From a virus: DNA of 38,794 nt. Each line of letters starts with the position of its first letter. The first letter of the stretch is position 1. Of this stretch, positions 1 through 38,794 are shown piece after piece. Both the position numbers and the translations under genes were made by a program. The DNA is taken from positions 1-38,794 of IMG/VR virus record IMGVR_UViG_3300013094_000008. The stretch is one strand, 5' to 3'. The notes below the pieces were generated by a model, which was given only the letters and a program-made list of their open reading frames with translations, did not search any database and had not been told where the DNA came from.

Positions 1-123
1 AAATCTCCTTTTGGTTGTGTAAGTATCTTGCTTACATATTTATTTATCTCTTTTGTCTAAATACCTTGGTCTTGACTTATTTTATAGGCTGTTCTGCCAA
101 ATATTTTAATCAGTTCTTCAGTA
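1..123. repeat. Terminal direct repeat, left copy (identical to 38672-38794)
   Basis: Bases 1-123 match bases 38672-38794 exactly. The repeat covers a ribosome binding site, a hairpin leader, a promoter-like box and the 3' part of the gene at 57-242, all ordinary single-copy content. This fits the overlap left when a circular or circularly permuted genome is assembled. A physical packaging repeat cannot be excluded from sequence alone. Confidence 0.9.
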
Positions 124-242
124 TCTTGTTTACTTATTTCAATACGAAAATCTTCAGGCAACAGTTCATAATAAATCTGTTCACCTAATGTTAGTATCTG
201 TGTCTGTGTGTTTCTAATCTTGGTTATAGTTGGGTGTTCCAT
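57..242 (-). CDS. Hypothetical protein, 61 aa
   Basis: Unrecognised small protein beginning MEHPTITKIRN. I chose the ATG at 242 rather than the in-frame ATG at 281. The 242 start makes a TAATG overlap with the stop of the upstream gene, the commonest junction in this genome, and has an AAGGA Shine-Dalgarno about 7 bases before it. It is mixed-charge and hydrophilic, with no membrane segment or motif that I recognise. It is the last gene before the promoter-like box at 35-48, so it ends the 1.6 kb gene cluster. No function can be assigned. Confidence 0.6.
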   Translation of the reverse strand: MEHPTITKIRNTQTQILTLGEQIYYELLPEDFRIEISKQDTEELIKIFGRTAYKISQDQGI

Positions 243-568
243 TATTTGTCCTTGGGTATTATTGTAATCATTATATCGCATTTGTCAAACACTTTCATTG
301 GGGTATTAACTGTCATATCAACTGTGCCTTGTTCTTTATAACATAGGGTGTGTTGATACATATCTACAATCATTTGTCCAAGTGTGTCTCTTGCCATTTC
401 TGCCAATCTCAGTTGAGCAAATAAGTTTTGTTTATCATAGCCACGGTGTTTACATTGGCGGCGTAGTGATTTAACTGCCCATCCTGCTTTGTTATATAAG
501 TGACGCATATTACTAATGTCATATTCTTTTAGTATGTCCATTGTATATGCTGATTCTGGTCTTGCCAT
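242..568 (-). CDS. Hypothetical protein, 108 aa
   Basis: Unrecognised protein starting MARPESAYTMD, preceded by a good AGGAG site about 7 bases before the ATG. The middle third is rich in Lys/Arg and aromatic residues (KSLRRQCKHRGY), which could suit nucleic-acid binding, but no named fold is visible. It overlaps the next gene by one base (TAATG), implying translational coupling, and follows a 31-codon gene by one base. Function unknown. Confidence 0.7.
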   Translation of the reverse strand: MARPESAYTMDILKEYDISNMRHLYNKAGWAVKSLRRQCKHRGYDKQNLFAQLRLAEMARDTLGQMIVDMYQHTLCYKEQGTVDMTVNTPMKVFDKCDIMITIIPKDK

Positions 569-569
569 T

Positions 570-665
570 TCATTTCTCCTGTATTATTCTTATTGCTTTG
601 TAGCCATCGCCTTTGTTCCAATAGTATCTGGCTCTTTGTAATCTAATCCATTCAGTTAATCGCAT
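570..665 (-). CDS. Candidate small gene, 31 aa
   Basis: A 31-codon frame (MRLTEWIRLQRARYYWNKGD...) fills the gap between the GroES-like gene and the 108-residue gene almost exactly. Its ATG follows the upstream stop by one base, with GAGG about 6 bases before it, and its TGA ends one base before the next ATG. The peptide is basic and Trp/Tyr-rich. The tight packing and ribosome site support expression; the short length keeps confidence moderate. No function is recognised. Confidence 0.5.
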   Translation of the reverse strand: MRLTEWIRLQRARYYWNKGDGYKAIRIIQEK

Positions 666-666
666 A

Positions 667-921
667 TTATACCTCAATGGCTAATATGTTTTGTATGTCA
701 GTTATAAAATAGTCAGTGCCTTTGCTATCTAACATAGGAGCATTGCCCCAGTTGCCAATAATAACTGTGTCGCCAACTTTAACTGATTCTACTTTATGTC
801 CAACACTAACAACTTGTGCTCGTGGATGGTCTTTTGCTGTTTGTAAGAAAATACCACCTGCTGTTGTTGTGCTACTTTCAATCTTTATTACTACTACTCT
901 GGTTTCTATTGCCATTAACAT
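667..921 (-). CDS. groES-like: GroES-like co-chaperonin (Cpn10), 84 aa
   Basis: The protein follows the Cpn10 plan along its length. An N-terminal strand (TRVVVIKIE) leads to a mobile-loop region with TTTAGGIFLQ at about residues 18-27, where GGI-F-L stands for the GroEL-contacting hydrophobic tripeptide. Next comes AQVVSVG, then the SVKVGDTVIIGNWG strand, and a C-terminal DYFITDIQNILAIEV that matches the usual EYL...DILAIIE ending. The likely role is to cap the host GroEL ring and help phage proteins fold, as phage T4 gp31 does for its capsid protein. The ATG at 921 was chosen because it follows the upstream stop by one base and has GGGAG upstream; an in-frame ATG at 951 would overlap the neighbour. 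No GroEL gene is present, so a host GroEL partner is inferred. Confidence 0.88.
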   Translation of the reverse strand: MLMAIETRVVVIKIESSTTTAGGIFLQTAKDHPRAQVVSVGHKVESVKVGDTVIIGNWGNAPMLDSKGTDYFITDIQNILAIEV

Positions 922-922
922 A

Positions 923-1234
923 TTAACATCTCCCGTCCATATCTGGGTCATTTTGTTCTCGTTCCATCCACGCTTGTAACATTTTAGTTTGTTCTTCGTG
1001 TAGTTGTTGTCTGTAGGGTTTGATTAACATATCAATCTTGTATTTCAGTTCAAATGTTAAATCACCCATATCACCTGCTTGGATACGAAAATCATCTACT
1101 GTGTCCAAATCAAGTTCTGCTTCACTTTCCATATAATAAAAGATAGTTTCGCTCATATTGCGTAGTTGTTCTGCCAAATCTACTATGTTTTGTAATAGTT
1201 GTTCTGGTAGGTCTTGGTGTTTTACTTTTAGCAT
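923..1234 (-). CDS. Hypothetical helical protein, 103 aa
   Basis: Unrecognised, strongly acidic, probably mostly helical protein beginning MLKVKHQDLPEQLLQNIVDLAEQLRNM. Leucine spacing in the first 35 residues and in LTFELKYKIDMLIKPYRQQLHEEQ suggests coiled-coil segments. The start at 1234 has AAGGAG about 9 bases upstream. It lies directly ahead of the GroES-like gene, with a one-base gap, so the two are probably co-translated. No function can be assigned. Confidence 0.7.
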   Translation of the reverse strand: MLKVKHQDLPEQLLQNIVDLAEQLRNMSETIFYYMESEAELDLDTVDDFRIQAGDMGDLTFELKYKIDMLIKPYRQQLHEEQTKMLQAWMEREQNDPDMDGRC

Positions 1235-1249
1235 TTCATTTCTCCTTGT

Positions 1250-1615
1250 TTATGCTGGGTATATTTCAAACTCAAACAAGTTGTCAAAGTTTGATTGTTT
1301 TGGTTTTGATTTGTATTGAACATAACGCATAACATCTTCCATTGTTAATACCTCTGTCATTTGTGCTTTGCTGTCAGCATCCAATACATTTTTCTTTTTA
1401 ACAGTCTGGCGTAAACTACGCTTTAGATTGGTGTAAACTCCACACCAATCACCAAATATAATCTCTTGCCAATAGTTAAAGTTTCTGTAAGTTGAGTCAA
1501 CTATCATTTCATATTGTTGTAGCGTATCTACATCAATCCATTGTAGCGTATAGATTTTGCTACCATTTAGTTTACCTGTCTTTTCAGTAATCTCATATAA
1601 AATATAACTTGTCAT
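1250..1615 (-). CDS. Hypothetical protein, 121 aa; first gene of the 1.6 kb cluster
   Basis: Unrecognised protein beginning MTSYILYEITEKTGKLNGSK. Alternating hydrophobic residues in the first 50 residues suggest beta structure, and a basic stretch (LKRSLRQTVKKK) lies in the middle. It has a clear AAGGAG site and is the first gene after the terminator at 1672-1699 and the promoter-like box plus hairpin at 1632-1661. It therefore probably opens the transcript that runs through the GroES-like gene. Function unknown. Confidence 0.7.
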   Translation of the reverse strand: MTSYILYEITEKTGKLNGSKIYTLQWIDVDTLQQYEMIVDSTYRNFNYWQEIIFGDWCGVYTNLKRSLRQTVKKKNVLDADSKAQMTEVLTMEDVMRYVQYKSKPKQSNFDNLFEFEIYPA

Positions 1616-1631
1616 TTCAATCTCCTTGTTA

Positions 1632-1648
1632 GTAAGTTTCTTGCTTAC
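1632..1648 (-). promoter_or_regulatory. 5'-leader hairpin, copy 2 (GTAAG-N7-CTTAC)
   Basis: A five-base-pair inverted repeat with a seven-base loop sits directly after the NATAAATA box and before the ribosome site of the gene at 1250-1615. The same hairpin occurs after the boxes at 35-48 and 4753-4766. It could protect the RNA 5' end or be an operator for a dyad-binding protein; the sequence does not decide between these. Confidence 0.55.
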
Positions 1649-1661
1649 ATATTTATTTATA
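1648..1661 (-). promoter_or_regulatory. NATAAATA promoter-like box
   Basis: On the minus strand this reads TATAAATAAATATG, matching the T4/cyanophage late-promoter core TATAAATA. No good -35 hexamer lies at normal spacing. Counting six bases past the core puts the predicted start on the first base of the GTAAG hairpin. It lies between a terminator (1672-1699) and the first gene of the next cluster. Confidence 0.5.
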
Positions 1662-1671
1662 TCAAATCAAG

Positions 1672-1699
1672 AAAAACCCCTAAATATAGAGGTCTTTTT
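1672..1699 (-). terminator. Rho-independent terminator
   Basis: On the minus strand the RNA reads AAAAAGACCUCU, then AUAUUU, then AGGGGUUUUU. The stem ACCUCU/AGGGGU, with one G-U pair, is extended by an A5/U5 arm and ends in a U run. It starts three bases after the stop of the gene at 1702-1989 and separates that cluster from the promoter-like box at 1648-1661. Confidence 0.75.
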
Positions 1700-1701
1700 G
1701 G

Positions 1702-1989
1702 TTATTTTGATATCACGATTTTAGGAATATTAGTAGAACTAATAGTCTGTCCATCGCTGTTTACAATAACAGGTTTGCCAATCTCACGCTTTCTGGCAAG
1801 TTCTTCAACTGCTTGTAGGTATTCTTCTGTAAATGTGCCATTCTTAATGTGTCCACGAATCACAGCAATAAACAATCCCATAATATAGTCATTGTCTAAT
1901 CCATTGGCTCTGAGTGTTTCAACAATGTTTTCCACTTCAACCAATACTACTTTTTGTTTCTTTTCTTGTTCTTGTTTACGGTTGCTCAT
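1702..1989 (-). CDS. Hypothetical protein, 95 aa
   Basis: Unrecognised protein beginning MSNRKQEQEKKQKVVLVEVENIVETLRANGLDNDYIMGLFIAVI. The charged N-terminus is followed by an amphipathic helical region. In-frame ATGs also occur at 1992 and 2004. I prefer 1989 because a GGAG lies seven bases before it, whereas the 2004 ATG lacks a ribosome site. It overlaps the end of the upstream gene by 14 bases and is followed at once by a terminator. Function unknown. Confidence 0.65.
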   Translation of the reverse strand: MSNRKQEQEKKQKVVLVEVENIVETLRANGLDNDYIMGLFIAVIRGHIKNGTFTEEYLQAVEELARKREIGKPVIVNSDGQTISSTNIPKIVISK

Positions 1990-2275
1990 CATCAGTCTCC
2001 ACATCCATTATTTCATATGTAATATCATAGCCACCTTTACGCTGTGTCCACCAATCATCATAATCGTGGTCAAACTCCAGATAACCTTGTCCCCAATCAT
2101 CTTCAATAACTTCTTCCAAGCGTTCTTGATTGCCTTCAGCAATATCTTGTAACAGTTGTAGTAAGTCTTCTTCAGGTGTGTCAGGATATAGTTGTTGTAG
2201 TTCTTCAATACCAAATGTTACATAGTATTGACTGTCTACCTGATGCCATTCGTGTTTTTTAACAGTTATTTTCAT
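1976..2275 (-). CDS. Hypothetical acidic protein, 99 aa
   Basis: Unrecognised, very acidic protein (MKITVKKHEWHQVDSQYYVT...), with a Glu/Asp-rich middle (TPEEDLLQLLQDIAEGNQERLEEVIEDD) and a Tyr/Trp/Asp-rich C-terminal part. High acidity is common in phage proteins that bind host nucleic-acid-binding proteins, but there is no motif to support that here. The ATG at 2275 comes one base after the upstream stop, with AAGGA upstream. Function unknown. Confidence 0.7.
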   Translation of the reverse strand: MKITVKKHEWHQVDSQYYVTFGIEELQQLYPDTPEEDLLQLLQDIAEGNQERLEEVIEDDWGQGYLEFDHDYDDWWTQRKGGYDITYEIMDVETDDEQP

Positions 2276-2276
2276 T

Positions 2277-2624
2277 TCATTTTTCCTTCAATATATTTAT
2301 CAAATCACCTTCTATTTCAAACCATATGTCTTTGTTTAACTGACAATATGCTCTGGTGTTACCTTTGTAACGCTTTAAGTCAAACCAGATAGTATCATAA
2401 CTTTCTTGTATGCCTGTATCAATATTTATGTCTATGATGGCACATTTCATATAACACTTTTTGTTTTCATATGTTAATGTGTTCCAGAATGGTTCAAATA
2501 CTGTATGATACCAAGGCATTTTTGGATCCATATAGCGTTGTCTGGTAGAAAACTCAAAGTTATCTTTAATACCATACCAAGTGCTTAAATCTTTTGGTCC
2601 TTGCTCAACTTTTACATATCTCAT
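2277..2624 (-). CDS. Hypothetical protein, 115 aa
   Basis: Unrecognised protein beginning MRYVKVEQGPKDLSTWYGIK, rich in aromatic residues, with alternating strands (KCAIIDINIDTG, DTIWFDLKRY). An in-frame ATG lies two codons earlier at 2630. The 2624 start is preferred because it makes the ATGA overlap with the upstream stop and places GGAGG seven bases upstream. Function unknown. Confidence 0.7.
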   Translation of the reverse strand: MRYVKVEQGPKDLSTWYGIKDNFEFSTRQRYMDPKMPWYHTVFEPFWNTLTYENKKCYMKCAIIDINIDTGIQESYDTIWFDLKRYKGNTRAYCQLNKDIWFEIEGDLINILKEK

Positions 2625-2794
2625 TTCCATTCCTCCATAATAGTTTCCAAATCTTGTAGATACTCACGCATTTCTTCTTGACGCTCTGTGTTATCGTGTT
2701 CGTCAAATGGCATACACATAAGTTCATATAGTTGGGAGCAATGCTCCCACTCTGCTTTAACTTCTGCTAATGTCTTAAACAGATGTTGTGCCAT
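2621..2794 (-). CDS. Hypothetical small protein, 57 aa
   Basis: A 57-residue frame (MAQHLFKTLAEVKAEWEHCS...METIMEEWK-type ending, read here as LETIMEEWK). It overlaps the glycosyltransferase gene upstream by 20 bases and the next gene by four (ATGA), with a GGAGAAAAACA ribosome site. The protein is acidic and helical, with regularly spaced leucines. Continuous overlap on both sides supports it as real. Function unknown. Confidence 0.65.
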   Translation of the reverse strand: MAQHLFKTLAEVKAEWEHCSQLYELMCMPFDEHDNTERQEEMREYLQDLETIMEEWK

Positions 2795-3638
2795 TGTTTT
2801 TCTCCTTCTGTTCAGCCATTTGTTGTAAGATGATTTTGCCTTCAGGTGTATTTGGGTCTACACGCTTAATACCAATCTTACGCTCTAACGCACTAAAGTC
2901 ACCAGCATACTCAAAGAAGCCAATGTGATTTAACAATACACGAGTGTCAACCCAAATGTCACCACCCTGTTCAATCCAACGGCGACAGAATGTCCAATCT
3001 TCACTCAAATAGTAACCGTGTTCGTCAATGATAGTGTCAAATATAGCATATAGGTGTGGTTCATATTGTTTGCCCAAACCAATATCATCACGATATTTTG
3101 TTTCAGGATATGCGGCGATTAGTTTACTATATACTTCCTTCTTAAACAATAAGAAACCTGTTGCCACTGTTTCTACTTGAATATAAGGACCATCTATTAG
3201 TCCGCCATTTTTACCATTAAAGTTGTAATCAATGGGCAAACCTTTTTTAGGATATAATCCACCAATAACATCTTTCTCTGCCGCCAACATACCTAAAATA
3301 GCATCGTGTTGGAAACGAATGTCAGCGTCAATAAACATAAAGTGTGTTGCGTGTGGGTTTTCCATAGCAATAGCACATAAACTGTTTCTGCCTCGTGGTA
3401 TTAAACTTTCTTTAACCATTGTGTTAAGACTCCATTTCAATCCAATGTTGTTTGCCACACAAATAAACTGAATCAAACTTGTCATAGTTGCTTCAAATAT
3501 TTGCCCAGCATAACAAGGGATTAAGATATGGATGTGATACTTACTCCAATCAATAGGTGTTTGCTCTGGTTGTTGTTGCTCAGGTGCTGGAACTGTTTTT
3601 GGTCCTGCGATTTTTTGTTTTGTTAGTTTTTTAGTCAT
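2775..3638 (-). CDS. Glycosyltransferase-like protein (GT-A fold), 287 aa
   Basis: After a Lys/Pro/Gln-rich leader of about 30 residues the protein begins IHILIPCYAGQIFEATMTSL, the usual first strand of a GT-A sugar-nucleotide-binding domain. THFMFIDADIRF holds the DxD metal site (about residues 102-110). DVIGGLYPKK, VATGFLLFKKEVY and SEDWTFCRRWIEQGGDIWVDT follow in the order seen in phage glycosyltransferases, with the acidic SEDW as the probable acceptor/base region. It would transfer a sugar from a nucleotide sugar; the acceptor (virion protein, host surface glycan or DNA) is unknown. It is coupled by ATGA to the GNAT-like gene upstream. Confidence 0.75.
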   Translation of the reverse strand: MTKKLTKQKIAGPKTVPAPEQQQPEQTPIDWSKYHIHILIPCYAGQIFEATMTSLIQFICVANNIGLKWSLNTMVKESLIPRGRNSLCAIAMENPHATHFMFIDADIRFQHDAILGMLAAEKDVIGGLYPKKGLPIDYNFNGKNGGLIDGPYIQVETVATGFLLFKKEVYSKLIAAYPETKYRDDIGLGKQYEPHLYAIFDTIIDEHGYYLSEDWTFCRRWIEQGGDIWVDTRVLLNHIGFFEYAGDFSALERKIGIKRVDPNTPEGKIILQQMAEQKEKNNGTTSV

Positions 3639-4195
3639 TTCTTTTCCTCTATTTTTTTATAGGCTATACTGCCTCTTAATATAAATCCTAAATCTTTGTG
3701 TAGTTTTAGGAATGCTTGTTGTTCCTGTCTAATACTTGTTGATACTAATACAGGAATACCATAGTTATAACACCAAACAATCCAATGTTGTAGTGTTTGT
3801 GCTACTAAAGTGATTCTGGTTCTGGCTGATAAACTTAAATCAGTGTGAATAAATCTTGCCTCTGCCATTTCTTCTTTAGCATATGTAGTGGTGTTGCCTC
3901 TGCCAATCCAACTCCACGCCATCAGTTTTTGTGTGTGCTTATGTCTTGCCACCATAATCTGTGTTATATGCTTGTAATGATATTGTTGTGTTATGGCAAT
4001 ATCAATGTTGTGAGCAAATAACGCTGGGTCTGGTGTAAAGATATTTTCTATCTCGTTTTGGAATAAACTTTCTGCCATATTAACAATGTCAGTAGTATCA
4101 CTCAGATTGGCATATTGCCATTGCCAAGTGTCTTTGTCAGAAGGAAAATACTTATTGGACATTTTTACGCTTTCTGGTTTTGGCTTGTCTGCCAT
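3635..4195 (-). CDS. GNAT-like acetyltransferase candidate, 186 aa
   Basis: The C-terminal half reads like a GNAT fold: AEARFIHTDLSLSARTRITLVAQTLQHW, then VLVSTSIRQEQQAFLKLHKDLGFILRGSIAYKK. The last part resembles the paired helix and strand where GNAT proteins carry F-LH...GF and a closing strand. The acetyl-CoA pyrophosphate loop (Q/RxxGxG/A) is not clear, so the call is tentative. The ATG at 4195 was chosen over a TTG two codons earlier. It overlaps the HNH gene by 44 bases, which is long for this genome. It lies directly before a glycosyltransferase gene, so a shared surface-modification job is possible. Confidence 0.45.
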   Translation of the reverse strand: MADKPKPESVKMSNKYFPSDKDTWQWQYANLSDTTDIVNMAESLFQNEIENIFTPDPALFAHNIDIAITQQYHYKHITQIMVARHKHTQKLMAWSWIGRGNTTTYAKEEMAEARFIHTDLSLSARTRITLVAQTLQHWIVWCYNYGIPVLVSTSIRQEQQAFLKLHKDLGFILRGSIAYKKIEEKK

Positions 4196-4532
4196 TAGCA
4201 ATCATCACTTGGTTGCGTTTGCTCAAGTCACCAATAACTAAATGTTCTGGGTTACAACAAGCAGGGTTACTACAAGTGTGGACTACATTCTCACCCTTAA
4301 ACAAGGCTCTGTCAAGCATAAGTCTTGCCACAAAGCGGTGAACTGTTACCATTAAACGCTTTTTAGTAGCGTCATTGATGGCACCAATAAATCCATATCC
4401 CTGACGATGTTTAGGTCCCGTCCATTCAATACAACCATTTTCTGCTGGTTGTTGTAGTTCGTTAAACCTATCCATCTTGACCCAGATGTCGTGGACTAAA
4501 GTATACTCTTCGTATTTTACTTTTCGTGCCAT
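4152..4532 (-). CDS. HNH endonuclease, 126 aa
   Basis: The protein carries the layout of small phage HNH endonucleases: GCIEWTGPKHRQGYG (about residues 34-48), TVHRFVARLML around residue 65, and VVHTCSNPACCNPEHL, which gives the second His, the metal-binding cysteines and the N-P-x-H-L ending of HNH_3-type proteins. The C-terminus is basic (RQAKTRKRKN), fit for DNA binding. Such genes are often mobile homing enzymes. The ATG at 4532 makes a TAATG overlap with the two-TM gene; a longer frame from 4658 only shadows that gene. Confidence 0.85.
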   Translation of the reverse strand: MARKVKYEEYTLVHDIWVKMDRFNELQQPAENGCIEWTGPKHRQGYGFIGAINDATKKRLMVTVHRFVARLMLDRALFKGENVVHTCSNPACCNPEHLVIGDLSKRNQVMIANGRQAKTRKRKNVQ

Positions 4533-4717
4533 TATTTGCCCATTCCTACAAAGTTTAACGCACCATAGTATACAAACCCAACAAACGCTAAAGCATTGAC
4601 AGTTAAACCTGCCCAATCTCCAATGTATTTTGTTAGTAAGTAATCTACAGTTGCCCATCCAATAATCATAATGATGGTTATTAATGTATATCCTGCGGCT
4701 TTTAAGTGTTGTGTCAT
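4532..4717 (-). CDS. Small two-helix membrane protein, holin candidate, 61 aa
   Basis: Two hydrophobic segments are clear: residues about 9-28 (GYTLITIIMIIGWATVDYLL) and about 37-57 (GLTVNALAFVGFVYYGALNFV), joined by a short polar turn (TKYIGD). Size and topology fit a class II holin or another small inner-membrane protein, but sequence alone does not prove lysis. The gene has a strong AAAAGGAGATTTGAAATG start region. It is the first gene after the promoter box and hairpin at 4738-4766. Confidence 0.6.
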   Translation of the reverse strand: MTQHLKAAGYTLITIIMIIGWATVDYLLTKYIGDWAGLTVNALAFVGFVYYGALNFVGMGK

Positions 4718-4737
4718 TTCAAATCTCCTTTTGTTAA

Positions 4738-4754
4738 TGTAAGTTTCTCTTACA
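4738..4754 (-). promoter_or_regulatory. 5'-leader hairpin, copy 3 (TGTAAG-N5-CTTACA)
   Basis: A six-base-pair inverted repeat with a five-base loop follows the NATAAATA box and precedes the AAAAGGAG site of the gene at 4532-4717. The stem is the same as at 18-36, but the loop is two bases shorter and different in sequence. This suggests the stem is what is conserved. Confidence 0.55.
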
Positions 4755-4766
4755 CATTTATTTATC
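4753..4766 (-). promoter_or_regulatory. NATAAATA promoter-like box
   Basis: Minus strand GATAAATAAATGTG; six bases past the GATAAATA core is the start of the TGTAAG hairpin. It opens the cluster beginning with the two-TM gene and ending at 1702. Confidence 0.5.
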
Positions 4767-4979
4767 TATTTGATGTAAATATGGTGGAATAATGGCTTTT
4801 TTAAGTCTCTCATAATCTTCACAAAGTTTATTATGACTATCAATAAAATGCCCCATCTGTGTAAACAGGTTGGCAAGTGATTGATTCAACTGTGCTTGGT
4901 TCAACATCAGTTGGCGTTGTTGTGTTTCTAATCGTTCTAATCTTTCGTATGGGTCTTCAATGTCTTCAAACAAGTTCAT
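4758..4979 (-). CDS. Coiled-coil hypothetical protein, 73 aa
   Basis: Small helical protein (MNLFEDIEDPYERLERLETQQRQLMLNQAQLNQ...) with leucines and methionines spaced as in a coiled coil over residues 10-60. Its ATG at 4979 overlaps the upstream GIY-YIG stop by four bases. It is the last gene before the box at 4753-4766, and its stop lies within that box. Function unknown. Confidence 0.65.
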   Translation of the reverse strand: MNLFEDIEDPYERLERLETQQRQLMLNQAQLNQSLANLFTQMGHFIDSHNKLCEDYERLKKAIIPPYLHQIDK

Positions 4980-5323
4980 TTTATAAGTTCCTTAATATGT
5001 AGAAATCGTGGACTTTTTACAGTTTTGTCTTTGGGTTTAATAACTTCTTTTAATACAACAGGGGCGTTAGCGGCATAAGATTGATTAAGACATTCTGGTT
5101 CTTCAAATACCTGTTTGATGAGTTGTAGTTCCAGTTCACGCATTTCCTGTTCATTACCCCACGCTACTATTTCTCTTGTCCAATCTTCACTGTCTTGTAT
5201 AATGCTTTTATTTATTAAATCACTACTGGTAATGTAGCCATCATTGGTGGTGCCTTTGTGACTACCAATGTAATACTTACCATCTGGCAAGTGTTTCCAT
5301 ACATAAACAAATGTATTTTTCAT
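4976..5323 (-). CDS. GIY-YIG endonuclease-like protein, 115 aa
   Basis: The N-terminus (FVYVWKHLPDGKYYIGSHKG...DGYITSSD) has the GIY-YIG layout: a degenerate first triad (YVW), an intact YIG and a following DGY element. The invariant Glu is probably in EMRELELQLIKQ. No DNA-binding repeat follows, so this is a single-domain form. It shares its N-terminal layout with the GIY-YIG gene just upstream and may come from a duplication. The start at 5323 overlaps that gene by four bases. Confidence 0.75.
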   Translation of the reverse strand: MKNTFVYVWKHLPDGKYYIGSHKGTTNDGYITSSDLINKSIIQDSEDWTREIVAWGNEQEMRELELQLIKQVFEEPECLNQSYAANAPVVLKEVIKPKDKTVKSPRFLHIKELIK

Positions 5324-5814
5324 TTCTTTTTAACTCCTGTCAATGTTTTACTAATCTTGTCTGCCCAAGTTATTTCTCTACCCAACATCTTTTGTCTAAT
5401 CTTTTCTTTAGTTTCTTGGGACATAGGTTTGCGAGAAGGGGTCTTTCTTTTTGTTGTCCGCATTTTGGTTTTAGCGGCTTCTGTGTGTGCCTTAAAGTAA
5501 AACTTACCATTGCCATTGTTCATATTATACATTAATGGGTTGTGTTTGGCATCAAATGCTGTGAGTATTTGTGTTTCCCATAGCACAACTTCTTCTGCTG
5601 TTACACCTATAAACAATATCTCTCTACGCCAATGGCTTGGGCATTTTTGTATTAGTTCTTTAACTAACTTGCTTGAGCATACATATCCATCATTAGGGTG
5701 TGATAGTTTAGCCCATCGTGCTCCAATGTAAAACTTGTTGTTGGTAATGTTAGTCCACTTGTAGACATAAGGTTGATAAATGGCATCAGTTTGTAATAAT
5801 CTTTTTTCGCACAT
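5320..5814 (-). CDS. GIY-YIG endonuclease with NUMOD3-like C-terminus, 164 aa
   Basis: The N-terminal domain has YVYKWTNITNNKFYIGARWAK...NDGYVCSSKLV, with a YVY and YIG pair, RREILFIG around residue 68 and a catalytic-type Glu in VVLWETQIL. The C-terminal part (KPMSQETKEKIRQKMLGREITWADKISKTLTG) matches NUMOD3-type DNA-binding motifs of homing endonucleases. It probably makes a site-specific DNA break. No intron or split host gene is visible beside it, so it is a free-standing endonuclease. Confidence 0.85.
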   Translation of the reverse strand: MCEKRLLQTDAIYQPYVYKWTNITNNKFYIGARWAKLSHPNDGYVCSSKLVKELIQKCPSHWRREILFIGVTAEEVVLWETQILTAFDAKHNPLMYNMNNGNGKFYFKAHTEAAKTKMRTTKRKTPSRKPMSQETKEKIRQKMLGREITWADKISKTLTGVKKK

Positions 5815-5815
5815 A

Positions 5816-6235
5816 TCAATCCCACCTTGTAGTTTTTCTAAATGCTCTGGTTTTGATTTCTATATTCAAATCAATGCCGTGTATTTGACACCAGATTTCT
5901 CTTAAACACATTGCGGCTTTCCAACTCAACTTCTTGTTATCCCAGTTCCTATCTCGTTTGTCCATAACACGAGGTGTAGTTCTGTGATGTAGGAGTATTT
6001 CATCCCTTACTTGTTCAAGTGCTGATGACTGGAATCCCTTGATGTATTGCGGGTGTTTGGCTTGTATGCGTTCTATTACACCAATCAGTAATAACCAATC
6101 GCTATCACTAAATGAGTGGAAATATGTATTCCACAAATAATGGTCATCTATGCGTAATGTTTTATTTGCCACTTGTTCATTTAGGTATTCAGCAAGTGAT
6201 TCCCATAAATCAATGGCGTAGTCTTCTGTTTTCAT
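5816..6235 (-). CDS. Hypothetical protein, 139 aa
   Basis: Unrecognised protein beginning MKTEDYAIDLWESLAEYLNEQV, helical and Trp-rich, with a basic C-terminal third (KRDRNWDNKKLSWKAA, IKTRAFRKTTRW). The ATG at 6235 was chosen over one at 6250 because AAAGGAG lies six bases upstream; the 6250 ATG is part of that ribosome site region. It is the first gene after the structured-RNA region and leads into the two GIY-YIG genes. Function unknown. Confidence 0.65.
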   Translation of the reverse strand: MKTEDYAIDLWESLAEYLNEQVANKTLRIDDHYLWNTYFHSFSDSDWLLLIGVIERIQAKHPQYIKGFQSSALEQVRDEILLHHRTTPRVMDKRDRNWDNKKLSWKAAMCLREIWCQIHGIDLNIEIKTRAFRKTTRWD

Positions 6236-6256
6236 ATCAACTCCTTTCATATATAA

Positions 6257-6276
6257 GTGCGGACTTGCGTCCTCAC
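6257..6276 (-). ncRNA. GCAA-tetraloop hairpin in the leader of the 139-aa gene
   Basis: On the minus strand GUG-A-GGAC, loop GCAA, GUCC-G-CAC forms an eight-position stem with one A-G mismatch capped by a GNRA tetraloop. It lies a few bases before the AAAGGAG ribosome site. A further small ACGC-AATG-GCGT hairpin lies just upstream. It may belong to the 5' leader of this gene rather than to the larger RNA. Confidence 0.5.
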
Positions 6277-6316
6277 GCCATTGCGTATCGCTTCGCTCTA
6301 CTTATGGCATTTCTTA

Positions 6317-6328
6317 TTTTTATTTATC
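6317..6328 (-). promoter_or_regulatory. NATAAATA promoter-like box
   Basis: Minus strand GATAAATAAAAA, between the three-way junction at 6344-6401 and the gene at 5816-6235. It would start a transcript near 6315 that carries the 6257-6276 hairpin in its leader. Confidence 0.45.
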
Positions 6329-6343
6329 TCATTTCAAATAAAT

Positions 6344-6897
6344 GCGTAAGCAACTTGCGTTTGCCAACAGGACGAGCAAAGCGAGTGCTTTGGCATTACG
6401 CAGGTGTTGTTGAGCGTAGCGAAAGAACACCTTTTACTTGTTGTTTTGTTTTTTGTCATCAGCCTATTCACATATCCATAGTTTAGCACCAGCACTTTTT
6501 TGAAAAGTGGCGACCAGGATACGGTGGTTTTATTGATTTATGTCCTTGGCTGTATCTGCCTCGTAATATATGTGATTGCTCTTCTGCGTCTATAGTTTAA
6601 TGCTTTCGCACCCTGCTTTTGGTCTAACCGCATTCTACATTAGGCAATGTCTTGCCATAGTATAAAGTCACCATATATTATCGTAGTCGTAAGAGGTAGT
6701 CATTATTTCGTGTTACTATCTTACATCTATGGACGGGTTTTGGTTTAACCCCCAATGTAAAGTTATTAAGTCTGGTATCACCCAACCAAGCCACTAATAC
6801 GGTGTCCATAGTATAGAGGAGATTGTGCTTTGTCAGCGTTTGATATGATATTAGTAGAGGGAGCGAACCCAAGTAATACCAGACTCAATAACTTTAC
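6344..6897 (-). ncRNA. Candidate large structured non-coding RNA (about 550 nt or more)
   Basis: This occupies most of a 679-base gap without a credible gene. Helices visible on the minus strand: a 25-bp helix (6757-6781 with 6873-6897) enclosing a nine-pair helix (6791-6799 with 6849-6857); hairpins at 6735-6751, 6689-6724, 6601-6610 (UGC-GAAA-GCA), 6493-6509 and 6402-6432; and a compact three-way junction at 6344-6401 with a GCAA loop. Every imperfection in the first two helices is G-U on the minus strand but A-C on the plus strand, so selection appears to act on minus-strand RNA. A promoter-like box ends directly before the 5' base. Large phage RNAs such as GOLLD and ROOL are precedents in size and setting, but I cannot assign this to either class. 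The 3' end is uncertain. Confidence 0.7.
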
Positions 6898-6898
6898 T

Positions 6899-6910
6899 AT
6901 TTTATTTATC
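6899..6910 (-). promoter_or_regulatory. NATAAATA promoter-like box of the structured RNA
   Basis: Minus strand GATAAATAAAAT. Six bases past the GATAAATA core is base 6897, which is exactly the first paired base of the 25-bp helix. This is the same geometry that places hairpins at the 5' ends of the predicted transcripts from 35-48, 1648-1661 and 4753-4766. Confidence 0.5.
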
Positions 6911-6914
6911 TTCT

Positions 6915-7121
6915 TTACTTGAAAAGTATGTGAGTTGCTATGATTCCTACTGAACCTGTTAATACTGACCATAAAATCATATTGATTCTATCAGTAATCT
7001 TGTCATTATATTTTTGACTTTGTTCAAGGTGCGACTTCATATCTTTTTTAATCTCGCACACATCATCAACTAATACATCAACTTTAGTTTCTACTATTGC
7101 TAATCTTTCATTAGTTTCCAT
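6915..7121 (-). CDS. Small XhlA-like membrane protein, lysis candidate, 68 aa
   Basis: Residues 1-45 (METNERLAIVETKVDVLVDDVCEIKKDMKSHLEQ...) form a likely coiled coil. They are followed by one hydrophobic segment at about residues 48-66 (MILWSVLTGSVGIIATHILF) and a terminal Lys. This order, coiled coil then C-terminal membrane helix, is that of XhlA/haemolysin-type phage lysis accessory proteins. The ATG at 7121 was chosen over an in-frame TTG at 7133. It overlaps the Dps-like gene by 11 bases. It could also be a small spanin- or anchor-like protein. Confidence 0.55.
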   Translation of the reverse strand: METNERLAIVETKVDVLVDDVCEIKKDMKSHLEQSQKYNDKITDRINMILWSVLTGSVGIIATHILFK

Positions 7122-7566
7122 ATTCGTTTCCAATCGTTGAGCGTAGCATCCAACAGAACTTGTGTAGTTTACGCACTTGGTCTTGTGCGTAGTTGGCTAT
7201 GTCATCGTGTTCTCTATCAGCATTAGCGGCATCTTCAAGTTGTTCATATACAATAATCAAAGTGTCAATGTCATCATATACGCTTTGTAAATATTCATCA
7301 CCGTCACCATCATCATAAACAGGAATATCCATAACATCACTTTCGCTAATAATCTCAGCAATGCTTTTTGGAAACTCTGCTTTAACTGTGCGTAACAACT
7401 CACCAATAGTATCAATCTCTTCTTGTAGTTCTTCATAAATCTTTTGTAGAAGTTTATGATTACTATAAAAGTTGGGACCAGTAATATTGGCGTGTGCGGC
7501 GTGTGACTTATAATAAGTCATAAAGTTAGTCGCAAATGTTTTGGTTAAGGCTTGTTGTATATTCAT
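7111..7566 (-). CDS. dps-like: Dps/ferritin-like protein, 151 aa
   Basis: The protein has the Dps helix-bundle signature: SHAAHANITGPNFYSNH at residues 21-37, then KIYEELQEEIDTIGELLR at about 42-59. Against E. coli Dps, H25, H37, D52 and E56 fall on four ferroxidase ligands (H51, H63, D78, E82), while the D67 position is Gln. A long third helix (YLQSVYDDIDTLIIVYEQLEDAAN) and a fourth (VRKLHKFCWMLRSTIGNEY) complete the bundle. Dps proteins store iron and protect DNA from oxidation as 12-mers. The start lacks a Shine-Dalgarno and lies five bases after a CTAAATA box, so the transcript may be leaderless. It sits between the ejection genes and the XhlA-like gene. Confidence 0.82.
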   Translation of the reverse strand: MNIQQALTKTFATNFMTYYKSHAAHANITGPNFYSNHKLLQKIYEELQEEIDTIGELLRTVKAEFPKSIAEIISESDVMDIPVYDDGDGDEYLQSVYDDIDTLIIVYEQLEDAANADREHDDIANYAQDQVRKLHKFCWMLRSTIGNEYGN

Positions 7567-7571
7567 AATAT

Positions 7572-7579
7572 TATTTAGT
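7572..7579 (-). promoter_or_regulatory. ACTAAATA promoter-like box before the Dps-like gene
   Basis: Minus strand ACTAAATA followed by ATATT and the ATG at 7566. With the spacing seen at the other boxes, the predicted first base is the A of the start codon. It overlaps the end of the upstream gene. It is a weaker match than the ATAAATA boxes. Confidence 0.3.
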
Positions 7580-9962
7580 CATTAAACAAAGATAGTTTCT
7601 CTTTTGCTGTCAAGTTACCTTTGCCTTGTTTAACTTGACTGTATAACCATTGTTCCATTGTGCGTCTTTGTTGTGCTACAGATTTAATGGATTTATGTGT
7701 TAGTTCAGGCATATCAGCCCAATCAATAGTATTGCCATTTTCTTTAGCCGCTTCATCAAACAGGTGAGCATTTTTAACAATAACTTGATTATCTTTACTT
7801 GTTACATTAGCCTTTACTAAATCTTTAATAGCATATTCATTTTTTTTACGAATGATTTGACCTTGGCTACGATTTTTATGTATTCTTTCTTCTTGTTCAA
7901 CAGCCTCTTTTTGTGCTTTGATTTCAGCATCACGCTCTGCTTGCCATTTAGCCTTTTCTTGAGGCGTTTTCTTTATCAAGTCACTGGCTCGTTTTTTTGC
8001 TTCTTCTTGTGCTTGTATATAGTTTTCATATTGACTTTGTTTAAGTTGTTGTAATCTTAAATCAACTTTATTAATGCTGTCAGTATCGTCAAACAATGCT
8101 TTTTGATGTAGTTGTTTCCACTCTTCTGGTGTTCGCATAACTGTAGGTTTAACAGGTTCACTTAAACCTTGACTTGCTATTTGGTCAATCTCGTCAGGCG
8201 TAGGTTCTTTAGCAAGTTTTTCACGCAATATTTCTAACTGTGGACTTTCATTGCCTACACCACCGTGTTTACCTTCTAATGCTTCACGCAATGCCATCAT
8301 ACCTTTGCTTGGTTGTGGAACAACATCATACCCACCATAGTCATTTTGTTTTAACTTTGGTTCTGGTTTAGGTTCGTTCATTTCAGCCGCAACTCTTGGT
8401 GTTGGCTTTTCCAAGTTAATATTTGGTTCAGGTGCTACAGGTTGAACTGGGGCTTGTGGGACTGTTCCTCCTGGTGAGACATTCAATGTTCCAGTTTGTG
8501 GACCAGGTGCTTCTATTTGCTGTCCCGCAGGTTTACTTTGCGGACCACGAGCACGAATCATATCCAGTATTTGCTGTGATTTAGCCGCTTTTTCAGCGTG
8601 TGACATAGCAGGAACAGCCGCTGGAGCAGGTGTTTGTGGGACTTGTGTTGGCTGTGTAAATGGTGCTGGTTGGGACGGCGAAATAGGTCCATTGCCTGGG
8701 ACATTTTGTGTCCCAGGATTAGTTGCTTCAGGATATTGATTAATACCTGTGCGTTCATTAAATGCGGCTTTGTTAGCCATTTCTAAATCGTGACTGGCAA
8801 CACCACCAGGGGATACATACATAGGTGGTTTTGCTTGTTGCTGTCCATTCCAGCCTAACTGTAATGGTTGTGGGGATACAGGTTTAGGTGCCAGTTCAGG
8901 ATTCATATTGTGTAACTGTTGACTAAACTGTGTAGTTGGACTTGATGCTGGGGACGCCGTTTGTTGTCCAGCAGATGGCGATGGCATACCTTCTTGTTCA
9001 AACAATCTATCAAATGCGTTAGGTGGGGCATTACGCATACGAACGCTATCAGCCACATCTCTATAAGCATTAACACCTTGCTTCCACAATGGTTGTGTTC
9101 CACGCATACCAGGGATTTTATCAGTTACATTTTTGCCAAGTGTTTCTTCAGCAATAGTAGCATAATGTCCAACACCAGGAATACTACCTACAAATGGACG
9201 AGGACTTGTAGCATACGCACCTAATCGTTGTCCAATGTTTTCTGCCACTTTTCCAGGTGCTGGCACTGATTTAGTATTACTCAAGTTGTCCATACCTTGT
9301 GGTATAGGTTGTCTTAAATCTGTTGCTTTAGGAATCAATCCGCCAGTTAATCTATGTCCTGCTTCTTGAGCAAATCCTTTAACCGCTTTTGCTACTGGTG
9401 GTATAATAGCCTCGCCAGCACCACCTAAAGCACCTTGTTCTAACCCAGCAGTTGCTCTTTCTTGTAAGTTACCAGGAGTTGTTGTGGCACCAGCAATAGC
9501 ACCACCAAGTGCTCCTTGTGCTATTCTACCAGTAGCACCAAGTGCTCCAGCGATTTTAGCACCGCCTGTGTATGGAATAGCATAACCAGCCATTTGACCA
9601 GCACCAGTAGCATATGGATTAGATTGCTCATACGGTGCTACTTGTCTTTCAGTATCTTGTCTTGCGTTTGCGGCATTGTTAATAAATGCTTGACCTGTAT
9701 CTTTAGCACCAACGGCTTGTAATCCTCGTCCTGCTAAATCAACTAAACCACCAACAGTATTGCTTAATGTTTTACCTACACCCATTGAAAAACCGTGGAG
9801 CGATTTCATTCCTGGCACATTATCTTCAAGCCATTTGTTTTGTGATTCAACTTGATGTTGTGGAATAATGTGATGCTGAATAGCATTGGATATATCATCA
9901 GCAGACATATTGTCTGGAAACTCAACATCCCCAACATCTGGTATAGATATTACTTGAGACAT
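7575..9962 (-). CDS. Internal virion / DNA-ejection protein, 795 aa
   Basis: The N-terminus (ISIPDVGDVEFPDNMSADDISNAIQ) is the G-x-V-E-F-P-D-x-M-S motif common in large internal proteins of podoviruses. Residues about 55-180 are Gly/Ala-rich with a hydrophobic stretch (GFSMGVGKTLSNTVGGLVDLAG, GALGATGRIAQGALGGAIAGATT) that could enter membranes. A long Pro/Gln-rich middle (about 370-530) and a charged helical C-terminal part (KKRASDLIKKTPQEKAKWQAERDAEIKAQKEAVEQEERI) follow. It probably leaves the virion with the DNA to build the channel across the envelope. It overlaps the transglycosylase-bearing gene by one base. Confidence 0.65.
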   Translation of the reverse strand: MSQVISIPDVGDVEFPDNMSADDISNAIQHHIIPQHQVESQNKWLEDNVPGMKSLHGFSMGVGKTLSNTVGGLVDLAGRGLQAVGAKDTGQAFINNAANARQDTERQVAPYEQSNPYATGAGQMAGYAIPYTGGAKIAGALGATGRIAQGALGGAIAGATTTPGNLQERATAGLEQGALGGAGEAIIPPVAKAVKGFAQEAGHRLTGGLIPKATDLRQPIPQGMDNLSNTKSVPAPGKVAENIGQRLGAYATSPRPFVGSIPGVGHYATIAEETLGKNVTDKIPGMRGTQPLWKQGVNAYRDVADSVRMRNAPPNAFDRLFEQEGMPSPSAGQQTASPASSPTTQFSQQLHNMNPELAPKPVSPQPLQLGWNGQQQAKPPMYVSPGGVASHDLEMANKAAFNERTGINQYPEATNPGTQNVPGNGPISPSQPAPFTQPTQVPQTPAPAAVPAMSHAEKAAKSQQILDMIRARGPQSKPAGQQIEAPGPQTGTLNVSPGGTVPQAPVQPVAPEPNINLEKPTPRVAAEMNEPKPEPKLKQNDYGGYDVVPQPSKGMMALREALEGKHGGVGNESPQLEILREKLAKEPTPDEIDQIASQGLSEPVKPTVMRTPEEWKQLHQKALFDDTDSINKVDLRLQQLKQSQYENYIQAQEEAKKRASDLIKKTPQEKAKWQAERDAEIKAQKEAVEQEERIHKNRSQGQIIRKKNEYAIKDLVKANVTSKDNQVIVKNAHLFDEAAKENGNTIDWADMPELTHKSIKSVAQQRRTMEQWLYSQVKQGKGNLTAKEKLSLFND

Positions 9963-12589
9963 TATTGGTATTCTACTCTATTAGTTTTTGGATTATATAC
10001 ACCTCGTTTAGTAGGTGCTACAGGTGCTTGTTGTGTATTGTTAGCGGCAGGTGCTTCAGCAGGTGCTGAACTTAACGCAACTTTAGCGTGTGGTGTCAAA
10101 TACTTGTCAAAGTTTTTTAACCCAGTTGCTGTATATTGTTGTTTAACACCATTTAACTGTCCACCTAATAGTTTTTGGTAGCCATCTAAAATAGCATTAA
10201 GTTGTTCAGGTGATTTAGCAGAAGATAAGATTTTTTGTTTTTCTTCACGCTCACTCATACTACCACCATTAGCAACAACCGCTTTGGTAATCTCAGCCGC
10301 AAGTAATCCAGCCATAGCATCAAATGTGCCAATGTCTTTATTACCTGTATTTTTTGCGAAAGCATTAACGATTTGGTTGATTGGAGTAAACTCACCATTA
10401 GGTAGTTTTTTAATCTGTTCTCTTACAGTTCCAATATGGTCAACAGCAACATTCAATGCTCTGATAGTTTTACCAGTAGCACCTGTGTTAAACTCTTTGC
10501 GAGCCGCTTGTGCTGAATCGCTTTCTGTTTCACTGTAATCAGGGTCAAGTTCTTTTGCTCGTCTAATACTTAAACTACGCTCACCATTTATTGCTGGAAT
10601 GTTAGTGCTGGTTCTATCACCACTAATAAGCATTCTGGCATTATTATCAAGTGTTTCAGCATCAACTTTTTGTTCTCGTTTTAACTGGTCTTTGTTTTTA
10701 ACACTTGGAGAAGCATACTTACCCCAACCTTTTAGAAAACTTTCTTTACCATTATTAGTTTCATATGGGTTTTCTTCGTCTGGTTCAGGTTGTGTAGCAG
10801 TAGATTTTGTAGGTGTAGTAACACCAGTGTCAGTAGTTACAACTTGTCCTCTACTTGCTTTTAGGCTTTGTAGTTTTTGTGCTCTATGTGCGTCAACTTG
10901 TTGTTGAATACTTGTATCATCCAACCCTTGTTGTGCTAAATCATTATCTCCAGCACCACGCTCTCTTTCTTCAGTTTGGCGTTTTCTTAATATTTTTTCA
11001 AGGTTAGCGGCAGAAGTGTCTGCTTGTGATTCTAAACCACTTTTTGAACCAAGTGGAACCATACCACTTGGAGCAGTTTGTGTATACTTGCCATTAACTT
11101 TATAAACATTCTGTCCTTCTTCATTCTTAAATACTTCAGTCTGTCCCTCATCACTGTTCATAATATGTCCAGTTGATTGTAAACCAAGCATACCAGCATA
11201 TTGCTGTGCTTTGACTGAATCCATTTTCATACCATTTTTATCGTATGCGTTTTCAACAATACCTGTTAGTGGATTTTTTTGAATGTAAACTGGTTCGCCT
11301 TTTTCATCCATTGCTTGTTTAATAGGATGTGGACTTGGCATTAGTTTTTCCATCTCTTGTGCGGCTCTCTGGCGTTGTCCAGTATAACCATAAAACAATG
11401 CTTTCAACCAACTACCATCATTAGTTTGTTTTGCTAACTCACGAGTCATATCGCTGATGGCTTTAGTATTACCAGAACCAGCGGCTTGTATAGTTGCTTG
11501 TGCTTGTGCTTGTCCAACTTTACTTTGTTGGTCTTGTAATAGTTTATCTGTAGCAATACTTTTTGCCGCAGGACTTGCGTTAGGGTCACTAATAACACTT
11601 GCGTGGTCTTCTGGTGTTCGTGCTTGATTTATTCTATCAATGTGTTCATCACCTGTAGTTTGAGATACTTTTGGTGTTTCGCCATTTAATAACTTTTTAG
11701 CAATATCACGCACTTTCTCTTCGCCACCATTATTAACAGCGGCTTGACTACTTACAACACCAGTTTTTAAGAACTGTGCCGCACCTTTAGCACCCATAAA
11801 ATGTGCTAAACGCAATGTCTTGTCATCAGGTTGAATACCCTGTGCTTGTAGTTGTTTGCTTAATACGCTTTGATATGTTTGGTTAGCACGAAGTTGTTCA
11901 TCAGGTGTTAAACTTTCAATGTTCTTACCCTTAAAATAACTGTCTTGTGATTGTATGTCACGATAAGCAGGAGCAGTAATACCAAACTTACCATATGCTG
12001 TGCTTGAGCGTTGACCATTAGCATTTGCTGGATAATGATAACCCATTGTGTTATTATTACCACTTTCACTTTGAGCAATGGCTTGGTCATTTGGTGTAGG
12101 AGGTGCCGCAACACTACCTTGCTGAGGAGGCATTTGAGGTTGTTGTGCTGGAGCAGGTGCCTGTTGTTGTGGTGCCTGTTGTTGTGGTGCCTGTTGTTGT
12201 GGCATTTGAGTTTGAGTAGCACCGCCAACCAGTCCGCCTACTTGTCCAGTAGGTTGTTGTGGTTGTTGAGGAGCAACAGGAGCAATAGATTGAGGTTGAT
12301 TTGCTTGTGGCGGATTTTGTGGGTTTTGTTGCCCATTCATCATATAGTTACTGTTACCAAGATTAACTTGTTGTGGAGTAACTGGTTGAACAGGAGGTTG
12401 AGTTTGTCCTTGTGGATTAAACTGAAATCCACCAGAACTTAAAGAAGAACCATTTTGTCCAGCATCAAACTGATAACTGTTAGGTTGAACAGTTGTTGTT
12501 GTTGGAGTTGTATTTTGTGACTGACTAACGCCACCCATTTTTATTTTTAGGTTGGAATAGTCATTAAGATTAGATAAGTCTATTGCCAT
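9962..12589 (-). CDS. Ejection protein with lytic transglycosylase-like domain, 875 aa
   Basis: A Gln/Pro-rich leader (residues 20-160, including tandem QQQAP) precedes a domain of about 110 residues. It reads AIAQSESGNNNTMGYHYP, then STAYGKFGITAPAYRDIQ, then LRLAHFMGAKGAAQFLKTG. That order is typical of phage-borne SLT-type muramidases, with E175 as the likely catalytic Glu. The C-terminal third (RRAKELDPDYSE..., FNTGATGKTIRALNVAVDHIGTVREQI) matches a region common in podovirus internal proteins. It would cut peptidoglycan as the DNA enters the cell. It is the only peptidoglycan-degrading domain recognised in the genome. A good AGGAT ribosome site supports the start at 12589. Confidence 0.75.
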   Translation of the reverse strand: MAIDLSNLNDYSNLKIKMGGVSQSQNTTPTTTTVQPNSYQFDAGQNGSSLSSGGFQFNPQGQTQPPVQPVTPQQVNLGNSNYMMNGQQNPQNPPQANQPQSIAPVAPQQPQQPTGQVGGLVGGATQTQMPQQQAPQQQAPQQQAPAPAQQPQMPPQQGSVAAPPTPNDQAIAQSESGNNNTMGYHYPANANGQRSSTAYGKFGITAPAYRDIQSQDSYFKGKNIESLTPDEQLRANQTYQSVLSKQLQAQGIQPDDKTLRLAHFMGAKGAAQFLKTGVVSSQAAVNNGGEEKVRDIAKKLLNGETPKVSQTTGDEHIDRINQARTPEDHASVISDPNASPAAKSIATDKLLQDQQSKVGQAQAQATIQAAGSGNTKAISDMTRELAKQTNDGSWLKALFYGYTGQRQRAAQEMEKLMPSPHPIKQAMDEKGEPVYIQKNPLTGIVENAYDKNGMKMDSVKAQQYAGMLGLQSTGHIMNSDEGQTEVFKNEEGQNVYKVNGKYTQTAPSGMVPLGSKSGLESQADTSAANLEKILRKRQTEERERGAGDNDLAQQGLDDTSIQQQVDAHRAQKLQSLKASRGQVVTTDTGVTTPTKSTATQPEPDEENPYETNNGKESFLKGWGKYASPSVKNKDQLKREQKVDAETLDNNARMLISGDRTSTNIPAINGERSLSIRRAKELDPDYSETESDSAQAARKEFNTGATGKTIRALNVAVDHIGTVREQIKKLPNGEFTPINQIVNAFAKNTGNKDIGTFDAMAGLLAAEITKAVVANGGSMSEREEKQKILSSAKSPEQLNAILDGYQKLLGGQLNGVKQQYTATGLKNFDKYLTPHAKVALSSAPAEAPAANNTQQAPVAPTKRGVYNPKTNRVEYQ
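12156..12200 (-). repeat. 15-bp tandem repeat encoding QQQAP
   Basis: Three tandem copies of a 15-base unit in the Gln/Pro-rich leader of the ejection protein encode repeated Gln-Gln-Gln-Ala-Pro. This is likely a flexible linker that varies in length by slippage. Confidence 0.7.
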
Positions 12590-12593
12590 TTGA

Positions 12594-13346
12594 TTATCCT
12601 AAACTAAACATTGAACTACCATTAGCACCGCCAATACCAGCACTATAACCTGTTGTATTAGTTGTGCCACCTTGTGTGCCGCTAAAGTTAGGATTCCAAC
12701 TTTGTGATGGAGTTCCAAACAATATACTTGCGTATTGATTATATAACTGTTGTGGAGTAGAAGCCGCAGTGATTTGGTTGTTAGCCGCTGTTTGAGCACC
12801 ACCCAACGCATTAATACCTAAACTACCTAATGTGCTTCCTGCTTGTAGTTGTTGATTTGCTATGCCTTGTTCTGCTTGTGCTATTGCCGCTTCTTGTTGT
12901 GCTTGTGTAGAACCAGCAGTTTGTGCCGCCGCCAATGCTTCACGCTCACTACCAATCTGTCCAGCACCACCAAACTGTGCTGATTGATTAGCCATATTTT
13001 GTGAGTATTGTGCTTGAGCAGGAGCCAAAGACGCTTGTAACTGTTGTTGGATATAAGCAGGACTATCCATATTTTCCAAGCCTTGTATGCCGTTTGAGAA
13101 CGCATTTTGTCCGCCAGTAATCTGAGCATTTTGTGCTGTGGCTGATGTGTCAGCCAAGTTTTGTGCCGCAGTAGCAACGCTTGGTGCTGACTTGTTATAT
13201 ACATCAGTAGCACCTGTAACAGCATTTTGATAAGACGGTCCAACTGTGTTTGTAAACAAACCAGTCTGTGCCGCAATCATCGCATTTTGTTCTGGCGATA
13301 ATGTTGGAATGTAAGTTGAACTTCCGCCGCTTTTTCCTAAACTCAT
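12594..13346 (-). CDS. Small internal virion / ejection protein, 250 aa
   Basis: Begins MSLGKSGGSSTYIPTLSPEQNAMIAAQTGLFTNTVGPSYQNAVTGATDVYN, a pattern seen in the smaller internal proteins next to P22- and T7-type ejection genes. It is Ala/Gln-rich and helical through the middle (QSAQFGGAGQIGSEREALAAAQTAGSTQAQQEAAIAQAEQG), with a Gly/Asn/Ser-rich C-terminus. It is the first of three consecutive genes of this type, with only four bases between it and the next. AAGGA supports the start. It may be a core protein or help position the other ejection proteins. Confidence 0.6.
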   Translation of the reverse strand: MSLGKSGGSSTYIPTLSPEQNAMIAAQTGLFTNTVGPSYQNAVTGATDVYNKSAPSVATAAQNLADTSATAQNAQITGGQNAFSNGIQGLENMDSPAYIQQQLQASLAPAQAQYSQNMANQSAQFGGAGQIGSEREALAAAQTAGSTQAQQEAAIAQAEQGIANQQLQAGSTLGSLGINALGGAQTAANNQITAASTPQQLYNQYASILFGTPSQSWNPNFSGTQGGTTNTTGYSAGIGGANGSSMFSLG

Positions 13347-13361
13347 AATATTTCCTTATTC

Positions 13362-13373
13362 TTTTATTTATAC
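13362..13373 (-). promoter_or_regulatory. NATAAATA promoter-like box before the ejection genes
   Basis: Minus strand GTATAAATAAAA, with an exact TATAAATA core at 13365-13372, in the short gap between the giant repeat protein and the ejection operon. The predicted start near 13359 leaves a leader of about 13 bases containing AAGGA. Confidence 0.5.
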
Positions 13374-13374
13374 T

Positions 13375-16300
13375 TTATGGTGCTACAGGAGTGTATACAG
13401 GGGCTTGATACAATGGTAATGATGGTTGTCCCTGTCCCTGTGCCATATTCATTTCTGCTGGAATCGTTCCAGTTAAATATGGAGCCATTGCTGTATTTGT
13501 TCCTTTTACATAGTTTTGACTTGGTGTAAAGTTCCAAGAACCTTGTGCTTGATTTTGACCAATATTTATTCCATTTGGCACAACTGGTTTTGGTTGTGTT
13601 CCCCAACTCCAAGGACTTTCACCAAGATAACCATTGCTACTACTTGTTCCACTTGGATTGCCATTGATTGGCACATATGGAATATAAGGCGTTGTAGGAA
13701 CAACTGGAGTTGTAGTTGTATCAGTTGTGTCTGTTGGTGTTGTGGTCCCAGTATCAGTTGGTGTTGTATCAGTTGATGGGGTTGTGTTTACAACACTACC
13801 AGTTGTATTATCAGTAGTCAATGTGCTTCCATCATCAAATGTGGTTGTGCTGGTTCCATTACCATTATCTATAGTAGGTCCAACAGGAATATTTGTATCA
13901 GTTGTAACGCCACCAGTTGTATCTTTTGGTGATGTAATAGTTACAGTTCCCATATCGTATGGGTCTTCAGTTGTTCCACTACCGCCAGTGCCAGGTGTTG
14001 TAGTAACAGTAGAAGGTATAGTTATAGGTTCAACAGGCGTTGTAGTTTCTGTAACTGGATTAGGTTCTGTAACTGGTGGTGTTATTGATGTAGTTGGTTC
14101 TGTAACTGGTGGTGTTACAGGTGTAGTTACAGGTGTAGTTGGTTCTGTAACTGGAGTTGTTGGTGTAGTTACAGGTGTAGTTACAGGTGTAGTTGGTTCT
14201 GTAACTGGAGTTGTTGGTGGTGTTACAGGTGTAGTTACAGGTGTAGTTGGTTCTGTAACTGGAGTTGTTGGTGTAGTTACAGGTGTAGAAAGTGTAGGAG
14301 TTTGTAAAACAGTTCCTGTCCACCCCGCCTCTCCAATCATACCAGTAGCATTATCTACAATCATTTGTGATTGTTTACCACTACTATCAGTCATTGTATA
14401 AACTGTTTTAGGGTCAGACGCAGTTCCAGAAAGATATGGCTCAGAAATAGTTCCAGGAGGCAACATACTTGGGTTTAATACACCATTAGAATATGCTGGA
14501 AGTTCGTTTGGATTATAATATGTTTGAGTATTGCTTGTAGTTGTAGGTGTTGGTGTAGTTACAGGAGTTGTAGCAGGTTCTACAGGCGTAGTTGTAGGTG
14601 TTGGTGTAGTTACAGGAGTTGTAGCAGGTTCTACAGGCGTAGTTGTAGGTGTTGGAGTTGTTTGTGTTGTTGTAGGAGTATTTGTGCCTTCAAACTGATT
14701 GATTTGACTTTGTGTAAATCCATCTGCCGTTAAAGCATCTGCTGGAATATTAATACCTTTTAAGTAACTTAATGGAAGTCCGCCATTAGGATTAGCCAAC
14801 TGTTGTGGCGTTACACCGCCCGCTAATAGTTGTTGTGGACTTTCGCCATATGCCCAATACATTGTAGATGGACTTACTCCATCTTGAACTAACTGTCCAG
14901 GAGTAATACCATCATTTAACAATGTTTGTGGACTTATTCCTGCTTTATATAAAGTGGCTTGGTCAACTCCAGCATTTAATAACTGTTGCGGAGTTTGGTT
15001 GTCAAATAACATTAAGTTATTGACAGTATCACCAGCCGCTAATAACTGTTGGTCAGTTACGCCAGCCGCTGTTAGTTGTGTATCGTTAACGCCACTATTT
15101 AATAAAGTTTTAGGACTAACACCTTCAGACAATAATGTAGATGGTGTTACACCAGCCTGAACTAACTGTTGTGGAGTTACATTATCATTCAATAATGTTT
15201 GACTATTGACACCAGCCTGAATCAACTGTTGTGGGCTTATTCCACTTGATAATAACTGTTGAGAAGTTTCACCAGCATTTAACATTTGTTGTGGTGTAAC
15301 ACCATACCATTCTAAAGTATTTGGATTTGCCCCGCCCGCTATTAGTTGTGGGATTGACGCACCATCTTGAACTAAAGTAGATACATTATATCCTTTTTGA
15401 TATAATATTCCTGCGTCTGCTCCAGCCGCCAATAGTTGGTTAACAGGTGCTCTATCAGCAATCAATGTTGATAAAGGCACACCTTCACTTTCTAATGTAG
15501 ATACAGGCACACCATTCCAAATAGCCATTTGTGGATTTGAAACATCAGTGTTAACTGGAGTAGGTGTTGGTGTAGTTACAGGAGTTGGCTCTACAGGAGT
15601 TGGCTCTACAGGAGTTGATGTCGTTGTAGGTGTAGTTGTTGTAGGTGTAGTTGTTGTAGGTGTAGTTACAGGAGTTGGCTCTACAGGACTTGGTGTCGCT
15701 GTAGGTGTAGTCGCTGTAGGTGTTGTAGTTTTTGGTGCGAAATCACTTGCTGGATAACCAGCCGCTTCAAGTTGAGCAGGAGTTGCGTAAGTAGTTAACT
15801 GACTTGATGGAACGCCCATTTGTTGTAATGTAGATAATGGAACGCCATAACCAAGATATAGTTGTGTTGCTGTAGTTTGTCCAGCATTTATAAATGATTG
15901 TAGTTGTTGTGGTGTTGCTCCTGCTTGAACAGCACTATAAACATTCATATGTGTTCCACTTAAATCTGACACACCTGATTTTACTAACTCTGCTGGTGTA
16001 GCACCATTACTGTATAACTCTGCTGGAGTATATCCATTTTGTATTAAACTGTTAACAGCAGGTTGTCCACCATTACTAACAATATTTTGTAAACTTGCTC
16101 CTGCCTGTAACAGTTGTTGTGCTGTTACACCTTGATTCATCATTTCGCTGATACTTCCCCCAGCGTTTAATATTTGTTGTGTTGTAGCACCACCAGCCAT
16201 TAAATCTGCTGTAGTGGCACCCTCACGCATTAATGCTGAGGGTGTAGCACCTTCAGACAATAACTGACTTACACTTACCCCAGCAGTTTCTAACTGATTT

Positions 16301-18345
16301 ACACTTACACCAGAACTTAATAATGTTGCTCCATTTACTCCAGCATTTAACAATGCTTGTGGTGACATACCAGCATTTAATAAAGTAGAAGGTGCTGTGC
16401 CAGATGCTATTAGTTGTTGTGCTGTAATACCATCTTGTATTTCTTGTGCTGTTGATAAACCTAATGTATTTGGATTAGCACCTGCCTGAACTAATGTTTC
16501 AGGTGCTACACCTTCATTCTTTAATACACTTGATGGAATACCTAAATCTAATAAAGTTTTAGGGTCAACACCAGCGGTTAATAAGTTTTGACTACTTTGT
16601 CCGCTTGAATATAACTGTTGTGCTGTAGCACCATCAGCCAATAATGTTTTATCACTAACACCAGCCCCCGCTAATGACCCAGCATTTACCCCGTCATTTA
16701 ACAAAGTTTGTGGGCTTACACCATCAGCCAATAACTGACTTGGGCTAACATATGGACTGTTTACAAATACTTTAGGGTCAACACCAGCGGATAATAAGTT
16801 TTTGGCATTCGCACCATCTGCTACCATAGTAGTTGGATTAGCACCAGCGGCTAATAAATCGCTTGTGTTAGCACCAGCACTGATTAGAGAAGTTAAGTTA
16901 GCACCATCTTTGTATAGTGTTCCAGCACTTACACCATCGTTTAACAATGTAGAAGGACTTACATTATCTCCTAATAAAGTTTTAGGGTCAACTCCAGCAC
17001 CTAATAATGTTTGAGCACTAACACCATCGCTTAACAATGTGTAAGGATTTACTCCATTTTGTGCTAATGTATCACCACTAATACCACCAGCCAATAACTG
17101 ATTTGCTGATAATCCACTGTTTATTAAACTACTTACGCTTACGCCATCATTTACTAATGTAGAAGGTTTTACACCATCAAGTGCTAATGTATAAGGACTT
17201 GCTCCAGCAGTTACTAAATCTGCTGGATTAGCACCTTCATTTAACAATGTTTGAGCACTTACGCCTGATTTATATAACGCACCACTACTTACCCCATCAT
17301 TTAACAGAGTTTGACTATTAACGCCACTATTTAACAATGTTTGTGGAGTTACACCATCATTTAACAATGTTTGTGGGCTTACACCATCTTGAACTAAAGT
17401 AGACGCATTTACGCCACTACTTAATAAAGTTTGTGGATTAACTTGGTCATTTACTAATGTTTGAGCACTAACACCATTTGACATTAGTGTTTGTGGAGTT
17501 ACACCTTCTTGTATCATTGTAGCAGGATTTACGCCCGCTTTAACCATTTGTTGTGTTGTTACGCCTTGTGATGCCAACTGGCTTACATTTACACCAGCCT
17601 GAACTAACCCACTCAAGTTAGCACCAGCGGCTAACAATGTTTGTAGATTTTTTGGAGCACCAAGATATGGAGCCGCTGTAGCACCTAAACCTAATAATGC
17701 TGTTGTGCTTACACCATTTTGTAATAAACTACTGACACTGGCACCGCCAGCCAATAAACTAACTAATGGTGCTTTAGCACCTAATAGTTCACCAACACTT
17801 GCTCCAGCACCTAATAAGTTAGCAACGCTTACACCGCTTGCCATCATATCAGCAACAGACGCACCTGCTCCTAACAATGGTCCCAATGGTGTTCCAGCGG
17901 CTAATAAGTTTGCCGCACTTGCTCCACCACTCAATAAGTTTTCTACAATAGGAGTTGTTAAGTTTTGTGCTCCACCGTAACTACTAATAACACTTTGTAA
18001 TCCAGTGGCACTTGATATGGGAGCGTCAATACTTGCTGTGCTAATAACACCATTTGTTGTGGCTGTTTGTAAACTTGACGCAACTGTATCTGGATTTAAT
18101 CCAGCATTAGTCAAATCTGTAGCAGTTAAATCGCCACTATCAGCAAGTCCTAAAAGTTCTGGGTCAGTAACACCAACCGCTAATAATGCGGCACCGCCAA
18201 CAGTTGCCCAGCCGCCAGGAATGTTATGGTCAACAAAGTTACCAATAGAACTGGCAACATCATTAACAGCATTGCCAACAGAACTGACAACATCGCCTAT
18301 AGCATTACCAACATCACTTATGACACTTCCAACAAATCCACCCAT
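13375..18345 (-). CDS. Giant decapeptide-repeat virion-associated protein, 1656 aa
   Basis: Residues 1-75 are Gly/Val-rich and amphipathic to hydrophobic (GGFVGSVISDVGNAIGDVV..., WATVGGAALLAVGV). Residues about 135-865 and 950-1220 are near-continuous ten-residue units of the type T-L-L-N-D-G-V-S-P-Q, roughly 100 in all, with Leu at two neighbouring positions and an invariant-looking Gly. Three Thr/Pro-rich linkers (about 870-945, 1220-1270, 1330-1430) separate the blocks. A Gly/Asn-rich C-terminal part ends in Tyr/Pro-rich sequence. I do not recognise a named family; a Leu-rich solenoid is plausible. Its place between tail and ejection genes suggests a virion component, either an adhesin or an internal protein. 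AAAGGA supports the start. Confidence 0.7.
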   Translation of the reverse strand: MGGFVGSVISDVGNAIGDVVSSVGNAVNDVASSIGNFVDHNIPGGWATVGGAALLAVGVTDPELLGLADSGDLTATDLTNAGLNPDTVASSLQTATTNGVISTASIDAPISSATGLQSVISSYGGAQNLTTPIVENLLSGGASAANLLAAGTPLGPLLGAGASVADMMASGVSVANLLGAGASVGELLGAKAPLVSLLAGGASVSSLLQNGVSTTALLGLGATAAPYLGAPKNLQTLLAAGANLSGLVQAGVNVSQLASQGVTTQQMVKAGVNPATMIQEGVTPQTLMSNGVSAQTLVNDQVNPQTLLSSGVNASTLVQDGVSPQTLLNDGVTPQTLLNSGVNSQTLLNDGVSSGALYKSGVSAQTLLNEGANPADLVTAGASPYTLALDGVKPSTLVNDGVSVSSLINSGLSANQLLAGGISGDTLAQNGVNPYTLLSDGVSAQTLLGAGVDPKTLLGDNVSPSTLLNDGVSAGTLYKDGANLTSLISAGANTSDLLAAGANPTTMVADGANAKNLLSAGVDPKVFVNSPYVSPSQLLADGVSPQTLLNDGVNAGSLAGAGVSDKTLLADGATAQQLYSSGQSSQNLLTAGVDPKTLLDLGIPSSVLKNEGVAPETLVQAGANPNTLGLSTAQEIQDGITAQQLIASGTAPSTLLNAGMSPQALLNAGVNGATLLSSGVSVNQLETAGVSVSQLLSEGATPSALMREGATTADLMAGGATTQQILNAGGSISEMMNQGVTAQQLLQAGASLQNIVSNGGQPAVNSLIQNGYTPAELYSNGATPAELVKSGVSDLSGTHMNVYSAVQAGATPQQLQSFINAGQTTATQLYLGYGVPLSTLQQMGVPSSQLTTYATPAQLEAAGYPASDFAPKTTTPTATTPTATPSPVEPTPVTTPTTTTPTTTTPTTTSTPVEPTPVEPTPVTTPTPTPVNTDVSNPQMAIWNGVPVSTLESEGVPLSTLIADRAPVNQLLAAGADAGILYQKGYNVSTLVQDGASIPQLIAGGANPNTLEWYGVTPQQMLNAGETSQQLLSSGISPQQLIQAGVNSQTLLNDNVTPQQLVQAGVTPSTLLSEGVSPKTLLNSGVNDTQLTAAGVTDQQLLAAGDTVNNLMLFDNQTPQQLLNAGVDQATLYKAGISPQTLLNDGITPGQLVQDGVSPSTMYWAYGESPQQLLAGGVTPQQLANPNGGLPLSYLKGINIPADALTADGFTQSQINQFEGTNTPTTTQTTPTPTTTPVEPATTPVTTPTPTTTPVEPATTPVTTPTPTTTSNTQTYYNPNELPAYSNGVLNPSMLPPGTISEPYLSGTASDPKTVYTMTDSSGKQSQMIVDNATGMIGEAGWTGTVLQTPTLSTPVTTPTTPVTEPTTPVTTPVTPPTTPVTEPTTPVTTPVTTPTTPVTEPTTPVTTPVTPPVTEPTTSITPPVTEPNPVTETTTPVEPITIPSTVTTTPGTGGSGTTEDPYDMGTVTITSPKDTTGGVTTDTNIPVGPTIDNGNGTSTTTFDDGSTLTTDNTTGSVVNTTPSTDTTPTDTGTTTPTDTTDTTTTPVVPTTPYIPYVPINGNPSGTSSSNGYLGESPWSWGTQPKPVVPNGINIGQNQAQGSWNFTPSQNYVKGTNTAMAPYLTGTIPAEMNMAQGQGQPSLPLYQAPVYTPVAP
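14095..14290 (-). repeat. 54-bp tandem repeat encoding Thr/Pro/Val linker
   Basis: The same core recurs at 14141, 14195 and 14249 (period 54 bases, 18 residues), with a shorter spacing of 45 before the first. It encodes TTPVTEPTTPVTTPVT-type linker in the giant repeat protein. The near-identity of copies points to recent slippage or unequal recombination. Confidence 0.8.
14541..14660 (-). repeat. 51-bp tandem repeat encoding TPTPTTTPVEPATTPVT
   Basis: Copies begin at 14541, 14592 and 14643 (period 51 bases, 17 residues); the first two are complete and essentially identical, the third partial. It is a second Thr/Pro linker of the giant repeat protein. Confidence 0.8.
14700..15500 (-). repeat. 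30-bp coding repeats, second decapeptide block
   Basis: Diverged 30-base units encoding the decapeptide of the giant protein, about 25-28 units by spacing. They are less alike at DNA level than at protein level, so the repeat is old and kept by selection on the protein. Confidence 0.75.
15750..17960 (-). repeat. 30-bp coding repeats, first decapeptide block
   Basis: About 70 diverged 30-base units (estimated from spacing, not counted one by one). Some neighbouring units around 17270-17400 are nearly identical in DNA, which suggests recent local duplication inside an old array. Confidence 0.75.
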
Positions 18346-18366
18346 ATTATTATTCCTTTATCCTAT

Positions 18367-20883
18367 TTAGCGTTTAACTTCTGTAACAGTCAATATTGGA
18401 GAGCCAATGATTAAGTTACTTGTGTTCGCACATCCTGCTACCAAATAAAATGTAACAGGAGTATAACTGTTATGATTAAATATAACACCATCAATAACTG
18501 GATTTGGAATCTCAGTATATGTTCCACCAATAACTTGCCCAGGTAATAAAGTCACATTTGCTACAACAGTATTACCAGCGGCTCTGGCTGGTGGAGTAGA
18601 ACCTTGTGGAAACTCTGTAAAACCATCTAATACAATAGAAGTTGGATTATTTTGAGTTTGTAATATTGGCAAAGGCTCATAGTTCATAATGGGGTTGGTA
18701 TAAGTTGGCAAGTTGCCATACAATCCTGCCATAGCATCAAACGCATAAGTTTTGCTTTGTGGATAACTTAGTTGTCCATTTATTAAAGTATTACCATTAT
18801 CAGTAATAACAACACCATCGCCAACCGCTGTCCAATAACCAGTAACAGGGTCCCAAGTAATATCATAAAGGTTACGCAAAGTTCCGCTATTATAAGTGTT
18901 GAAAACAAGATAAGGATTGCCCGCACTAACATAGTCGTCAGCCCATAAAATAGTTCCATAATCACCTACAATCCACCATCTATATCTATAGTTGTCATAA
19001 CAAATACCTCGCAAGTTTACAGTATGTGCTTGTGGAGGCATAGCATATACTTTTGCCCAAACACCACCACCAGCGGGTCTTTGTATAATAATGCCATCTT
19101 CACCAACAGCCACAAATGTTCCACTGTTAGTTGCGTTAGCCGCTTTACCAGCACCTGCCACTAATGTAGATATGCGTTGACTACCATTTGGTCCACTATA
19201 TGCTACAGCATTTAAGTTACCTGTGTATGTAAAATAACCGCTTAATCCATTGTATTCTGGACTCCAGCCGCTACTACTTACAAATGCTCCACTATTGCTG
19301 TATGTTCTACTTGAACTGAATATGGTTGCGAAATCCCCAACAGCCACAGCGGTGCTAACTCTTACATTACTATAAGGTGCTACATCGTGTGCTATACCAT
19401 TTATTTTACCATAGTTAGACGCATTACCATTCCAAGGATTTGATTGATTTAAGTCTAATGCCAGTTCAACTGTAACATTACCATTATTATCATTATCAGA
19501 CCTTGCGATATAGCAATAAAACTGTGTGCCAATCATTTGACCACTTTGCGGGTCAATATATGTATTACCAGTTGTATTATATGGAACAACTGATGCTAAC
19601 AAATAGTTATGGTGAACAGGTCCTGTTCCGCCTGTTAATGCCCAACTTTCCCAATCAGTAGCAGTTACAGTATAATAAGTAGGATAACTTCCAGCATTTG
19701 CTGGAACATTGGCATATGTTTGGCGATATGTTGGAGGAAACTCAATACCCACTGATGTGTTGTATTGAACAGCATTAATAGCACCGTAATAAGTTGGTTT
19801 ACCAAGTATATGACTTGAATAATATAAGTTAGCATAACTGTAAGTTACACCACTATTAGTTGTGTTACCAACTAAAATATTACTTGTATAAGTTCCTGCC
19901 GCATTAAACTCGCCTGTAGCATAGATAGCACCCCATCCATAACCAGAGGTTGTGCCTATGTTATGTCCACCAATAACAACAGTAGCATTAGCAATGTTAC
20001 TTGTGCTGTTAGGGTCAGGGTATGCCATTTTAACTTTGCGGAACTGATATGGAAAATATGGACTATAAGGTCCTTGCCCTGCTAATGGGTCAAGTAAACC
20101 TTCATTACAACTACGCCATAAACCAACATAGTTGTTAGCAGTTGTGCCAGCATCGTTGTCAAAGAACAAACTATAGTTTACCAACAATGTGCTATTGCTT
20201 TCTGTTGGTGTAATAGTCACAGCAGTAATCAAACTATTGTTGTTTGCTGTCCAAGTATAATAACTGTAGTTGACAAGTTTAGGACGCTTGTAATATGGTT
20301 GACTAACAAAGTTACTAATATATTCTGAACTAACAGAGTTTGTAATAGCACTTGTAGCAATAGTTGGAGTTGTAACAGCCGCAGTTTGTAACTGAGGCGT
20401 AGACACAACAGCATTACCACCTATGTAAAGTGGGATTGGTGTTGAATCTAAAACTGGTAAAAAGTTTACAGGTGGTGTATTGCCCGCAAAGAAGTTGATT
20501 TGATTACCGCCTAATGGCAAATAATACAATGCGTTACCAGAGGGAAAACCACCAGTAACTTCATACCAACTATAATCAGTTGGATTACTACTTGGAGTTA
20601 GATTGCTACTATTTTGAACACCGTAAAATGTTGTCCCAGTAGCATTACTTGTAAAACCACTACCTGTAGCAGTATTACCATAATAAATGTGGATATAGTT
20701 ATATAGATAACTTGTTACACTACCAGTAGAACCTGTGCCATTGCTTGTGGTAACAATACCGCTGGCGGCATCTGCTACTAATACATTAGCATCACCAGCA
20801 GTTGTATTCATATTTGCTAAAGCATAGTTTAACCCTGCGATAACCGCACCTAAACCAGAGCCAGGAGGTAATAGATTTGCCAT
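18367..20883 (-). CDS. Tail protein with beta-propeller-like repeats, 838 aa
   Basis: Starts MANLLPPGSGLGAVIAGLNYALANMN. The ATG at 20883 forms a TAATG overlap with the upstream stop; a TTG 11 codons earlier is not needed. The C-terminal half holds repeated blades: AVGDFATIFSSSR, FVAVGEDGIIIQRPAGG, WWIVGDYGTILWADD and WTAVGDGVVITDNG. These resemble the V-G-x-x-G-x-I/V-x-x-S/T turns of BNR/Ycf48-type propellers. The first 400 residues are Thr/Asn/Ser-rich beta structure. Position after the nozzle-like gene suggests a tail tip or receptor-facing component. Enzyme activity is not evident. Confidence 0.6.
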   Translation of the reverse strand: MANLLPPGSGLGAVIAGLNYALANMNTTAGDANVLVADAASGIVTTSNGTGSTGSVTSYLYNYIHIYYGNTATGSGFTSNATGTTFYGVQNSSNLTPSSNPTDYSWYEVTGGFPSGNALYYLPLGGNQINFFAGNTPPVNFLPVLDSTPIPLYIGGNAVVSTPQLQTAAVTTPTIATSAITNSVSSEYISNFVSQPYYKRPKLVNYSYYTWTANNNSLITAVTITPTESNSTLLVNYSLFFDNDAGTTANNYVGLWRSCNEGLLDPLAGQGPYSPYFPYQFRKVKMAYPDPNSTSNIANATVVIGGHNIGTTSGYGWGAIYATGEFNAAGTYTSNILVGNTTNSGVTYSYANLYYSSHILGKPTYYGAINAVQYNTSVGIEFPPTYRQTYANVPANAGSYPTYYTVTATDWESWALTGGTGPVHHNYLLASVVPYNTTGNTYIDPQSGQMIGTQFYCYIARSDNDNNGNVTVELALDLNQSNPWNGNASNYGKINGIAHDVAPYSNVRVSTAVAVGDFATIFSSSRTYSNSGAFVSSSGWSPEYNGLSGYFTYTGNLNAVAYSGPNGSQRISTLVAGAGKAANATNSGTFVAVGEDGIIIQRPAGGGVWAKVYAMPPQAHTVNLRGICYDNYRYRWWIVGDYGTILWADDYVSAGNPYLVFNTYNSGTLRNLYDITWDPVTGYWTAVGDGVVITDNGNTLINGQLSYPQSKTYAFDAMAGLYGNLPTYTNPIMNYEPLPILQTQNNPTSIVLDGFTEFPQGSTPPARAAGNTVVANVTLLPGQVIGGTYTEIPNPVIDGVIFNHNSYTPVTFYLVAGCANTSNLIIGSPILTVTEVKR

Positions 20884-22481
20884 TAGCGATTGTCCTCTGT
20901 TTTTGTGATTTGCCAAGTAGCATCAGTTACTTGCCAATATGTTGTTGAATCATTACTACTGATATTTATAGAAACAACACGATTATCATTTTGGTTTATT
21001 TGACACCAAGGATTGCTTGTTTGTATTGGCATACTTACACTACTACTAAAAGAGGCTGTGTTACCAACACTATCAGCACCACCAATAGTAACTGTCAAGT
21101 TACCACTTCCTGTAACTTTTGGCAACACACGATGAACTTGAACTTTGGCACTATAAGCATCAGCCAACTCAATGTTATCACGCTGAAACACAGCATTGAT
21201 ATTGCCAGTCAAATAAGTTAAACCTTTATCTTTTTGAACAAGTTGAACATTGCCACTACCATTGCTGTATACAATAGTTCTGGTTGCGTAGTTAAATGAA
21301 CTACCAGTCCAAACAGGACCTTCGTCAGCCGCAGTAGCCTGTGTAACTTGTCTTGGTGGGTTCCAAATATCTAAATCATATCTGTAACTAATCATTTGGT
21401 TACATTGTCCTGTGCTGTTTAAGTCTGGATAATAAATCTCAATCTGATATTTTTCACTGTTATGAACCATAAACACTTGATTAGTGTATGAGGCATTTAA
21501 GTTGTTAAAGAAATAGTTTTTGATACGCTGATTGCCAATAGGTTGAAATGTTGTGCCATTAAATGCCCAAATATCTCTTGCGTCAACACCATATGCCATA
21601 GCATCTACAACAGCCACACAGTTTTCGTTTAATAGTCCTCTACCCTTGCTAATAATACTTACAGCAAAGATAGGTGCTTGTGTTGATGTATATTGTATAG
21701 GTTGAAATACAACAGTATCCCAATATGAGCAAACATAAAAGTTACCAGCCAAACTAAATCCATCTACAAGTGCTCCACGCACAGGAACTTCAAGTTGGTT
21801 GGCTGTGTTAGTAATAGTTGGAGTCCAAGTTGTAGGACCTTGATTTACACCAAAGTTTTGACTCCAACGAACTGTAGTTGGTAAATGTTGTGTTGTGCCT
21901 GTGCTAATAATAGCACCAGTCAAGTTGCCAGCAACTAAAATACTACCAACATTAGGGCTGTTATATAAACGCAAGAATCCTGCTGTTAAACTGGAATATA
22001 GTGGAGTGCCTGTGCTTGTAACATCATAGTTCCATATATAGTTGTCAGGTGCGTTATCATACAAGCGTAAAACAGTGGCAGTTGATAGCAAATACATTGG
22101 AGGATTTATCATATCATTTATAAACAATGTATTACCATTCCAGCAACCTGTAATAACTGTGCTGGCACTATAGCCAGTAAAAGTTCCTACACTTGGTGTA
22201 ATATTTGTAATACCGCTACTATTCATAGCATACCATTTACCTTGACTTGTTGCTACAATATACCAGAACACACCGTTATCTCTAAATCCGCCTGTCATAT
22301 AAATCACATTGCCAGGAACTGTGCTCATTATATATTGGTCGCCCGCAACAGATTTAATACCTCGTGTATCTGTTTCAATATTTTGTCCAGCATTATATTC
22401 ATTCTCGCCCAACGCCGCCGCAGGGATGTCAGGTGTAAAAGTCATCTTGTTAAAACTGGTGACTAAAGGTTTGATTGCCAT
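20883..22481 (-). CDS. Tail nozzle / hub-like protein, 532 aa
   Basis: Begins MAIKPLVTSFNKMTFTPDIPAAALGENEYNAGQNIETDTRGIKSVAGDQYI, as do large podovirus nozzle proteins and P22 gp10-type tail accessory proteins, where a beta-propeller follows. GGFRDNGVFWYIVATSQGKWYAMN, FYVCSYWDTVVFQPI and AYGVDARDIWAFNGTTFQPIGNQRIKNYFF are typical blades and the D-x-F-N-G-x-x-x-x-P-I-G element of that family. It would seal the tail tube below the connector and carry tail appendages. It overlaps genes on both sides by one base, consistent with a coupled tail operon. Confidence 0.65.
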   Translation of the reverse strand: MAIKPLVTSFNKMTFTPDIPAAALGENEYNAGQNIETDTRGIKSVAGDQYIMSTVPGNVIYMTGGFRDNGVFWYIVATSQGKWYAMNSSGITNITPSVGTFTGYSASTVITGCWNGNTLFINDMINPPMYLLSTATVLRLYDNAPDNYIWNYDVTSTGTPLYSSLTAGFLRLYNSPNVGSILVAGNLTGAIISTGTTQHLPTTVRWSQNFGVNQGPTTWTPTITNTANQLEVPVRGALVDGFSLAGNFYVCSYWDTVVFQPIQYTSTQAPIFAVSIISKGRGLLNENCVAVVDAMAYGVDARDIWAFNGTTFQPIGNQRIKNYFFNNLNASYTNQVFMVHNSEKYQIEIYYPDLNSTGQCNQMISYRYDLDIWNPPRQVTQATAADEGPVWTGSSFNYATRTIVYSNGSGNVQLVQKDKGLTYLTGNINAVFQRDNIELADAYSAKVQVHRVLPKVTGSGNLTVTIGGADSVGNTASFSSSVSMPIQTSNPWCQINQNDNRVVSINISSNDSTTYWQVTDATWQITKTEDNR

Positions 22482-25400
22482 TATGCGTATCCTTTTGTTA
22501 AGTTAGCGTAGTAGTTAGTTCCATCATACCAAATATCAATAATATCAATAGAACTTGCCGCTGTAGATAATGTTTTACTACCACCAGCAAACTTCATTGT
22601 GCTTGACATAGTGCGTGAACCTGTTGAGTCTTGGTTAACTACTAATCTGATTTTTTGTCCTGTTATTGGACTTGTAAATCCATTTAATGTCAAGGCACCG
22701 TTTAATGTAATAGTTTGATTATAACCGTTTTGAGCGTTAGGTGCTATTGTTCCGCTTGTTGTTCCAAAACTGTAACTTGGTCCATTTTGAATAACAGCGT
22801 TGGCAACAAATGCTCTTCCTACATATGATGATGATGTGTAACCAGGTGTAATATAAATGTGTCCAGGACTTGTAGCACCACCTGTGCTTTTTGTGTATTG
22901 TAAAAAAATATTAGCGGCGACGCTTCCGCCCACTGGACCTGTGTAACTTAATATTTGTAATGGGGCAGATGTTGGTCCAATAATACCTTGGGTTACAGCA
23001 CTACCGCCAAATATAAGATAGTTACTTGGTGTTATTGTTATATTACCTGTATTTGTAATAACTGGTGTAGATATATTAGCCGCCGCTTGAATATTGGCAC
23101 TAAAATATGCTGATGTTCCAGTTATTGCCGCACCAAAGTAACCTGAACTTGCGTTCAATGCTCCCATTGATAATGCGGCATATATGTTTGGAGACAAGTT
23201 ACTATTCCAAGGTGCTCCTGATGGAACTTGTCCTATTGCTATATCTTCTACTAAAACAAATGAACCTGGTCCTCTACCATCATATAAAATACCAGCAATA
23301 CTGTCAGCAGTTGTATAGTTACTAAAGTGTTTGATTAACATACCACCTTGTGCGTAGTTACTTAATGATGTATAAGTTACATTGCCGCCAACAACAAAAT
23401 ATGGGTCATAAGGATTAGCAAGAACAACAGCACCACTTAACCCAATGTTGTTTCCAATATTTGCTGTTCCAATAGCATTGATGGTTAAGTCAATGTTACT
23501 TGTTTGGTAAATGTTGCTAATCATATTACCATTAGAAGCAATAATAATATTACCAGCAGTAATGTTACCTGAATAACTTGGTAAGTATGCCGCCACATTA
23601 CTATTAGCATAACTTGTTTTAGTTGCGATAGCGGTGTTAGCACTATTCAAACCTGTTTGTAAGTTACTAATACTTGTGTTAGCAGAGTTTAACCCTGTCT
23701 GTAAACCAGCAGTCGTAGTGTTACCTGTAGATATTGCTGTGTTAGCAGAGTTCAAACCTGTTTGTAAGTTACTAATACTTGTGTTAGCAGTATTAAGTCC
23801 AGTCTGTAATCCACTGATACTTGTATTGGCACTATTCAACCCTGTTTGTAATCCTGCGGTGGTTGTGTTACCAGTAGAAATAGCAGTATTCGCAGAGTTT
23901 AAGCCAGTTTGAACACCAGCGATTGTAGTATTAGCAGAGTTTAACCCTGTCTGTAAGTTTGTCAATGTAGTATTGGCTGTATTCAAACCAGTTTGAATGC
24001 CACTTACAGTCGTGTTACTTGTATTCAATCCTGTCTGTAAGTTAGTTACAGTTGTATTAAGAGTTGAAATACTTGAGTTGGCTGTGTTTAATCCTGTCTG
24101 AACGCCAGCAATAGTTGTGTTTGCTGTATTCAAACCTGTCTGTAAGTTAGTTACAGTTGTATTAAGAGTTGAAATACTTGAGTTGGCTGTGTTTAAGCCA
24201 GTTTGAATACCACTTATTGTAGAGTTGGCAGAGTTTAAGCCAGTTTGAATACCACTTAAATCAGTCCAAATGTAACCAATAGTTGGGTCAATATTAGCGG
24301 CAAGATAACTTGCTACTTGTGTATTACCATAACTTGAACCACCACCAGTGTAAGCAGTAGATTGAACTGTTCCATCACTAAACTTAACACCACTACTACC
24401 TAATGTTGTTAGATTTGTAACAACTATATTATTGGCTGTTAAGTTACCTGAATAACTTGGTAAGTATGCGGCGACATTACTATTAGCATAACTTGTTTTA
24501 GTTGCGATAGCAGTATTGGCAGAGTTTAAGCCAGTTTGAATACCACTTGCCGTTGTATTTGCTGTATTCAATCCAGTTTGTAAGTTGCTAATAGTTGTAT
24601 TGTATGCCAAACCTGTTACATTGTAAGCATTACCATTTAAGTAACTTGTAGCATTGACATTGCCAACTTTGATAGAATCAAATATAATATTAGGGTCAGT
24701 TAAGTTTACAACATTACCACTTGGTTCTGCTACTACATTACTGAAAAATACCCATTGTGCTGTATTGTAATCTCGTGTCATACCAGTGTGAGCATACACA
24801 TTGGCTGGTCCACCTATAAAGTGACTATACAATCCAATATCATAGTTGTATGGATATGCTGGGCTTGCTGTCAAATAAACTAATGGGGTTTGAACACTTA
24901 AAGGATTGTAACTGATAGTATTAATGTTACTTACATTTAAGTTACCCTGAATCCATACATCTTCAGCAAAACTTGCTCCACCGCTAACTTGTAAAGCACC
25001 TGTGCCTACGCCCGTAGCATTAGTTGTGTTTGTGATAATAAGAGGACTTGTTAAAGAACCAACGCTTGTAATATTTGGTTGAGCATTAACAGTTAAAGTT
25101 CCGCCTGTAAGTCCATTATAAGTTGGCAAATATGCGGCAACATTACTATTAGCATAAACTTCACCAACTAAAGTTGTTACACTTGCTTGTAAAGCAGTAA
25201 TAGAAGTGTTTGCTGTATTCAACCCTGTTTGAACACCAGCAATAGTGCTGTTGGCACTATTCAAGCCAGTTTGTAAACCAGCAGTCGTAGTATTGCCTGT
25301 AGAAATAGCAGTATTAGCACTATTCAAACCAGTTTGTAGATTTGATATAGAAGTATTGGCTGTGTTTAATCCTGTTTGAATACCAGCAATAGTGCTGTTA

Positions 25401-26647
25401 GCAGTATTAAGCCCAGTCTGTAAACCCGCTGTAGTTGTATTACCAGTAGAAATAGCAGTATTAGCACTATTCAAACCAGTTTGTAGATTTGATATAGAAG
25501 TATTGGCTGTATTCAACCCAGTCTGTATTCCACTTACAGTTGTATTGCTGGTATTAAGTCCAGTTTGTAAGTTTGTGATACTTGTTGTAGCATTTGTTAT
25601 GTTTGTATTGGCTGTGTTAAGCCCTGTTTGAATACCACTAACTGTAGTGTTACTTGTATTCAAACCTGTTTGTAGATTTGATACATTGGCATTGGTTGTT
25701 GTTAAACCAGATTGTAAAGTGGAAATATTTGAGTTAGCACTATTCAAACCAGTTTGTAAACCAGTAATAAGTGTAGCATTTCCACTACTGTAAGTGAACA
25801 ATGTTGAAATATTTGTGTTAGCAGTATTAAGCCCAGTCTGTAAACCCGCTGTAGTTGTATTACCAGTAGAAATGGCTGTGTTAGCACTATTCAAACCTGT
25901 TTGTAGATTGGTAATATTAGTGTTTGCTGTATTCAACCCTGTTTGTAAGCCAGCGGTTGTTGTATTACCTGATGATATTGCGGCATTAGCACTATTCAAC
26001 CCTGTTTGTAAACCACTAATACTTGTATTGGCGGTGTTTAAGCCAGTTTGTAGATTAGTAATATTAGTATTAGCAGTATTAAGTCCAGTTTGTAGTCCAC
26101 TTGTTGTTGTATTGCCAGTAGCAATAGCAGTATTAGCACTATTCAAACCTGTCTGTAAGTTTTGAGTGTTAGTAATGGCTGTGGTAATGTTAGCATTAGC
26201 ACTATTCAAGCCAGTTTGTAAACCTGACAATAAAGTTTGTTGACTTGTGGCATTAGATTGCCACGCTGTGTTTGAACTATTCAAACCAGTCTGTAAGTTT
26301 GACAAATCAACCCAAATATAACCAATAGTAGGGTCAACATTACTTGCCAAATATGCGGCAACATTGGCATTTGTATAAGATGACATAGCACCTGTTACAT
26401 ATGCTTTAATAGTTGTATTACCAGTAGCAGGGTCAAGTGCGAAGTTGACATTACCATTGTTGTCTAACAATGTTAACAACGCTTGTGCGGAGTTTGGATA
26501 AGCACTAATGCTTTGTCCATAAAGTCCAGCCGTGTTTGTAGATGGAATATTGGCTATAACAATATTCGCATTTACTGTGCTGTATAATCCTGCTGTATTA
26601 CCAGCGACAACTGTGTAAGTTGTGCTATTTCCATATAAACTTGGCAT
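22481..26647 (-). CDS. Trimeric coiled-coil tail fibre, 1388 aa
   Basis: Two blocks (about residues 120-490 and 800-1005) consist of 14-residue units of the type LQTGLNTANTSISN. Hydrophobic residues L, L, A and I fall at 4-3-4-3 spacing, so each unit is two heptads; longer 21-residue units containing AISTGNTTTAG keep the same register. The middle (about 510-700) has a NITSVGSLTSPLIITN element and globular beta sequence. The C-terminus (GQKIRLVVNQDSTGSRTMSS, DIIDIWYDGTNYYANLTKGY) matches common phage fibre tips. A homotrimeric rod with globular knobs for host binding is inferred. AAGGA supports the start. Confidence 0.8.
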   Translation of the reverse strand: MPSLYGNSTTYTVVAGNTAGLYSTVNANIVIANIPSTNTAGLYGQSISAYPNSAQALLTLLDNNGNVNFALDPATGNTTIKAYVTGAMSSYTNANVAAYLASNVDPTIGYIWVDLSNLQTGLNSSNTAWQSNATSQQTLLSGLQTGLNSANANITTAITNTQNLQTGLNSANTAIATGNTTTSGLQTGLNTANTNITNLQTGLNTANTSISGLQTGLNSANAAISSGNTTTAGLQTGLNTANTNITNLQTGLNSANTAISTGNTTTAGLQTGLNTANTNISTLFTYSSGNATLITGLQTGLNSANSNISTLQSGLTTTNANVSNLQTGLNTSNTTVSGIQTGLNTANTNITNATTSITNLQTGLNTSNTTVSGIQTGLNTANTSISNLQTGLNSANTAISTGNTTTAGLQTGLNTANSTIAGIQTGLNTANTSISNLQTGLNSANTAISTGNTTTAGLQTGLNSANSTIAGVQTGLNTANTSITALQASVTTLVGEVYANSNVAAYLPTYNGLTGGTLTVNAQPNITSVGSLTSPLIITNTTNATGVGTGALQVSGGASFAEDVWIQGNLNVSNINTISYNPLSVQTPLVYLTASPAYPYNYDIGLYSHFIGGPANVYAHTGMTRDYNTAQWVFFSNVVAEPSGNVVNLTDPNIIFDSIKVGNVNATSYLNGNAYNVTGLAYNTTISNLQTGLNTANTTASGIQTGLNSANTAIATKTSYANSNVAAYLPSYSGNLTANNIVVTNLTTLGSSGVKFSDGTVQSTAYTGGGSSYGNTQVASYLAANIDPTIGYIWTDLSGIQTGLNSANSTISGIQTGLNTANSSISTLNTTVTNLQTGLNTANTTIAGVQTGLNTANSSISTLNTTVTNLQTGLNTSNTTVSGIQTGLNTANTTLTNLQTGLNSANTTIAGVQTGLNSANTAISTGNTTTAGLQTGLNSANTSISGLQTGLNTANTSISNLQTGLNSANTAISTGNTTTAGLQTGLNSANTSISNLQTGLNSANTAIATKTSYANSNVAAYLPSYSGNITAGNIIIASNGNMISNIYQTSNIDLTINAIGTANIGNNIGLSGAVVLANPYDPYFVVGGNVTYTSLSNYAQGGMLIKHFSNYTTADSIAGILYDGRGPGSFVLVEDIAIGQVPSGAPWNSNLSPNIYAALSMGALNASSGYFGAAITGTSAYFSANIQAAANISTPVITNTGNITITPSNYLIFGGSAVTQGIIGPTSAPLQILSYTGPVGGSVAANIFLQYTKSTGGATSPGHIYITPGYTSSSYVGRAFVANAVIQNGPSYSFGTTSGTIAPNAQNGYNQTITLNGALTLNGFTSPITGQKIRLVVNQDSTGSRTMSSTMKFAGGSKTLSTAASSIDIIDIWYDGTNYYANLTKGYA
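23630..24245 (-). repeat. 42/63-bp coding repeats, distal fibre block
   Basis: DNA copies of the 14- and 21-residue heptad units of the fibre. Some pairs of copies are nearly identical over more than one unit, which marks recent duplication. Confidence 0.8.
25195..26300 (-). repeat. 42/63-bp coding repeats, proximal fibre block
   Basis: Longer block of the same heptad units. Lengths are multiples of 21 bases throughout, so gain or loss of a unit keeps both reading frame and coiled-coil register. Confidence 0.8.
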
Positions 26648-26657
26648 CAGTTAGTCC

Positions 26658-27386
26658 TTATTTTGCTGTAAAACGAGGAACTCTACGAGGTTGGAATATG
26701 CTTGTTAAACGATTATGTCCACCACTCCATTTACCTTTGCTGTTTTGGTCCTCAATGATGTTGTATGCTTCCTCAAACTTTGCTTTGTATACTTCAGCAT
26801 CTTCTGGGCTTTTGCGTTTAACATAATAACAATGTAATGTGCCATAAACATAGCCTTCTGGAAAACTTCCTAAAATACCATTGTTTAATACTGTATTACC
26901 ATTAACATCTGTGCTGAATAAGTTGGCAAATGTTCTGTAGTAATATAGATTAACAACATCACCTTGTGACAACTTGGGAATAAACTCATAATGTTGTCCA
27001 ACCTCACCAAACTTGCCACGATACACAGCAGGAATGTTGATAGGTGTTAGATACAAACTTTGTATTAAACCTTCGCTGATAATATCTCTGTCACCATAGC
27101 GGTCATATACAATCCAAGGACCTAAACTACTTGCTGGGTCAGTTCCGCTGGTTTTGTAAAATAAAATAGGTTTAAGCATATCGCCTGGAATGGCAATATG
27201 TCCCAAACTATCTGCTGTTGCCTGAAACTGACTACTTGTAGGGTCACTACGCATAACTGGCAGTTCCAAGTTACGCATCATCATCTCAGCCATAAAGATA
27301 CATTCTTTAATCTCGTTGGTATTATTGCTTCCTGTAAAATCTTGTATAAAACTAACAAGAGCATTTGCGTCTGCTATTTGACTCAT
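26658..27386 (-). CDS. Head-tail adaptor-like protein, 242 aa
   Basis: Begins MSQIADANALVSFIQDFTGSNNTNEIKECIFMAEMMMRNLELPVMRSD, a helical start common to adaptor proteins that add to the portal ring. Then follow HIAIPGDMLKPILFYKTSG, DRYGDRDII and GDVVNLYYYRTFANLF, typical of the middle domain in podovirus adaptor proteins. The C-terminus is basic (SGGHNRLTSIFQPRRVPRFTAK). Position between the capsid/connector genes and the fibre fits a gp11/SU10 adaptor role linking portal to nozzle. Confidence 0.6.
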   Translation of the reverse strand: MSQIADANALVSFIQDFTGSNNTNEIKECIFMAEMMMRNLELPVMRSDPTSSQFQATADSLGHIAIPGDMLKPILFYKTSGTDPASSLGPWIVYDRYGDRDIISEGLIQSLYLTPINIPAVYRGKFGEVGQHYEFIPKLSQGDVVNLYYYRTFANLFSTDVNGNTVLNNGILGSFPEGYVYGTLHCYYVKRKSPEDAEVYKAKFEEAYNIIEDQNSKGKWSGGHNRLTSIFQPRRVPRFTAK

Positions 27387-27388
27387 TA

Positions 27389-27994
27389 TTATCTTCCATT
27401 AAAAAACTTCTGTTGTCCAACTTTTGCTGGATATGGAACATCAACTGGAATAGGTAGTTTACCGTGCGGGTAACATACATATTGATTGTATTCTGTTTCA
27501 ACAACTTTGTAAAACTGTGCTTTAAGCGTTCTGTCACGCTTAATAACTTGCCAAGGCATTCCACCAAAGTATTCATCACTAATACGAATGGCGATTACAT
27601 CTGGTAAATCCATCCATTTATATGTTAGTTTACCATCATCACCAATAGGTGCTAATGGGTCTGGTATGCCTTGCTCACTGGCGGCACGATAACGCTTACA
27701 TCTTTCAGCAATCGCTTCCGCATTAAACTGTTCACGGGTAATATAAAACTTACCATCTTTTCTGCCTGTAGTAATAAGAATATTTTTGCTCTTATTAAAA
27801 TCACTACGCTTCCAATCGCCTTTCATACTTCTATACAACTCATTGCTACGACTTAACAAAGCCTCGCTTGTGCCTTCGCCCGCAATCAATCTGTTATCTT
27901 GGCGATAAAAGTCCTGATTAAACTCAGGTTCGTTATCATCGTCTAACAAACTTGCGTTGGGGTTGTTCAAACTATATTCATCATTTGGATTCAT
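27389..27994 (-). CDS. Hypothetical head/connector-region protein, 201 aa
   Basis: Unrecognised protein with an acidic Asn-rich start (MNPNDEYSLNNPNASLLDDDNEPEFNQDFYRQ) and a mixed alpha/beta body (FYITREQFNAEAIAERCKRYRAA, YKWMDLPDVIAIRISDEYFGGMPW). AGGAA supports the start. It is the first gene after the capsid terminator and its own promoter-like box, two bases ahead of the adaptor gene, so a head-tail joining or completion role is possible. No family can be named. Confidence 0.65.
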   Translation of the reverse strand: MNPNDEYSLNNPNASLLDDDNEPEFNQDFYRQDNRLIAGEGTSEALLSRSNELYRSMKGDWKRSDFNKSKNILITTGRKDGKFYITREQFNAEAIAERCKRYRAASEQGIPDPLAPIGDDGKLTYKWMDLPDVIAIRISDEYFGGMPWQVIKRDRTLKAQFYKVVETEYNQYVCYPHGKLPIPVDVPYPAKVGQQKFFNGR

Positions 27995-28012
27995 TATTGT
28001 ATTCCTGTAATA

Positions 28013-28025
28013 GATTTATTTATGC
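28013..28025 (-). promoter_or_regulatory. NATAAATA promoter-like box before the tail genes
   Basis: Minus strand GCATAAATAAATC, 11 bases after the terminator hairpin at 28036-28058. The predicted start near 28011 leaves a leader of about 17 bases with AGGA. It restarts transcription for the connector and tail genes. Confidence 0.5.
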
Positions 28026-28035
28026 TTAAAAGAAG

Positions 28036-28058
28036 AAAGGGGACACGAAGTCCCCTTT
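28036..28058 (-). terminator. Rho-independent terminator after the major capsid gene
   Basis: On the minus strand AAAGGGGAC, loop TTCGT, GTCCCCTTT forms a perfect nine-base-pair stem, followed by CTTCTTTT. It lies 22 bases after the capsid stop codon. It is the clearest terminator in the genome. Confidence 0.85.
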
Positions 28059-28080
28059 GATATACAAACTAATCGTTAGA

Positions 28081-29280
28081 TTAGAATGATGAACCACCCC
28101 AAGCGTTCAAACGAACAACTAAAGAAGATGGACGCAATGGACCAGCACCCATACTGTTTAGAGTAGGAGCAGTAGCACTTGCTGAAATGTCGTGTAGAAC
28201 AGCGACACCTGCTGGGTTACGAACGATTAAAGTTCCTTCCATAATGAACTGGTCAAGTGATGCGTCAGCATTACTGAAAATCTCATTGTTAGGACCTAAA
28301 TCACGCAATGAACCCCATTGTAGCACTTCTTCGTTCAAGAAGTAGATTTGGTTACTTACACCAACTTGGTCCATAATCCAAGAATCATAGATTTCGTATG
28401 TGTAGTTAAAATCGCCTTCGTAAGTTTGAATGCTATCACCACGCTCACTGTTTACACGGTTGATACCACGACTTGTAGGGAATGTATCGCTCAAGTGTGT
28501 GCGTAGGCTTGTTGGGCAAACGATTGTGCGGATTTTTGCGTTGAAACGCTTTTCAGCCGCTGTAACCAACTGTTTGTAAATCGCAGGATAGAACTGGCTC
28601 AATGCTTCGTCTGAACCTACATAGTATGTAGAACCCAAATAAGCACCACCTGTGCCACCAACTACGATGTTAGCGATAGTAGATGTTGTATCTGCTGTTT
28701 CGCTGTTTACATAAGTTGTGAACAACTGGACATTACCGCTTGTGCTATTGAAACTGTGTGTTCCAGCGAAAGCGTTTAATGAACCCATACGGCGACCAGT
28801 TTGACCTGATGGTAAGTTAGAAGCAGAACCTGATTGTCCGCCGTATTTTGTGCCAATCTGGTCAGCACGAACAAGTTGTGCTTCCACATCAAACATTAGT
28901 TCAATAAGTTGCTTAACTTCTTGATATGCTTGTGGGTCGCCACCTGATTGTTCAACAGCACGGCTTGAGCCTGTAGCAGAAATAACTGTTGAGAATATTT
29001 GAGTATAGTTACCCAAGTTAGCACGGCTATTTGATTCTGCTAAAGAAGCAGTAACAGCGGCACCTTCTGCGTTTGCTTGTGTTGCTGGCAAACGATATAC
29101 ATCGTTAGTCCACAATGGTAATGTAGAAACAACTTTGCGTTTCTTTGCCATAGCCATATTCAACACTGGTGTGTCGTCTTTAACACGGTTAGATACATCT
29201 AAATCTAAATCTTTGACAACGATATCTGAAGCGTATGCTGTAGTTCCGTTGCCAATAGCGGATGTTGTGATTTGTGACAT
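28081..29280 (-). CDS. Major capsid protein, SU10/DUF5309-like, 399 aa
   Basis: The N-terminal part (VVKDLDLDVSNRVKDDTPVLNMAMAKKRKVVSTLPLWTNDVYRLPA) and LIELMFDVEAQLVRADQIG around residue 130 follow the DUF5309 pattern of the phage SU10 head-protein family, an HK97-fold capsid. ITTSAIGNG at the start, KIRTIVCPTSLRTHLS and YEIYDSWIMDQVGVSNQIYFLNEE fit the A-domain and later strands. It forms the icosahedral shell. It follows a scaffold-like gene, has a strong AAAGGA start and is closed by a terminator, as expected for the most-expressed gene. Assignment is by pattern and by position. Confidence 0.82.
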   Translation of the reverse strand: MSQITTSAIGNGTTAYASDIVVKDLDLDVSNRVKDDTPVLNMAMAKKRKVVSTLPLWTNDVYRLPATQANAEGAAVTASLAESNSRANLGNYTQIFSTVISATGSSRAVEQSGGDPQAYQEVKQLIELMFDVEAQLVRADQIGTKYGGQSGSASNLPSGQTGRRMGSLNAFAGTHSFNSTSGNVQLFTTYVNSETADTTSTIANIVVGGTGGAYLGSTYYVGSDEALSQFYPAIYKQLVTAAEKRFNAKIRTIVCPTSLRTHLSDTFPTSRGINRVNSERGDSIQTYEGDFNYTYEIYDSWIMDQVGVSNQIYFLNEEVLQWGSLRDLGPNNEIFSNADASLDQFIMEGTLIVRNPAGVAVLHDISASATAPTLNSMGAGPLRPSSLVVRLNAWGGSSF

Positions 29281-29312
29281 TTTATTTTTCCTTTAATGTT
29301 ATGTCTAATATT

Positions 29313-30455
29313 TTATCTGCGAGAACGCATTGCTTGTAACTTTGCGACTAACAGATTATCCTGGGCTTTCTTATCACCCTTTTTGGCGGCTTCTTGAAGC
29401 GATTCAATATTAGATTTAGGAGTATTGATTGTGGAGCGATTTTTTGTCAACGCCGCAATGCTACTACCAGCAGATTTTGCTGATGGTTTCTCTCTGTATT
29501 TCAATCCGTCACGCAACAGGCTCATAATATGTTCGTCACTACTGACCAAATCAATATTATCAATACCAGGCACTAACTGTGATTTTGCTCCTTGCCAACC
29601 CTTGCTTACTTTGTCTCGTATTTCGTTATATAGATACTCATTTTTGAGTTCTTTGTCTGTAAAGCCTTTTCTGTTTTGTTCCAATACTTGAGCAACTTGC
29701 TCTTTTCGTATTTGTTGAAACTGGTCAAGATTAGGTTTTAACTGACGAATAACTTGAGATTGTTGAGTAATATAACGCTCATTCTGTTCCATACTTGTTC
29801 TAATACGGGCAACAATGGCTGGGTCATTTGTTTGACTCAACTGTTGTTGGAATGTTTGTTGATATTGCTGAACTTTTAATATCTCATCATACGCTTTCTG
29901 TAACTGTGGGCGGACAGTAAACTCCATCGCTAAAGTTAGACCTTCTTGCTGTGCTCGTTGTTCTTTGAGATACTCATCAAACTCTGCTTTCTGAATCTTT
30001 AACTGTCTTGCTTCTTCGTGTATTGCTCCACCTTGTCCTAATATTGCTTGGGCTTGTTTAGCATCAATAATCATCTCTTTACCATTACGCATAAACTTAA
30101 ACTTTGCGTTAGGATTCTCTGTAGCAAACTCTACAAAGTCAATGATATCTTGTGCTGACGAGTTCTCATTACTTACCTGTTCAGGGGCTTCTGATTCATC
30201 GTTGCCTTCTACAACACCGTCTTCTGGTGTAACAACTTCTGGCTCTACGCTTGAGGAATCGCTTTCGTTATCCTCTGGTGCCACAGGGGAGTCATTAGTT
30301 GCCACTTCTGATTCACCTGTCTCTGTTTGTTTAGTAGCCTGAGCCTGATTACGCATTGCGGTCATTTTCTCTGCTATTGAGTCTAAACTTGGAACAGCAT
30401 TTTGGATAGGGGTCGCAGTCGTTGGACTGTTAGACATATCTAATATTTCACTCAT
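29313..30455 (-). CDS. Scaffold-like capsid assembly protein, 380 aa
   Basis: Residues 30-105 are acidic and disordered (ESEVATNDSPVAPEDNESDSSSVEPEVV...). Residues about 115-150 (AKFKFMRNGKEMIIDAKQAQAIL) look like a small fold. Residues 150-260 are a long Gln-rich helix/coiled coil (QLKIQKAEFDEYLKEQRAQQEG..., QVIRQLKPNLDQF). The C-terminus is basic (NLLVAKLQAMRSRR), the charge pattern of scaffold tails that bind the coat protein. It sits directly before the capsid gene. Scaffolding proteins guide procapsid assembly and leave before DNA packing. Confidence 0.7.
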   Translation of the reverse strand: MSEILDMSNSPTTATPIQNAVPSLDSIAEKMTAMRNQAQATKQTETGESEVATNDSPVAPEDNESDSSSVEPEVVTPEDGVVEGNDESEAPEQVSNENSSAQDIIDFVEFATENPNAKFKFMRNGKEMIIDAKQAQAILGQGGAIHEEARQLKIQKAEFDEYLKEQRAQQEGLTLAMEFTVRPQLQKAYDEILKVQQYQQTFQQQLSQTNDPAIVARIRTSMEQNERYITQQSQVIRQLKPNLDQFQQIRKEQVAQVLEQNRKGFTDKELKNEYLYNEIRDKVSKGWQGAKSQLVPGIDNIDLVSSDEHIMSLLRDGLKYREKPSAKSAGSSIAALTKNRSTINTPKSNIESLQEAAKKGDKKAQDNLLVAKLQAMRSRR

Positions 30456-30470
30456 TTTTGTTTTCCTTTA

Positions 30471-30782
30471 TTATATGGTGGGACCTTGTAAGTTTACCAC
30501 CTTGTTTTTGTTATCTACTTGTTTTGCCAAGTAGTCTACAAATCCTTCTATGCCAACGATTTGTTGAGTAATAGCCAATCGTTTAGCATCGTGTTCGTTC
30601 GTATACCCTTGTATTGCTGTAAGTTCTTTATACAAAGTTTTCTTATAGTCAATAACAAAGGTTTGTAAATCTACATTATTTATCAAGTTCTCTGCTAAAC
30701 TACCTCTTACCTTTATTTTATCTTGTTCGCTGGCAGATAGTTTAGCAATATTATTCGTATCAATACTTTTCTTATATTCCAT
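30471..30782 (-). CDS. Hypothetical protein between portal and scaffold, 103 aa
   Basis: Small helical protein (MEYKKSIDTNNIAKLSASEQDKIKVRGSLAENLINN...) ending in QQIVGIEGFVDYLAKQVDNKNKVVNL. A small gene often lies at this place in podovirus head operons, but I cannot name its function. It overlaps the portal stop by one base, so translation is probably coupled to the portal. Confidence 0.65.
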   Translation of the reverse strand: MEYKKSIDTNNIAKLSASEQDKIKVRGSLAENLINNVDLQTFVIDYKKTLYKELTAIQGYTNEHDAKRLAITQQIVGIEGFVDYLAKQVDNKNKVVNLQGPTI

Positions 30783-33112
30783 TAGTAGTTAGTTCCTTTA
30801 TGTTCTTTTAACAAGGCAATAGCGTCAAGTTGTTTACCAGCACTTGTGCCTTGTGTATTAGCATTTGTTTCATTTGCTTTAGCCAACTGTGCTTGAGCAT
30901 CAGGGCTTTGTCCATTAATCTTGCTTTGAATCTCTTGGGTTCTGGCAACATCAAGTTGAGCACTGGCTTGGTCTTTAGTAGGCGGAGCATTCTTAGCCGC
31001 TTCTTGTGCCTGTTTAATCATAGCCATAACCTCTTGGTCAGTAGGCAAATATGTATCACAGTCTTTAATGCCTAATACATATAAAGTATCAGCATATGGT
31101 TTCTTAATCTTCTGCCACATTTGAGGCGTTAGAGTATTAGCCGCAACCATTTGTTGTGTTGTAGCATATAACTGTTGTTGAGTTTGAACAATGATTTGTT
31201 GACGCTGAATAGCGTTTTCCTCACTTTTCATACCAAGTGCTAACTCAATATGTATCTGTGCTCTTTCGCTAAAGTTCATATCATCAAACGCTTGTGCGTC
31301 CAAGAAGATAGGTTTCTTTTCTTCGTGGTATAGTTGTGCTAACTTCTTAACACCATAATCATCACCATATTGTATTAGCGTTCTCCACACTAACCAGATT
31401 GCTTCTTTAACACCTTCCGCACAGTTCTTGACTGTGTTATCTTGTATAACCTGATTTGGTCCCATTGCTAACTGTAGTTTAGCACCACTATTACCTGGGT
31501 CCATAACTTCTGGGTTAAATGTGTCCTGTGGCGTTGTCATACCAATCAATGCCATCACATCCTGTTGAATACGGTTCATAGCAACATCAATAAATGCTGG
31601 ATTACCGCTTGGAGCAGGAACTGGGTATACATCAGTTGCTGGGTCAAACTTGCTATCTAAAATAAATATAGCGGCTTCTCCATCAGCCAACTCCTCAAAG
31701 TCAACACGGTCTGGTTTAACACCTAATCTTGGTGTTGCTGTTAACAAACCAAGTTGAATCTCACTACGGTGTCCTGCTGTCATATATTCTTGTGCTGGCA
31801 CTAAACTCTCAGCCACACTATAACCATAAAAGTTTTGTGGTAGAGGGCGTGGGCACATATTGGCTACAGGAATAAACTCAACTTCTTTAGCACTAATAAC
31901 ATAACTACCACTGTATACAATCTCAATAAGTTCTAACTCACCATCACCGTCAATATCATAACGGTTCCAAGTTGTTAGCACCATAACTTGTCTTGCGTTG
32001 GCATCTTGTGTAGCATAACCTGTTGCTGGCAACCCATTAATAGGCACACTATCACGAGCGTGAATAGCAAGGTTGTTTAACAATGAACCTGCCTGATACG
32101 CACCAACATTGCTAAACTCTGCGTGAACAGCAAACTTTTCTAAATCTAAATCAGGATAGCGTTCAGCCGCTTCTTGTATACTCATTGGGCTAAAGAAGCC
32201 ACAGAAGTCTTGGTCTTGAATGTTTACAATGGTAGGATTACACATCCAATAGTGTTGACTGATTGGGCGAAAGCGAACATTTAAGTTGTAACCAACTAAC
32301 TTATATTCTGCTTCGTGGATAGTATTGCGAGTAACGCTGTCTGTCAATGCGTCATCGTGTGATTGTTCTAAACCTGCTTGGTCGCCTAATGGCTCATCTA
32401 ACTCACTATAATCTTGTGTTTGTTGAGCACCTTTCAAGCGTTCAATATGTTGCTCAATCATTGTTTGATGATGTGCGTCATTGTTAGCCTGAACATAGGC
32501 TTTGGTTTCTTTAATAACTTGTGGAATATCCACGCTGACTTTACGCTTACTTGTTCTTGTAGCGGTTAGTCCAGCGTCAGCGGCTTGTGCCTCAAATGCT
32601 TTAAGTTGGTCACTTGTGCCTTTAGTCTTTACATAGCGTGTGATTTGTTCACGGTGTGGCTGAATAAGCATCTCACCATTTTTGTGTAACAATGCGTCAA
32701 GAATCCAATGTTGTAGAATCTTGTGTGGGTCATTGTGTTGGTTGATAACTTTGTGGACAATCTCTGTAGCCTGTCTTGCGGCTTGTTCGTCTTCTTCATT
32801 ATCAGCCACAAACTCAAAGTTAATCTCACCATTTTGGCTCAAACCTTTTGCCACCACAGCCGCAACATAGTCAATATTACTTTTAACAACAGGATGGATA
32901 TAGTCAATACCATTAACTGGCTCTGTTGATTGTGTAACAGCCAAGTTTAAGTAGTGATAGTCACTGGCACGGTTGATGTTATTCTTTGTTGCCAATAGGC
33001 GTAGATTAGCCGCACTTTTGGCATCCATCATACGCTTCATATGTAGAAAGCGTTCCATTCTGCCTTTGGGATTTGTAATATCGTTTGTTACGATGTGTTT
33101 AATGTCAAGCAT
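30782..33112 (-). CDS. Portal protein, P22-like, 776 aa
   Basis: Length and motifs fit the P22-type portal: an N-terminal helical region, HPVVKSNIDYVAAVVAKG around residue 75, and a wing with VLTTWNRYDIDGDGELELIEIVYSGSYVISAKE. That holds the D-x-D-G-D-G-x-x-E-L element these proteins share. The stem follows (LLTATPRLGVKPDRVD), then a long Gln/Ala-rich helical C-terminal region (QQQLYATTQQMVAANTLT, DQASAQLDVARTQEIQ) recalling a barrel. Twelve copies would form the DNA gate at one capsid vertex and dock the terminase. AGGAT supports the start at 33112. Confidence 0.88.
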   Translation of the reverse strand: MLDIKHIVTNDITNPKGRMERFLHMKRMMDAKSAANLRLLATKNNINRASDYHYLNLAVTQSTEPVNGIDYIHPVVKSNIDYVAAVVAKGLSQNGEINFEFVADNEEDEQAARQATEIVHKVINQHNDPHKILQHWILDALLHKNGEMLIQPHREQITRYVKTKGTSDQLKAFEAQAADAGLTATRTSKRKVSVDIPQVIKETKAYVQANNDAHHQTMIEQHIERLKGAQQTQDYSELDEPLGDQAGLEQSHDDALTDSVTRNTIHEAEYKLVGYNLNVRFRPISQHYWMCNPTIVNIQDQDFCGFFSPMSIQEAAERYPDLDLEKFAVHAEFSNVGAYQAGSLLNNLAIHARDSVPINGLPATGYATQDANARQVMVLTTWNRYDIDGDGELELIEIVYSGSYVISAKEVEFIPVANMCPRPLPQNFYGYSVAESLVPAQEYMTAGHRSEIQLGLLTATPRLGVKPDRVDFEELADGEAAIFILDSKFDPATDVYPVPAPSGNPAFIDVAMNRIQQDVMALIGMTTPQDTFNPEVMDPGNSGAKLQLAMGPNQVIQDNTVKNCAEGVKEAIWLVWRTLIQYGDDYGVKKLAQLYHEEKKPIFLDAQAFDDMNFSERAQIHIELALGMKSEENAIQRQQIIVQTQQQLYATTQQMVAANTLTPQMWQKIKKPYADTLYVLGIKDCDTYLPTDQEVMAMIKQAQEAAKNAPPTKDQASAQLDVARTQEIQSKINGQSPDAQAQLAKANETNANTQGTSAGKQLDAIALLKEHKGTNY

Positions 33113-33138
33113 TTAGTTATCCTGTTTGTATTATTTAG

Positions 33139-33146
33139 TATTTATA
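33139..33146 (-). promoter_or_regulatory. TATAAATA promoter-like box before the portal
   Basis: Exact TATAAATA on the minus strand, followed by CTAAATA, ending directly next to the terminase stop codon. The predicted start near 33133 leaves a 21-base leader with AGGAT. It would drive portal, scaffold and capsid up to the terminator at 28036-28058. Confidence 0.5.
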
Positions 33147-34778
33147 TTACAAGGCACCTTTTTCAGGATGATAGGTCTTTTTCCACTCAGGTGTAGCCGC
33201 CTGTAATCGTTTTGTATGTAATCCATATTGTTGCTTCAAGTCTTGGAAACGCTGGCGAGGATTCTTGCCGTCATAGGGTTCACTATAACTATTTAAGCAT
33301 CCTAACAAAGCGTAACGAGCACTATCAATACAATCGTCTGGGTCGCTGAATCTACCTTTCTCATCCACAAAGTAGTTCTTGACTTCTCGCATAAACTCTA
33401 CACAGTTCTCATTAATATGGAATGTGCCTATCTCCATCATCTGTCTCATAATATTTATACCAAATGATTTATGGTTAGTTGTTTTGCCTTCACTGTTTGG
33501 TGGATTCATAATGGCTTGTGGCACCACATTCAATCCATATTCTTCAAACAGTTGTCTAATGCTTAATGAGGACATTGTGTATCTACCCTGTGTATTAGCA
33601 TCTGCTGGTAATACAATGGGTGTGCCAAATACTTCAGGTCGCATCAAGTGTTGAACATAGTTGAGAGGATTTGCTTCTTCTTGTCCTTTAACAACTATCT
33701 GTGTATGTAACCAACATTCTTGTTCTTTTGGATTCCAATACATTAGGCTGATAACTGTCTTGTCATTTACCAAACCCAAGTCCAATGCTATTACACGCTC
33801 AATATCATTCATAGTCTTAAAGTCAAAGTCACCAGTTTTATACATAGCAAAGTTGCGTATTTGGAATACAGCACCTTGACCCATAACAGGCATACCAGCA
33901 ATACGGGCTTCACGCTCGTGTGGCAAATAGTCACGCTCAAGTTGTCTGCGTGTTTCATTTAATAAGAATGGCTCACCCCAGGGGTCATACTCTGGCACAT
34001 CATCCCACGATACTCTAATGTGTTCATATCCTTCTTCGTGATACCAGAACTTTGACACCAAACCATTCAAGCCTTTTAGGGGTGTAAAAGAACATAGGAC
34101 TTGACCTTGTGTTGTGGCTGTTCTGGTTACTAACTCTGAAAAGATTGGGTCTGGTGGTTGTTCGTCAAACACTACAAAGTCTAACTTAAAACCCTGTAAG
34201 TTTCTAACTTCTTGTGTATAGTTACCAAACAATAGATAACTGTAAGCACCACTTGTATGTTTAATCTCAACACCAATCACATTGGCACCATCGCTACGCA
34301 TTGTGTCAAACTTTATACATTCTCTGGGTATAGCACCTGTGCCAAGTTGTTCTTTAATCTTGACATCTTTAGTGCCTAACAGTTCTTCTTGTAATACACG
34401 GGCAACTTGTTCCCAGCCTTCGCCAGCGACAAACGCTGTGACAGGCTTAACAAAGCGTTTACCATTCCACCATTCTGGATAGCGTCCTGTAAGATGGCAA
34501 GCGGTTTCAAAGCAAGTTGATACAGTCTTACCAATACGGTTAGCCGCCAATATGCCTCTGCGACTGTTATTACCAGTAGCAAAGAAGTTGAGTTGATGTG
34601 GGAATGGTCTAAAGTATTTTAGTTGATTATACTTCATATCTTCAACTACAGCAAGAGTAAGTTCCTTAAACTTTTCTTGTGTGTTGAAATCGTATAGGGC
34701 TATGCTATCAGGTTTTATATTATGTTGGTCGCATACATACCTGATAGCCCTACGCATTAATAGATTACTGTCTAACAT
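33147..34778 (-). CDS. terL: Terminase large subunit, 543 aa
   Basis: The ATPase domain has a Walker A-type AANRIGKT (residues 78-85), a Walker B VVFDE (202-206, D205/E206) and a coupling-type TATTQGQVLCSFTPLKGLNG. The nuclease domain starts with RVIALDLGLVNDKT, the first metal-binding Asp, and ends with PDDCIDSARYALLG, the usual last Asp region. It packs DNA into the procapsid through the portal and cuts concatemers. It is full length for the family. The start at 34778 overlaps the upstream gene by 14 bases and has only a weak AGAGAG ribosome site; an ATG at 34757 is possible. Confidence 0.93.
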   Translation of the reverse strand: MLDSNLLMRRAIRYVCDQHNIKPDSIALYDFNTQEKFKELTLAVVEDMKYNQLKYFRPFPHQLNFFATGNNSRRGILAANRIGKTVSTCFETACHLTGRYPEWWNGKRFVKPVTAFVAGEGWEQVARVLQEELLGTKDVKIKEQLGTGAIPRECIKFDTMRSDGANVIGVEIKHTSGAYSYLLFGNYTQEVRNLQGFKLDFVVFDEQPPDPIFSELVTRTATTQGQVLCSFTPLKGLNGLVSKFWYHEEGYEHIRVSWDDVPEYDPWGEPFLLNETRRQLERDYLPHEREARIAGMPVMGQGAVFQIRNFAMYKTGDFDFKTMNDIERVIALDLGLVNDKTVISLMYWNPKEQECWLHTQIVVKGQEEANPLNYVQHLMRPEVFGTPIVLPADANTQGRYTMSSLSIRQLFEEYGLNVVPQAIMNPPNSEGKTTNHKSFGINIMRQMMEIGTFHINENCVEFMREVKNYFVDEKGRFSDPDDCIDSARYALLGCLNSYSEPYDGKNPRQRFQDLKQQYGLHTKRLQAATPEWKKTYHPEKGAL

Positions 34779-35040
34779 TGTGAGACTCTCTGATTTGATG
34801 TAGATAGAACATAGCCTCTGTCAAATCAGTTATCTCAGCACTTGTTAAAGTCCAGGTTTCTGGAGCGTGTGGAAGATTAACTCCATCACGCTTGTCTAAA
34901 CCATAATGTAGCCTTTCAGTAATCAAACGCAAGATATGTTCAACTTGACCAGGATACTTCTCAGCAAATGCCCCACGATGGGCGGCATTTACCTTTTGTA
35001 GTATTTTAGTCTCACTGACTTGTCTATCATAGTTATTCAT
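34765..35040 (-). CDS. Hypothetical protein, 91 aa
   Basis: Unrecognised helical protein (MNNYDRQVSETKILQKVNAAHRGAFAEKYPGQVEHILRLITERLHYG...). It lies two bases after the 254-residue gene and overlaps the terminase start by 14 bases, so it is probably translated together with the terminase. A terminase accessory role is possible by position only. Confidence 0.65.
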   Translation of the reverse strand: MNNYDRQVSETKILQKVNAAHRGAFAEKYPGQVEHILRLITERLHYGLDKRDGVNLPHAPETWTLTSAEITDLTEAMFYLHQIRESHNVRQ

Positions 35041-35041
35041 A

Positions 35042-35806
35042 TTATGCCCAAGGATTATCTACCGCACCTTGAATAGTTTGTGCTACATCACGGTCAATCC
35101 ACATATCCCAAACTGAACTGGTTTTGTTGACTTTTTGTGATTTACAATAAGCATACAATGAGCGACCTGTCTTTGTAAACTGTCCCTCTTTAGTGCGTAA
35201 TGTTTGTTCGCCTGTGCGTGGGTCAATCCATACAAACTTTTCTGGGCGACTGCGTCCATACTTGTCTAACTTTTCACCAACGCTGTGCTTTTCAAGCGGT
35301 CCTAAAGTTTGATAACTAATGCTACCGTCTTGATATGTTTTGAACTCTACCACAACTTTGGCATCAACTGCTCTCATCTCATAATCAGGATGTGGGACAT
35401 TGAACTGGTGCCAAGTGTATGTTACTGTGCTTGAGTCAGGCAATGTAGAATCACGAGCAGGGATTGGCTTGACAAGTTCTTCAGGGATTAGTTCATTCTT
35501 GTCAAGATATGGATTCTCACCGTGGATATACTGTGCGTCAGGCTCTTTGCCATTCAATGTATCCAATGCTACCTGATACTTTAGTTTGTTTGCTCTACCT
35601 TTTAGATTCAGAATGATGCCAGTCTGGTCATATACAAACTGTTCAAGTTCTTTGGCTGTTGGGAAGTCTGTCATCAAACCTTCCATATCAAAGTCAGCAT
35701 TACTTGTTGAGCGTGGAGTAACCGCTTGTTCAACGGTTTCAGACGCTGGCTCAATAACTGGCTCATCATCCCAAACATTGTCTTGTGGTTTTTTATTCTT
35801 TTCCAT
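35042..35806 (-). CDS. Hypothetical protein, 254 aa
   Basis: Unrecognised protein. The first 45 residues are acidic and disordered (MEKNKKPQDNVWDDEPVIEPASETVEQAV). A helical segment (TAKELEQFVYDQTGIILNLKGRANKLKYQVAL) follows, then a beta-rich region (VDAKVVVEFKTYQDGSISYQTLGPLEKHSVG) and a basic C-terminal part (KEGQFTKTGRSLYAYCKSQKVNK). The ATG at 35806, with AAGGAT before it, is preferred over an upstream TTG. It overlaps the 55-residue gene by 14 bases. Its place before the terminase suggests a head or packaging link, but no motif proves this. Confidence 0.7.
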   Translation of the reverse strand: MEKNKKPQDNVWDDEPVIEPASETVEQAVTPRSTSNADFDMEGLMTDFPTAKELEQFVYDQTGIILNLKGRANKLKYQVALDTLNGKEPDAQYIHGENPYLDKNELIPEELVKPIPARDSTLPDSSTVTYTWHQFNVPHPDYEMRAVDAKVVVEFKTYQDGSISYQTLGPLEKHSVGEKLDKYGRSRPEKFVWIDPRTGEQTLRTKEGQFTKTGRSLYAYCKSQKVNKTSSVWDMWIDRDVAQTIQGAVDNPWA

Positions 35807-35960
35807 TGTTATATCCTTTATAGTCAAGTGTAGATACTGTAGTCGTAATGATTACAGATGGTGTATGAGCGTTAGCCCACGAAACTGGGTTGATTTGTAT
35901 TTGTGTGTAAGGAACATTGAGTGTTAATGTGCCTACTGATGATGTAGATGTTGTTGTCAT
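35793..35960 (-). CDS. Hypothetical small Thr-rich protein, 55 aa
   Basis: A 55-residue frame beginning MTTTSTSSVGTLTLNVPYTQ, rich in Thr, Ser and Val with alternating hydrophobic residues, so probably beta structure. AAGGAG lies about 8 bases before the ATG. It overlaps the next gene by 14 bases. Its composition recalls the small proteins at 36238-36366 and 36368-36733; all three might be virion surface components, but this is inference. Confidence 0.6.
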   Translation of the reverse strand: MTTTSTSSVGTLTLNVPYTQIQINPVSWANAHTPSVIITTTVSTLDYKGYNNGKE

Positions 35961-35989
35961 TTCTTTCTCCTTTATATTCTAATCAATGT

Positions 35990-36014
35990 GCCAGCGTTTT
36001 AGAAAAACCCTGGC
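35990..36014 (-). other. Hairpin between small genes, weak terminator or attenuator candidate
   Basis: On the minus strand GCCAG-G-GTTTT, loop TCT, AAAAC-G-CTGGC forms an 11-position stem with one G-G mismatch, 13 bases after the stop of the gene at 36027. No T run follows, so it is not a standard terminator. It may pause transcription or protect RNA ends. Confidence 0.45.
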
Positions 36015-36026
36015 GAAAACTCTTGC

Positions 36027-36248
36027 TTACTTTCTAAACTTTTTAGGCTTAATCTCGCCATCCAAGTCTTCAATCTTGTTCCAATATGTAGTGTCACCTT
36101 CAGCATAGTCACCACGCTTTGCGAAAGCATCGTGTATATGTGTAGCCAATGGTGCTCGTTCTGCTTTGGCGGCTTTGAATGCCTCACGCTTACCTGCGTG
36201 TGATGATTCATTACCAATGCGTTTTGGACTATAATCTTTAGTTGCCAT
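36027..36248 (-). CDS. Hypothetical basic protein, 73 aa
   Basis: Lys/Arg-rich protein (MATKDYSPKRIGNESSHAGKREAFKAAKAERAPLATHIHDAF...). AAGGA lies about 10 bases before the ATG at 36248, and it overlaps the 42-residue gene by 11 bases. An alternative frame at 35999-36217 was not accepted. It is highly charged, without membrane segments, and may bind nucleic acid, as may the other small basic proteins of this cluster. Function unknown. Confidence 0.6.
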   Translation of the reverse strand: MATKDYSPKRIGNESSHAGKREAFKAAKAERAPLATHIHDAFAKRGDYAEGDTTYWNKIEDLDGEIKPKKFRK

Positions 36249-36366
36249 TTTGTATGTTTCCTTGTTGTGTTATAATGTTACCAGTTGTTGTAGACACCAA
36301 CACATAAGCATTATTGATAAACGCTACAGCATATGGTGTCTGGGGAACTGTGTAAGTATTTGTCAT
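36238..36366 (-). CDS. Hypothetical small protein, 42 aa
   Basis: A 42-residue frame (MTNTYTVPQTPYAVAFINNAYVLVSTTTGN...) that fits exactly between its neighbours: one base after the upstream stop and 11 bases into the next gene. Alternating hydrophobic residues suggest a short beta hairpin. No strong ribosome site is visible, so coupling to the gene upstream is likely. Function unknown. Confidence 0.5.
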   Translation of the reverse strand: MTNTYTVPQTPYAVAFINNAYVLVSTTTGNIITQQGNIQNGN

Positions 36367-36367
36367 A

Positions 36368-36733
36368 TTATTGAACTGGTGTAATGAATATTAAACTACC
36401 AGTGTTAATGTTACTGATAATACTCATTTGAACATTACTTACAAATCCATTAGTGCCTGTGCCAGCAACCAAGTTAGTTGGAAGTTCAAGAATCATATCA
36501 TCTTGGCTACCTAATACTGGTCCTAAACTTGGAGTGCCAACTACTGGGAATGTTGCTGTTACCACATTGCCTACATCAGTGCTCACACGAATCTGAACAG
36601 GGTTAGCACTTGTGTTAGTTACATACCATTTGTTAGTTGGAACTAAACTTGGAACATATACTGAACTACTTGTTGTTGTAGCATTACCAGCAACTGTAAA
36701 TCCTGCTGGTGTAATGTCTGTATGTTGTGCCAT
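36368..36733 (-). CDS. Hypothetical beta-rich protein, 121 aa
   Basis: Begins MAQHTDITPAGFTVAGNATTTSSSVYVPSLVPTNKWYVTNTSANPVQIRVSTDVGN. The Thr/Val/Asn-rich, alternating pattern along its length suggests a beta sandwich. It overlaps the upstream stop by one base (TAATG). A capsid decoration or other virion surface protein would suit the composition and location, but no family is recognised. Confidence 0.65.
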   Translation of the reverse strand: MAQHTDITPAGFTVAGNATTTSSSVYVPSLVPTNKWYVTNTSANPVQIRVSTDVGNVVTATFPVVGTPSLGPVLGSQDDMILELPTNLVAGTGTNGFVSNVQMSIISNINTGSLIFITPVQ

Positions 36734-37008
36734 TATTGTTTATTCCCTACATTATTATAGCCTTGGCGTTCTTCAATCTTGTCAGCGTTACCAAAGCCTT
36801 TAACTGTGGTGCCACCATTAATCTTACCGCCTTTTGCTGTGCTTGGACCTGCTTCTTTACCAAAGTTAGCACCTTTACGGGCTTGAGATGGTAAACCATA
36901 GTTTCCACCAGCCTTGCCACCGTGATGATTACCAGCCCATTTACCATTGCTTGAACCTGTTAAACCAGTTTCAGTAACGCCATCAAATGTTAAACTATTA
37001 TCTTTCAT
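36733..37008 (-). CDS. Hypothetical Gly-rich basic protein, 91 aa
   Basis: Low-complexity, Gly/Lys/Asn-rich protein (MKDNSLTFDGVTETGLTGSSNGKWAGNHHGGKAGG...). A GTG start at 37017 is possible, but the ATG at 37008 has AAAGGTG well spaced before it. It is predicted to be disordered and basic, so it could bind nucleic acid or the inside of the capsid. It is part of a chain of small genes between the two terminase genes. Function unknown. Confidence 0.6.
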   Translation of the reverse strand: MKDNSLTFDGVTETGLTGSSNGKWAGNHHGGKAGGNYGLPSQARKGANFGKEAGPSTAKGGKINGGTTVKGFGNADKIEERQGYNNVGNKQ

Positions 37009-37009
37009 A

Positions 37010-37183
37010 TTATTCACCTTTGCTCATCTTAACAGCAGGATGATGATTCTCGTGTTCTTTACGCTCACCGTCACCAGCCTTTAGAGTCTGATTGTGTGGA
37101 CCTTTGTAAAAGCCAGCGTGTTTATCAGCCTCATCTTTTTCAACCATTTTTGGTTCTTTGTGTTTCATTAAATCTTTAGACAT
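37010..37183 (-). CDS. Hypothetical small hydrophilic protein, 57 aa
   Basis: A 57-residue frame (MSKDLMKHKEPKMVEKDEADKHAGFYKGPHNQTLKAGDGERKEHENHH...), rich in Lys, Glu and His, with no hydrophobic core. GGAAAG lies before the ATG, which overlaps the upstream stop by one base (TAATG). Probably disordered. Function unknown. Confidence 0.6.
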   Translation of the reverse strand: MSKDLMKHKEPKMVEKDEADKHAGFYKGPHNQTLKAGDGERKEHENHHPAVKMSKGE

Positions 37184-37326
37184 TATTTCTTTCCTTTTTT
37201 CTTTGTTGCCTCACGCTTCTCGCTGTATGCTATTGCCACGGCTTGCTTTTGAGGCTTACCAGATTTCATCTCACGCTTAACATTTTCGCTAAACGCTTTC
37301 TTACTTTTAGATTTTATTAGAGGCAT
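37183..37326 (-). CDS. DUF6496-like small basic protein, 47 aa
   Basis: The sequence (MPLIKSKSKKAFSENVKREM, then KSGKPQKQAVAIAYSEKREA) matches a small protein common in phages of Gram-negative bacteria, with the S-K-K-A-F-S-x-N-V-K start and the G-K-P-Q-K-Q-A-V-A-I-A-Y motif. I believe this is DUF6496; its function is unknown. It is very basic. AAGGAT supports the start. It overlaps the next gene by one base. Confidence 0.75.
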   Translation of the reverse strand: MPLIKSKSKKAFSENVKREMKSGKPQKQAVAIAYSEKREATKKKGKK

Positions 37327-37344
37327 TTTTATTTATCCTTGTTA

Positions 37345-37356
37345 GATTTATTTATC
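37345..37356 (-). promoter_or_regulatory. NATAAATA promoter-like box, overlapping the terS stop
   Basis: Minus strand GATAAATAAATC at the end of the small terminase gene, 18 bases before the ATG of the 47-residue gene. The predicted start near 37342 would leave a leader of about 16 bases with AAGGAT. Confidence 0.4.
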
Positions 37357-37698
37357 ATTAGTTTGTAGATTACGCAGAGTGTTTAACGCTTCATCAAACG
37401 CTTGTTGTTTAGCGTTGACAGCGTCTTCACTCTCCTCAATCTGGACTTCATTTAATGTTGCCATTAGTTTACTTGATAACAAGTTGTGATACTTTAACAT
37501 TAATGCTGTATCATTGTTGAGGCGGGCGGTGAGGAAATCTTCAACCAATAGTTCTTCATAACTCTGACCGCCACTCTTTTCTTCTAACTTGGATAACAAT
37601 GAGGTTACGCTAATCTTTTGGAGCGAGCCAGGTTTACGCCCAGCACCTTCACGCTTGCCGCCCCACGATTTTTTATGATTGTTTTCAAGTTGTTCCAT
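37348..37698 (-). CDS. terS: Terminase small subunit candidate, 116 aa
   Basis: The N-terminal WGGKREGAGRKPGSLQKIS (residues 12-30) is the G-G-x-R-x-G-A-G-R-K-P-G motif found at the start of many phage small terminases and related DNA-binding proteins. The rest is helical (SVTSLLSKLEEKSGGQSYEELLVEDFLTARLNN, LMLKYHNLLSSKLMATLNEVQ), as expected for the oligomer domain. It would recognise phage DNA and feed it to the large subunit. No Shine-Dalgarno lies before the ATG. A CATAAATA box ends six bases before it, so the message may be leaderless. The two terminase genes are separated by nine small genes, which is unusual. Confidence 0.7.
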   Translation of the reverse strand: MEQLENNHKKSWGGKREGAGRKPGSLQKISVTSLLSKLEEKSGGQSYEELLVEDFLTARLNNDTALMLKYHNLLSSKLMATLNEVQIEESEDAVNAKQQAFDEALNTLRNLQTNDK

Positions 37699-37699
37699 A

Positions 37700-37712
37700 C
37701 ATTTATTTATGC
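37700..37712 (-). promoter_or_regulatory. NATAAATA promoter-like box before terS
   Basis: Minus strand GCATAAATAAATG, with five bases between the CATAAATA core and the terS ATG at 37698. By the spacing seen at the other boxes the first transcribed base would be the A of that ATG. Confidence 0.45.
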
Positions 37713-38419
37713 TTTAACCACGGAAGTTGTTTATTATATATCTCCATCATACGCTTATTGCCCTCGTAAAAGAACTCTGCCTGAACACTTTTTGGAGTGT
37801 TGCCCATTCTATAGCACATTGTATGTTCATAACTACAGGCACTTGTGTGATTTTGTAATAATACTTGTGTCAATGCTCTATCAACTTCCATAATGCCTTT
37901 AACTCTGGCAGGTCTATACCATATATGTGCGTATTGTAATGCTAATCTTAATGGTAACATCATACTGCCTACACCAACTAAATGGTCTGCCAGTATACTC
38001 ATATATTTGCCTAAACTTTCACAACTATCTAAACAAGCAAATGTGCCATTAGGATTGTGTATTTTGCGTAGGCTATAACTCCATTCTACTTTTTCATTTA
38101 CTATAGTATTGTATAGTGTTTCAATGTGGTTGCGTTCAAACCAATCATCTTCATCAAGTTGAACAATGTATTCACCTTTAGCCAAGAATGTGGTAGCACC
38201 ATATATTCTATGTCCATTAAATCCATTAGCACCTGTGTTATATGGTAAAGAAATAAAATCAACCCCAAACTTTTTAATAGTGGGGTTGTTTTCCATTCCA
38301 TCCCCAACAACCAAATGTTGAATGTTGGGGTAGGTCTGTTCTTTAACACTAACCAAGTTATCTAACAAATACTTACTATTAGTAGTAGGTGTTACGATAG
38401 TGATTAGTGGTTGTGTCAT
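37703..38419 (-). CDS. GT2-family glycosyltransferase, 238 aa
   Basis: Begins MTQPLITIVTPTTNSKYLLDNLVSVKEQTYPNIQHLVVGDG, the first two strands of a GT2/GT-A domain. YIVQLDEDDWFERNHIETL holds the DxD metal-binding motif at about residues 94-100. The later part (VGVGSMMLPLRLALQYAHIW, EVDRALTQVLL) is consistent with the acceptor side, but the acceptor is unknown. ATGA overlap with the tiny gene upstream. With the glycosyltransferase at 2775-3638 it makes two sugar-transfer genes in one phage. Confidence 0.85.
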   Translation of the reverse strand: MTQPLITIVTPTTNSKYLLDNLVSVKEQTYPNIQHLVVGDGMENNPTIKKFGVDFISLPYNTGANGFNGHRIYGATTFLAKGEYIVQLDEDDWFERNHIETLYNTIVNEKVEWSYSLRKIHNPNGTFACLDSCESLGKYMSILADHLVGVGSMMLPLRLALQYAHIWYRPARVKGIMEVDRALTQVLLQNHTSACSYEHTMCYRMGNTPKSVQAEFFYEGNKRMMEIYNKQLPWLKHK

Positions 38420-38559
38420 ACAAGTTCTCCTCTGCTCATTTGTTCAATATACATATCGTATTCAATACTGTCCAAGAACACATCATATTGTGTATCTGCC
38501 CATTCATTATATTCCTGGTCCATTATCTCGTCCCAGTAGTATGATTTAACTTTACTCAT
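38416..38559 (-). CDS. Hypothetical small acidic protein, 47 aa
   Basis: A 47-residue frame (MSKVKSYYWDEIMDQEYNEW, then ADTQYDVFLDSIEYDMYIEQ), very acidic and Tyr-rich. A GAAGAGGAG ribosome site lies inside the upstream gene. It overlaps the upstream gene by eight bases and the glycosyltransferase by four. Small acidic early proteins often block host enzymes, but nothing here shows this. Confidence 0.6.
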   Translation of the reverse strand: MSKVKSYYWDEIMDQEYNEWADTQYDVFLDSIEYDMYIEQMSRGELV

Positions 38560-38668
38560 AGTCATACTCCTCTTCGCAATATAACGCAAGGAACATTTCC
38601 TTTGTCATCTTTAACATCTTGCTTTTTTCATACGCATCAATAAGTGCGATTGCTTCATTTCTTGTCAT
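38552..38668 (-). CDS. Hypothetical small protein, 38 aa
   Basis: A 38-residue frame (MTRNEAIALIDAYEKSKMLK, then MTKEMFLALYCEEEYDYE) with an excellent AAAAGGAGATTTGAAATG start. It is the first gene after the promoter-like box and hairpin of the terminal-repeat region, and its helical start with acidic end resembles its neighbour. Function unknown. Confidence 0.65.
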   Translation of the reverse strand: MTRNEAIALIDAYEKSKMLKMTKEMFLALYCEEEYDYE

Positions 38669-38688
38669 TTCAAATCTCCTTTTGGTTG

Positions 38689-38707
38689 TGTAAGTATCTT
38701 GCTTACA
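38689..38707 (-). promoter_or_regulatory. 5'-leader hairpin, copy 1 (TGTAAG-N7-CTTACA)
   Basis: Six-base-pair inverted repeat with a seven-base loop, directly after the box at 38706-38719 and before the AAAAGGAG site of the gene at 38552-38668. The same bases occur at 18-36 in the left terminal repeat. Confidence 0.55.
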
Positions 38708-38719
38708 TATTTATTTATC
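38706..38719 (-). promoter_or_regulatory. NATAAATA promoter-like box (also at 35-48)
   Basis: Minus strand GATAAATAAATATG. Six bases past the GATAAATA core lies at the start of the TGTAAG hairpin. It opens the cluster with two tiny genes and the GT2 glycosyltransferase. Confidence 0.5.
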
Positions 38720-38794
38720 TCTTTTGTCTAAATACCTTGGTCTTGACTTATTTTATAGGCTGTTCTGCCAAATATTTTAATCAGTTCTTCAGTA

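Follow-up and report, generated by a model that had tools for sequence, protein, structure and literature searches.

To our knowledge, only a handful of RNAs as large and complex as the one described here have been found in bacteria and phages, and their functions are all obscure. GOLLD, ROOL and OLE are homo-oligomeric RNAs with poorly understood functions, and GOLLD combines a conserved 3′ region with a less conserved 5′ region (PMC12286853). In phage ICP1, an abundant and unclassified non-coding transcript of ~800 nt lies in an ORF-less gap (PMC7567579). The element analysed here, an RNA of ~550 bases encoded by the minus strand at 6343-6897, resembles GOLLD as a large structured phage RNA whose core and 3′ hairpins are common to the members and whose 5′ domain differs or is absent. 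This is a resemblance only: no sequence or covariance match to GOLLD was found, and GOLLD exceeds 800 nt, vs about 550 nt here, and often lies near tRNA genes, whereas no tRNA neighbour is present here. The rise of GOLLD expression in lysis would fit the late-type box at this locus, by analogy. ROOL is similar in total size (659 nt in one example) and phage setting, and function is unknown for both RNAs, but its model does not match and the present RNA is again without a tRNA neighbour. Both GOLLD and ROOL form RNA nanocages, homo-oligomeric in GOLLD and with a conserved quaternary kissing loop, B4, in ROOL. ICP1, a lytic phage, likewise has its large and unclassified RNA where no ORF lies, whereas the only record of the phage collection matched by members of the present RNA is phage DSL-LC06, short chance matches aside. 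HEARO shares the proximity of HNH endonuclease genes, but a lax cmscan gave no HEARO match and the HNH genes are not adjacent in a fixed arrangement.

The gene-free stretch and its fold

The window, that is, the whole stretch of DNA analysed, is a virus record of 38.8 kb, and the minus strand encodes nearly all of its genes. The host is bacterial and the RNA is a phage element. In minus-strand order, terminase, portal and head and tail-type proteins are followed by a Dps/ferritin-like gene at 7111-7566, and then by a 68-codon gene, the RNA stretch, a 144-codon gene, homing-endonuclease-type genes and an HNH endonuclease. The ferritin-like (Dps-type) protein has relatives in about 190 viral loci and is a useful marker for this phage group. 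Two tandem homing-endonuclease-type genes beside the RNA (4976-5814) share a 36% identical stretch and look like GIY-YIG genes by eye. The gene 3′ of the RNA encodes a protein at 5816-6250 (ATG at 6250), for which a search found no viral relatives.

An earlier note on this DNA had described 6236-6914 as free of credible genes and its minus strand as packed with helices, and both descriptions were upheld. No credible gene lies between 6914 and 6251, the minus (coding) strand of 6236-6914 is gene-free, and the ORFs around the stretch (64 aa at 6678-6872, 64 aa at 6778-6972, and 124 aa at 6112-6486 on the plus strand) have no conserved counterparts. Folding the minus strand over 6236-6914 gives -184.7 kcal/mol vs -147.6 ± 5.7 kcal/mol in dinucleotide shuffles (z = -6.5), and the plus strand reaches z -4.1, as the complement should. 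A long 5′ helix, hairpins, a GAAA-tetraloop hairpin (6601-6610) and a multi-branched core are all present. The end previously placed at 6344 agrees with the last large hairpin (6343-6402), which, followed by UUUAUUU, is the likely 3′ end of the RNA. A promoter-like box had also been noticed at the first paired base; indeed, GATAAATAAAATAG ends at 6897, and the GATAAATAA box (6902-6910) stops five bases short of the first paired base. The features are given below in the direction of the RNA, with L numbers denoting the viral loci compared.

6902-6910, minus strand: GATAAATAA box resembling a T4 late promoter, a few bases ahead of where the RNA starts (motif counts; box at the equal place in L004)
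6757-6897, minus strand: variable 5′ domain, closed by a helix of 19 bp (arms within 6867-6897 and 6757-6784) with smaller hairpins inside (fold)
6735-6751, minus strand: H1 hairpin GGGU-UAAACCAAA-ACCC, where the conserved core begins (double-sided changes in 3 of 4 pairs, 100% paired)
6731-6734, minus strand: P2, 5′ strand GUCC (GUCC/GGAC becomes ACCC/GGGU in L131)
6683-6730, minus strand: H2 hairpin, extended form, with conserved loop CGAAAUAA (hand alignment; short form in L124, L142, L145 and L146)
6668-6680, minus strand: P3, 5′ strand (double-sided changes in 7-8 of 8 scored pairs)
6643-6656, minus strand: H3 hairpin GGCAA-GACA-UUGCC (double-sided changes in 3 of 4 pairs)
6585-6632, minus strand: H4 (UGCG/CGCA) around a 7-nt-loop hairpin (6611-6623, loop AAAAGCA) and the GAAA-tetraloop hairpin H5 (6601-6610) (covariation)
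6564-6575, minus strand: P3, 3′ strand (covariation counts, RNAalifold)
6548-6560, minus strand: hairpin GGC-AGAUACA-GCC inside the conserved CGAGGCA..GCCAA segment (RNAalifold on the structure-blind alignment; one double-sided change)
6542-6545, minus strand: P2, 3′ strand GGAC, where the core closes (covariation counts)
6476-6509, minus strand: hairpin CACUUUUCAAAAAAGUG, then conserved GUGCUAAAC (sequence comparison of members, no formal test)
6402-6432, minus strand: 3′ hairpin A, AGGUGUU/AACACCU (by-eye alignment of copies)
6343-6402, minus strand: 3′ hairpin B (6362-6395, UGCCAA/UUGGCA) within the outer stem UGCGUAA/UUACGCA, then UUUAUUU (fold, sequence)
6320-6328, minus strand: second GATAAATAA box, preceding the next gene, whose ATG is at 6250 (motif search)

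The conserved core of ~215 nt comprises H1, the closing helix P2, the variable hairpin H2 and a long P3 around a branched region formed by H3, H4 and the GAAA-tetraloop hairpin.

Nine copies and their compensatory changes

Relatives were first fetched via the Dps-like protein of the window. In L004, the equivalent place holds a 773-nt gene-free gap with 73% identity over 322 nt and a fold z of -5.9. A profile of the window and L004, run on 80 further loci, found L124/L066 (E 2.7e-25) and L043/L131 (3.6e-11), and conserved-motif scans with iteration added DSL-LC06 (OR003941, L140), L142/L148, L144/L145, L146 and L202. The identical or near-identical pairs L142/L148 and L144/L145 were counted once each, giving nine distinct copies; the eight beyond the window lie in uncultivated phage contigs (L004, L124, L131, L202, L142, L145 and L146) and in the assembled lake phage DSL-LC06. 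The 215-nt core is alignable across the copies. A covariance model built from eight copies with L146 left out recovers L146 at 1.2e-14, and exactly one RNA copy is found per record. Early pattern scans of viral contigs returned mostly coding sequence, with L004, L124 and L131 as the only real copies. A pattern scan of the genome collection gave zero members, and its best match, L149, was rejected as coding sequence resembling an msbA-type ABC transporter by eye.

The conserved core is maintained by compensatory changes in nine phages. The hand alignment of nine sequences gives 94% pairing for 39 pairs, which make up nine helices; 29 of these pairs show a double-sided change, vs a mean of 6.4 and a maximum of 15 under a tree-aware null. 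Because a hand alignment favours structure, we recounted on a structure-blind MAFFT alignment of eight copies. There, 24 of the 39 proposed pairs change on both sides yet remain paired (90% pairing), a number matched by 0 of 500 shuffles, and sliding the helix partners lowers the pairing from 90% to 36-44%. RNAalifold recovers H1, P2, P3, H3 and H4 unaided, extends P3, and finds double-sided changes in 26 of 37 pairs. Tree-aware nulls with substitutions reshuffled along the tree (1000 simulations) yield 5.2 such pairs (maximum 11) for the 39 proposed pairs and 4.9 (maximum 12) for the RNAalifold pairs. Covariation among relatives, on which the earlier note had staked its candidate, is thus strong (24/39 and 26/37 pairs vs a null mean of ~5), and we regard it as practically certain that the structured RNA is real.

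Among individual helices, H4 reads AGCG/CGCU or CACG/CGUG in other copies, and H5 reads AUG/CAU, GAC/GUC or CUC/GAG. H2 (83% paired), the H3-outer stem (63%) and the 7-nt-loop stem (63-81%) are less certain. Two further 3′ hairpins and the variable 5′ domain are partly shown, by eye. Hairpin A recurs in L004, L202, L124, L142 and L145 in a by-eye alignment, with stems such as GGGUC/GACCC, AGGUCUUC/GAAGACCU and GGAC/GUCC, and most copies have a counterpart of hairpin B, also aligned by eye. L004 retains the 5′ closing helix (6867-6897 with 6757-6784) via two double-sided changes; L131 and L202 lack it, and L145, L124 and L142 have other hairpins in its place.

The RNA is an accessory element and most related phages are without a copy, since the covariance model found none in 50 other related phage contigs and, with filters off, nothing better than E 0.2 in five near relatives. 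BLAST of the stretch against 50,697 phage records gave short chance matches only. The model, run under strict filters and without a positive control, found no copy in 369 genomes belonging to the same class as G071, a Methylococcaceae genome. The flanking genes vary between members, and the downstream genes are mostly unrelated. In the DSL-LC06 genome the RNA stretch carries no annotation, and the paper on this phage, whose predicted host is Pseudomonadota, uses neither ncRNA nor non-coding as a term; an RNA gene of the new family thus sits unannotated in a phage genome that is complete and published. At syntenic positions, the gap in L005 has an ordinary fold, and the 887-nt gene-free gap L007:6912-7798 (minus strand z -3.6) gives no model match and is not of the same RNA family. 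In the related phage L039, which lacks the RNA, a gene-free stretch of 583 nt (L039:7640-8251) carries a ATAAATAA box, after which come a long hairpin and another that resembles a terminator. Both strands of this stretch fold strongly (z -6.0 and -6.9), and it is possibly a different element.

Coding potential and transcription signals

A conserved ORF through the region, the other outcome that the earlier note had set against an RNA, was not found: stops interrupt every RNA-sense frame of the core in the nine copies, and the sole open frame is one antisense frame of L146, the shortest copy. H1 was also considered as a short peptide (GVKTRPV frame) and rejected, with substitutions at first and second codon positions and a stop directly before the frame in L004. 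Between the 5′ hairpin and the core, an ORF of 73-81 codons with a CxxC..KHIxWLS motif occurs at L124:6182-6427 and L148:7489-7710 and ends inside the core; in DSL-LC06 (about 650-750 of L140) the same motif has an in-frame TGA and looks degenerate. The core could belong to an mRNA in L124, L142 and L145, because a small ORF lies there between the 5′ domain and the core.

The GATAAATAA box is over-represented in the window, with 8 copies, all on the minus strand, vs 0.75 expected. The shorter ATAAATA is not clearly over-represented (23 vs 15.5 expected) and is strongly biased in strand, at 22 minus vs 1 plus. In six of the nine copies an ATAAATA stands no more than 300 nt ahead of the core (chance per random 300-nt stretch P 0.07-0.17), and in five or six it reads as a T4-late-like box; in L131 it immediately precedes the core and in L202 the distance is 48 nt. 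Minus-strand examples in the window are 33139-33145, 28017-28023, 13365-13371, 6902-6910 and 6320-6328, and ATAAATA several times closely precedes the portal gene and other late genes. The T4 late promoter is TATAAATA. Judged by motif alone, the ATAAATA boxes resemble it, and ATAAATA in this 39-kb phage looks like a T4-type late promoter; no gp55-like or other late sigma factor was recognised in the window. The window also contains no canonical terminator. In DSL-LC06, a terminator (1268-1285) and a perfect sigma-70 promoter (1293-1321) both lie between the RNA and the next gene.

Class, possible function and alternatives

No Rfam family matched the window at gathering thresholds, and the four weak matches at E<=5 in 6000-7200 are all on the other strand and below their own family thresholds. 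The GOLLD, ROOL and HEARO models, proposed earlier for a cmscan of the minus strand, gave no match. The GOLLD model (RF02032) matched 0 of the nine records at E<=1 and none in the lax cmscan, in searches without a GOLLD positive control. The ROOL model (RF03087) also matched 0/9 at E<=1 and none in the lax cmscan, and the same route found the known L. salivarius pMP118 ROOL at 1.1e-29. HEARO (RF02033) was absent from the lax cmscan searches, one run up to E=5 and others up to E=1, without a HEARO positive control. A literature search found no description of the RNA, which appears to be previously undescribed and not recognisable as GOLLD, ROOL or HEARO. The earlier note had left the choice between a divergent GOLLD or ROOL member and a new class; the former was not borne out in any of the nine copies, with a positive ROOL control, and the latter stands because membership is unsupported.

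The RNA is most likely stand-alone and trans-acting, and probably late, as suggested by the diverse gene contexts, the single copy per genome, the late-like box, and the DSL-LC06 terminator and separate promoter. It would be transcribed as its own unit, in the window from a late-type promoter, and would end before the next gene and accumulate late in infection. Its action would then be in trans, by a stably folded RNA or a complex of RNA and protein comparable to GOLLD and ROOL, and not through control of a neighbouring gene; such a GOLLD/ROOL-like function is drawn by analogy. We consider a separate transcript with trans action quite likely, and fairly likely also the full proposal that 6343-6897 on the minus strand represents a new large structured phage ncRNA family with its own late-type transcription unit, trans-acting like GOLLD and ROOL.

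A cis-regulatory RNA, a riboswitch-like or attenuator leader of the downstream gene, would explain why in most members a gene follows the RNA in the same direction, and the sequences of L124 and L145 show the 5′ hairpin overlapping the Shine-Dalgarno region of the small ORF. However, the mostly unrelated downstream genes leave no conserved target gene, DSL-LC06 separates the RNA from the next gene by a terminator and a promoter, the next gene in the window has its own GATAAATAA box, and the core is much bigger than most known leaders, so this reading is unlikely. Descent from GOLLD or ROOL is very improbable: the size, the phage setting, the environmental metagenomes and the variable 5′ half with a conserved 3′ half, as in GOLLD (PMC12286853), are outweighed by the failure of RF02032 and RF03087 at E<=1 in nine members, the successful pMP118 control (1.1e-29) and the absence of tRNAs from the window, the one record scanned for them.

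The HNH gene 1-4 kb away in several members, the GIY-YIG genes close by in the window and the patchy presence of the RNA could point to a mobile ribozyme or intron-like element, or to a guide RNA of the adjacent homing endonucleases, comparable to HEARO. This is improbable, as neither the group I and group II intron models of Rfam nor HEARO match, the RNA is intergenic and splits no conserved gene, and the HNH gene differs between members in its order and strand with respect to the RNA, with the same HNH gene present in many relatives without the RNA. Non-functional, hairpin-rich intergenic DNA is hardly credible; these phages do carry many small palindromes, and the gene-free stretch of L039 folds strongly without the RNA, but conservation in nine phages with compensatory changes far above the tree-aware null refutes it for the core.

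For the new, trans-acting RNA family, we would guess first at a structural or scaffold function, possibly exerted by an RNA multimer, and put this forward tentatively. It is equally doubtful for now that the RNA forms a class of giant phage RNA unrelated to GOLLD and ROOL in sequence and secondary structure, synthesised in bulk late in infection and self-assembling or scaffolding a particle; if true, giant RNA machines would be a recurrent phage invention. One more class that is independent of these, whose core is compact and well supported and of which several natural variants exist, offers a comparative handle on why phages carry large RNAs, and the compact core is a tractable target for probing and cryo-EM. 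Elsewhere in the window, 667-951 holds a gene for a GroES-like co-chaperonin (Cpn10, E 1.2e-9), and the product of 13375-18345, which has 1656 residues and contains decapeptide repeats (PF25296, 12 stretches), is probably a tail fibre.

Follow-up and report, generated by a model that had tools for sequence, protein, structure and literature searches.

Few components of podophages are as poorly understood as their DNA ejection proteins, including how these are long enough to cross the cell envelope. The Kuravirus SU10 loses gp20-24 when its genome is released, and its gp20 has transglycosylase activity; the virion structure did not resolve the ejection proteins (PMC9509320). P22 gp7 is assigned to the gp14-like outer-membrane class in the review of Swanson et al., and membrane-spanning elements are universally conserved in gp14 and gp16 homologues (PMC8954989). 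Outside phage, a decapeptide repeat unit is known mainly from a bacterial secretion channel, Legionella DotG/IcmE. The cryo-EM model of DotG covers only residues 791-824 and the C-terminal dome, and the repeats were not resolved there (PMC8486379). For decapeptide repeats in phages, our literature search yielded nothing relevant beside a survey of coral phages, in which icmE accounted for 11.14% of the phage symbiosis genes when hits needed a minimum of 40% identity and a length of 20 residues or more (PMC11309003).

The window analyzed here is one virus record of 38,794 bases (IMGVR_UViG_3300013094_000008). An ORF with an ATG start, reading from 18345 to 13375 on the minus strand, encodes a protein of 1656 aa, which we designate P0001. 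The first-pass annotation, made from the letters of the window, had described a 1656-residue protein taking up an eighth of the genome; the ORF is real, its strand is minus, and its share is 12.8% of the record. A purine-rich stretch, AAAGGAATAATAAT-ATG, lies directly before the start and could be the ribosome-binding site of P0001. The parts of P0001 and its neighbouring genes at 7575-22481 described below are all on the minus strand.

Residues 101-860 of P0001 contained 252 identities at a lag of ten, against 70 +/- 8 (maximum 93) in 1000 shuffles, and the identities at lags 20, 30 and 40 were almost as strong (221, 211 and 195, respectively). A unit profile search revealed 84 confident ten-residue units. 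Degenerate units (about eight single-unit gaps and about four in residues 814-857) bring the total to ~96, and the earlier figure of about one hundred was a fair one. The consensus is [TQ]-L-[LVI]-[ANSQ]-[ADS]-G-[VA]-[STN]-[PAV]-[QSA], in which Gly fills position 6 in 80 of the 84 units and Leu fills position 2 in 75, whereas the other positions drift. The unit table and the Pfam matches delimit two blocks, block 1 at aa ~136-857 (15775-17940) and block 2 at aa ~950-1191 (14773-15498). The first-pass annotation was wrong in holding that the unit could not be named, as it is the 'Decapeptide repeat region' of Pfam (PF25296), which P0001 matched in 15 stretches with 334 bits against a gathering cut-off of 45 (E 6.3e-102). 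By this match the repeat is a member of PF25296, and nothing tested contradicts the membership. Compared with the family, the phage unit prefers V or A at position 7 and often has P at position 9; the DotG unit, aligned with P0001, has mainly F at position 7 and A at position 9. The unit had also been said to be neither a pentapeptide repeat nor an LRR, which agrees with the lack of a Pfam match to either in P0001 and with an all-helical structural model.

This model, an AlphaFold2 prediction of 14 units of block 1 (aa 296-435), had a mean pLDDT of 92.1 and a pTM of 0.78, with an input of 12 non-overlapping segments, aligned and taken from the window and from related loci; an alignment built in this way, of repeats of the same protein and of its relatives, can favour a regular solenoid. 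Each unit formed one 6-residue helix and a 4-residue loop. The ~96 units are predicted to fold as an alpha-solenoid, and the modelling of consecutive units supports the solenoid proposed at first reading. Foldseek returned no good match for the model (best E 1.8 in PDB and 5.0 in BFVD, none at E 0.001), and the best VIA-align result had a Z of 3.0, to a designed helical repeat. The absence of a known-fold match does not prove a new fold.

Four Thr/Pro-rich stretches were found, at aa ~868-940, 1221-1277, 1347-1455 and 1510-1560. The linkers noted earlier are indeed rich in Thr and Pro, but they number four rather than three, and only the first divides the repeats; the other three lie in the C-terminal third of the protein. 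Linker 1 (15526-15744), bounded by the unit table, contains tandem repeats at 15565-15737. Linker 2 (14515-14685) contains a 51-nt tandem repeat with 97% identity, and linker 3 (13981-14307) a 54-nt tandem repeat with 95% identity. Since the 51- and 54-nt repeats are near-perfect, these linkers may be mis-assembled.

The N-terminal domain (N-domain; aa 1-92, 18070-18345) consists of an amphipathic helix followed by 'IPGGWATVGGAALLAVGVTDPELLGLADSG'. The helix (aa 7-41, 18223-18327) corresponds to the Gly/Val-rich amphipathic segment of the first-pass annotation and is made of three near-perfect 11-mers, SVISDVGNAIG, DVVSSVGNAVN and DVASSIGNFVD. Its hydrophobic moment of 0.47 was reached by 0 of 5000 shuffles, which gave 0.12, and is as would be expected of a membrane-surface helix. 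The AlphaFold2 model of aa 1-235 was of moderate confidence (pLDDT 73.5), low at the N-terminus (pLDDT ~40 for residues 1-30 and for the helix 7-41), and placed a series of short helices running into the solenoid after the long helix. A Foldseek search of PDB with this N-terminal model gave a best E of 0.3.

The portal protein of the window matched the SU10-type family PF23899 (E 6e-49) and the major capsid protein the SU10-type family PF17236 (E 1e-33); the terminase matched the T4-type N-terminal family. The phage is an SU10-like, short-tailed podovirus. Upstream of P0001 are a conserved, nozzle-like virion structural gene of 532 aa (20883-22481), which matched phrog_3287 at E 2.7e-37 and shows ~38-65% identity in relatives, and a fibre/spike-like gene of 849 aa (18367-20916), whose N-terminal 150 aa are conserved and whose C-terminus is variable. 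This variable C-terminus contains VAVGDxGxI-type motifs reminiscent of beta-propellers, and a 773-aa gene in L114, one of the related IMG/VR loci, is similar in style. A further fibre-like protein of 1388 aa, with 42-nt and 105/147-nt tandem DNA repeats, is encoded at 22481-26647.

Downstream of P0001 lie genes for proteins of 250 aa (12594-13346), 875 aa (9962-12589) and 795 aa (7575-9962). The 250-aa gene is conserved and present in nearly all syntenic genomes compared; as a separate gp7 homologue it was unsupported (profile-profile hhalign probability 0.1). The 875-aa protein itself had no family match. Its homologues matched the SLT family PF01464 (L379:12959-15568, E 2.9e-10) and endolysin PHROGs (L376:6846-9413), and the protein of the window keeps an SESGNN...AYGKFGIT motif; judged from these homologues, it is probably a transglycosylase-bearing ejection protein. 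The 795-aa gene belongs to the same cassette and had no family match, and its slot is present but divergent in relatives. Within the structural block, P0001 is flanked on one side by genes of nozzle and fibre type and on the other by genes whose relatives encode transglycosylase-bearing ejection proteins. In genome order, SU10 gp20-24 likewise come after the nozzle and fibre genes, a likeness of position.

Neither a tblastn search of P0001 against 50,697 phage records nor a peptide-pattern search of IMG/VR detected relatives, probably because of low-complexity filtering and the degeneracy of the repeats. Relatives were found by a DNA pattern with a 30-nt period; most of the first matches were five-residue or out-of-frame repeats of no relation to the unit, and filters on frame and HMM score eliminated them. 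A pattern scan of bacterial genomes hit at least 118 stretches, with only dissimilar repeats among the matches listed. In other phages the decapeptide unit was found, for example in L114, L213, L207, L229 and L230. The orthologue in L114 (IMGVR_UViG_3300022591_000069, 11322-13673) has the same gene order and is 39% identical to P0001 along 630 aa that take in the N-terminus. Its array matched PF25296 with 195 bits, and the repeats are conserved between it and P0001. L213 has an N-domain of the P0001 kind and a shorter decapeptide array.

A search with the N-terminal alignment revealed the N-domain family in 37 viral contigs, of which only those of L114 and L213 contain decapeptides. Behind the N-domain of others are 14-residue GFTNAxEYNAAT repeats (L376, L378), Gln/Ala-rich coils (L379, L408) or short spacers. 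The predicted proteins show that the repeat body behind the N-domain is exchangeable between relatives. The 14-residue arrays (GFTNAxEYNAATxA; L376:4205-6049, L378:7263-11486) had no Pfam match and look like another one-helix-per-unit solenoid.

In six loci examined (L376, L378, L379, L393, L403 and L408), the N-domain protein occupies the slot of P0001, in the order nozzle-like 532-aa gene, fibre-like gene, N-domain protein, 250-aa gene, 875-aa gene, a variable gene and a 151-aa gene. The portal has close relatives in 60 IMG/VR loci. No decapeptides were detected in the 43 closest-portal records searched (42 IMG/VR relatives and MW202484). Eight longer relatives and MW202484 have the nozzle-like 532-aa gene, a variable stretch and the conserved 250-, 875- and 151-aa genes, in that order, and the variable stretch encodes a fast-evolving protein whose length ranges from 189 to 1536 aa. 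In sister phages, the slot proteins (G031, 1536 aa; G038, 643 aa; G007, 394 aa; L376; L378) share the slot with P0001 but differ in repeat body, and those of L376 and L378 also share its N-domain. The C-terminal segment of P0001 (aa ~1495-1656, 13375-13863) contains the motifs 'NGTSTTTFDDGSTLTTDNTTG' and 'GESPWSWGT', which were also found in the same-slot proteins of L379 and L378 by motif-level BLAST with the composition filter off. The variable-stretch proteins of sister phages have a C-terminal region of ~120 aa in common; P0001 was not among the hits of the profile search for a C-terminal domain shared by these proteins, and its similarity to them there is at the level of motifs.

Two series of fusions connect P0001 with DNA ejection proteins. 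All three contigs tested (L387, L396 and L400) from a group with proteins of ~470-500 aa join the N-domain to phrog_598, 'DNA ejection' (E 3e-19 to 5e-21). In an independent series, L207, L229 and L230 combine decapeptide arrays with phrog_598. The label of this family is grounded, because P22 gp7 itself matches it at E 2e-95. L217 and L233 hold the same genes as the L207, L229 and L230 fusion loci, and the fusion protein of L217 is the 489-aa one of L207. An SLT/internal virion protein is encoded two genes downstream of the decapeptide-phrog_598 fusion in L217, and in L400 the gene two positions after the N-domain-gp7 fusion encodes a DNA ejection/transglycosylase protein (phrog_26400, E 2.5e-44). 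P0001 itself matched neither phrog_598 nor any other PHROG family, and because it is without a phrog_598 domain of its own, its link to ejection is by association. From the two independent fusion series and the synteny, we therefore place P0001 in the ejection class, with which it shares the position in the cassette and domains common to bona fide DNA ejection proteins. P22 gp7 resembles P0001 in cassette position, and its domain is fused elsewhere to the N-domain and to decapeptides; P22 gp7 has 229 aa, whereas P0001 is seven times longer and lacks the phrog_598 domain. The fusions to a P22 gp7-type domain and the ejection cassette support the earlier remark that the N-terminus would suit an internal virion protein or one entering the envelope. 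A GNAT-type acetyltransferase of ~150 aa is encoded just upstream of the ejection gene in three loci (L207:3042-3494, L230:3050-3526 and L229:982-1431), and a sister phage also has one within its variable stretch (L077:14450-14908).

These results suggest, with a probability of roughly 0.68, that P0001 serves its SU10-like phage as an ejection (pilot) protein of modular build, in function of the P22 gp7 / T7 gp14 class or accessory to it. P0001 would be packaged in the head, exit by way of the nozzle at an early stage of infection and enter the bacterium, where it would assist the phage DNA in passing the cell envelope. The amphipathic 11-mer helix and the adjoining hydrophobic segment may contact or insert into the host membrane, and the solenoid rod, with its flexible Thr/Pro joints, could span the periplasm as an extended element of adjustable length; meanwhile, the transglycosylase-type neighbour would open the peptidoglycan.

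A location inside the head is also part of a second explanation, that P0001 is a core or ruler which is not ejected and which, for instance as a scaffold or part of a core stack, organizes DNA, takes up space in the capsid or governs how the ejection proteins assemble. The structural-block position agrees with such a role, a large protein with interchangeable bodies would suit a filler, and podovirus ejection and core proteins are packaged together. The amphipathic 11-mer helix, the hydrophobic N-domain and the fusion to an ejection domain nevertheless point to membrane contact, and we regard a purely internal role as unlikely. A further explanation takes the repeat body to be neutral filler that is free to expand and has no specific role, the function residing in the N-domain alone. 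The bodies of relatives are wholly different, and recent slippage is evident from the near-perfect tandem DNA repeats of the linkers. Against neutrality, the Gly and Leu positions of the unit are kept while the others drift, the repeats are kept between L114 and the window, and the unit folds confidently in AlphaFold2; the conservation and the confident fold therefore suggest selection on the fold, and a neutral body is improbable. An external protein was the proposal of the first-pass annotation, in which a long solenoid on stalks could be an unusual adhesin. Such an adhesin, or a fibre-associated protein, would bind structures on the host surface. The P0001 gene directly follows the 849-aa fibre/spike-like gene and is rich in low-complexity repeats, and Thr/Pro linkers are common in surface proteins. 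Searches of Pfam, PHROGs and NCBIfam revealed no receptor-binding, carbohydrate-binding or fibre match, an absence that does not exclude an adhesin. Variation in adhesin genes is usually at the C-terminus, whereas in the relatives of P0001 it is the middle that varies. Both the N-domain and the repeats are tied elsewhere to a DNA ejection domain, and the genes after P0001 are of ejection type. Positive evidence for the adhesin was not found, leaving the proposal unsupported, and we consider it quite unlikely.

The resemblance to DotG needs separate consideration. P0001 matched the NCBIfam DotG/IcmE model NF033900 at E 1.5e-103, with 347.7 bits against an equivalog cut-off of 750 and in the repeat region only, the best stretch covering model positions 217-696 of 1008. 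DotG/IcmE (7muc) was its only strong sequence match in PDB (E 6e-38). Partial matches to the DotG model were also obtained for the phage arrays of L114 (196 bits), L213 (53), L230 (54) and L229 (37). Both P0001 and DotG have a long decapeptide array, in the latter within an envelope-spanning translocation machine. P0001 differs in its phage structural context, and its C-terminal third had no Pfam match at E up to 1, to a VirB10-like C-terminal domain or to anything else. The score below the cut-off, the restriction to the repeat region and the lack of this domain rule out P0001 as DotG. The broader explanation, a DotG/IcmE-like secretion component or host-interaction auxiliary gene acquired by the phage, can draw on the two E-values above and on the 'icmE/dotG' phages reported from corals (PMC11309003). 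It is already largely refuted by the missed cut-off and the lacking VirB10 domain; moreover, L230 and L229 share the partial DotG match, yet their C-termini are gp7-type ejection domains. We consider this origin highly improbable. The identity threshold of the coral-phage survey could be passed by decapeptide repeats; therefore, caution is advisable in naming phage arrays 'icmE/dotG', and some of those calls may be decapeptide ejection proteins of the P0001 kind.

That two envelope-crossing machines have this unit in common is suggestive and possibly a coincidence. We offer as a speculative idea, with the odds rather against it, that the decapeptide alpha-solenoid can be reused, at adjustable length, as a part that spans the periplasm, common to the Dot/Icm channel (DotG) and podophage ejectosomes, otherwise unrelated machines, in which it would bridge or line the passage from outer to inner membrane.

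With P0001 read as an ejection protein, one slot with a constant N-domain and swapped bodies (10-residue repeats, 14-residue repeats, coiled coil) provides a natural series of length variation. As the repeat is unresolved in the DotG cryo-EM papers and had no good PDB match, a phage decapeptide fragment could give its first structure. Decapeptide arrays of a WAAGxSTRDL type, above the PF25296 cut-off, also occur in small ORFs of unrelated contigs (L242:9144-9812 and L248:3495-4556). Alternating repeats of ~20 residues, 'LYATGAxxxxLxKTGAGVAK', with no Pfam match, were observed in a further viral contig (L254:6106-7329).
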